IMG/VR virus record: IMGVR_UViG_3300030118_002976
Span: 1 to 37,939 of that record
Origin: a virus
Length of the DNA stretch: 37,939 bases
Direction: 5' to 3' (one strand)
How positions within the stretch are numbered: position 1 is the stretch's first letter; the number at the start of each line of letters is the position of its first letter. Both the position numbers and the translations under genes were made by a program. Shown piece by piece: positions 1 through 37,939 of the stretch. The notes under the pieces are model-generated. The model did no database searches, was not told where the DNA came from, and was given only the letters and a program-made list of their open reading frames with translations.

Positions 1-27
1 TATGACAAGCCGGAGGAAAGAAAATGA
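1..27 (+). CDS. 3' end of an upstream gene (partial)
   Basis: Frame 1 reads eight codons (YDKPEERK) and then TGA at 25-27. The stop overlaps the ATG of the next gene in an ATGA arrangement, the same stop-start overlap seen at many other junctions in this block. This makes it likely that a real gene enters from the left. Too little is visible to say what it encodes. Confidence 0.4.
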   Translation, partial: YDKPEERK

Positions 28-155
28 CTGATGAATGCCCTGATTGTGGGAATAAGAATTTGACCGAGTTGCCTTTACGGTTTGACATTATAACTAAAGA
101 ATTCAAATCATCAAAGAAATGCCCACAATGTAGGAGATGGTTATTTGACGAGTGA
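24..155 (+). CDS. Small zinc-ribbon protein (43 aa)
   Basis: A 43-residue protein with two CxxC knuckles, CPDC near residue 5 and CPQC near residue 33, spaced as in a four-cysteine zinc ribbon. GGAGG at 12-16 lies seven bases before the ATG, a good ribosome binding site. The start overlaps the upstream stop (ATGA) and the end overlaps the next gene by 11 bases, so it sits within a tightly coupled operon. Zinc ribbons of this size in viruses often bind nucleic acid or modify transcription complexes, but no specific role can be read from the sequence. The CxxC pair and the ribosome binding site are seen; zinc binding is inferred. Confidence 0.65.
   Translation: MTDECPDCGNKNLTELPLRFDIITKEFKSSKKCPQCRRWLFDE
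132..137 (+). promoter_or_regulatory. Ribosome binding site supporting a TTG start
   Basis: AGGAGA at 132-137 lies seven bases before TTG at 145. With no other start codon close by in this frame, it decides the start of the 176-residue protein. The site is inside the 3' end of the preceding 43-residue gene. Confidence 0.5.
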
Positions 156-675
156 TACATTACCTCCCGTTAATCAAGAGGATATAGAGTGGGCATATTA
201 TCTTTGGAATTCTCTTGCCAATCCCGATGGCAGATGGGTTCTACCAGGCGTGGGGGCTTATGTTAGAAGTGGCGTAAAAGAATTGACCTTGAAAGAAATT
301 CATTTTTCTAAACCGACTGAGAATGCGTTTAGTCAATCTGTCTTTGACCAACATCATTGGATTATGGTATTGGCAGATAACATAGGTTGGAAGGTTGTAG
401 AATCTGTAACATTGGCTACTGATAATGAAGGTGAAATCAATATACCGAATGATTTAGTTGGTCATGTATCTGTGTGTGCCAATAGATGCGGGGCTGTTTT
501 TCGTGTTGAAGAATTGAATACGATGCAGCAATATATCAAGATACAAGAGGACCTGACTTGCCCTTGTTGTGGAGAGAAGCATAGTGTAGACCCCTCACTT
601 GCAGGGGTTCATATCGTTCTCGATGACAAAAGTTACCGTATGAATCAAGATAAAATAATCAAAGAAGAGGAATGA
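145..675 (+). CDS. Hypothetical protein with C-terminal zinc-binding cysteines (176 aa)
   Basis: I do not recognise the family. The likely start is TTG at 145: there is no in-frame ATG nearby and a Shine-Dalgarno-like AGGAGATGG lies just upstream, inside the end of the previous gene. The N-terminal two thirds is tryptophan-rich and looks globular. Near residues 112-142 there is a CxxxC pair followed about 25 residues later by CPCCG, a pattern that suggests a structural zinc site. The tail is charged. It lies between a zinc-ribbon gene and a PC4-like gene, at the head of the visible plus-strand operon, so a role in early transcription or DNA handling is possible but unproven. Confidence 0.6.
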   Translation: MTSDTLPPVNQEDIEWAYYLWNSLANPDGRWVLPGVGAYVRSGVKELTLKEIHFSKPTENAFSQSVFDQHHWIMVLADNIGWKVVESVTLATDNEGEINIPNDLVGHVSVCANRCGAVFRVEELNTMQQYIKIQEDLTCPCCGEKHSVDPSLAGVHIVLDDKSYRMNQDKIIKEEE

Positions 676-677
676 AC

Positions 678-965
678 ATGAGTGAAAAGGATTTCAAATC
701 TAAAATACATGGCGTAGTAGAAACTAAGTTTCAGCCAGGTTTTGAACTCCATGTTATGACGAGCGAAGCATTCAATACAAGAGTTTTGAATTTGCGATTA
801 AATAGAATAATACCATCAGTTAGAGGTTATACTGGATATACAAGGCAAGGATTTATGCTCACAAGAAACGAGGCAATTCTATTACATTCTCATCTAACTG
901 ATTTGATACATGATGATGATTCATGGGAAGATGAACCGGAAGAGATAGTGGAGGCTAAAGAATGA
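678..965 (+). CDS. PC4-like (p15) single-stranded DNA-binding protein candidate (95 aa)
   Basis: The ATG at 678 is preferred over the one at 672 because GAGG at 667-670 is well spaced only for the later one. The core, about residues 30-75, reads as basic beta strands (RVLNLRLNRI), then GYTRQGFMLTRNEA and a helix ending in LTDLI. This resembles the strand-strand-strand-helix fold of the PC4/p15 coactivator family, where a basic strand is followed by GxxL and a helix. PC4-like proteins bind single-stranded DNA and occur in eukaryotes, bacteria and viruses. The end is acidic (DDDSWEDEPEE). The fold assignment is inference from the pattern; the match is short and could be fortuitous. The gene overlaps the TFB-like gene by four bases, suggesting coupled translation. 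Confidence 0.5.
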   Translation: MSEKDFKSKIHGVVETKFQPGFELHVMTSEAFNTRVLNLRLNRIIPSVRGYTGYTRQGFMLTRNEAILLHSHLTDLIHDDDSWEDEPEEIVEAKE

Positions 966-1339
966 AAGAAAGTAATCTACATGATTGGGAACAAAAGCAC
1001 TACAATATTATCGCTGAGATGATAGAAGTATTAGATTTGCCACATCAATTGATTCCTTATTGTTCGGAATTATGGGATAAATCGAGAAGGAGGTCGCCAC
1101 GTATTCCAACTTCATTGGTCGTGGACTGTGTTTATACAGTAGCCCACATATCCGGCAATAGAAGGTCATTAAAAGATATGATGTCTGCTGCAAAATCTGT
1201 GTTGAATAGAAAGACAAAACCTTTCAATCAAGACAAGAGAGTAGAGTCGAAAAGATGGATAGATAATGATTGGGCAAAGAGCGCAATATTAGAGATTGTT
1301 CCAGATGAAAACATACTAGCGGATTTACTAGAAAGGTGA
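962..1339 (+). CDS. TFIIB/TFB-like single cyclin-fold protein (125 aa)
   Basis: Residues about 12-85 read like one cyclin box of archaeal TFB or eukaryotic TFIIB: a helix with LDLPHQLIPYCSELW, a basic linker ending in RRSPRIPTSLVVDCVYTV, then NRRSLKDMMSA. TFB repeats have the same order: helix, 'gR.p..i.aA..Y.A', then 'RTLkEi'. A full TFB has an N-terminal zinc ribbon, a B-reader and two cyclin boxes; this protein has room for only one and no ribbon. It could bind promoter DNA or TBP and redirect or block host transcription. GGAGG lies seven bases before the ATG. The zinc-ribbon and PC4-like genes just upstream fit a small transcription-related cluster. The family call is by eye. Confidence 0.45.
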   Translation: MKESNLHDWEQKHYNIIAEMIEVLDLPHQLIPYCSELWDKSRRRSPRIPTSLVVDCVYTVAHISGNRRSLKDMMSAAKSVLNRKTKPFNQDKRVESKRWIDNDWAKSAILEIVPDENILADLLER

Positions 1340-1344
1340 GGTCG

Positions 1345-2784
1345 ATGTATCGGCAAGTAGCAGAATCACTGAGAGTCTGCAAAACAATCCCCACCAAAAA
1401 AGGTGACATAATAACAAACTTGTTGTTGCCAAACAAACTCGGCCAATATCAAATTGTATATTTGTTATACCCTCCATCCAATAAACAAAGATTATCCGAT
1501 GAGGACTTTAGAGAAATATATTATCTATTGACTGATTTATATCCAGAAGAGGTAGATTCGCAAGCAGATATATTCGAGTTGTTTTCAAATCTATCGACTA
1601 CAAGTAAAACTACTGCAAGCATCAATAGAGTATATTCAATCGTTGCTAATGTCTTAGAGATGTGTGGTAATAATGGTTGCCGAGCCATGTATCTAAAAAC
1701 TGTATTCAACAGAATTTCAAAACAGGACCTGGTAATACTACTAGAAAGATTGAGTAATCGAGGCTCAGTAGTTACAAGATATGATGTGGTCAAAGGCATA
1801 GCAAGAGCAAATGGAGTATTGCTGCGTCATGTCCGTAAAGCATCATTTCTTATTGGCTTAGATAGAGTCTGTGAACGTTTGTCAAGAGATGAAGATATTA
1901 CCAGTTTAGTTAAACCACCTTTAGGTATGCCTTTGGTCATTCCCTCTCCAAGTATAGTAAAGAATGTAGGCGACATACCATTTGGTGAATGTTTTGTAGA
2001 GATACCAGAAGGTGAACGATTAACACTTCACATATTAAAAGACTCAAAGAAAATGTATAACTCTACTGGATTAGAGTATGAAATTGAAGAATCTATGAAT
2101 TCTATGATAGAATCTATAAATTTGAATCAAGGGATATATCTTGTCGAGTATGCTTCTGGTAGAGATATAGAATTGAAGATTGTTGATATGCTGACTCCTT
2201 CAATAGATACAATGCCTTTCAAGAAAAGAAGGGATAACATGAAGATACCTAAATGGGCTTTGAAAGAGATGACTCCAGTTGTAGATGCTTCATATTATCT
2301 TGAAAAAGTGGGAACTCAACAAGTAGCGATACTTTGGAATGCAAATGGTATATTGACTTATGAATCAACAATATATGAATCGGTATTAGTAAATGCACAC
2401 AAAGTCCATAAATCTGTATTTGAGGTCTTAGGTGGAGTCTATGTCAAAGAAGAAATCCACTCTCGCCCTAAGTTATCAAAATGGAGATTGGGAGTAAGAG
2501 ATGGAGATGACATATATCCCGTTGGCCTTGTAGATATAGATGAAGGTCTTTCATTAATGAGATTTGTTAATCCTCATAAAGTAAAAGACGGTGAAGAGGT
2601 TACACTTAATTCCCCGCTATATGTCAATGTCAATGTTATATCATCTGGATGGGGCGATTTTGGGGCGTATGTTCAAGGCATAATACAATCTGTCGCTGAA
2701 CAAGCGGGTCGCAAAGATTGCGTGAGCATCGATGAATTAGAAGCATTGAATAAAAGATGGGATGGCGATGGAGACATTAATTGA
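1345..2784 (+). CDS. ATP-dependent DNA ligase-like protein lacking the catalytic lysine (479 aa)
   Basis: Start chosen at ATG 1345 because GGTGA (1335-1339) is well spaced for it; GTG at 1336 is also in frame. Residues about 110-185 resemble the helical N-terminal domain of archaeal ATP-dependent ligases (paired helices ending in 'v..aia.a.gv....vrkA..l.gld.v'). Where the ligase motif I (ExKxDGxR) is expected, residues 219-225 read EIPEGER, so the nucleotide-accepting lysine is absent. A later MPFKKRRDNMK (about 290) matches the 'PLeeRRelL' segment between the ligase motifs, and TYESTIYE falls where motif IV should be but has no EG. The C-terminal 110 residues could be the OB domain. It therefore looks like a full-length but catalytically dead ligase, perhaps a nick-binding or structural factor. 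It could also be an unrelated protein with chance likeness. Confidence 0.5.
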   Translation: MYRQVAESLRVCKTIPTKKGDIITNLLLPNKLGQYQIVYLLYPPSNKQRLSDEDFREIYYLLTDLYPEEVDSQADIFELFSNLSTTSKTTASINRVYSIVANVLEMCGNNGCRAMYLKTVFNRISKQDLVILLERLSNRGSVVTRYDVVKGIARANGVLLRHVRKASFLIGLDRVCERLSRDEDITSLVKPPLGMPLVIPSPSIVKNVGDIPFGECFVEIPEGERLTLHILKDSKKMYNSTGLEYEIEESMNSMIESINLNQGIYLVEYASGRDIELKIVDMLTPSIDTMPFKKRRDNMKIPKWALKEMTPVVDASYYLEKVGTQQVAILWNANGILTYESTIYESVLVNAHKVHKSVFEVLGGVYVKEEIHSRPKLSKWRLGVRDGDDIYPVGLVDIDEGLSLMRFVNPHKVKDGEEVTLNSPLYVNVNVISSGWGDFGAYVQGIIQSVAEQAGRKDCVSIDELEALNKRWDGDGDIN

Positions 2785-2947
2785 CTATTGGCAACGATTA
2801 GCAACATGGGCGTTAAGTAAAGAGGGGTTTGAAGGATGGTTGAGATTGACGGCGATGATGTTTCTAATATCGACAGTATCTCTAGCAATATTGCTTCTAA
2901 TGATTCCGATATTCCCGTTAGTTTGGCTTTACAAGAAACTGATTTGA
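2762..2947 (+). CDS. Small single-pass membrane protein, overlapping both neighbours (61 aa)
   Basis: The frame encodes an aromatic amphipathic N-terminus, a charged loop (SKEGFEG), and then one long hydrophobic segment at about residues 30-55 (FLISTVSLAILLLMIPIFPL), ending in YKKLI. This is the plan of a small inner-membrane or holin-like protein. It overlaps the end of the ligase-like gene by 23 bases and the next gene by 112 bases in a different frame. There is no strong ribosome binding site, so it is either translationally coupled to the upstream gene or not real. I favour a real overprinted gene because the hydrophobic run is long and coherent, but the evidence is modest. Confidence 0.4.
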   Translation: MAMETLIDYWQRLATWALSKEGFEGWLRLTAMMFLISTVSLAILLLMIPIFPLVWLYKKLI

Positions 2948-3294
2948 TAAACACAATGAAAGCAGCCATGTTGATTAGAGGCGATATTCGATGTCGTTTT
3001 TCACAACAATACAAATGTGGTTATGAAATTAGACCAATTGTATGGTTTGTTAGAAGAACTGACGAGATAGATAGAACGTTAGAAAAGATTGGCTTGACAT
3101 GGCGTAAAGTGTTTGTCAAAACGGAGGACATCACTAAACTATGTCATTGTTTTGAAATGTTTTTTTCACTCAGCACAAAACAAAAAGAACTTCAAATGGT
3201 GCAATATTTTAATGGTATTCTACCTCAGCCGAATGATTATGATGAAGTGGTGGAAGTATTGTCTCAAATTAAGAAATACAATGAGGCTTTATAA
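2836..3294 (+). CDS. Hypothetical protein, possible LAGLIDADG-like fold (152 aa)
   Basis: GAGGGG at 2822-2827 stands eight bases before the ATG, giving a convincing start. The first ~38 residues are Ser/Asp/Asn-rich and overlap the membrane-protein frame, as expected if this N-terminus was added by overprinting. The rest (from about residue 48: GDIRCRF, GYEIRPIVWFV, then DEIDRTLEKIGL and a C-terminal TKQKELQMVQYF) has the rhythm of a single LAGLIDADG-like DNA-binding fold: a loop, paired strands, 'd.i...l..ig', and a final helix after 'KQ'. The endonuclease signature itself is not present, so at most it is a non-cutting relative. Function unknown. Confidence 0.55.
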   Translation: MVEIDGDDVSNIDSISSNIASNDSDIPVSLALQETDLINTMKAAMLIRGDIRCRFSQQYKCGYEIRPIVWFVRRTDEIDRTLEKIGLTWRKVFVKTEDITKLCHCFEMFFSLSTKQKELQMVQYFNGILPQPNDYDEVVEVLSQIKKYNEAL

Positions 3295-3333
3295 CCCCAT
3301 TACTGTTCGGATAAATACCTGCGGGTGAAAAAA

Positions 3334-4641
3334 ATGGAACTAAATGAAGCATTGAATAGAGTAAAAGAAGCAAAGAATATGACTGATGATGATGTGTTGG
3401 CTGATTTCAGCACATTTGTAAAGGAGAACTACCCTGAGATTTGGGTTCAATCTGGTTCTTCAATAACTGGATTAGAAGAAGAGGACTATGATTTCTTTTC
3501 ATCTGCATTTGAAGTTAATACTGTTAGAAGAAAGTCTGGTGGCAAAGGCGAACAATGGGTCGGCATGTTAGTTGCTTACGATGGAAAAAGAGATATGATG
3601 CAAAGGCAAAGAGATGTTGCTATTGAATCTGCAACAATAAATCTCAGTCAAGTATTAAGATACGGCATTCAACAAAATAACAGAACAATAGCAATAGGTA
3701 GAGTTACCAAGGCTGACGGAGAGTGGTCTGTTTTTGATGCTGATGATACATTGTTATACAAGGAAACTGCTGAGGATGGCAAACAACCAATGTGGGTTAT
3801 TCACACACAAGGGCCAAGTATATGTCTATTGAAAGACGATGGTAGGACTCCTAAGAGAGCATTCATGGAAAAGCGTAAGTGGATATTCATTGGTAATACT
3901 CAAGACAAATTCTTGAGCGAAGGTGCTTTGCCTCCTATGGTATTAGAGTGTTCATTCGGTGCTGCTAATGTTGAACTACAATTGCTAAGGCCAATATCAT
4001 TCAAAGCAGAATTGACTACTGCATGGAAACCTGCTGATTCTACTGAACCAGATGAAGAGATGTTGTCTGCGCTAGATATAGATGCTAATTATGGACTAGA
4101 CTGGGTAGATGATGAAGTGTTGCCAAAGGTAACAGAATTGTTTTCTCCCGACCAATTCTTAGCACAATTCATGCCCTGTATCGACTTATCCGATGTATTT
4201 GACCATCACATGGCTAACAGAAAGGTTCTATCATCCGGTAGAGATTATGGACCCGTATTTGCTATTAGTGGAACTGTCGATTACATCGATTATGCAGGTA
4301 AAGAAAATCTGTATTCCGAAGGCGGTTTTAAGCATTCACTAACTTTGACATCTAACAGTCTTAGAAGAGAGGACCCCAAAGCAAGCCTTTGGATTGATGT
4401 TACAAGATACCTTGTCGATAAGCAAAACGCATTCAAGGTAAAGAAGGCAGATGGTTGGAAAGACTATGCAGGTGGCAGTAGAGTTTGGGTTGTAGTCCGT
4501 TCAAGAACTTGGGAAGGAACTGACGGTGGCTTGAATCTAAACTTAGACGGTCTTGGCGTATATGCTATGCCGTTGCGCTCTATCGTTGCACAGATACCAC
4601 CAGAAGATGCTAATGACATATCATACACAGACGGGTTTTGA
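3334..4641 (+). CDS. Probable OB-fold single-stranded DNA-binding protein candidate (435 aa)
   Basis: The start is placed at ATG 3334 because GGGTGA at 3323-3328 fits it; GTG 3325 is also in frame. It is one of the few genes here preceded by a real, though short, gap (3295-3324), so a promoter may lie there. I see two or more beta-rich stretches that could be OB folds, for example about residues 105-150 (NRTIAIGRVTKADGEWSVFD) and 345-420 (SLWIDVTRYLVD, SRVWVVVRSRTWEG), separated by an acidic linker (PDEEMLSALDIDANYGLDW). Immediately downstream are a Sak4-like recombinase and a Cas4/RecB-like nuclease. A recombination module of this type normally includes a single-stranded DNA-binding protein, and this gene would fill that slot. 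No diagnostic motif is visible, so the call rests on context. Confidence 0.45.
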   Translation: MELNEALNRVKEAKNMTDDDVLADFSTFVKENYPEIWVQSGSSITGLEEEDYDFFSSAFEVNTVRRKSGGKGEQWVGMLVAYDGKRDMMQRQRDVAIESATINLSQVLRYGIQQNNRTIAIGRVTKADGEWSVFDADDTLLYKETAEDGKQPMWVIHTQGPSICLLKDDGRTPKRAFMEKRKWIFIGNTQDKFLSEGALPPMVLECSFGAANVELQLLRPISFKAELTTAWKPADSTEPDEEMLSALDIDANYGLDWVDDEVLPKVTELFSPDQFLAQFMPCIDLSDVFDHHMANRKVLSSGRDYGPVFAISGTVDYIDYAGKENLYSEGGFKHSLTLTSNSLRREDPKASLWIDVTRYLVDKQNAFKVKKADGWKDYAGGSRVWVVVRSRTWEGTDGGLNLNLDGLGVYAMPLRSIVAQIPPEDANDISYTDGF

Positions 4642-4654
4642 AGGAGGAATTTAA

Positions 4655-5926
4655 GTGTCGGGATTTTTAGATAACTGGAAGCCAGTTGATACAAACAAAG
4701 AGCCATCTAAGCAAGTCAAGGAAGCCGTTAGCCCAATGCTTGGGCGAGAACTGCCTTCTACCTCCGAGGTAACTCAACCTCCAATGGTTCAAAACAAATC
4801 AATACCTAATGATGTAGTAGAAATGCAATCGGGCATGGCTACTGGCTTTGAAGAAGATGCAGGTGCTGAATATGTCAAAGAACAATTGGGTGTGGAAAGA
4901 GTGGTCAAAGAAACGCCAAAAGCCAATCCTAAGCCTATATCTAATGGCGAGTGGTCTTATCCACAGTCTGCTAACCCTGCTGCTCAAGCAATAGCGATTG
5001 CCATGTCATCACATTTTAGAGATGAGCCAAAGGTTCTATGTGGCGTTAAAGGTGATAGAAAGTCCGGTAAATCCGGTATTGTAAATGATTCTCTAACTGC
5101 TGATGAAATAGCAAATGGGGCGCAAATATGGAACTTAGACTTTGACGGCGGTGGAGATTCGACAGTATCTGCACATCATAAAGACAAAGGAGATAACATA
5201 CTTGTATTGAATCCCTGGGCTACCATAAAGAATGCAAGAGCCAAAGTGCCATTTGATTATCCAGAAACATATAACAAGACAATGGATTATCTAAACTATG
5301 CTTTGGAACTCGCACAAAAGCAAGACGAATATTTCAAACTACACGGTAAGATGCCAAAGCCATATCTCAAAACATTGGTCTTTGATGGTATGGACCACTG
5401 GCTACATATTTGTGGAACTGCTATGAAGATAGAGGACTTAGAACTAGGGCCAAACGCAGTTGCAGTATCGGGTAGAAAGACCGCTACGAAGATTGGTCGC
5501 TTTAACTGGGAATTTAGAAAGAACAGGTATCAAGCCGCTATGTATGTATTCCAAGAACTTGCTAGACTGAACGTTCATGTTTATGTTATAACAGGTCTAA
5601 AACCATCTTATGATAAGAATGGTAATGAAATCATGGGTGCTGATGTAGCAGCATGGATGAAAGATACTGAGAGAGATTTGGAACAATTGATTGAGGTTCG
5701 CATAGAGAAAGAAAGAGATGCTAACGGTTCATTAACTGGTAAAGAAATATCAAAGGCTCAATTAGTGTTCAATAGAACCTCTCTACGCCTTCCTGAACCT
5801 GTTATAATCTATGTTCAAGAATCGGGAACGGATGGTCAATGGTTCGGATATGACGGCCTTAAAGATGGAACATTTGAATCAGTAAAAGATACTCACGCAC
5901 TAGATACTGGTGATACTAATGAGTAA
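4655..5926 (+). CDS. Sak4-like / RecA-fold P-loop ATPase (423 aa)
   Basis: GTG start with AAGGAGGAA (4641-4649) in ideal position. The first ~115 residues are hydrophilic and probably disordered. A RecA-like core follows: Walker A GDRKSGKS at about 133-140, and a Walker B-like strand TLVFDGMD at about 240-247. Between them sits LDFDGGGDSTV, typical of phage ATPases annotated as 'phage nucleotide-binding protein' or Sak4 (single-strand annealing, RecA core only). The family usually runs 220-300 residues, so the long N-terminal extension is unusual. Sak4 proteins promote annealing and depend on a single-stranded DNA-binding protein; the neighbours (candidate SSB before, exonuclease-like Cas4 after) match that. 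An alternative is another RecA/KaiC-type ATPase. Confidence 0.6.
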   Translation: MSGFLDNWKPVDTNKEPSKQVKEAVSPMLGRELPSTSEVTQPPMVQNKSIPNDVVEMQSGMATGFEEDAGAEYVKEQLGVERVVKETPKANPKPISNGEWSYPQSANPAAQAIAIAMSSHFRDEPKVLCGVKGDRKSGKSGIVNDSLTADEIANGAQIWNLDFDGGGDSTVSAHHKDKGDNILVLNPWATIKNARAKVPFDYPETYNKTMDYLNYALELAQKQDEYFKLHGKMPKPYLKTLVFDGMDHWLHICGTAMKIEDLELGPNAVAVSGRKTATKIGRFNWEFRKNRYQAAMYVFQELARLNVHVYVITGLKPSYDKNGNEIMGADVAAWMKDTERDLEQLIEVRIEKERDANGSLTGKEISKAQLVFNRTSLRLPEPVIIYVQESGTDGQWFGYDGLKDGTFESVKDTHALDTGDTNE

Positions 5927-6176
5927 TGTGGGAGTTACTGTTAGACTTCATGATGTAGAGGAATCCTTCTCAATTCGAGGCGAATTGTTTGGTCAGCATG
6001 GCATATCCTTTGATACTGGGATGGACCATACAGGAGTCGTAGAATGGTTCTTAGATTGGTCTTTGAAGTATGGACCTGAGATAGAGAACAGGGATGAGGC
6101 AATCAATAAAATCAAAGAAGTATTAGATAAGCATAAATTAGAATATAGTGTAAGGATTGAGTCTTATGAAGATTAA
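5919..6176 (+). CDS. Hypothetical protein between Sak4-like and Cas4-like genes (85 aa)
   Basis: I prefer ATG 5919 because GGTGAT at 5909-5914 stands just before it, although GTG 5910 is also open. The protein has an N-terminal beta-rich part (NVGVTVRLHDVEESFSIRG), a central WFLDWSLKYG helix and a C-terminal helix-strand unit (EAINKIKEVLDKH, then EYSVRIES). Nothing marks a known family. It overlaps the ATPase by eight bases and the nuclease by eleven, so the three are probably translated together and it may be an accessory of the recombination pair. Confidence 0.6.
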   Translation: MSNVGVTVRLHDVEESFSIRGELFGQHGISFDTGMDHTGVVEWFLDWSLKYGPEIENRDEAINKIKEVLDKHKLEYSVRIESYED

Positions 6177-7194
6177 ACCTCCAAGGCCACACGCCGTTCC
6201 AAGGCAGCCTAATCTGTATTCCACATACTCTTGGCATCCAGGCATGGCCGATGATAAAATATTACGAGTATCTAAATCATCGCTAAGCACATTTCAATTC
6301 TGTGAACAACAATACTTCATCAAGTATGTATTGGGTGTTAAAGAACCTGAGAATGATGCTATGATTAGAGGAACAAATGTTCACGATGCATACGAGTATA
6401 TACTGGCTGAAAAACTAGACATTCATCAGGCACACGCTCTAAGAGATAACCAAGGGTTTCAAGCAGTAGATAATTACTTTCAATCACTGATTCCTAAATC
6501 CCAAGTAAGAAAAGGGTGGGAAGATAAAGTCGCAAAATATACTGGCAAGGACTATCAATTAGATGAGGATATTCATTTATCTAAACTGATGAGGGCTGAG
6601 GCAAATAGGTTCATGAAGAGTGACCCAACATGGTTTTTACCTTCTGCAAATGAAAGAACAATAGATGCAGTAGTAGAATTAGACATCAACGGAACAAAAG
6701 TTCTTGTTCATTTAACAGGGATAGTAGATAGGCTATTTCAAGACGGCGATGGTAATGTTCATGTTCATGAATTAAAGACGGGTAAATGGAAAGATACTAG
6801 CACAAAATATAATGGTATGGCGAAAGAGATGGCATTCTATGTATATCTCATGAGAAAATCCGATGACCCTGAATTTGGAGATATGCGTGTATCTCATTGG
6901 GGTTGGGACCATACCGCAGGTCATTTGACTGATACTAAATACGAAGGAGGAATATACCGTTTTGTAGAGCCTGTGAGGGTGAAGGTGGTTTCCGAGATGC
7001 TTACTGATTTGAAAGCGTTAGTATCTGCACATTTACGGTATAGAGGACAATTTAACGGTGGGCATTTTGCAGTAAAAGATAGTGGTGCTGAAAGATGGAT
7101 TTGTGAACCATGGTGTGCTGTAAAAGGATTTTGTTCAAAATATGGTCGAGCCACTATGCCTTATGAAATGAAACAAAAAGCGGAGGGGAATTGA
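6166..7194 (+). CDS. Cas4/RecB-like PD-(D/E)XK nuclease with iron-sulfur cysteines (342 aa)
   Basis: Start ATG 6166 with AAGGA upstream. N-terminal LSTFQFCEQQYFIKYV (about 38-53) carries the first cysteine in the place typical of Cas4/AddB-type proteins, followed by RGTNVHDAYEYI. The core has a central acidic position (GIVDRLF, about 186-192), then HELKTGKW (about 200-207, the ExK motif) and an aligned KEMAFYVYLM helix (the QxxxY position). Three cysteines near the end (CEPWC, then GFC; about 313, 317, 323) complete a likely 4Fe-4S site. The family includes Cas4, the AddB nuclease domain and viral exonucleases that resect DNA ends for annealing. Next to Sak4 it most likely acts as the recombination exonuclease; there is no sign of CRISPR here. 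Confidence 0.8.
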   Translation: MKIKPPRPHAVPRQPNLYSTYSWHPGMADDKILRVSKSSLSTFQFCEQQYFIKYVLGVKEPENDAMIRGTNVHDAYEYILAEKLDIHQAHALRDNQGFQAVDNYFQSLIPKSQVRKGWEDKVAKYTGKDYQLDEDIHLSKLMRAEANRFMKSDPTWFLPSANERTIDAVVELDINGTKVLVHLTGIVDRLFQDGDGNVHVHELKTGKWKDTSTKYNGMAKEMAFYVYLMRKSDDPEFGDMRVSHWGWDHTAGHLTDTKYEGGIYRFVEPVRVKVVSEMLTDLKALVSAHLRYRGQFNGGHFAVKDSGAERWICEPWCAVKGFCSKYGRATMPYEMKQKAEGN

Positions 7195-7195
7195 T

Positions 7196-8533
7196 GTGCG
7201 ATACATCAGCCTGTTTAGCGGAATCGAAGCGGCCACCGTTGCTTGGCATGGTATGGGTTGGAATCCTGTTGCCTTTGCTGACATTGATGAGTTTCCTAGT
7301 GAAGTGTTGCGGCAGCATTATTCACAAGTGCCTAACCTGGGAGATGTAACTGAGGTAGATTGGGATGAGTATAGAGGAAAAGCAGACTTGGTTGTCGGAG
7401 GAAGCCCTTGCCAGTCTTTCTCCATCGCAGGTAAAAGACTTGGATTGGATGACCCACGTGGCAACTTGGCCTTACACTATCTCAAAGTTGTTAGCGCAGT
7501 TCGACCAAGGTGGTTCATCTACGAAAATGTCGTTGGATTATTGTCGAGTGACGAAGGAAGGGATTTTGCAGCCTTTCTCAAAGAAGTGGAAAACATCGGG
7601 TATGGGTTCGCATACCGAGTTCTTGACGCTCAATTCTTCGGAATCCCCCAACGACGCAGAAGATTGTTTGTTGTCGGATGTGCTGATGGGGATTGGAGAA
7701 GTGCAGCAGCGATACTATTTGAGTCCGGCAGCATCGGCAGGTCTACTAAGAAGGTCAATAAAAAGGGGGAAAAATTTGCCACCTTTGCTCAAGAAGGCGT
7801 TAGAGGAACAAGCGAAACTGATGACGGAAGAGGAATAAAGCATTGTTCCGATGTCGCACCAACTCTAACTCATTCTGGTCCACCATACTCACGAACAGGA
7901 CAGACTACCGAAGATGAGGCTATGGTAGTAATGGATGTTACTATACCCATTCACGACAAAGCCACTAGATACAAAGGTGGTGGAGATACTAGAAACGATG
8001 ACGGGGCAGGTAATGGGTTCGGCGTTGCAGATGAAGATTCACCGATGTATACGTTAGATACAAGTTGTAATCATGCGGTATATCAACAATCTGGAATTGA
8101 TTTATTTAATCAAGAAATCACAGGAGATAAGCATTGCCCACTAAGAACTGCGACTGGTCATGGCGCACCCGCAGTAATGGAGAGTAAAACCGTTGCACCC
8201 ACATTAACAGCATCTAATGACCCAAGCCGTAGCCCACAGTCTGCGGAGATAACTAATCAAGTAAAAGCCATTTTTGAAACTACATCCTTGGTAAGAAGAT
8301 TGACTCCTGTGGAATGCGAAAGGTTACAAGGATTTCCAGATAATTATACACAAATAGAATGGAAAGGCAAACCAAAAGAAAAATGCCCTGATGCACCTAG
8401 ATACAAGGCACTTGGCAATAGTATGCCTGTTCCTGTTATGAGATGGATAGGAGAGAGGATTGATTTACTTAACCTCTTAGACCTATCTCAACGAGATTCT
8501 TCCAAGGTATCTAAACAAACTACATTATGGTGA
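7196..8533 (+). CDS. dcm: DNA (cytosine-5) methyltransferase
   Basis: GTG start after GGAGGGG (7182-7188). The ordered C5-methyltransferase motifs are all present: SLFSGIEAA at about residue 5 (AdoMet binding), GGSPCQSFS at about 68-76 with the catalytic Cys, ENVVGL at about 109, QRRRR at about 152, then RRLTPVECERLQGFPDNY at about 367 and ALGNSM at about 405. A long low-conservation stretch (about 180-350) between the catalytic part and the C-terminal motifs holds the target-recognition region; it is typical of phage enzymes of this type. No cognate restriction enzyme is visible, so it probably protects the viral genome from host restriction or marks viral DNA. A second complete reading frame is nested within its first half. 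Confidence 0.93.
   Translation: MRYISLFSGIEAATVAWHGMGWNPVAFADIDEFPSEVLRQHYSQVPNLGDVTEVDWDEYRGKADLVVGGSPCQSFSIAGKRLGLDDPRGNLALHYLKVVSAVRPRWFIYENVVGLLSSDEGRDFAAFLKEVENIGYGFAYRVLDAQFFGIPQRRRRLFVVGCADGDWRSAAAILFESGSIGRSTKKVNKKGEKFATFAQEGVRGTSETDDGRGIKHCSDVAPTLTHSGPPYSRTGQTTEDEAMVVMDVTIPIHDKATRYKGGGDTRNDDGAGNGFGVADEDSPMYTLDTSCNHAVYQQSGIDLFNQEITGDKHCPLRTATGHGAPAVMESKTVAPTLTASNDPSRSPQSAEITNQVKAIFETTSLVRRLTPVECERLQGFPDNYTQIEWKGKPKEKCPDAPRYKALGNSMPVPVMRWIGERIDLLNLLDLSQRDSSKVSKQTTLW
7365..7838 (+). CDS. Nested +1-frame ORF inside dcm, resembling a recurrent phage ORF (157 aa)
   Basis: An ATG-initiated frame of 157 codons lies wholly inside the methyltransferase gene, offset by one base. The protein has distinctive segments: SLSPSQVKDLDWMT (about 18-31), a mid-part GMGSHTEFLTLNSSE (about 78-92), and QQRYYLSPAASAGLLRRSIK (about 114-133) followed by RGKNLPPLLKKALEE. 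From memory, proteins with this plan ('SLSP..vkDL.WMT', 'QRYYLS..ACaGILRRA..RGK.LP') are frequently predicted in phage genomes beside or within cytosine methyltransferase genes. Whether they are expressed, or are carried passively by conservation of the methyltransferase, is not settled by sequence. There is no strong ribosome binding site at 7365. Confidence 0.4.
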   Translation: MSIEEKQTWLSEEALASLSPSQVKDLDWMTHVATWPYTISKLLAQFDQGGSSTKMSLDYCRVTKEGILQPFSKKWKTSGMGSHTEFLTLNSSESPNDAEDCLLSDVLMGIGEVQQRYYLSPAASAGLLRRSIKRGKNLPPLLKKALEEQAKLMTEEE

Positions 8534-8539
8534 TATAAT

Positions 8540-9226
8540 ATGAGCATAACTAATATTGATTGTTATTCTATTTCTCATGAGAAAGAGTATGACTTAGCAA
8601 TGTTAGACCCTCCTTTCGACAAATGGAATGAAATGCAGAAAATACCAGTTAAGGCTAAAACCTATGTGTGTTTTACTAATTTTCAAAATAGACATCATGT
8701 TCAAAATATATTTGGCAATCCTAAGTTTGAGATGATTTGGCATTTCAAAGATGGCCGTTGGGTAAGTAACAAAATGCCAAGACACACACATGAACATATA
8801 CTCATTTACGGTGAATTGAGATATGATGCTTTTACAGGTGAAATAAGTAATAATAGAAAACCAATCAAAAAAGGTAAGGGGAGTATAGGTAGAGATACCG
8901 ATTTAGGAGAGCGAACATATACGCCAAGAGAAAGAAAAATGCTGAACAGTGTTATTGAAATCCCTCGCAATGTTGGAAAAGAATTAGGAGTTTGGGGAAA
9001 ACCCATCGATTTGATATATCCAATAATGAGTTGGCTAACTGAGGAAAATGAATCAGTATGGGATGGTTTTGCAGGTAGTGGAACATTCGGTTGTGTGGCA
9101 AAATCACTATCATTACAGTATGATGGTTTTGAAATTGATAAAGATACTACAATTGCAGCAAACAAAAGAATAGAAGAATATAATCAAAAGAAGCGTGGAA
9201 TAAAAACTCTATTGGATGGTTGGTGA
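8540..9226 (+). CDS. DNA N4/N6 methyltransferase (228 aa)
   Basis: ATG 8540 follows GGTGAT at 8530-8535. Catalytic motif IV is DPPF at residues 23-26, and the AdoMet-binding motif I (WDGFAGSGTFG) lies near the C-terminus at about 173-184, followed by YDGFEID. This order, catalytic motif first, is that of beta-class amino-methyltransferases, which make N6-methyladenine or N4-methylcytosine. At 228 residues it is short and has little room for a target-recognition domain; the middle third (HFKDGRWVSNKM through RTYTPRERKML) probably serves. It follows the cytosine methyltransferase with a six-base gap, so the virus carries two base-modifying activities side by side. Confidence 0.88.
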   Translation: MSITNIDCYSISHEKEYDLAMLDPPFDKWNEMQKIPVKAKTYVCFTNFQNRHHVQNIFGNPKFEMIWHFKDGRWVSNKMPRHTHEHILIYGELRYDAFTGEISNNRKPIKKGKGSIGRDTDLGERTYTPRERKMLNSVIEIPRNVGKELGVWGKPIDLIYPIMSWLTEENESVWDGFAGSGTFGCVAKSLSLQYDGFEIDKDTTIAANKRIEEYNQKKRGIKTLLDGW

Positions 9227-9230
9227 AGAT

Positions 9231-10331
9231 ATGGCTCTATTCAATCATTTTCCACGTGAAATAGATATGCGTGTGAGGAAGGTTGTAAAGAATCGTAAGC
9301 AGTTAGAGGATTACATCAAAAAGACAAACGGTAAAGCGAATCTAACAACTACTGTGTATGGGTTTAGAGATTTGAAAACTAAAGGAAATAGATGTGAATA
9401 TAATACTGCAATAATACCTCACTTTGTTATGGATTTTGATGCAGACCAAGCGGTGAGAGTGTGTGAGATGGACCAGGAAGAAGCACAAAGAAAGTGTTGT
9501 AATGAAGTTCACACAGTATCAAGATATTTGCGTCATGAGGGGATAAATCATGCCGTTTGGTTCACTGGGGGAGGATTCCATATTTGGGTTAAACTAGACA
9601 AAGAGTATATCTTGCCACCTAATAGAATGGCAGATTTGTTGTTTAGTGGCAGAATGCTAATCAATAATTGGGTAAAGAGATTTAATCTAAACACATTAGA
9701 CCCAGTTGTATCTTTTAGGCCAGATAGACATATAAGAATACCAAACACATACAATTTCAAAAGACAGATATGGGGAATACCAATAACTCATGAACATTTG
9801 ATTGAAGGTTGGGATTATATTGTCAGTAAAGCGCAAACCCCCAATCCAGGTATGCACTTGTTTAAAGGCAGGGGGTTGGAAATAGAAATTGTAGAAAGAG
9901 ACTCAATCAATCTTTTTGAAACAGGGTGGGATGCAAAAGCAAACACTTTCAAAATGGATGAGATTAACATAGACATTGAAAATATAAACAATATCCCAAT
10001 GTTGCCTTGTTTAGCACAGGCCGCTTGTGAAAAGGGCAGCAATCCTCCACACAAGCCACGTTCTTATCTTATGATGTATCTTATGGATTATTATCGCAAT
10101 TTTGCTCGACCACCAAGAGACTCTAAGGTTTCTAATGATAAAGTTTTGACATTATCTCACGCTTTCATTCGGTCACTGGAATGGGCAGATTATAGCCCAG
10201 TCGAAACCAACAAGTATCTAGTTCACGGTGTAGAAAAATACTACAAGACTCCAACTTGCCCCACGATATATAGTGAGGGTTTATGTGTGGGTAAATGCCC
10301 ATATTATGATAACAAAGGTGCATCAGTATGA
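9231..10331 (+). CDS. One-chain AEP primase: PriS-like catalytic part with PriL-like cysteine domain (366 aa)
   Basis: ATG 9231 is preferred (GGTGA at 9222-9226); an upstream in-frame ATG at 9216 is possible. The catalytic part shows the archaeo-eukaryotic primase pattern: HFVMDFDAD (about 64-72, metal-binding Asp), WFTGGGFHIWVKL (about 110-122, the sGxGxH motif), then DRHIRIPNTYNFKR (about 165-178). After a spacer, the C-terminal ~105 residues have LPC near 260 and TCPTI...LCVGKC near 342-356: four cysteines in the order used by the 4Fe-4S domain of the large primase subunit. This would place both halves of an archaeal primase in one polypeptide, as known for Nanoarchaeum equitans and some plasmid and viral primases. 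It would make primers for viral DNA synthesis. Confidence 0.75.
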   Translation: MALFNHFPREIDMRVRKVVKNRKQLEDYIKKTNGKANLTTTVYGFRDLKTKGNRCEYNTAIIPHFVMDFDADQAVRVCEMDQEEAQRKCCNEVHTVSRYLRHEGINHAVWFTGGGFHIWVKLDKEYILPPNRMADLLFSGRMLINNWVKRFNLNTLDPVVSFRPDRHIRIPNTYNFKRQIWGIPITHEHLIEGWDYIVSKAQTPNPGMHLFKGRGLEIEIVERDSINLFETGWDAKANTFKMDEINIDIENINNIPMLPCLAQAACEKGSNPPHKPRSYLMMYLMDYYRNFARPPRDSKVSNDKVLTLSHAFIRSLEWADYSPVETNKYLVHGVEKYYKTPTCPTIYSEGLCVGKCPYYDNKGASV

Positions 10332-10585
10332 CAGACGAAGATGAAGAAAAGAAATTGGCAGAATTAAGAAAAAAGAAAGCGGCAGAAATGTTGAAGCAGC
10401 ATCATAATGGTGAAGTATCACCGGAACTGATGAAATGGCGTTTTAGGTCATCTAACAATGGTTTCTTTGAGATATGTCAATACGATAACATGATTGCAGC
10501 AACCTCCGACCCTAACTGGGCGGCTTTAGTATGTGATTTGTTAAACTCACTAGAATTACATCAAGAGGCGAATATTGATGGATGA
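10328..10585 (+). CDS. Hypothetical protein with charged N-terminal helix (85 aa)
   Basis: The ATG overlaps the primase stop by four bases. Residues 2-25 alternate acidic and lysine-rich blocks (DEDEEKKLAELRKKKAAEML) and should form a helix or short coiled coil. The rest (from about 34) is a small globular segment with WRFRSSNNGFFEICQYDNMI and a final helix WAALVCDLLNSLELH. I know no family. Its position between the primase and the XPF-like nuclease suggests a small replication accessory. Confidence 0.6.
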   Translation: MTDEDEEKKLAELRKKKAAEMLKQHHNGEVSPELMKWRFRSSNNGFFEICQYDNMIAATSDPNWAALVCDLLNSLELHQEANIDG

Positions 10586-11288
10586 CAAAAGAATACTGTT
10601 CATCGACAATAGAGAACGTTCAGGATTAGAGAAATTAGTTATCAAATACTGTGAGAAAAACAAACTCAAGTATCAAATGCGTCAAACCTTGATAACAGAC
10701 TATTCTTTTGCAGATGTGGGGATAGAAGCAAAATCGATGGAGGACTATTTTGGTAGTCTTTATTCTGGTCATTTAGAAAGGCAATTGCAGAACCTAGAGG
10801 ACAATTATAATTCAGCCATATTAGTTATACATGGAACGATTGATAAATATATCACAAAGGCTAGAAAAGGTGGAAAAAAGATACCATTTGTTCAAGCATT
10901 CAATAGGTTCATTGGTTCAATAGCGAGATGGAACACAGACTACGATATATCAATTCTTATATTTCCAGATAAGTCTGCTGCGGCTAGATTCATCTGTAAG
11001 AGATTTGAAAAGCATGGCACATTAGGCTCATCTTCAACATATAGGTTGTTGAGAAAAACATCAACAGAAGATATGAGGATAGACATTCTAAGGAGTGCAG
11101 GTTGTAGTCAAGCAATAGCAAAACGATTGTTAGATGAGCATGGCTCAGTCATAGAGATATGCGGCCTTACTGCGGAAGAACTGCAAAAGGTCGAAGGCAT
11201 TGGCAAGGTTCGTGCTAAGAGGATTGTAGAAGCATTCAACAGTGAAACTGCAATAGTCCAAGAGAAAGTAAAAATGTCAAGGGCATGA
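10578..11288 (+). CDS. XPF/ERCC4-family nuclease with helix-hairpin-helix (236 aa)
   Basis: ATG 10578 (a TTG three bases earlier is also in frame). The N-terminal nuclease fold has FIDNRERSGL (about 8-17, the 'vDxRE' motif), TDYSFADVGIEAKSMEDYFG (about 40-59) in place of 'GDY....giERKxxxDf', and a central helix-rich section. Residues Asp10, Glu50, Lys52 and Asp56 are kept but the Arg of the ERK motif is Ala (EAK). The C-terminal part (about 167-218) has two helix-hairpin-helix units, including LQKVEGIGKVRAKRIV, for DNA-backbone binding. This matches the nuclease half of archaeal XPF/Hef and related viral proteins that cut branched or flapped DNA, so a role in replication-fork or recombination processing is likely. 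Confidence 0.8.
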   Translation: MDDKRILFIDNRERSGLEKLVIKYCEKNKLKYQMRQTLITDYSFADVGIEAKSMEDYFGSLYSGHLERQLQNLEDNYNSAILVIHGTIDKYITKARKGGKKIPFVQAFNRFIGSIARWNTDYDISILIFPDKSAAARFICKRFEKHGTLGSSSTYRLLRKTSTEDMRIDILRSAGCSQAIAKRLLDEHGSVIEICGLTAEELQKVEGIGKVRAKRIVEAFNSETAIVQEKVKMSRA

Positions 11289-11336
11289 TTAAGTGAGGCT
11301 TGATAAACCCTGCAAGTAGTGGATTGACTTACCCAA

Positions 11337-11630
11337 ATGAAACGAAGTGATATGATGAGTATAGAATACATAGGAGAAATAAAAACATGGAGAGATAGAG
11401 TAAATGGAGTTAGTTATTTTTCGGCAAGAGTATATGATTTAAACAGAAACTTGTTGAAAGCAATACCATTTCAAAATGGTTACGGCGACCATCCAAAAGA
11501 TACCTGCATTGCATGGATTAATGGGATGAACGAAACGCACCAACATAAATTTGAGTTGTCAAAGAAAATTTACTTTAATCAACAAAAATCAACTAAAAAA
11601 GAATGTGTTGCTTTTGGCAAAGGAGAGTGA
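11337..11630 (+). CDS. Hypothetical small protein (97 aa)
   Basis: Three in-frame ATGs (11337, 11352, 11355) compete, and none has a strong ribosome binding site; the later pair stands behind AAGTGAT. The gene follows a 48-base non-coding gap (11289-11336), one of the larger gaps in the block, where a promoter could sit, though I see no clear BRE/TATA pair. The protein is beta-rich (IEYIGEIKTW, VSYFSARVYDLNRNLL, FQNGYG) with a helix CIAWINGM and a Lys-rich end. It resembles small conserved proteins of unknown function in tailed viruses; no role can be assigned. Confidence 0.55.
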   Translation: MKRSDMMSIEYIGEIKTWRDRVNGVSYFSARVYDLNRNLLKAIPFQNGYGDHPKDTCIAWINGMNETHQHKFELSKKIYFNQQKSTKKECVAFGKGE

Positions 11631-11634
11631 CTGA

Positions 11635-13086
11635 ATGTTGTTGAAGCCATCTTCTGGAAGCGGGGAGAGAAAATGGAACGACTACGGAGTTGTGAAAACA
11701 CCATACGAGGGCAGCAAATTTATCAAGGAATATGTAGAGCGATTTAACACAGTATCTTTCTTCAATGAATACGCAGGTTTGTTATCTATATTCTATGTAT
11801 TTGGTCAGGTCCTTGCACCGTATGTGAGAATACCAATACATGGTAGCCATCTTGATACAAGAGTCCATGTCTACTGGATTCAGCAATCAAGAACAGGTAA
11901 GTCAGCAGCATACGAGTTCACAAAGAAACTATTGGCAGCCTGTGACATTGAAGCGGCTAAATTTACATCCGGTTCGGATGCAGGTTTGTTAGGTCACGTT
12001 AGAGAAGAACCGGAGTTTGATGACGATGGTAAGCCAACTGGAAAAGTGAAATATATCATAGAAAAGGGATTGCTGAATGGTTACAAAACATTACTATTCG
12101 ATGAAGCAAGCGTATTATTAGATGATAAGAAAGCATACTTTTCCGAGAAAATTTTGTATCTACAAGAGGCAATGGCCCCTATCGGTTCGGCAACTAATGA
12201 TTTGGCTAAGATATTGAAGCATGGAAATATACAGGTTGTATCTGGTGTATCTATATGGGCTACTACATTTCCTCCAAAAGATATTATGCACCATGTATTA
12301 GAAAAAGGATTCTTTCAAAGAGTGTTCTTGTATCAAAACGATGTTAGCAATGAGCAAAGACAAACAACCAGTGAGCATAGATTAAGCGGAACTTATGTTC
12401 CTGTTCCCGATAAAGTATGGGGCTATGACCAAATTGCAGAATTTATACTGGGTAGGAGGAATGATGTAAGAGATAGATTGCTCAAGGCTGCAAAGATGAC
12501 CGTAGATGAATGGGAGGCGTTAGAGGACCATGAAAGGGATGAAATATCTAACAGACATTGCTATGACATATATACTGTTGATGAATCATATCATGCAGCG
12601 TTATTGAATGCAACATCGGACTACTATGAGATTGTCAATCAAATAAGAGATGTGAATGTTAGAGAAACCGCTACATCATTCATTCCTAATCTTGAGAATT
12701 ATACAATTACATTTTCAAATATAATTGCTACTATCATGGGTAGTTCTGTAATTACTGCTGACCATGTGATGATGTCTACTGAAATCATATTTGATAACCT
12801 TCACAATCTAGTTATATGGTTGGAACAGAAGCAAGATTTCAAGGCTAAGAAAAAGAGAGATTCATCATTACATGAATGGAAGTTATCATACGGCAAGTGT
12901 AAGAGGATGATACATACACGGTCAAAGCGTGAGTGCGTATCTAAAAAAGAATTAGAGAAAGTCTATGCGGTGGACCAGGGAGTAAGTGTAAAAACTGCTC
13001 AAAGGCGTTTGTCAAAATTAACAGAATCTCCCGATGCAGATAGGTTGATGGATGGTAGAAATGCCTTCATTGCTCTTAACTGGTGA
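11635..13086 (+). CDS. AAA+ helicase-like ATPase (MCM/DUF3987-like) with C-terminal winged helix (483 aa)
   Basis: ATG 11635 follows AAAGGAGAG. A P-loop VYWIQQSRTGKSAAYEF lies at about 79-95, and LLFDEASVL (about 154-162) is the Walker B strand. A sensor-1-like strand SIWATTFPP and then EKGFFQRVFLY (about 222-232) occupy the place of the 'sRFD' arginine-finger segment of MCM and DUF3987 proteins. The C-terminus (KKELEKVYAVDQ, SVKTAQRRLSKL) reads as a winged helix, also found at the end of MCM. The first glycine of the Walker A motif is replaced (Q where GxxxxGKS has G). With the primase upstream it is the best candidate for the replicative helicase of this virus. A DUF3987-type primase-helicase partner is an equally good label. 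Confidence 0.55.
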   Translation: MLLKPSSGSGERKWNDYGVVKTPYEGSKFIKEYVERFNTVSFFNEYAGLLSIFYVFGQVLAPYVRIPIHGSHLDTRVHVYWIQQSRTGKSAAYEFTKKLLAACDIEAAKFTSGSDAGLLGHVREEPEFDDDGKPTGKVKYIIEKGLLNGYKTLLFDEASVLLDDKKAYFSEKILYLQEAMAPIGSATNDLAKILKHGNIQVVSGVSIWATTFPPKDIMHHVLEKGFFQRVFLYQNDVSNEQRQTTSEHRLSGTYVPVPDKVWGYDQIAEFILGRRNDVRDRLLKAAKMTVDEWEALEDHERDEISNRHCYDIYTVDESYHAALLNATSDYYEIVNQIRDVNVRETATSFIPNLENYTITFSNIIATIMGSSVITADHVMMSTEIIFDNLHNLVIWLEQKQDFKAKKKRDSSLHEWKLSYGKCKRMIHTRSKRECVSKKELEKVYAVDQGVSVKTAQRRLSKLTESPDADRLMDGRNAFIALNW

Positions 13087-13090
13087 ACCT

Positions 13091-13270
13091 ATGAAGAACT
13101 ACAAAGATAAGGTCTTACAGACCTGCAAAAATTGTTCTGCGAATGTCTTAGCAATTAGGATAAACGGCTTTTATGCGGGAAGTCGTGATAGAATCTTTTT
13201 ATGGGAATGTCCTATCTGCGGTTCAATATGGCGAAAGCCTAGACCTGTGGTGAAAGAGGATGTTTTGTGA
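13091..13270 (+). CDS. Small zinc-ribbon protein (59 aa)
   Basis: The start is ATG 13091: GGTGA at 13082-13086 stands four bases upstream, overlapping the stop of the helicase-like gene. CKNC at about residues 11-14 and CPIC at about 40-43 form a classical four-cysteine zinc ribbon around a basic strand (NVLAIRINGF) and an aromatic strand (IFLWEC). Such ribbons are common in transcription and replication accessory proteins. The short C-terminus is basic. It overlaps the next gene by 11 bases. Confidence 0.65.
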   Translation: MKNYKDKVLQTCKNCSANVLAIRINGFYAGSRDRIFLWECPICGSIWRKPRPVVKEDVL

Positions 13271-13790
13271 TTGTGATACTTGTATTCTCTTAACAAAGGC
13301 AGTAATGAGGCGAGAAAAGAATCCATCTCCAGATGCCAAAGCAGGTAAAATGAGTTGCTTAACTTGTGGAGGCAAAGGTAGTGCAGTTGCTTGTAAGGAT
13401 TGTGGATATACCCAAATGCCAATGGGCAAGTTTAGAGTATCGAAACCAAGCACAAGTCAAAGGAATCCAACATTTGGCAAGAGTGAGGAATTGTTAGTGT
13501 CTGTATTACTCAAGGGAAAGAAAAAGTCCAAGCCGTTTCATGGCTACAATCCAAATAGACATAGCCGTAAAGGTGGACTAAATGCAAAAGGAAGAGCCAA
13601 ATTCAAAAGAGAAACAGGGGCTAATCTCAAGCCACCTGTCACCACAAAACCAAGCAAACTAAAGCCTGGCTCTAAGAAAGCCAAGAGGCGTAAATCATTC
13701 TGTGCAAGAATGAGTGGAGTAAAAGGACCGACCAGTAAAGGCGGTAAATTAACACCGAAAGGTGCAGCATTGAAAAGGTGGAACTGCTAA
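13260..13790 (+). CDS. Basic zinc-binding protein with a recurrent viral C-terminal module (176 aa)
   Basis: ATG 13260 with GGTGA upstream. The N-terminal third carries cysteines in a DnaJ-like zinc arrangement (CDCDTC, then CLTCGG and CKDCGY). The remainder is very basic: KGGLNAKGRAKFKRETGANL (about 107-126), KPGSKKAKRRKSFCARMSGV (about 138-157), and a final TPKGAALKRWNC. I recall this two-part C-terminal signature ('KGRA.yKRetGa.LKpPv' and 'KRRKSFCARMsG...ALrkWNC') from many phage and virus proteins of unknown function, some labelled DUF6321; that label needs a database check. The strong positive charge suggests nucleic-acid binding or a virion-internal protein. It opens the run of small genes that ends the plus block. 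Confidence 0.7.
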   Translation: MFCDCDTCILLTKAVMRREKNPSPDAKAGKMSCLTCGGKGSAVACKDCGYTQMPMGKFRVSKPSTSQRNPTFGKSEELLVSVLLKGKKKSKPFHGYNPNRHSRKGGLNAKGRAKFKRETGANLKPPVTTKPSKLKPGSKKAKRRKSFCARMSGVKGPTSKGGKLTPKGAALKRWNC

Positions 13791-14005
13791 TGGATAAAAT
13801 ATTTGATGCTACTTGGAACTTGATGAAAGAGGACATCATCTCTATGTCCGATATAGAAATGATGGTAAAAGAAGTGCATGACCTTGTTCAAATCCAAGGC
13901 GCACACCCAATGCAAGCGGCAGCAATGGTAGCCGAAGCAAATTATCCAGACCAAAGAAAATTAGGTAGAACCTTATTCGCAGAATATGTAAAAATGATGA
14001 GTTGA
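13790..14005 (+). CDS. Small FxxAW-motif helical protein (71 aa)
   Basis: ATG 13790 overlaps the preceding stop by one base and has AAGGTGG upstream. It begins MDKIFDATWNLMKED, a variant of the FxxAWxxxK peptide that also opens four other proteins in this neighbourhood. The rest is helical and methionine-rich (DIEMMVKEVHDLVQIQ, PMQAAAMVAEANYP, LFAEYVKMM). No known fold is apparent. The shared N-terminus suggests a common partner or targeting mechanism. Confidence 0.65.
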   Translation: MDKIFDATWNLMKEDIISMSDIEMMVKEVHDLVQIQGAHPMQAAAMVAEANYPDQRKLGRTLFAEYVKMMS

Positions 14006-14009
14006 TGAT

Positions 14010-14237
14010 ATGACAAGTTTTGAAGAAGCGTGGTATTTGTTAAAAGCAGAAATGAGTGAAAAAGAGCATGAAAAGAAAATTATTTCTTGCTTGAAAAAAA
14101 GAGGCGGTGCGGCTAGTTTAGGTGATTGTGCTAAAGAATGTGGCGTATCGAGTGCTGAGTGCAAAAAAGTAATTGACAGAATGGATAATGTAAAATTCTC
14201 CCCGCATGGCGATGTAGTTTTAATGGAGGGGTTGTGA
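14010..14237 (+). CDS. FxxAW-motif protein with winged-helix domain (75 aa)
   Basis: It starts MTSFEEAWYLLKAEM, the FxxAW peptide. Residues about 20-72 look like a winged helix: helix KKIISCLKKRGG, helix LGDCAKECGV, recognition helix SAECKKVIDRMD, then a short wing (VKFSPHGDVVLMEG). Winged helices of this size usually bind DNA and act as regulators. The N-terminal peptide is thus joined to a domain quite unlike those of its neighbours. The ribosome binding site is weak (GATGAT directly upstream), so coupling to the previous gene (four-base gap) is likely. Confidence 0.65.
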   Translation: MTSFEEAWYLLKAEMSEKEHEKKIISCLKKRGGAASLGDCAKECGVSSAECKKVIDRMDNVKFSPHGDVVLMEGL

Positions 14238-14238
14238 A

Positions 14239-14586
14239 ATGAGCCAAGGAATATTTGATACAGCATGGGATAGCATATTGAAAAACGATATTCGTCTTAC
14301 GCCAATTTATCTTCATTTGATGGATATGGGCATGACAGGCGACCAAATTGAAAACCTAACACTAAGAGAGGTAGAGAAAATTTTAGACGGAGAGGGTGTT
14401 GTAAAATCGGATGATAAAGGTGACAATGCCCCAACTAACCCAAGTCTTTGGGCGCAAGCCAAATCAAAGGCACGTTCTAAATTCAAAGTATATCCTTCTG
14501 CTTATGCTAACGGTTGGGCTGCTAAATGGTATAAATCAAAAGGTGGCGGCTGGAAGAAAAAGAGTAAGAAGGGGAAGAAAAAATGA
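14239..14586 (+). CDS. FxxAW-motif protein with a YPSAYANGWAAKWYK module (115 aa)
   Basis: GGAGGGG at 14225-14231 precedes the ATG. The N-terminus is MSQGIFDTAWDSILKND (the FxxAW peptide), followed by a helical part (LREVEKILDGEG). The C-terminal ~45 residues, from NPSLWAQAKSKARSKFKVYP to AYANGWAAKWYKSKGGGW, form a module I recognise from many virus proteins of unknown function, often as the C-terminal cap of small basic proteins. The tail is a lysine run (KKKSKKGKKK). DNA binding or packaging inside the virion is a reasonable guess; nothing in the sequence proves it. Confidence 0.7.
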   Translation: MSQGIFDTAWDSILKNDIRLTPIYLHLMDMGMTGDQIENLTLREVEKILDGEGVVKSDDKGDNAPTNPSLWAQAKSKARSKFKVYPSAYANGWAAKWYKSKGGGWKKKSKKGKKK

Positions 14587-14975
14587 CCGCTTTCGACACC
14601 GCTTGGAATTTAGTAAAGCATGAGTGTGGAACAAAAGATGAAAAAAAAACCAAAGGCAAATTTGAAAAAATGAAGGGAGTAGATTTTACTTTACCAAGAG
14701 GCGAAATGAAGGTTTTACAGGCCGAAGATAAAGATTACAAAAGAGGCGTTCTTGTAGAACTGTTAAAAGATGGCGGATATGAAGTAGCGTATTGGTATGA
14801 TAAATTCGAGGTATATCCAGTAGAAGTTATAGTTGATGGTAAATCTATAAAGAAAGACGCTAGAAAAGTTATATTGAAATTTCATCCAAAACTAGAAGAG
14901 GCGAGAGGCAAGTCGAAAGCGTTAGTTAGAGAGGCTAAACGCAAATATAAGGAGTCGAAAAAAGATGGTGATTGA
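14583..14975 (+). CDS. FxxAW-motif hypothetical protein (130 aa)
   Basis: The ATG overlaps the preceding stop by four bases (ATGA). It starts MTAFDTAWNLVKHE, the FxxAW peptide, then a Lys-rich linker. Next comes a beta-rich part (VDFTLPRGEMKVLQAE, GVLVELLKDGGYEVAYWYD, KFEVYPVEVIVDG) of about 70 residues that looks like a small barrel. A basic helix ends it (KALVREAKRKYKESKK). A run of nine adenines (14641-14649) encodes part of the linker. The function is unknown. Confidence 0.65.
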   Translation: MTAFDTAWNLVKHECGTKDEKKTKGKFEKMKGVDFTLPRGEMKVLQAEDKDYKRGVLVELLKDGGYEVAYWYDKFEVYPVEVIVDGKSIKKDARKVILKFHPKLEEARGKSKALVREAKRKYKESKKDGD

Positions 14976-15498
14976 CAACCCTTTCTCTAATATCATCGCT
15001 AAAGATTTGAGGCGTTGGTTTAAAGAAAAGTGGGTTGATGTATCAAGAAAAGATAAAGACGGCAAGCATCCTCCTTGTGGTAGAAGCGAGGCAAAGACCG
15101 ATAGTAAAGGCTATCCCAAATGTAGACCATCGAAAAAGGTAAGTGACAAAACTCCAAAGACATCCAGGTCCATGAGCGCAACTGATAAGAAAAAGGCTAC
15201 TAGAAGGAAGCGTTCTAAGCCTCAAGGAGTTGGTGGCAAACCTACAATGGTAAAATCCGACCCATTTGAAGAAGTGTGGGATTCTGTTATCAAAGGCAAG
15301 TTTAGAGGTTATACTCGGTCTAGTATTAGCGAAAGGCCATATCGCCAGTCTAAACACAAAGCGTATGAACTGGCAAGAAAGGTTCAACGAGAGCGAACTA
15401 AAAGACGATACAAAAGAAGCAAAGATAGAGGCGTAGTTAGGCCAAAGATGCGAAGGCAATTGGGTCGAGGTGGCAAGAGAGCCACAACAACGAGATAA
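14965..15498 (+). CDS. Two-module basic protein with an internal FxxAW motif (177 aa)
   Basis: Residues 1-93 hold RRWFKEKWVDVSRKDKDGK, PPCGRSEAK, YPKCRPSKKVSDKTPKTSR and a lysine-rich stretch ending GVGGKPT. This Cys/Lys-rich module ('W.dv......PCGRs....YPkCRPs..v...TPkT') recurs in many tailed-virus proteins of unknown function. At codon 95 an in-frame ATG (15247) opens MVKSDPFEEVWDSVIKGKF, the FxxAW-type peptide, and the last 80 residues are extremely basic (RTKRRYKRSKDRG, RRQLGRGGKR). The layout looks like a fusion of two small genes; the ATG at 15247 could also yield a separate 83-residue product. High charge suggests nucleic-acid binding. It is the last gene of the plus block. Confidence 0.7.
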   Translation: MVIDNPFSNIIAKDLRRWFKEKWVDVSRKDKDGKHPPCGRSEAKTDSKGYPKCRPSKKVSDKTPKTSRSMSATDKKKATRRKRSKPQGVGGKPTMVKSDPFEEVWDSVIKGKFRGYTRSSISERPYRQSKHKAYELARKVQRERTKRRYKRSKDRGVVRPKMRRQLGRGGKRATTTR

Positions 15499-15501
15499 TC
15501 A
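15496..15501. other. Convergent junction: abutting stop codons
   Basis: The TAA of the last plus-strand gene (15496-15498) touches the TGA of the last minus-strand gene (complement of 15499-15501) with no base between. I see no hairpin and no T-run suitable as a bidirectional terminator, so transcripts of the two blocks probably run past each other. Confidence 0.85.
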
Positions 15502-16635
15502 CAAATGGGATGCGTGGATATACTCAACAACGACAAATCCACCACTTACACCAACTGCTGCGGGTGCATTTATTACAATATTACCTGCATTGACAGTATA
15601 GTGTTGAGTTTCAATTAATATGTGTTCAAGACGATAAGATGAATCGTATGCTCTTATTGTAACCAAAGAGGTAGTGCCGTCTGCTTCACTAATCAAAGGC
15701 TTCGCTATGATTTCGTTAGCAGTTCCAAAAGTCAAAGTTAGAGCAGCCGAATATGCGATTGGTGCGGTTTTTGCTGTTCGATGAACAGGTGTGATTTGAT
15801 ATGACCCACCCCCCCCTGCTTGTAATCCAATACCTGCATCGGATTGCCAAAAGAGATGCGATTGGTTTCCCCCTTGAGCATTAGTAATGAATCCCGATGG
15901 CTTACGTGCATATAACAACCCCATGTTTGCTATTGGTAAATTACCCGCATTGAAACCTGCAATGAAATCATTTCTTCTATCAGCATTTGCGCCTCCCGAT
16001 GTTATTGCATTAGAAAGTGCTAACGGACCAGGTCGGATGAAACTACGCTTATCCTCAAGAGACAAGATTACGGGACCTGATGAACCTCTACCTATTCTTG
16101 CCGCAGCCAATACAGTATTTTGTAATACTAAATGATTAGATGGAGATTGAGGGTATAATCCGGCAGCAGTATCTACATAAGAACCATAAACAAAACCGAT
16201 ATTGTTTGGGTTTCTTGGCTCAACATAAACAAGCAATATCGCTTCTTCGGTTGAAGATGAACCATTAGGAATAGGAACGGCGTGATACCCCGTATGGTAA
16301 TTGGTTGGTGCGGTAATATCCATAACTGCCACAGAACCAACAGTATAGAAAATCCCGTCAAGATGGACTGTTCCCGAATCTACATACAGTTGTGATGTGC
16401 TACCTATTGTGCCGTTGGGTCTTACACAACAGTTTCCAGATACTGGATTGTTTCTATCAGCAGAATCATATTGATTTAACGTTGTAGCCAATACGCCGTT
16501 ACCTAGTCCATTCTCAACTGTATTTGTCAATGAAGGGCTAGTTAAGACATCAGTATCTCTCAAGCCATCGCTTTGATATGAGGATGCGCCAGTAGCCGTT
16601 TTTTCGTGACCTTCTGCTAAATTTGTATTTGCCAT
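15499..16635 (-). CDS. Distal tail / tail-fibre protein (378 aa)
   Basis: It lies at the distal end of the tail operon, after the giant fibre genes, where receptor-binding fibres usually sit. It is rich in Gly, Ser, Thr and Asn. About residues 75-200 (LYVDSGTVHLDGIFYTVGSV, EEAILLVYVEPR) read like the beta-rich N-terminal part of phage fibre proteins that link to a baseplate; the rest is short repeated strands and ends VVVEYIHASHL. The start at 16635 overlaps the stop of the upstream gene. A tract of eight Gs (complement of 15809-15816) lies at about codon 275 and could be unstable. There is no catalytic motif. Receptor binding is inferred from position and composition. Confidence 0.6.
   Translation of the reverse strand: MANTNLAEGHEKTATGASSYQSDGLRDTDVLTSPSLTNTVENGLGNGVLATTLNQYDSADRNNPVSGNCCVRPNGTIGSTSQLYVDSGTVHLDGIFYTVGSVAVMDITAPTNYHTGYHAVPIPNGSSSTEEAILLVYVEPRNPNNIGFVYGSYVDTAAGLYPQSPSNHLVLQNTVLAAARIGRGSSGPVILSLEDKRSFIRPGPLALSNAITSGGANADRRNDFIAGFNAGNLPIANMGLLYARKPSGFITNAQGGNQSHLFWQSDAGIGLQAGGGGSYQITPVHRTAKTAPIAYSAALTLTFGTANEIIAKPLISEADGTTSLVTIRAYDSSYRLEHILIETQHYTVNAGNIVINAPAAVGVSGGFVVVEYIHASHL
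15809..15816 (-). repeat. Eight-base poly-C (poly-G on the coding strand) tract in the fibre gene
   Basis: Eight Cs in a row on the plus strand encode a run of glycines within AGGGGSY on the minus strand. It is the longest G/C homopolymer I found in this AT-rich window. Gain or loss of one base would truncate or alter the last ~100 residues of the fibre protein. Confidence 0.8.
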
Positions 16636-16976
16636 TATCTAACCTCCATTAGTATATCTATTCTAACTTCATTACTGGTATTCTTTGTGATAGGCATGAA
16701 TGTTGCTCTAAAAGCAGGGGTATCAAGCGGGTTATCTCCATGCAGAACCACCTCCGATATACTTTGTTCGGTTGATAGTTGTGAATCAAACAAAGCGGTC
16801 ATCGATAAAGTTCGCTCGTCTACTCTTTGTATTTCAACAGACTTACTAAACAAAGGATTGCCGCTTCCCCCATCTCTACTAGATGCTTGAGTATTACCAG
16901 AACCTATTGTCATTTTCTTAATCAGCGTTTGCAGATGGTCGGTCAAGGCTGCTTTTATCGGGTCTAAAACTGGCAT
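16635..16976 (-). CDS. Small baseplate/tail-associated protein (113 aa)
   Basis: A perfect GGAGGTGATT (complement of 16981-16990) precedes the ATG. The N-terminus (PVLDPIKAALTDHLQTLIKK) is a helix, followed by a beta-rich part: FSKSVEIQRVDERTLSMTAL, ISEVVLHGD, AFRATFMPITKNTSNEVRID. Proteins of this size and plan are common between the hub and the fibre genes and may form the joint for fibre attachment. I cannot name a family. Stop and start overlap with the fibre gene downstream, so the two are probably made in a fixed ratio. Confidence 0.55.
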   Translation of the reverse strand: MPVLDPIKAALTDHLQTLIKKMTIGSGNTQASSRDGGSGNPLFSKSVEIQRVDERTLSMTALFDSQLSTEQSISEVVLHGDNPLDTPAFRATFMPITKNTSNEVRIDILMEVR

Positions 16977-16978
16977 AA

Positions 16979-17434
16979 TTAATCACCTCCAACTTCCCCA
17001 TACATTGTATGGTTGCATTTTGGGCAAGCAATTTCTATTGAATAATTGGGCGAGCCTACTGCATCGGAATATTCTCGATTGTAACTTGGTTGTTCAACTA
17101 TTTGATATTGACAATTCTCGCCTGTTAATTCACGACAAGTTGGGTTTAGACCTTCTGCACATCGTTTTGAACAAAACTCATCACTATAAACATCATCGAC
17201 ATTTGTATTAGTTCTGCCACCGCAATTTGCACACTCATGAATTATACCGCCTTCGGAGTATGGTTTTCTATACGCCTCTTCTCGTTGTTGAATCATATCC
17301 GCAATCATAGGGTTGTTCCTCATTGCAGCCCCAAACGCAATAGTTGGATTTGGGTCATTAAGTCGATGAAAATCCTTGTTGGGATTATCGTCATCGTCTT
17401 TAAGAATGTTCCATGCTATTTTGAATGCGCTCAT
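16979..17434 (-). CDS. FxxAW-motif protein with zinc-binding cysteines, in the tail operon (151 aa)
   Basis: It begins MSAFKIAWNILKDDDDN, the same FxxAW peptide found in the small plus-strand genes across the convergent junction. Then follow an Asn/Met-rich linker, CANCGG (about 68-73), FCSKRCAEGL (about 88-97), and near the C-terminus CPKCNHTMYG, which together look like two zinc knuckles. GGTGA (complement of 17438-17442) precedes the ATG, and the ATG overlaps the stop of the giant hub gene. Its place among tail genes is striking for a zinc protein. It may be a minor virion component or an assembly factor. Confidence 0.65.
   Translation of the reverse strand: MSAFKIAWNILKDDDDNPNKDFHRLNDPNPTIAFGAAMRNNPMIADMIQQREEAYRKPYSEGGIIHECANCGGRTNTNVDDVYSDEFCSKRCAEGLNPTCRELTGENCQYQIVEQPSYNREYSDAVGSPNYSIEIACPKCNHTMYGEVGGD
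16981..16990 (-). promoter_or_regulatory. Full-length Shine-Dalgarno sequence
   Basis: Read on the minus strand it is GGAGGTGATT, a complete complement of the 3' end of 16S rRNA (ATCACCTCC), just before the 113-residue gene. It is the strongest ribosome binding site noticed in the window and lies within the 3' end of the upstream gene. Confidence 0.7.
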
Positions 17435-20400
17435 TATTTCACCACATATCGCTTGCTCTTACTCATTCCGATAGGGTATGTCCTTTTATTATCATCTCTA
17501 ACACCTATCTTGCCTAGACCGTTTTTATGCCTTGCACCGATAATGAAACCAGTATTATTCACGCTTCTAATCGTCACTCTATGAACAGATACAATTCCAA
17601 ACGATGTAGATAGTGATAAATCTTCATTTATCTTAAAGTCGTTTGCTGACTTATTCAAACCACTTCTTTTTGTTGTGTCTGTCTTTATGTCTGTCAATAT
17701 CCCTTCTATACCTTTTTCGTATTGAGCGACTATCAAGTTAGTTTTCAGCATGTGATACTGATGTTCCGCTTCAAATACAGCAAACTTGCCTATGACTCCG
17801 TGACTTGGCAGATTAATATCAATAATATCACCTGCATTGATTGATGTTGCGTTTATACAACCTTCGATGTAAATCATCGGCGCACCGTTTTCAGCACGTG
17901 CCAATAATTGTTTGGCTAACTTTCTTGCCTCGGAGAGCGATGTAAGACCAGGTATTTCTTGCCTCAATGTTTTGACGAGTCCTTTACCATCTTCACCTGC
18001 AACATTTCTCATCTTTTCAGTATCTTTGATTTTAACATAAACGATTTCATTACCTGCAATTACATCGCCAACTAAAATGACTTCATTAGGAGAATCAAAC
18101 AGTTTGCTAACCTTGATACTTTCTGGTCCGTTCTGTATTCCAATTCTATTGCCAACCTCACTAAACACATCACTTGAATATGTAAGTATTCCATTTCTTT
18201 CAGCAACCAACTGCCTATTATCAAGTTGAGATATATTTCTAATTGCATCCATTGTGTTTATTCCCTTAGATTCACGTGAAACATATTTATTACTATGATT
18301 ATTTACTTGCTTCAAGTATGGATGTGCATTCAATGATGATTTGACCTCATTCGTTTGGTCATCTAAATCATCCGTATTTACTATGCTTATGCCTATGTTT
18401 TTACCAGAAGCGTCATTAAGTAAGTTAGAAACGGCATCAGTAGTTCTCATGCCAATATATCCTACATTAGAAGTTATAACTTCACCAACCGTCATGCCGC
18501 TTGCAGATAACGAATCTTTTGACATATCATTAAATGTTAAAACATTTTTACCCAAATCCTCTCTTAAACTGGCAACATTCCATTTAATGCCATTTTTATC
18601 TTGTATGTAGTTTGGGTGATGCGAAGCCGATAACTTTTGATAATCAAAATAAATTAAATTTCTACCATCTGCGTTCTTAATTAAACCTTCATCTTTGCCA
18701 TCTTCTATGAAAAAGGTGGACTGTTTTATTGGAATAAAATCTAATGGGTCGTATCTAAGCAATCCTCGATAATTGAGTGTGGTCTTGTTCACTTTATCAT
18801 TGACTATATCATAATCATACCATGCTTGGTTTTGTAACTTTGATAGAACTAACGCATTATCTACAAACGATGGAGGGGTTACTGCACATATTTCACTAGA
18901 ACCTCTCAAATCCTTATCACCAAATACTACACTTGTTAAAACTTGATTTGCCAAGTAAAACTCAAGATTCACATAAGATGATACTGGACTAAAAGAAGAG
19001 CCGTCGAATTCAAATAAATTATTATTCGTGACTAAAATCTCATTAGGATTTTGACCTACGGTAGTGTATTCGATGAAACCGTATTTTCCGAACACTATTA
19101 GTTGCCCTGTGTTTGGCAACATAGATGAATCATCAACTTGGTGAACATTTGCCGGTTTTGAAAATGTTATTGTTACAGTAGGAAATTCAGCCATTAATGT
19201 TTTATTGTGTATTTTATTGTAATCGATTGAATGTTTTGAAAAATCCCCAAGAATTGGGTTATTAGTATATCTTATTTCGCTTTCATATAATTTTTCTTGA
19301 CCAGATAAACCATCACTTTGCGAATATCTCGGTGATACATTAGGATTGAAAATACTTTGATTATCGATTCTATTTGCATCGGATTTGAAATGTTGTAGCA
19401 TGTTTGCAGACGGTATTAAGTGATATACAACGTCGTATTCATTTGCATCGGGATAATCAATGTTGAAAATACGCCCACTGTTATTTACAGTAGTGATTGG
19501 TTCTATTGTATTTTCTTGTGAATTGTTAGATTTCAACTCAAATATACCATATCTCTTATCTCTTGTATATGGTTGTTCTGCGATTTGACCTAGAGCCGGA
19601 TTTAATTTGCTTCTAGCACCTAGACACCATCCATCTTGTTGAGATTGTGTAGCGAATCCTGTGAGTTTAAGGGGTCTAACTGGCCTTACAATGTAATCTA
19701 CATGCTTTCGCTTAGGATGAGATGCAAAAGGATAGGGATTGCCGTCAATCTCAACACTCATATCATTTGCATCATCTTCTCTTGTCAAGTATGTTTTTCT
19801 TAGAATATAAACGCCACCCCATGCGGGCAACTCGCTTGCTTGGCGAATAGCCCATATATCTCGACTTCGTTTTAGGTCTGTTCCTACTGTATCAGTTCCT
19901 AATGCTAGAAATGGAGTAGTAAATTGCCCCAAATCAAATGTTGGTTTTCCATCGCCTATGATAAATGAATTAGTCAAATCACTGACACCAACTCCATCCG
20001 TTGTTCGGTTGATTTCAGGGAATTTAGCATGAGCCATATAAGATGGTAATACTGGGAATTGATAACCAAGAATCAAATCACTGTGTAACGACGCTGCTCT
20101 TGTTCCTACAACCGTATAATTGATTTCTTTGTTTTCTTTCTTTTCATTTTCCGTCTGCATTACAATTCCTAGTCTTGGTTGAGCATCCGATTGTATTTGC
20201 CTAACATCCGCCAACTCATGAGTATGCGAAGTTCTTGCTTCTATAATTGTGCCTAAATTTTCAGTTGCTTTCGATAAACTTGTAGAGGGATAATTTAATC
20301 CAAAGCCTGACGGAATAGCATTTGCTACTGAGTGCATATTTGTATGAAAAGCATTACCAGTTAATCTATAATAATCAGTAAGAATTGCATTGCTTATTCT

Positions 20401-23400
20401 AGTAAGCGAATCGGTCAATATGGCACTTGCTGAGTTTTCTTGTTCTGCATAAGCAACTGAGCCTGTATGTTGTGCTAAATCTATAAATGGGTCAAGACCT
20501 TTATTTAGTGGCCTTAATGATGTTTGTCCTAATCTACCCGCATGATTCGCAACGTTTTCAGATATTTCTTGATTATATTTTCTCGCCAAATATGCCTCTA
20601 CTTGCTCAATCTCAGCATTGCTCAAAACTCTATCATATTGTATTATTTCAGCGACATGACCTACAAATGGAAAAGATGCGCTATTTAAAACGCCAACTTG
20701 TTGAAATCCCTCAGTAGATTTGTAGAATGGAACAGTTACAGTTTGTTCCACCTCTCCGTCATGTCTTATTACTTGAGTTGCAGAACCACCTACGCCATCT
20801 CCGCCTCCTAAAGTCAAAGTGATTATATCAACTTGGCTATTGAAAGCACCTATGCTACCTACTGGTGTTTTAGCCTGTCCGAAAAATGTATCTGCCCCCG
20901 CCCAAAACTCCCATCTATCTTCTGAGCCTGTTGTGTTGCCATACAAAATATATCCCGACCTAAAAACCGGAAGTGTATGTCTACTTTCGTAACCTAATTG
21001 ATAATCATTATTATCCGATGTAACAGCCCCTACAAAAAATATCGTGAAATCTTTGGTGTTTAATGCTGAATCAAAAGGCCGATGTAATTTATCGGTTGAT
21101 ACAAATTTAACAGTTGGCATATCATTGAAATTGTTACCTGTTATTGAATACAGGGGCTGACTACTAACTACGCTTTGGCTAAAATCTCTATTGTTGCCTG
21201 ATGAGTCCGGCCATAGTGATATTGGTTCATCATTTCCTAATCCTTCGATAGCATCTGCTTTTAACCATAACACAGGACCTGATATTGGTAATGTTGTAGG
21301 TCGAGTGTCATACACGCCCTGTTCTATGTTACCCGAAGCCATGTGGTAAGGAGACAACATTCCAAATTGTTTCAACTGAACACGATTTCCTATGCCAATA
21401 TCGTCATTTGTAATCTGTTCATTTGTGTTTCTTATATTCCTTTCAAACGGTGTTGCATCAACCGTGAAGTCGTTCGCTATATATCCTATTGGAACTGTCG
21501 TTTCGTGACCTTCTTGCCCTATTGATATTTCATCCCAATCATCCGATGAGATACCAAAGTTTCTTGGTTTGCTAGACATACTATCATGTCTACCTCCATC
21601 AAATCTACCTGCGGTTTGCATAATTCTAATGCTTGTATCGCCATCAAATTCCGTGGGGTCGCCCGCAAGCATGTCAATTGCGCTAGTGCAACCTCTCATC
21701 CCCCACGCTCTTACAGGCAACCTTCTACTAACATCTAATGCTGCTAATGGGTCTAAAATGTAAAACATTCTATCCAGGTCCGTAGAATCGCTATCAATAT
21801 CTATTCCACTTACAACTGCAACGGAGGCATTTGGATTTATTGAATCTCCTATTCCCTCTCCCCTTGAGTATCTCGTATGTCCTTTTGGATTGTATAATTT
21901 TATTGTTCCGTTTGCTTCCCTTATGGTAGTATGGCCCATTAATACTGCGTTTGCCCCTCGCAGACCCCTTGTGCTACCGTGACCTCCGGCGTTTAGTCCA
22001 TTGTAACCATAATTCTGCAACCATTGTGCAATATACATTCTCTCAAACGGTTGGCTGACTTGAGGTGTTTCATTCGCACCTGCACCGTTATACGAGTAAT
22101 TTCTCAGTAATAACCCATTAACTGCGGGGTAGTTTATTGCACGTGGCATACCACTTTCTCTATATCTAAATGTTAAGAATTGTTCACGCATAGTTCCGAA
22201 ATATGCCGGATGGCTATATTCTGCTAACCAATGACATAAGAAAGCATCCGGCGCACCTCCTTGAGATGTTTCAGTATGTTTTATCAAACCAAAATCTACA
22301 TGAGTAGTATTTGTCGTAAAAGATGTTGATGGCACTGTTGCAGATGTGGAGATAGGAACTGCCGCCATGTTCATCAATTCTACATCATGAGTGAATAAAG
22401 GTGGAACAGTTGCTAATTCTGTTGCGACTCTTGGCCGTATGACACCTTCATGATGACCTCTTAGGAAATATATTTGATTACCATTCTCATCCTCTCCAGT
22501 TGCTACATGACTTATTGGTTCTGGTCTGCCCCCCATCTTTAGATATTGATTAATAATAAAACCATTAATCATCATCTCGCTACCAGTATTATATCTTCTA
22601 CCAGATAGAGTCATGCCTCCACGAAGTTCAATTCTTGTAGGATTATCCGTGGCTATCGAAGCATCAGTAACTCCTTGACCCCACGCTACTGTTTCGGATG
22701 CACCCTCTACATTAGTATGCTTTTGCCCTGGGGCAAATAGATAGTCTGCAAAGTCATTATGCACTCTTGAAGTATATGCGCCATCAGCATCAATCATTCT
22801 CTTACCATAAAATTCACTCATAGGTAATCCATCGGATGCAAAAGACCCAGTATCAACTGTGCTACCGCTTGCTTTCATGTCTAAAGTATCTAATTCAAAC
22901 CTAGCATTTGTATTAGTAGCCGCCCCGTTTCCAAAACCGTGATGTTTGTATTCTGTTTCGGCTTCAAACATCAATGAGTAAGAACTGCCATGTGACCTGT
23001 GTAATTGTCTACGCATGAAATTCGGAGTTCCTCGATGTCTCGTAGGAGAAATGAATGAATGTCCTTGTCTACCAAATCTTATTCTGTGGTGTGGTATCTC
23101 GTTTCCAGTAGGAACTCCGTAGTTTGTTTGAGTTAGAACACTGCCCCTCTCAGCATGGTCCGACATACGATGAGATGCAAACAATCTTGTTGTTCCCGAT
23201 GGTATAAATCCACGGCCTAGACCTGCACTTTCATAACCATCAATGTGAACTTTTTCATGATTAGCATTTAAAATTCGATTGAGATGAAATATTAGCATTC
23301 TATCATGGGTATCATATTGTGATGCGCCTTCCGCAGACACTCCGTTGATGGCTTCTAATTCGCCTACATTTCTACTAGATGGCGCAGACAATCCTCCCAT

Positions 23401-25098
23401 TCCCCATGTTTTATTGGAAAAGGCTTGAACTCTATCATGGCCGCTTCTAACAAAGATTCCTCCAGGTATATCTTCCGGTTTAGGCAATTCTAGTCGCAGA
23501 TTTGGCTCTACATTATCGCTCGGTGTTGAAGGCGATAAAACAGCATTTCCAGTTGTAACATCTACTCTTTCTTTTAGATAAGTAAAATCTTTGATTACTG
23601 TGCCAAACGGAGAACCCCCCTTGAAAATGAATTGATTGCCTAAATCATCTGTTACTGATATATCATCAAACACTTTATCTTCATTAGGTATTATTAGCCC
23701 CGTCACTCTTTTTTTATTTGTAACTGCTCTATTTATTCTAAATGGCCTTGCATAGACTTTTGATGAACTATCTTGTAACCCATGTGCAATATTTGCCGCA
23801 GACATAGAGATGTCAGTGATTGTTGAACCGTCTGCACTATTTGGCAAATATGTTCCAACGCTGTTAGATGCAGTTTGTTCTATGGTATATCCATTTTCTA
23901 AACTTATTTTACCATCGACGGCATCGCTTGTATCATTATATATTTCAGTTCCATATTCTAATGGCTGTATTCTTATTTTGTTATTTGAAGATACATCATC
24001 TGCTTGAATCGGTGTCAATGTAGTTATACCTTCAACAGTAGGCGTTTCTACATAGTTATCCGGTGGAGGGCTTTCTTGCATTGCACATGAGTTTAATCCC
24101 TCTATGGAAAATCGATTATACCCTTGTGAACTAAAACCAATTAGCGAGTCTCCCGTAATACCGCTTCTACTTCTACCTCTTGTGCTTGGAATAGACATAT
24201 TCCCTCCATCCATCGGTTTAGCAACTAAGTTGTAAAGACCAATACTGCCCATCCCTTGAACGATAGGACCCATATTAGCACCACACCAATAACCACGTGA
24301 TTGACTTGGTGCTTTTGTATGCCATCCTAAAACAATACTGTGTTTAGGCTCTTCGCCTATTAGTTGAAAATCACTATTTATTACACTACCTGCTGCGACA
24401 GGGGGCAAAGTTGGAAATGAATTGCAGGTTGCTTCAACATAAGTATAGTTATCATCATGACTCCTGTATTTGAGATTTACAAAAGTTGTAGAATCTATGT
24501 CATTATAATCGCCATTCGGAATCGAAGGACTAGCCCCTGCATTCGTAACTCTTAGAGTAAAATTCTTTTTTAGTTCACTTGGAAAACCGTTTTTATTTTG
24601 AGTAGGTAGCCATAATAGTATTTTGGTTGTTGAGATAACCGTTGCTTTGAAAACCTCATATTTTGAAGGTAAGGATTGTCTTACATACTTTGCCTTGAGG
24701 TATTTAGTTAAATCTCTTTCACCTTGCATCTTGATTCTTCGAGAGTTTATTTTTGCAGCAATATATCTAGTTGCTTCTTCTGTTCCTAAATCGTAAGTAT
24801 GATTTGCGCTACCATGACTTGCGGCGGCGGCTTTCAAATCAATCGCTATTACATTTTTTGATTCTGCGATAGATGCAGATGATGCAGCCAAAGGGGTTTT
24901 AATTAAAACAGTTAATCCTTGTCTCCAATCATTCGTGTTGATTCCCATTTGCCAATTATTTATTCCAGTATCTTCATATTCAGTATCTGGATATGTTATG
25001 TGCATGGCAAATATGCCGGACTGAGTGTAACCATTTACATTTGAACCCATTACACGATATTTCGCAGGTTCTATCCTTCGTGTAAATGTTCGACTCAT
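17434..25098 (-). CDS. Giant tail hub/fibre protein with LamG-like domain and hub-like C-terminus (2554 aa)
   Basis: The longest gene in the window. GAGGTGAT stands just before the ATG. Most of it is beta-rich, Asn/Ser/Gly-rich sequence with many aromatics. About residues 1275-1508 form a LamG/concanavalin-like lectin fold: GPVLWLKADAIEG, WPDSSGNNRDF, FTIFFVGAV, and the closing IIQYDRVLSNAEIEQVEAYL. Near the C-terminus (about 2384-2470) the pattern SLSEARKLAKQLLARAENG, IYIEGCINA, AGDIIDINLP, GKFAVFEAEHQYHML matches the last domain of baseplate-hub (gp27/late-control-D/Tal-like) proteins. So the same chain appears to carry both the tail-tip hub and large exposed regions that may touch the host surface. 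The hub call rests on the C-terminal pattern and gene order. Confidence 0.7.
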   Translation of the reverse strand: MSRTFTRRIEPAKYRVMGSNVNGYTQSGIFAMHITYPDTEYEDTGINNWQMGINTNDWRQGLTVLIKTPLAASSASIAESKNVIAIDLKAAAASHGSANHTYDLGTEEATRYIAAKINSRRIKMQGERDLTKYLKAKYVRQSLPSKYEVFKATVISTTKILLWLPTQNKNGFPSELKKNFTLRVTNAGASPSIPNGDYNDIDSTTFVNLKYRSHDDNYTYVEATCNSFPTLPPVAAGSVINSDFQLIGEEPKHSIVLGWHTKAPSQSRGYWCGANMGPIVQGMGSIGLYNLVAKPMDGGNMSIPSTRGRSRSGITGDSLIGFSSQGYNRFSIEGLNSCAMQESPPPDNYVETPTVEGITTLTPIQADDVSSNNKIRIQPLEYGTEIYNDTSDAVDGKISLENGYTIEQTASNSVGTYLPNSADGSTITDISMSAANIAHGLQDSSSKVYARPFRINRAVTNKKRVTGLIIPNEDKVFDDISVTDDLGNQFIFKGGSPFGTVIKDFTYLKERVDVTTGNAVLSPSTPSDNVEPNLRLELPKPEDIPGGIFVRSGHDRVQAFSNKTWGMGGLSAPSSRNVGELEAINGVSAEGASQYDTHDRMLIFHLNRILNANHEKVHIDGYESAGLGRGFIPSGTTRLFASHRMSDHAERGSVLTQTNYGVPTGNEIPHHRIRFGRQGHSFISPTRHRGTPNFMRRQLHRSHGSSYSLMFEAETEYKHHGFGNGAATNTNARFELDTLDMKASGSTVDTGSFASDGLPMSEFYGKRMIDADGAYTSRVHNDFADYLFAPGQKHTNVEGASETVAWGQGVTDASIATDNPTRIELRGGMTLSGRRYNTGSEMMINGFIINQYLKMGGRPEPISHVATGEDENGNQIYFLRGHHEGVIRPRVATELATVPPLFTHDVELMNMAAVPISTSATVPSTSFTTNTTHVDFGLIKHTETSQGGAPDAFLCHWLAEYSHPAYFGTMREQFLTFRYRESGMPRAINYPAVNGLLLRNYSYNGAGANETPQVSQPFERMYIAQWLQNYGYNGLNAGGHGSTRGLRGANAVLMGHTTIREANGTIKLYNPKGHTRYSRGEGIGDSINPNASVAVVSGIDIDSDSTDLDRMFYILDPLAALDVSRRLPVRAWGMRGCTSAIDMLAGDPTEFDGDTSIRIMQTAGRFDGGRHDSMSSKPRNFGISSDDWDEISIGQEGHETTVPIGYIANDFTVDATPFERNIRNTNEQITNDDIGIGNRVQLKQFGMLSPYHMASGNIEQGVYDTRPTTLPISGPVLWLKADAIEGLGNDEPISLWPDSSGNNRDFSQSVVSSQPLYSITGNNFNDMPTVKFVSTDKLHRPFDSALNTKDFTIFFVGAVTSDNNDYQLGYESRHTLPVFRSGYILYGNTTGSEDRWEFWAGADTFFGQAKTPVGSIGAFNSQVDIITLTLGGGDGVGGSATQVIRHDGEVEQTVTVPFYKSTEGFQQVGVLNSASFPFVGHVAEIIQYDRVLSNAEIEQVEAYLARKYNQEISENVANHAGRLGQTSLRPLNKGLDPFIDLAQHTGSVAYAEQENSASAILTDSLTRISNAILTDYYRLTGNAFHTNMHSVANAIPSGFGLNYPSTSLSKATENLGTIIEARTSHTHELADVRQIQSDAQPRLGIVMQTENEKKENKEINYTVVGTRAASLHSDLILGYQFPVLPSYMAHAKFPEINRTTDGVGVSDLTNSFIIGDGKPTFDLGQFTTPFLALGTDTVGTDLKRSRDIWAIRQASELPAWGGVYILRKTYLTREDDANDMSVEIDGNPYPFASHPKRKHVDYIVRPVRPLKLTGFATQSQQDGWCLGARSKLNPALGQIAEQPYTRDKRYGIFELKSNNSQENTIEPITTVNNSGRIFNIDYPDANEYDVVYHLIPSANMLQHFKSDANRIDNQSIFNPNVSPRYSQSDGLSGQEKLYESEIRYTNNPILGDFSKHSIDYNKIHNKTLMAEFPTVTITFSKPANVHQVDDSSMLPNTGQLIVFGKYGFIEYTTVGQNPNEILVTNNNLFEFDGSSFSPVSSYVNLEFYLANQVLTSVVFGDKDLRGSSEICAVTPPSFVDNALVLSKLQNQAWYDYDIVNDKVNKTTLNYRGLLRYDPLDFIPIKQSTFFIEDGKDEGLIKNADGRNLIYFDYQKLSASHHPNYIQDKNGIKWNVASLREDLGKNVLTFNDMSKDSLSASGMTVGEVITSNVGYIGMRTTDAVSNLLNDASGKNIGISIVNTDDLDDQTNEVKSSLNAHPYLKQVNNHSNKYVSRESKGINTMDAIRNISQLDNRQLVAERNGILTYSSDVFSEVGNRIGIQNGPESIKVSKLFDSPNEVILVGDVIAGNEIVYVKIKDTEKMRNVAGEDGKGLVKTLRQEIPGLTSLSEARKLAKQLLARAENGAPMIYIEGCINATSINAGDIIDINLPSHGVIGKFAVFEAEHQYHMLKTNLIVAQYEKGIEGILTDIKTDTTKRSGLNKSANDFKINEDLSLSTSFGIVSVHRVTIRSVNNTGFIIGARHKNGLGKIGVRDDNKRTYPIGMSKSKRYVVK

Positions 25099-25107
25099 CT
25101 TATCACC

Positions 25108-28100
25108 TCACCATGTAGAATACGAAGCAAACCATTCTTGGGCTTCACTAAAAGAAGGTTTCCTACTGAATACTGCAACTTCACTAAGATAACCCAAAAA
25201 AGAGATTGGTCCATCACTGTTTAAACCGTTAGATGAACTACTACCTATACCATAACTTGGCGCAACCCCGCTTGTTATATTAGCAAAGTAATTTGTAAAA
25301 TTAGGATTAGCAATTCCGCCTTGTGTTGAAGTTCCGTTTAGTCTTACATACGGCGCACCTATCATAGCCCCTCCAATCGTGTGCATCCCTACATCCCTGT
25401 AATTAGATGCGTTACCCGAAGTAGTTGCGCCCTGTAAATAAGGAACTGGGTGGTCATTTGTTCCTCCATTGTAACCTGATGATTTGGTTTGGAATGTGGG
25501 CAAAGCATTTGGTGACGGATTGACTAGGCCATAATGCCTATCGGCAGTAACTGTAATGTGGTCGGAGAAATCGAATATGCCCGCCGTTATCACGCCATCG
25601 GAGGGATTAGTTATACCAACAGTATTTCCAATGTAACAAAATGTTTTGTTAGTTGCATTATCTCTACCCATCATCACAAAAGTCCAACCAGTAGTGTTAA
25701 TCTTGATGCTATCAGGGGATAAACTAGGTATATTTTGAGGTGTTAAGACACTCGCATCTAGCAAACCAGCACTTGTATAATGAGACAAGGCGATTTGTAA
25801 TTGTTGTATGTTTCCTACTGGCGCACTACCTCCTAGATGCAAACCATACGGTTTTCCTACATTTGTTCCATCGTCATATATTCCATGAAATACAGGACCA
25901 GATAATGGCAAAGACCCGTTCTTAACTATGGCAGATATAGCCCAACTACCAGTAGTCGGGTCTAACGCTTCTAACTCTCCATGCTCACACTTTGCACTAG
26001 ATGCCGGAACTGCTAACCCTGTGTGAACTACACAAGGAAAACTCCATTCAAAAATTGCGCTTGTATTACCCGTTCCCTCTATTCCGCTTGTAATCCCTGG
26101 AGTTGAGGTTTGAATATTGGTTGGGCTTCTCGATATTCGTAGGGGAACGCCATACAAATCTTCTACCCATGTGGATTTTGTTGTAATGTCAGTAGGGGTT
26201 GAGGGGGTTATGTTTTCTCCATAGTTTGGAAACCAATTAGTAAGCCTTGCATAGAAACTTGACCATCCAATAGGACTACCGCTATCGCTTAATATTGTTT
26301 TGTGATGCAAACCTTTCAAACTGTTATCGTTAATTGTATCTTCATTTCTAACATTAGTAAAATCAATAACGGCAGTAGGTTGCTGCATTTCACCTAAATT
26401 CATAAAACCTGCAAATGGCTTATTGGCACTACCTGCATATAGATGCTTATACATATTAGTGTAATCATTGCGACTACCATCCGATATATCAAACACCAGC
26501 CCTGTATGCCCTCCGCCAAAAAACAGTATTCCCTCTTTATCTATCAAAGGCCATACAATTTCTATTTCAACATCTAATGTTTCATTAGCCCCGCTAATAA
26601 AATTGTTTTTGATAGCAGAAGAGGTGGTATCAAAGGGTCTAATTTGAATGTAACTCTCCCCATCAACTGTGGTATTGTTACCAGGTCCGCCTACTCCACC
26701 AGGCAAAGTTTGTGTCGCTGCCGTTCCATAAGTTGGTTTTAATGCATACCATTCGCCGTAGGCATTGCCGACCTTACAAATCCCACTATTGTATCTCCCA
26801 TTTCTTCGCAATAATTCTAATCCTTGACTCGCAACAGTGATTCGTGTTCCTATATTATTATTGGCCCCTCCAAAAGTATAAGCCGTTGAATGAACAGTGC
26901 TATCTATGGTTCTTAGTTTCAATCGCTGACCTAACCCATCATACTTTCTAAGAGCATTTGTGCTATCTAAATGATGGGTCAATGAGCCATGCACTGCACC
27001 TGTAAATGTTGTAATTGGAACAAAAGTTTCACCATCTGAGCCTATTGGCAAGGGCGCAGGGAATGAATTTGTTTGATAAGACCTACTATTAGTCGCTAGA
27101 AGTCCTCCTGTGCCTACTGCTTTTTGTGGTCTATATGGATATATGCTATTGTTCTCTAACCAAACTGCGAAGTTTCTTCCAGTTGCCCCAGGAATTGTGC
27201 TATGTATTACGATAGAAAAACCCTTTTCTCCAGTTACAGATTCTACACTTGCGCCTCTAAACGCTCTTACATATCCTAAATGAGAACCATCCGAAGTATT
27301 TACATCCGTAGCACTTACTATTAAATTAGACGGGTCCTCTAAAAATGTTTTAAACGCACTATTTCCATTAGCAAACAATGCTTCTGGTATTCCACCCATG
27401 TTTATTTTTCTAATCAATTCATCTACACATTCATCAAAACTATTTTTGCCAGATGCTATATCTCGTAATGAATATTTGAAAGGAACAACATAATTCAAAT
27501 CATACATTTCACCTGCAAAATCACCCGTAGGCCATCTGCCGTGATGTCCTTTTAAACCCAAAAAGTCGGGGTAACAAACAATTGGTTCTCGCAAATCTCT
27601 ATCATTGTCACTAGACCTTTCTTGAAATACATCCCACTGTAATATATCGACATCAGTATCAATTATGTATATGAAATTCCAATCCTTTCTTAGATTTGTA
27701 TTATCATCTCTTTGGCGCATAATAGTCCGGCCAATAGGAAATCCTAGAGCATTATCTATTTCAGCCGCTAAATTATTTCTAATATTGATAAGCACATCTC
27801 CACTTTGACCTTGTTTTGTCATTTGAAATTTTAACGATTCGGTATGATTAATGCTAGATGTGTCATTCACTATTACCCCGCCCATTTGAACAGTAGCACC
27901 TGTGAACATAAATGATGTTGCGGAAGGATTACCAGACCCTGTTCCTATATCTAAAGCCACATCATTTCTAGGGTATCGTAAGAAGGCTTTGTCAATGTAT
28001 AATCTATTTAGCGCATCATCCATTTTGACTACTCTAAAATGAAGGTATGTGCAATGAGCAAGTTCGGGATTTGTAGTGGGTGCTACTACTCCCTCTCCCA

Positions 28101-30756
28101 CAATAACGTGAAATGGTGCTTGTGCTAAATTTGTATTTGCTTCATTTGTAAAAGCCTCTATATCATCTACTTGTATGTATGATTCTGCGATGCTAGGAAA
28201 AGACGGACCTAAAGTCAAATCATGCCCAGTTACTACTGCTTGAATTTTACTTTTACCGATTCTTAGGCCATAAGAATGAGTTGGACTCAAATCATCAATA
28301 ACTTCATCAATGAAATTTTTACTTATTTCAATGGCAGGTAATGCCGTATATCCCCAATCTATCGCATTTCTTGCTTCATAGTGTTGCATCTGCGGCCTAT
28401 TTCTTGCCGTCATGGTGCAATCAATTGTAAGATTGAAATCAAAACCTTCGGGGTGTCTGCCATCAATTTCTTTATTATCAGTAACGCCCACTTTGTTTAG
28501 GAATGTATTAGATATTTCACTAAACACATTATCAACATCGAAAAACATAGATGGGAACAACGGCAACTCAACCAATGCTCTTGTAGACGCATAATATGTT
28601 GATGTCTGTTTATCATTTCTCACCGATGGGTTGCTTGATGATACTATTTTATCCTTCCACCCTTGTAAATAAGAGTGTTCTTCAAACTGTGGGCGAGTAT
28701 CAGCACCACCTTGACCAACACCCCCTAGAGTTAGAGATACCGTTGGAGTTCCTAAGTCGCCTATTTCTTTTATTGGATTTGCCTCACCTATGTTTAGATT
28801 TCTTTGAACTTCGGTATCTGCAACATCCATTAATTTGGAACGACCTCTAATTGATAATTCTCCTTCACCATCCTCCATATTGAGGTTCAATTGTTCTACT
28901 CTACCATCCAACAAATTCAATTCGACTGTGCATAAATTATCTCCGTCGCTTGTCCTCAAGTCATCCAACATTGCAGTTCTAGTCTTGTTTTTTGGCATTA
29001 TCAAAACTTCATGGTGATTTTGATTGATTTCATTGTCTATAATGTCAAAAATCTGCAAGGTGGCTCTTGAATCAAATGTTTTATAATGAGTTCGTGGAGT
29101 ATTTGCATCTATCGTAAAAGACTCATTATCTTCTCCTGTGGGAGATTCTATAATTAGCATATTGTTATTTGAGTTTGGAGTTGTATCTACCAGTAAAGTA
29201 TTCTTTACTCTTTTAGGTTTCCCTATACCTTTTACTGGGTTATCTTTTATTTTTATCAAACAATCACTTACATCAATATATGGAGATGGGAAACTGCCTC
29301 CAAATGTTTTTGATTTTAATACATTTGATTTAATTGGCCGCTTGAAATCTTTTGTTGGTAATTCAACTATACCACCTGGACTTACTATCTTCAACTGAAT
29401 ACTTGATATATCTGCAATAGTTACCCCATAACCATCTGGTTTTGTAATAATGCTTGCTAATGATGCAAGTGACCCTCCAACATCATAGACTTGGGATAAA
29501 CACGGAATTGTTTTTTTCACTACTAAATATCCCGCTTTACTATTATCATGGTATAATGACATCCAAGGGTGTTGGCTAAAAGTTCCTTGTGTCATTCCTA
29601 CACCGGCTACCGTTTCTCCTGTTAGGTCTATTGCATCATAATATATGTGTATTGTAGATAGCCCACCCACTAATTCTCTTATACGACGTGGTAATATTAA
29701 TTTAGCAATGTAGGGTTCATCGCTAGGAGTCAAATGATTGATATAAGCATCATTGGTCGGTTCGTCATTAACTATGTCTGCATCATGAATATAATCTAAA
29801 TTTTTAATTAAAAAAGGTCTTATATCGTCTACTGCAATAGCCACTAACTCATCGAATACTGAACTACTTAGAATATTGCCAAGACTGTCGATGCTGCCTC
29901 CGCCGCCATTACAAATCAACCTGTTAAACCAGGTCCGAGAATCGGCAAGGAGAGGTTGAGATACAGAAACCCAAGAAAAGTTTTGTAAATTGTTTATTTC
30001 TCCTTGATAGACCGTTTCAGTTAATGTAACCGCATCATTTTCTTGAAGAACGGATTTTAGGCTCATATCCTCTACTGCAACTTCAAATTCATCGACTACT
30101 CCTTGTATCGTTTGTTTTACGGTTTGTGAATCGGGCTGAGGAAAACGTGATGTGATAAAATCTCCTTGAACTATATTGTATGATGTTAGACCGGACATAC
30201 CTGCAAAGTTAGTTTCTTTTGATTCCTCCAAGGAGTGTGCAGCAGCCGCACCGCCTCGGTTTCCACTCGGAGGTGGACTTGGTAAGCCGCCTGTCGGCAC
30301 AAACGCTTGACCTGCCGCAGCATTTTGAAGAGAACTCGTAGTCAAACCAAAAGCAATTTCTATATTAGCAAGGCTATAATCCACAGGGTTTTGCCCATGA
30401 TTGCCATTCCACCAAGTCATATCAAATGTAGAACCAGTTGAGGCATATAGAGCCTCCATAGCAGGGTCAGGGAATGAGAATGCAGATTTGTAAGCCCCCC
30501 TGCTGATTAATTGCTCTATATCTGGTGTTGGCAATCCAATATCTTGATACAAATATTGAGCAATTGCACCTATACAATTTCCTATATCTACCAATGAGTT
30601 AGTAGTGTGTGGATAGGCAGATGATAATAGATTAGCCCAATCAAGCGGAGTTGAATTGTTATTCCTTCTTAGGAACAATAAGTCTAGTATTCCTCTAGTT
30701 TGGATGAAACTAGGGGCATCACTTTGTAAGTCCGAGTATGTTATGAAATTGCCCAC
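25108..30756 (-). CDS. Giant tail structural protein with C-terminal lectin-like fold (1882 aa)
   Basis: GTG start one base from the preceding stop, with GGAGTGAT upstream. The N-terminal ~140 residues form a helical, probably tail-attached domain (DLLFLRRNNNS, IGAIAQYLYQDI). A Pro/Gly/Ala linker follows (LPSPPPSGNRGGAAAAHS, about 155-175). The middle is long beta-rich sequence with many short charged loops. The last ~280 residues (from SWAISAIVKNGSLPLSGPVF, about 1605) resemble a LamG-like fold ending ISFLGYLSEVAVFSRKPS, where this family usually has 'G.i.ev.i..r.ls..e'. It lies between the 799-residue lectin protein and the 2554-residue hub gene. A tail-tip or fibre role is inferred from place, size and lectin-like ends. 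Confidence 0.65.
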   Translation of the reverse strand: MGNFITYSDLQSDAPSFIQTRGILDLLFLRRNNNSTPLDWANLLSSAYPHTTNSLVDIGNCIGAIAQYLYQDIGLPTPDIEQLISRGAYKSAFSFPDPAMEALYASTGSTFDMTWWNGNHGQNPVDYSLANIEIAFGLTTSSLQNAAAGQAFVPTGGLPSPPPSGNRGGAAAAHSLEESKETNFAGMSGLTSYNIVQGDFITSRFPQPDSQTVKQTIQGVVDEFEVAVEDMSLKSVLQENDAVTLTETVYQGEINNLQNFSWVSVSQPLLADSRTWFNRLICNGGGGSIDSLGNILSSSVFDELVAIAVDDIRPFLIKNLDYIHDADIVNDEPTNDAYINHLTPSDEPYIAKLILPRRIRELVGGLSTIHIYYDAIDLTGETVAGVGMTQGTFSQHPWMSLYHDNSKAGYLVVKKTIPCLSQVYDVGGSLASLASIITKPDGYGVTIADISSIQLKIVSPGGIVELPTKDFKRPIKSNVLKSKTFGGSFPSPYIDVSDCLIKIKDNPVKGIGKPKRVKNTLLVDTTPNSNNNMLIIESPTGEDNESFTIDANTPRTHYKTFDSRATLQIFDIIDNEINQNHHEVLIMPKNKTRTAMLDDLRTSDGDNLCTVELNLLDGRVEQLNLNMEDGEGELSIRGRSKLMDVADTEVQRNLNIGEANPIKEIGDLGTPTVSLTLGGVGQGGADTRPQFEEHSYLQGWKDKIVSSSNPSVRNDKQTSTYYASTRALVELPLFPSMFFDVDNVFSEISNTFLNKVGVTDNKEIDGRHPEGFDFNLTIDCTMTARNRPQMQHYEARNAIDWGYTALPAIEISKNFIDEVIDDLSPTHSYGLRIGKSKIQAVVTGHDLTLGPSFPSIAESYIQVDDIEAFTNEANTNLAQAPFHVIVGEGVVAPTTNPELAHCTYLHFRVVKMDDALNRLYIDKAFLRYPRNDVALDIGTGSGNPSATSFMFTGATVQMGGVIVNDTSSINHTESLKFQMTKQGQSGDVLINIRNNLAAEIDNALGFPIGRTIMRQRDDNTNLRKDWNFIYIIDTDVDILQWDVFQERSSDNDRDLREPIVCYPDFLGLKGHHGRWPTGDFAGEMYDLNYVVPFKYSLRDIASGKNSFDECVDELIRKINMGGIPEALFANGNSAFKTFLEDPSNLIVSATDVNTSDGSHLGYVRAFRGASVESVTGEKGFSIVIHSTIPGATGRNFAVWLENNSIYPYRPQKAVGTGGLLATNSRSYQTNSFPAPLPIGSDGETFVPITTFTGAVHGSLTHHLDSTNALRKYDGLGQRLKLRTIDSTVHSTAYTFGGANNNIGTRITVASQGLELLRRNGRYNSGICKVGNAYGEWYALKPTYGTAATQTLPGGVGGPGNNTTVDGESYIQIRPFDTTSSAIKNNFISGANETLDVEIEIVWPLIDKEGILFFGGGHTGLVFDISDGSRNDYTNMYKHLYAGSANKPFAGFMNLGEMQQPTAVIDFTNVRNEDTINDNSLKGLHHKTILSDSGSPIGWSSFYARLTNWFPNYGENITPSTPTDITTKSTWVEDLYGVPLRISRSPTNIQTSTPGITSGIEGTGNTSAIFEWSFPCVVHTGLAVPASSAKCEHGELEALDPTTGSWAISAIVKNGSLPLSGPVFHGIYDDGTNVGKPYGLHLGGSAPVGNIQQLQIALSHYTSAGLLDASVLTPQNIPSLSPDSIKINTTGWTFVMMGRDNATNKTFCYIGNTVGITNPSDGVITAGIFDFSDHITVTADRHYGLVNPSPNALPTFQTKSSGYNGGTNDHPVPYLQGATTSGNASNYRDVGMHTIGGAMIGAPYVRLNGTSTQGGIANPNFTNYFANITSGVAPSYGIGSSSSNGLNSDGPISFLGYLSEVAVFSRKPSFSEAQEWFASYSTW

Positions 30757-33156
30757 TCATATCACTCCGTATTTATCATAAAAATATCCAACAAGTTGTT
30801 GAATTTCAGTTTGGTCATTTAACAATCTATCATAATACACTAATTCAGCGAACTCAGTATCTTGTGTTGCTAAATAACCGCCGCTTACCGCCGTCTTTGC
30901 TGCTTGGTCTGTGCTTAACACTCTACCTAAAAGACCTATTCTATCACCATTAAAATTTGGTTGAAGGCCCGTATATGCAAACAAGGCATTACCGCTTAGA
31001 GTGCCATGCCATGTCACCTTAAAATGACCATTGCTATCATCAAAAGTTATAATTAATAATCCTGGTGTATTGACCAATGTGTTTCCCGAAATATTATTCA
31101 CATTAGTAACTGTAACCCCTTTTACCAAAGTAAAATCGCTTGCAGTAATTACGGCGGCCTCCCATACACCGGCTGGCGAGCCACTTGTGTAACTAGATGA
31201 AAATAATGATACCACGCTAAGTGGGTCAAAGTTACTTTTTATCATAAAAGCAAATGTATGACCTGCACCTGTTGTTGTTTGGAATGCTTCGGACTCACCA
31301 TCATTTGTATCTATATTTGCCCAACCCCCCGTTGCAGATGTTAATTTGACAGATGGTTGCCCATTAAATGAAGCACTTGCGCTTTGATATTGCCAAGTTC
31401 CGCCCATCGAATATACGCCAAACTTATTTCCCGAACTGTCGGGTATATGTGTTATAGTTGAGCCATCGGAGACACCATTCAATGCCCCTGCTGCAATATA
31501 CATTCGCAAATTTGTAGGAAAAGGCGGTTCTACTTCTGGAACATCTTGAGTGTTTGCAGGTTGGCCTAATGTTGCATTTATTCTGCTTTGACTAGATATA
31601 AAATATGCAGTGTTCCCGCTACCGCTTTTATCTACAAACTTTTGGCTTTGGGTGAACTGTGCTTTAGTAAAAGCATCTTTTGCTCTAGTGACTTGATTAG
31701 CAACTGCTGCCGATGTATTGGGATTTCCATTGTCGATTATTAAATCTGCATTTCCCAAAGTAAGCCAAACTGGTGTTCCATCTGCGTGGTCAAACAAGAA
31801 ACCTTGACCTTTGGGATGGTTTTCTATTGTTGCAGATGTAGTCGTATCGTTTGCTAAGATTACCGATTGACAACCAACTCTATCATTTATGAAATCAAGA
31901 TGTAAAATTCTTATACGCTCGATTGGGTTTAGCATAGGGTCTAAACTTTCTATAATGGAAGATGCAACTGTTTGAACATTTCTTGTATTAATTAACAAAC
32001 CCCCCGATGTTATGTTCATTCCAGTAAGAGGGTGTGTTCCTGATTGATTCACTACTGCATTTAATGATGAATGTTTCACTTGATTTGTTTCTATGTAATT
32101 CAAAACGCCTCTTGAATCATTATTAGTATATGCGTTTAGATTCAAAACTGTTTTAACAAAATCTTGTTCTCTTATTTTAGACAACTCAATACCTGTTGCA
32201 TAAGAGGCTAATTTTTCCAATGCTGTGTATGTATCTTTAACACCTCCATCATCCGGTGCATCATGAATTCTAAAGTAACCCATGTCATTTACATTATGAA
32301 AATCATAACATAACATAACCAAAGGCGTATCAATCTCACTAGAAAAAGAGTCTGTCATTTCTTTTCCTTGCGTGGGATTGACCTCGTTCCTATTGTTAAA
32401 GAAATGAATATTAGGCACATCTATATCATCATTAAAATCCCATAAACCAATAGTAGAATCTTGATTAGTAAATGGTTGTATAGTCGGTTCTACTACGCCG
32501 TTTGAAATTCTTATAGAATCAATTATACCTCTAAATTCTCCACCCTTCCCACCAATATACAAATCCGAAGATACATTATCTAAAACTTGTTGCTCTACTA
32601 GATTTAATTTGCTTACTAAATTGCCATTAACAAATATTTTCATCATGTCTCCAAGAAATTGAGCGCAAAGATAGTATATTTTTTGTTCGGATAAATTAAA
32701 ATCGTGGGGAAAACCAAACCCGTTTGCATAAAATGTGTTTTGAATTAGATTGCGAGACAGATTACTATTATAGTTAGATGAGCATGTAAATGTTTTACCA
32801 ACACAATGTATTTTGAACACTATATTGGTATTCATTCTAGGTAAAGTGTTTGCATGAGTTTGCCCTATACTTAATGAGAAACATCCATCTTTACTAACTA
32901 CTACGCCGCCCCTATCTGGAATTACAAATGCCTCTACCGTAAAAGGCCCCATGATTCTGTTAAGTCTATTTGTTTCGGATGCCAAATGAAGTCTACCTAT
33001 TTTTGTAGCGTGACTTAATTTTGACACGGTGTTTTGAGAATAATCGGGGCGCAGTAAATTCACTCCCGACTCTTTGTATAAACCAGTAGGAACAACAATT
33101 CCATCTGTAATTCCATTGAAACGGATTGCGACATTTCGTTGCTTGTGCATACCCAT
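30757..33156 (-). CDS. Tail protein with two LamG-like lectin domains (799 aa)
   Basis: Two separate lectin-like folds can be read. The first (about 68-220) has GPFTVEAFVIPDRGG, KIYYLCAQFLGDMMKIFVNG, LYIGGKGGEFRGIIDSIRIS, the classical laminin-G pattern of strands and a final 'G.id.irI..g'. The second (about 545-795) has LRMYIAAGAL, HIPDSSGNKFGV, AGHTFAFMIKS, and ends FAELVYYDRLLNDQTEIQQL, the same closing motif as in the 2554-residue protein. LamG-like domains bind sugars or proteins, and in tailed viruses they usually mark host-recognition parts. The connecting region is Asn/Thr-rich. It follows the Dit-like gene by two bases. Confidence 0.7.
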   Translation of the reverse strand: MGMHKQRNVAIRFNGITDGIVVPTGLYKESGVNLLRPDYSQNTVSKLSHATKIGRLHLASETNRLNRIMGPFTVEAFVIPDRGGVVVSKDGCFSLSIGQTHANTLPRMNTNIVFKIHCVGKTFTCSSNYNSNLSRNLIQNTFYANGFGFPHDFNLSEQKIYYLCAQFLGDMMKIFVNGNLVSKLNLVEQQVLDNVSSDLYIGGKGGEFRGIIDSIRISNGVVEPTIQPFTNQDSTIGLWDFNDDIDVPNIHFFNNRNEVNPTQGKEMTDSFSSEIDTPLVMLCYDFHNVNDMGYFRIHDAPDDGGVKDTYTALEKLASYATGIELSKIREQDFVKTVLNLNAYTNNDSRGVLNYIETNQVKHSSLNAVVNQSGTHPLTGMNITSGGLLINTRNVQTVASSIIESLDPMLNPIERIRILHLDFINDRVGCQSVILANDTTTSATIENHPKGQGFLFDHADGTPVWLTLGNADLIIDNGNPNTSAAVANQVTRAKDAFTKAQFTQSQKFVDKSGSGNTAYFISSQSRINATLGQPANTQDVPEVEPPFPTNLRMYIAAGALNGVSDGSTITHIPDSSGNKFGVYSMGGTWQYQSASASFNGQPSVKLTSATGGWANIDTNDGESEAFQTTTGAGHTFAFMIKSNFDPLSVVSLFSSSYTSGSPAGVWEAAVITASDFTLVKGVTVTNVNNISGNTLVNTPGLLIITFDDSNGHFKVTWHGTLSGNALFAYTGLQPNFNGDRIGLLGRVLSTDQAAKTAVSGGYLATQDTEFAELVYYDRLLNDQTEIQQLVGYFYDKYGVI

Positions 33157-33158
33157 AA

Positions 33159-34421
33159 CTACAACCCCACTAACTGTTCAACTGGTTGTAATGTCAAAGA
33201 ATAAGTCCAAACAGAATCGCCCGCTTCATAACTTGGGTCAAAATTAGCGACAATTACTGGGATTGCTATACCTTGTCTCAAAAATGGGTTTGGCCTTATA
33301 ACTTTAGAATTTACAACCTCAAATGGGTCGAACGGTTCTGTATTAGATGCCGAAGAGAAATCCGTTCCTGGTCCTGCCGGTATCAAAAACTGTCTTAATT
33401 CTCTATTACCAGTTGTAGATGACATCAATGTTTCATAGGGTATTCTTACGCCAACAATCATTTTCTTCACGGCTTTTGCATCATCGATATTCAAGAACTG
33501 TGCTGTATCAAAAGAAGCAATTGAATCCGGCAAATCGATGAGCGAACCAGTTAATACTTGTGGGCTTATCAAAGCACCACCAACACTTGGGTTCATTATA
33601 GAATTCAACAAATCTTGTAGTTTATCGCCTCTAGTTAATCTTACAGCATTTGCGCCCCCTACCATATTGGTAACAAAGAATTGTTTTGACCAATTGCTTA
33701 ATGTGTTGTTGGTATATTTTCTTACTTTCACTTGGCTATTGCCCTCTACTCCTTGGTCTACATTTGCTACTTTTATCATTTCAGTAGTGCTTCCGATAGC
33801 GTTTAAATTTCCAGTTTGAGATTCAGCAGATAAGTATGCGTTTTGACCAGTTGTTGCGGTTGCTGTAATAAATGAAGTTGTTGCAGCAGTAACCCCTCCA
33901 ACTGTTATATTCCCACTTGCTAATGATGATACTAATGCGGCACTAAGAGTTGTAGTATCAGTAGTTGCCGAGATATTACATAGTAGCCTAGAATGCCCAG
34001 TTGGTGGTGATGAAAGCGGCAACGTTCCATTGTATAGGTATAATTCTACGGCTTGCCCAAGGTTTGCTTCTACTTGTCCTGTTGTTCTAAAAGTAATGGC
34101 AACTCCATCTAATTCTTGTAAAACCTCGGCCCATGATGTTACTTCTAAAGATGAATGCCAAGAGCCGTTACCAGTTGATGATAAAGCAGATGACAAATCG
34201 ATTGAAAATTCTGCGGAAGATGCACCTGTTGATGTTTCATCGTCTGTCAATATGCCATCAATAGTTATGCCTACTTGCGGCTGATTCAGGTCCAAAGCGG
34301 CTCTTGTAGCAAGAAAGGGAACTGGGTGAACTAAAACGTTTCTTTGTATAGAAAATTGGATGCTAGATGCTTCTAATTCTATTACCGAACTATCTCTTTT
34401 TATCAATTGAATCATTGGCAT
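33159..34421 (-). CDS. Distal tail (Dit-like) protein candidate (420 aa)
   Basis: First gene after the tape measure, where the distal tail protein of siphoviruses is encoded. The N-terminus (MIQLIKRDSSVIELEASSIQ, then NVLVHPVPFL) and the final part (GIAIPVIVANFDPSYEAG, VWTYSLTLQPVEQL) are beta-rich and would suit a hexameric ring protein at the tube's end. An Ala/Thr/Ser-rich middle (about 140-210) may be an inserted domain. GGGGTGAT precedes the start. There is no decisive motif; the call is based on order and composition. A hub or adaptor protein is the alternative. Confidence 0.5.
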   Translation of the reverse strand: MPMIQLIKRDSSVIELEASSIQFSIQRNVLVHPVPFLATRAALDLNQPQVGITIDGILTDDETSTGASSAEFSIDLSSALSSTGNGSWHSSLEVTSWAEVLQELDGVAITFRTTGQVEANLGQAVELYLYNGTLPLSSPPTGHSRLLCNISATTDTTTLSAALVSSLASGNITVGGVTAATTSFITATATTGQNAYLSAESQTGNLNAIGSTTEMIKVANVDQGVEGNSQVKVRKYTNNTLSNWSKQFFVTNMVGGANAVRLTRGDKLQDLLNSIMNPSVGGALISPQVLTGSLIDLPDSIASFDTAQFLNIDDAKAVKKMIVGVRIPYETLMSSTTGNRELRQFLIPAGPGTDFSSASNTEPFDPFEVVNSKVIRPNPFLRQGIAIPVIVANFDPSYEAGDSVWTYSLTLQPVEQLVGL

Positions 34422-34422
34422 A

Positions 34423-35871
34423 TCATATCACCCCTCTACTATAATTCCCGCCTCTTCGCTTATTTCTCATAACTTTTGTTACTTCATCGCTTACTGCCTT
34501 AGCAATCTCTTTTGCGTTGCCGCCGCCCTTCACGCTAATTGATATATTGTTAGTAGTGCTTCCACCCATTCCTCCATCAGTTTTTATTGAAACTGGAATT
34601 GTTCTGCCATCAGGCAATGGAACAACCGCCTCAGTTCCGTGTAATGTTACTGGATAACCACTCTTTGGCCCTCTAGCAATACCCCCATCGTTGAATCCTA
34701 AGAATCCACCAATCTTATCAACACCGCCACTAATAAAATCGCCCGCTTTATCAAGGACATTACCTACGCCATCTAATATAGCGGTTATGACATCTAATAT
34801 AGGTTGTAAGAATCCCATAATTTTATCTACAACTCCTTCGATATAGGGAGATACTTTGTCAAACAAAGCCATGATTGCTTTTAGTATCAATCCTATGACT
34901 CCAAGAACTAATTTTAGTATAGGTCCTACTACCTTGAATATAGCCTTTACCAGTCTTATCAACGGCGGGGCAACTGCGGCAACGACCTTTATCCAAACGG
35001 CAATGATAATGCCAAATACATTTACGATTACTCCTAGTATCGTGAGCGCATATTCTATAACAGTAACTGCAAAATCTATTATGCCGCTAGAAAATAAGAA
35101 ATCTACGAATCCACTAATGACATTGCCGATGAAATCTATAATGCCTCCAAATGTAATTCCAACATCATCAATTGCCTTTTTTATAGTTCCAAAAGCCATC
35201 GCTACTAATCCTAATAAAACTCCGAAAGCATCAACGATTCTTTGTAACATACCTGATTCTGCCATTCTTGAAACTATATCTCCTATGCCTTGCAGAACCA
35301 TAGTAATTATCGTAATATACAACGCAAGTATATCGCCAAGTAATGCAAACACCGTTTCTAGCATAGGAATAAATATGCCTGTAACGCCTGAAAAATCTAA
35401 ACTGCCTATCGCAGCACTTAACCCTTCAAGAACGCCCATAAAAGCATCTACAAGACCTCTACCGGCATCCATTACATTGTTGAATGCCCCTACTGCTATT
35501 TCGCCGCCTCCAAATTCTTTTGTGATTAAGAATATGGCTGCGCCCAATAAAGCGAATACCCCCAATATGAATATCATTATTGTGTTAATCTTTCGGAGAA
35601 ACGACAAAAATCCACTAACTGGTTTCCCTAACTTTTTGAATGATTCGCCTAATTTTTCAGTTGTTTTGCCTAAACTATTCATTACATCAGTTGTAGTTTC
35701 GGTTGCATTTTTTGTATCGATATATAATTTGTAGAACGGACCTAATGTCTTGTTGAGTATTTTATATCTTAAATTCAAAAGATTGAGTGACTTGTTTTGA
35801 TTTTTATAAATCGAAGCCATCTTTGCTTGAGATGCAACGAATTTATCCAACTCGGTTATGTCAATCACCAC
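34423..35871 (-). CDS. Tail tape measure protein (482 aa)
   Basis: The GTG start (35871 or 35868) overlaps the stop of the GT chaperone frame. Residues 1-80 are helical with coiled-coil character (NKSLNLLNLRYKILNKTLG). The middle is a succession of long hydrophobic segments (IMIFILGVFALLGAAIFLI near 95, then several more between 150 and 340) that may cross the host membrane on injection. The C-terminal part has the tape-measure hallmark FNDGGIARGP, HGTEAVVPLPDGRTIPV (about 400-430), and a basic end. At about 1.5 angstroms per residue, 482 residues would set a tube of roughly 70 nm, short for so large a set of fibre proteins. Confidence 0.85.
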   Translation of the reverse strand: MVIDITELDKFVASQAKMASIYKNQNKSLNLLNLRYKILNKTLGPFYKLYIDTKNATETTTDVMNSLGKTTEKLGESFKKLGKPVSGFLSFLRKINTIMIFILGVFALLGAAIFLITKEFGGGEIAVGAFNNVMDAGRGLVDAFMGVLEGLSAAIGSLDFSGVTGIFIPMLETVFALLGDILALYITIITMVLQGIGDIVSRMAESGMLQRIVDAFGVLLGLVAMAFGTIKKAIDDVGITFGGIIDFIGNVISGFVDFLFSSGIIDFAVTVIEYALTILGVIVNVFGIIIAVWIKVVAAVAPPLIRLVKAIFKVVGPILKLVLGVIGLILKAIMALFDKVSPYIEGVVDKIMGFLQPILDVITAILDGVGNVLDKAGDFISGGVDKIGGFLGFNDGGIARGPKSGYPVTLHGTEAVVPLPDGRTIPVSIKTDGGMGGSTTNNISISVKGGGNAKEIAKAVSDEVTKVMRNKRRGGNYSRGVI

Positions 35872-36582
35872 TCAGTTTAGCGTTATGCCTATCAAAGAAA
35901 TCGTATAAAGCAGACTCATCGCTAGTAGTGCGTATGGGTTGCCCCTTATTATTGCCACCCATCTTCATCTGTTTTTCGGCCTCTTTTTGCATTCTTTCTA
36001 TCATTTCGGCTCTCTTTTCAGTAGATGCTCTAACTATCATATAATCCAACATAACACGCTGAGGGGGCATGTCATCCCAAAAATGAGGTGGGCATTTGAA
36101 ATGTGACCCTAATGCAAAAGTCATTGCTTGAAAAGATAGCAATGTCATTTGAACTACATTCAAATCTGGTTTTTCATGAGGTTCGGCATCTTCATCTAAG
36201 AAGGCTACCAGTTCCTCATAAGTTACCCCAAAGGGTTAGCATCACCTGCAAATTGACCGATTATCTCAGTAAGGTCAGGTAATACTTCTTTAACTTTTGA
36301 GCCAACTTCGGGTGTTAGATTTAGTAAATCTTGTTTAGACATACTAGGTTCTGTTTGAGTAATGCAATTAACCAAAACATATCTCCAATAGCCTCCTAAG
36401 TCAATATTTGGAGTAACATCGCCATCCTCATCTGTTTTGAAAGTTACAAACTGTGACATTGCTTCTTGCTGTTGAATCCATGAAAGTGGTTTAACATAAA
36501 CTACCAAATCCCCTGCTGAGGTTTCGATAGTATGTTTTTCAGGAGTATTGCTTAGAACAAAAGGGTTATTCTTCATTGCCAT
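35861..36582 (-). CDS. Tail assembly chaperone GT, made by -1 frameshift (about 240 aa)
   Basis: This is the fusion product of the G-type frame (36223-36582) and the T-type frame. The T frame is open from just after TAA at 36236-36238 (read on the minus strand) to TGA at 35861-35863, but has no ATG, GTG or TTG until TTG at 36163. The segment before it codes for a good protein sequence (VTYEELVAFLDEDAEPHE, then KPDLNVVQMTLLSF). The only sensible way to translate it is a -1 shift at the slippery site T TTG GGG (36226-36232), directly before the G stop codon. The T part ends in a charged helix (EKRAEMIERMQKEAEKQMKM). In lambda and many other phages G and GT coat the tape measure during tail assembly. 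Confidence 0.85.
36223..36582 (-). CDS. Tail assembly chaperone G (119 aa)
   Basis: ATG 36582 has GAGGT (complement of 36591-36595) upstream. The protein has an N-terminal beta part (KHTIETSAGDLVVYVKPLSW), a central helix pair (IQQQEAMSQFVTF, WRYVLVNCITQTE), and a C-terminal helix (VKEVLPDLTEIIGQF). That is the usual build and size of tail chaperones that stand between the tail tube and tape measure genes. It ends GDANPLG at TAA 36223-36225. The slippery TTTGGGG right before this stop allows some ribosomes to continue into the T frame. The first bases overlap the end of the SAP-domain gene. Confidence 0.8.
   Translation of the reverse strand: MAMKNNPFVLSNTPEKHTIETSAGDLVVYVKPLSWIQQQEAMSQFVTFKTDEDGDVTPNIDLGGYWRYVLVNCITQTEPSMSKQDLLNLTPEVGSKVKEVLPDLTEIIGQFAGDANPLG
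36226..36232 (-). promoter_or_regulatory. Programmed -1 ribosomal frameshift site (slippery heptamer)
   Basis: On the coding strand the bases read T TTG GGG and then TAA, an X XXY YYZ heptamer with the G-frame stop codon next to it. Slipping back one base leaves TTT GGG and continues GTA ACT TAT GAG. A second, overlapping heptamer, C CCT TTG, begins three bases earlier. I did not identify a downstream stem-loop by eye; a stop codon beside the slip site can itself increase shifting. Confidence 0.8.
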
Positions 36583-36931
36583 CAGCAACAACCTCTTCCT
36601 CTACAACTTCTTCTTCGACAACTTCTTCTTCATCGGTAGTGTTTTCAACTAAACGTGTAATTAATTGTGCTTTGTTACCATATACTGGTAACTCTCTATT
36701 CTGTAACTCTACTCTCAATTCAGTTACTGTCAAGGAATCCCATCGACTGGTTACTACTTCTTCTATTGGTGCAGGTTCGCCATTTTCAGCCTTTGCTAGA
36801 TTAGGCAACAATGTATGAACTTTTATCTCATCTGCCGACAATCCTGGTCCTGCAACAACTGATGTGCCATTAACTCTCCAATCTAAACTTCTTTTTTTGC
36901 CATCAACAATTACATATCCTGTCAATCTCAT
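36566..36931 (-). CDS. SAP-domain protein with acidic repeat tail, in the tail cassette (121 aa)
   Basis: GGTGAT precedes the ATG. About residues 64-98 match the SAP fold, a helix-turn-helix nucleic-acid-binding motif: WDSLTVTELRVELQNRELPV, then YGNKAQLITRLVEN. The C-terminus is made of three exact EEEVV units and ADGNEE, an extremely acidic tail. SAP domains usually bind DNA or RNA, so a copy between the tail tube and chaperone genes is unexpected. SAP-like segments do also occur in some phage structural proteins, where they may act as small protein-binding helices. The gene overlaps the start of chaperone G. Confidence 0.7.
   Translation of the reverse strand: MRLTGYVIVDGKKRSLDWRVNGTSVVAGPGLSADEIKVHTLLPNLAKAENGEPAPIEEVVTSRWDSLTVTELRVELQNRELPVYGNKAQLITRLVENTTDEEEVVEEEVVEEEVVADGNEE
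36587..36631 (-). repeat. Three tandem 15-base units encoding EEEVV
   Basis: The end of the SAP-domain gene has three in-frame units each giving Glu-Glu-Glu-Val-Val. The codons vary between units (GAA/GAG, GTT/GTC/GTA), which suggests the amino acids are being kept and the repeat is not a fresh duplication. Confidence 0.75.
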
Positions 36932-36971
36932 GTTATCACCGTTACATTATCTTTACTTAAAGCCTCATTAA

Positions 36972-37939
36972 TCAATAGCCCAAATACACACTGTTCTCTA
37001 CAACTTTTAAGTGGCGAACTATCAATTCCACATCTACAACAACAGCACCTTTACTATCTGGTATTTGGTGGTCTGCCTTCTTTATAGTATAATCTTCTAT
37101 CGTAATTGTAGCATTTTCTCTTGTAGAATTGCTACCTACTTTCTTAAATGTCATTACTATGTCATTGACATTCTCATGGTGTTTTCTTGTCCTCATTTGA
37201 TTCCAAAGTTGGTCATCCTCTATGATGGCACTAAAACTGAAAGTATATTCTCTTTTAGCCTCAGTATAATCCATTGGCATTTGAACTGCGGCTTGTTGAA
37301 CTTGGTCTGTATCTACTGTGTTACCTGCATATCCTCTAATGTAGTGTCGGGTTTCATTTGAATTAGTCAATCCAAAATTTACTTGTGTTGCTCTTAGAAC
37401 AGTTGTTCCAAAAACACTAATGTTCATGTCTTGGAACAGATATGGTTTCTCCCCACCGATAGCAATGCCGCTTACGCTACGATTTATCGCAGTATCTGCA
37501 ATGTCCTCGAACATTCTCTTTGGAGAGCATACACCGGCAGTATCTGTATAGTGCCTACCTGCCTCGTAATCAACTTGTAGTTTGACCTCTCCTTCGGTAT
37601 TTGCACTAAAACCGATTGATTGAACTTTACAACCATTGTAGTATCGTAACAACTGTTCAGTCCCTGGTGAAGCATCATCTCTTCTAAACGATTGCTCAAT
37701 CATAAAAGTGGGCAACGAAGTGTCTCCAAACAAAGTATGCGAAACTCCAAATTTCAATTCTTTTGTGGTGTTGTCAATTGTAGGAGAAAAGATTTGACCA
37801 TAGGACATTCTTTCAACGCCACATGACGATGGATTTGCGAGAGTTCCCATATTATGTGCAAAGAAAAATGGTTCTTCGACATATAAGAAATCGCCTTCAA
37901 TGCCTATTACCCTTCTCAACTCATGCTTTGGTATCTGCC
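36972..37939 (-). CDS. Major tail tube protein (5' end outside the window)
   Basis: The frame is open to the right edge: before the TTG at 37919 it reads QIPKHE with no stop, so the true start lies outside the window and at least 322 residues are visible. The protein is beta-rich with helices placed as in tail tube proteins: FLYVEEPFFFAHNMG, FMIEQSFRRDDASPG, VQSIGFSANTEGEVKLQVDY (the 'e..v..e.d' strand usual for tube subunits), QDMNISVFGTTVLRA. The C-terminal part (about 220-315: REYTFSFSAIIEDDQLWNQM, ATITIEDYTI) repeats the same kind of strands. Its place directly before the chaperones and tape measure fits the tube subunit. Confidence 0.7.
   Translation of the reverse strand, partial: QIPKHELRRVIGIEGDFLYVEEPFFFAHNMGTLANPSSCGVERMSYGQIFSPTIDNTTKELKFGVSHTLFGDTSLPTFMIEQSFRRDDASPGTEQLLRYYNGCKVQSIGFSANTEGEVKLQVDYEAGRHYTDTAGVCSPKRMFEDIADTAINRSVSGIAIGGEKPYLFQDMNISVFGTTVLRATQVNFGLTNSNETRHYIRGYAGNTVDTDQVQQAAVQMPMDYTEAKREYTFSFSAIIEDDQLWNQMRTRKHHENVNDIVMTFKKVGSNSTRENATITIEDYTIKKADHQIPDSKGAVVVDVELIVRHLKVVENSVYLGY

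What the first reader, a model, noticed from the sequence alone, without database searches (positions are those of the whole stretch)
13790..17434. Shared N-terminal FxxAWxxxK peptide in otherwise unrelated proteins on both strands
Five proteins begin with almost the same 10-12 residues after the start: IFDATWNLMK (13790), SFEEAWYLLK (14010), IFDTAWDSILK (14239), AFDTAWNLVK (14583) and, on the minus strand in the tail operon, AFKIAWNILK (17434). A sixth copy, PFEEVWDSVIK, opens the second module of the 14965 gene at an internal ATG. The bodies differ completely: winged helix, small beta barrel, zinc knuckles, YPSAYANGW module, basic tail. A short peptide moved onto diverse domains suggests a common address or docking tag, for example for packing proteins into the virion, as the capsid-targeting sequence does for T4 internal proteins, or for binding one hub protein.
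Basis: partly seen in the sequence, partly recalled or inferred. Interest (0 to 1): 0.8.

Follow-up and report, generated by a model that had tools for sequence, protein, structure and literature searches.

The report
Shared docking tag on viral cargo proteins
A group of tailed viruses, probably of marine archaea, attaches the same ten-residue peptide to dozens of unrelated proteins, at the front, middle or end, most likely as an address label that loads a swappable set of host-takeover enzymes into the virus particle.

Summary
In the window and 21 related IMG/VR records of archaeal tailed viruses, a 9-10 residue helix motif (F-[DE]-x-A-W-x-[LI]-[LMV]-K, or F-E-x-A-W-D-S-I-x-K) starts 191 proteins that fall into about 79 body families without detectable similarity. 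Matrix hits (score >=12) at N-terminal/internal/C-terminal positions are 175/28/10; shuffled proteins give 0/3/0, and 1,252 genes of other viruses give no N-terminal hit. The tag also occurs inside proteins and at their very ends; it marks exchangeable gene slots, and two modules can be fused exactly through it. It travels with one capsid lineage. Tagged genes lie mainly in the late operon near terminase, portal, protease and capsid. Bodies include ADP-ribosyltransferase-fold proteins, GNAT-like proteins, DNA methyltransferases, zinc ribbons and basic DUF5872 proteins; terminase, portal, protease, capsid and the early cytosine methylase are untagged. Best reading: a position-independent docking helix that loads injected effectors into the head. 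It works like the T4 capsid-targeting sequence, but is used at either end and shows no T4-type cleavage site. Packaging, injection, receptor and host are inferred.

The parts
13790..14005 (+). N-tagged 71-aa protein; tag FDATWNLMK at 13802-13828
   Evidence: homologue in G007 86033 also begins with a tag variant
14010..14237 (+). N-tagged 75-aa protein, weak winged-helix similarity; tag FEEAWYLLK at 14019-14045
14239..14586 (+). N-tagged 115-aa protein; tag FDTAWDSILK at 14254-14283, a linker, then a DUF5872-type basic module that in relatives follows the tag directly
14583..14975 (+). N-tagged 130-aa protein without known family; tag FDTAWNLVK at 14592-14618
   Evidence: 94% identical to G007 81863
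14965..15498 (+). Two modules joined through an internal tag FEEVWDSVIK (15265-15294): DUF5872 module plus a basic tail that is a separate N-tagged protein in G013
16979..17434 (-). N-tagged 151-aa cysteine-rich (zinc-ribbon-like) protein in an exchangeable cargo slot between the 2554-aa tail-region protein and the 113-aa protein; tag FKIAWNILK at 17425-17399
13260..13790 (+). Untagged DUF6321 protein, gene before the tagged cluster; its stop overlaps the first tagged start (TAATG)
7196..8533 (+). Untagged early cytosine-5 DNA methyltransferase, contrast to tagged late methyltransferases in relatives
17434..25098 (-). Untagged 2554-aa late (tail-region) protein flanking the cargo slot
16635..16976 (-). 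Untagged 113-aa late protein on the other side of the cargo slot
34423..35871 (-). Tape measure protein, marks the minus strand as the late strand
36972..37919 (-). Tail tube protein similar to haloarchaeal viruses HCTV-5 and HVTV-1

Best explanation
The peptide is a short amphipathic docking helix that these archaeal tailed viruses use as an address label for virion cargo. Proteins carrying it, at either end or between two modules, are made mostly with the head and tail genes, bind through the F, W and L/M face and the K to a viral head component (inner capsid, scaffold/core or protease), and are enclosed in the prohead. They are then delivered with the DNA into the next cell, where the ADP-ribosyltransferase-fold, acetyltransferase-like, methyltransferase and other bodies act on the host or protect the DNA. 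The tag-coding DNA also serves as the joint at which cargo genes are swapped. Shown: the tag, its position independence, its modular exchange, its mainly late-operon location, its link to one capsid lineage, and the enzyme classes of some bodies. Inferred: binding to a head component, packaging, injection, and the host.
For: Tag on about 79 body families, 191 N-terminal cases; consensus of 76 representatives is MxAFDxAWxLxK with W invariant. C-terminal and internal copies (logo). The same slot between the ~2500-aa tail protein and the 113-aa protein holds unrelated proteins in different viruses, tagged at the N-terminus (window, G007, G005, G009, G082) or C-terminus (G001; shortened form in G012). 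G004 40147 is the G001-type body plus tag plus the G005-type zinc body, joined exactly at the tag. N-tagged genes lie on the capsid-gene strand 130:14 against 593:299 for other genes, p=6e-10; the main cluster in G007 lies upstream of terminase, portal, S78 protease and capsid. 42 of 50 tagged records encode one capsid family at 62-100% identity; records chosen by that capsid without regard to the tag also carry it; HCTV-1 and vir519, with distant capsids, lack it. Bodies: KptA/Tpt1-like ADP-ribosyltransferase fold by profile and structure, GNAT-like, D12 and C5 methyltransferases. T4 packs the ADP-ribosyltransferase Alt and other internal proteins, and 10 residues of IPIII suffice for targeting (PMC9026906).
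Against: No virion proteome exists, so packaging is not shown. No T4-type [LI]xE cleavage site is enriched after the tag (52 of 166 proteins against 45 in shuffles). In the window and G001 most tagged genes lie at the end of the early-strand operon, not in the late operon. The receptor was not identified. Many bodies have no known fold, so 'effector' is not shown for most.
Confidence: 0.58

Rival explanations
1. The tag docks cargo onto a viral hub other than the head interior, for example the tail or baseplate, a replication or transcription complex, or an intracellular virus factory.
For: A position-independent helix fits any docking groove. One cargo slot lies between tail-region genes, and the window's cluster lies at the end of the early operon. 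Methyltransferases would also be useful at a factory.
Against: Early replication genes, including the early C5 methyltransferase, are untagged; the largest tagged clusters sit on the late strand with the head genes; the tag follows one capsid lineage.
Confidence: 0.22
2. The peptide is an amphipathic membrane or host-protein targeting helix (localisation in the infected cell, stability, a degradation or chaperone signal), not a virion signal.
For: Amphipathic: mean hydrophobic moment 0.53 against 0.33 for other N-termini.
Against: W, F and K are near-invariant, too specific for membrane helices; a host receptor would be expected to serve host proteins too, yet an exact pattern finds no real N-terminal copy in about 85,000 cellular species genomes.
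Confidence: 0.1
3. The conserved element is the DNA: a recombination joint or translation-start element spread by gene duplication, with no peptide function.
For: A 54-bp repeat covering leader and tag flanks the extra cistron of G001; codon use at D, T and A of the tag is skewed, so copies are partly related by descent.
Against: Synonymous codons vary at F, D, A, L and K; the tag is kept in mid-protein and at C-termini; the rarity of GCC before TGG in the tag is also seen before other Trp codons.
Confidence: 0.06
4. Chance, or a general property of N-terminal helices.
For: It is a short motif.
Against: 0 N-terminal hits in shuffled or reversed proteins at score >=12 and in 1,252 control genes.
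Confidence: 0.01

Closest known systems
T4 capsid targeting sequence (CTS) of internal proteins IPI-III, and head-packaged Alt
   Same: Short N-terminal peptide shared by otherwise different proteins; an ADP-ribosyltransferase among the packaged proteins; a prohead protease in the virus; exchangeable cargo sets (PMC9026906).
   Different: Also internal and C-terminal; no enriched [LI]xE cleavage site; up to 19 N-tagged genes per record instead of a handful; archaeal viruses; packaging not shown; sequence relation to the T4 CTS not tested.
Polyvalent proteins and P1 DarA/DarB-type head-packaged effectors
   Same: Phage-encoded early-acting effectors, ADP-ribosyltransferase domains among them, thought to be packaged and injected (PMC5512222).
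   Different: Here the activities are mostly on separate small proteins that share one tag instead of on one giant polypeptide.
Encapsulin cargo-loading peptides (own knowledge)
   Same: A short peptide on diverse enzymes recruits them into an HK97-fold shell.
   Different: Encapsulin peptides are typically C-terminal and serve host compartments; here the shell would be a virus head; not tested.
Bacterial microcompartment encapsulation peptides (own knowledge)
   Same: Amphipathic helix at an end or between domains, on diverse enzymes.
   Different: No microcompartment shell is known in a virus; not tested.

Membership tests
T4-type capsid targeting sequence | Short peptide shared at the N-terminus of different internal proteins | tested here: inconclusive
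   Shared N-terminal peptide met: 191 cases in about 79 body families; that the proteins are internal is not shown
T4-type capsid targeting sequence | Removed by the prohead protease after an [LI]xE-type site | tested here: not met
   [LI]xE after the tag in 52 of 166 proteins, shuffles 45 (31-57), no fixed position; cleavage at another site is not excluded
T4-type capsid targeting sequence | Prohead protease encoded by the same virus | tested here: met
   Peptidase_S78 E 3e-10 in G007
T4-type capsid targeting sequence | Sequence similarity to the T4 CTS | not tested
   no T4 internal protein was compared
T4-type capsid targeting sequence | Proteins found in the virion and injected | not testable with these tools
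   needs virion proteomics
ADP-ribosyltransferase superfamily (tagged family A2) | H-G-T motif and ART fold | tested here: met
   H and T of the motif invariant, G in most members; PDB profile match to KptA/Tpt1 E 2e-4; Foldseek KptA E 2e-4, probability 1.0, TM 0.36-0.40. Activity not tested
ADP-ribosyltransferase superfamily (tagged family A3) | ART fold | tested here: inconclusive
   best Foldseek hit Tpt1 E 0.4, model pLDDT 69
GNAT acetyltransferases (tagged family A5) | Motif A R-x-x-G-x-A and profile match | tested here: inconclusive
   RRRGYAT in the consensus; only weak GNAT matches, E 0.001-0.05, PDB E 0.1
Satyavativiridae-like Poseidoniales viruses | Capsid related to haloarchaeal Druskaviridae, marine archaeal host | tested here: inconclusive
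   capsid 33% and portal 27% identical to Druskaviridae, other matches only to archaeal viruses; the type genome PP497040 is not held; host not tested

The most novel reading that the evidence does not exclude
These archaeal viruses use one docking code, independent of its position in the protein, to load 10-20 or more interchangeable effectors per genome into the virion and inject them, and the code itself is the recombination joint through which the arsenal evolves.
Probability: 0.5. Interest if true: 0.92.

Novelty: new variant of a known kind. Interest (0 to 1): 0.85.

Why it matters
If true, any protein of these uncultured viruses can be read as likely virion cargo from its sequence alone, giving at once a catalogue of dozens of probable host-takeover proteins of marine archaea, most of unknown fold. 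It would extend the T4 idea of a head-packaged arsenal to archaeal viruses, at a larger scale and with a tag that works at both ends, and would offer a short tag for loading foreign proteins into such capsids. It also gives a direct way to study how viruses swap effectors.

Tried and rejected
A relative of the 16979 protein by back-translated patterns in viral contigs: none found. Early primase against phage records: no match. The type genome of Satyavativiridae is not held, nor is the paper describing it. Cellular genomes: three exact pattern hits, internal or in a short frame, rejected as real tags. A T4-like cleavage site: not enriched. A kinase-like reading of tagged family A4 (FVVK..., GDR..N...D.D) was suggested by eye but has no profile support, so it is not claimed. 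ART fold for family A3: suggestive only. HCTV-1 'FFDTARGVLK' lacks the W and was taken as chance. A cyanophage context for DUF5872 lies among replication genes and gave no hint of a virion location. Tagged ART and 14583 proteins have no match in annotated phage records. Paper searches for a description of this motif found none, but subscription journals are mostly missing. A few of the 191 cases are false positives of the loose second register (for example G014 13547).
Full report
WHAT IS THERE. The six peptides are present as described. Five stand directly behind a start codon and one lies inside the 14965 gene. Several starts overlap the preceding stop codon, so each tagged protein is a separate cistron of an operon. 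The window is a 37.9-kb virus record, probably a fragment. Its tail tube resembles those of the haloarchaeal viruses HCTV-5 and HVTV-1. The related record G007 (96.6 kb) has terminase, portal, S78 protease and capsid genes, and its capsid and portal match only archaeal viruses in the phage collection. ICTV notes that Satyavativiridae, viruses of the marine Poseidoniales, resemble Druskaviridae in capsid phylogeny and gene order (PMC13108676); assignment of the window to that group is an inference.

MORE THAN CHANCE. A degenerate DNA pattern for the motif in IMG/VR led to contigs with up to 14 N-terminal copies in an 11-kb stretch. I fetched 21 related records and called genes. A position matrix at score 12 or more gives 175 N-terminal, 28 internal and 10 C-terminal hits; shuffled proteins give 0/3/0 and 0/4/0, reversed ones 0/2/0. 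The matrix was seeded from these same proteins, but by motif only and without regard to position. 1,252 genes from 70 loci of other viruses that share only the DUF5872 module give no N-terminal hit. With the tag cut off, the 191 N-terminally tagged proteins (a looser definition) fall into 79 groups at E 1e-3, 48 of them single. In a multiple alignment of 76 representatives W is invariant and F and K nearly so, with mean column identity 5%. The number of groups would shrink with profile methods, and a few single cases are false.

ANATOMY OF THE TAG. N-terminal form: M-[TS]-A-F-[DE]-x-A-W-x-[LIV]-[LMV]-K, often followed by [AM]-P. Internal and C-terminal form: commonly [FY]-x-A-S-[ED]-D-[PA]-F-E-x-A-W-D-S-I-x-K, otherwise the first form. 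F, W and the L/M position are spaced i, i+4, i+7, one face of a helix. The model of a tagged protein makes residues 3-11 a helix in front of the folded domain (confidence there is moderate). Synonymous codons vary at most positions, so the peptide is what is kept, although the skew at D, T and A shows that some copies are related by recent descent.

POSITION INDEPENDENCE AND SWAPPING. About ten proteins end with the tag (for example ...ADPFDYGWAVLKGSQ...DDAFTSAWDVVKSR). The gene slot between the ~2500-aa tail protein and the 113-aa protein is empty in some viruses; in others it holds unrelated proteins that are tagged: N-terminal in the window, G007, G005, G009 and G082, C-terminal in G001, both N-terminal and internal in G004, and a shortened C-terminal form in G012. 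G004 40147 is a fusion: residues 14-148 match the C-tagged G001 protein (62%), residues 139-214 match the N-tagged G005 zinc protein (63%), and the overlap is exactly the tag. The window's 14965 gene is built the same way: residues 98-177, from the tag on, match a separate N-tagged protein of G013 (61%). Against the nearest relative G001 the window is collinear, but G001 has an extra tagged cistron bounded by a 54-bp repeat of leader plus tag and an extra tagged gene of the methyltransferase family. The tag is thus a joint for swapping as well as a conserved peptide.

WHO CARRIES IT. Of 50 tagged records, 42 encode one capsid family at 62-100% identity; the other eight are incomplete records in which the gene may simply be missing. 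Records selected by this capsid alone also carry tags at protein level (G073, G074, G078, G082; 40 kb of G075 did not). HCTV-1 and vir519, with distantly related capsids, do not. An exact MTAFDTAW-type pattern over about 85,000 bacterial and archaeal species genomes gives three hits, none a convincing N-terminus. The receptor is therefore probably viral and lineage-specific.

WHERE THE GENES ARE. In records with a capsid gene (for the window the late strand was set by its tail genes), 130 of 144 N-tagged genes lie on the capsid strand, against 593 of 892 untagged genes (p=6e-10, treating genes as independent, which related records are not). In G007 almost every gene from 18.5 to 30 kb is tagged, terminase, portal, protease and capsid follow on the same strand, and a second cluster comes after the tail genes. 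The window shows the second cluster, and there most tagged genes sit on the early strand just before the convergent end.

WHAT THE BODIES ARE. Largest family: YHGT proteins with an ADP-ribosyltransferase fold nearest to KptA/Tpt1 by profile and by structure. Second: GNAT-like, weakly supported. Others: D12 adenine methyltransferases and late C5 methyltransferases, GP88, DUF5872 and DUF6321 modules and zinc ribbons. Terminase, portal, protease and capsid of G007 are untagged. The C5 methyltransferases give a contrast: the early one (window 7196) has no tag, whereas the late ones begin with a tag or a worn form of it (MSEPLFQEAWSSMLMK, MSEALFNEAFSLMLAK).

MECHANISM. A lineage-specific viral docking site, mainly late expression with the head genes, and effector-like enzymes among the cargo point to loading into the head and delivery with the DNA. 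T4 does this with its internal proteins through a ten-residue targeting sequence and also packages Alt (PMC9026906), and injected effectors with ADP-ribosyltransferase domains are widespread in phages (PMC5512222; PMC9503650). The differences from T4 are use at either end, the number of cargos, and the lack of an enriched [LI]xE site. The main rival is docking to another viral hub. Packaging, injection, the receptor and the host are all inferred.

Noticed in passing
window 1-37939 and related records: Complete lack of certain short palindromes: the window has 0 GATC (133 expected from base composition), 0 CGCG (53) and 0 CCSGG (20). Across about 30 records nearly every one lacks either CCWGG or CCSGG entirely but not both, which suggests strong and differing restriction pressure.
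   Followed up: partly
L142:1202-2071 (G007 21202-22071), similar genes in G005, G011, G013: An untagged HMGL-like gene (PF00682, E 1e-25 in G007) sits inside the tagged cluster, a possible auxiliary metabolic gene.
   Followed up: no
G007 18509-20038, G005 81377-82570, G005 88816-92271: Some proteins carry two tags in one chain, as if cargo modules had been joined.
   Followed up: partly
upstream of terminase: G013 17270, G011 11836; also G003 21408: A large, basic, low-complexity protein of the head region starts with the tag in several viruses; a candidate internal head or core protein.
   Followed up: no
L301 (HCTV-1) 9831-12971: The gene after the portal of HCTV-1 has FFDTARGVLK near residue 66, tag-like but without W; taken as chance.
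   Followed up: no
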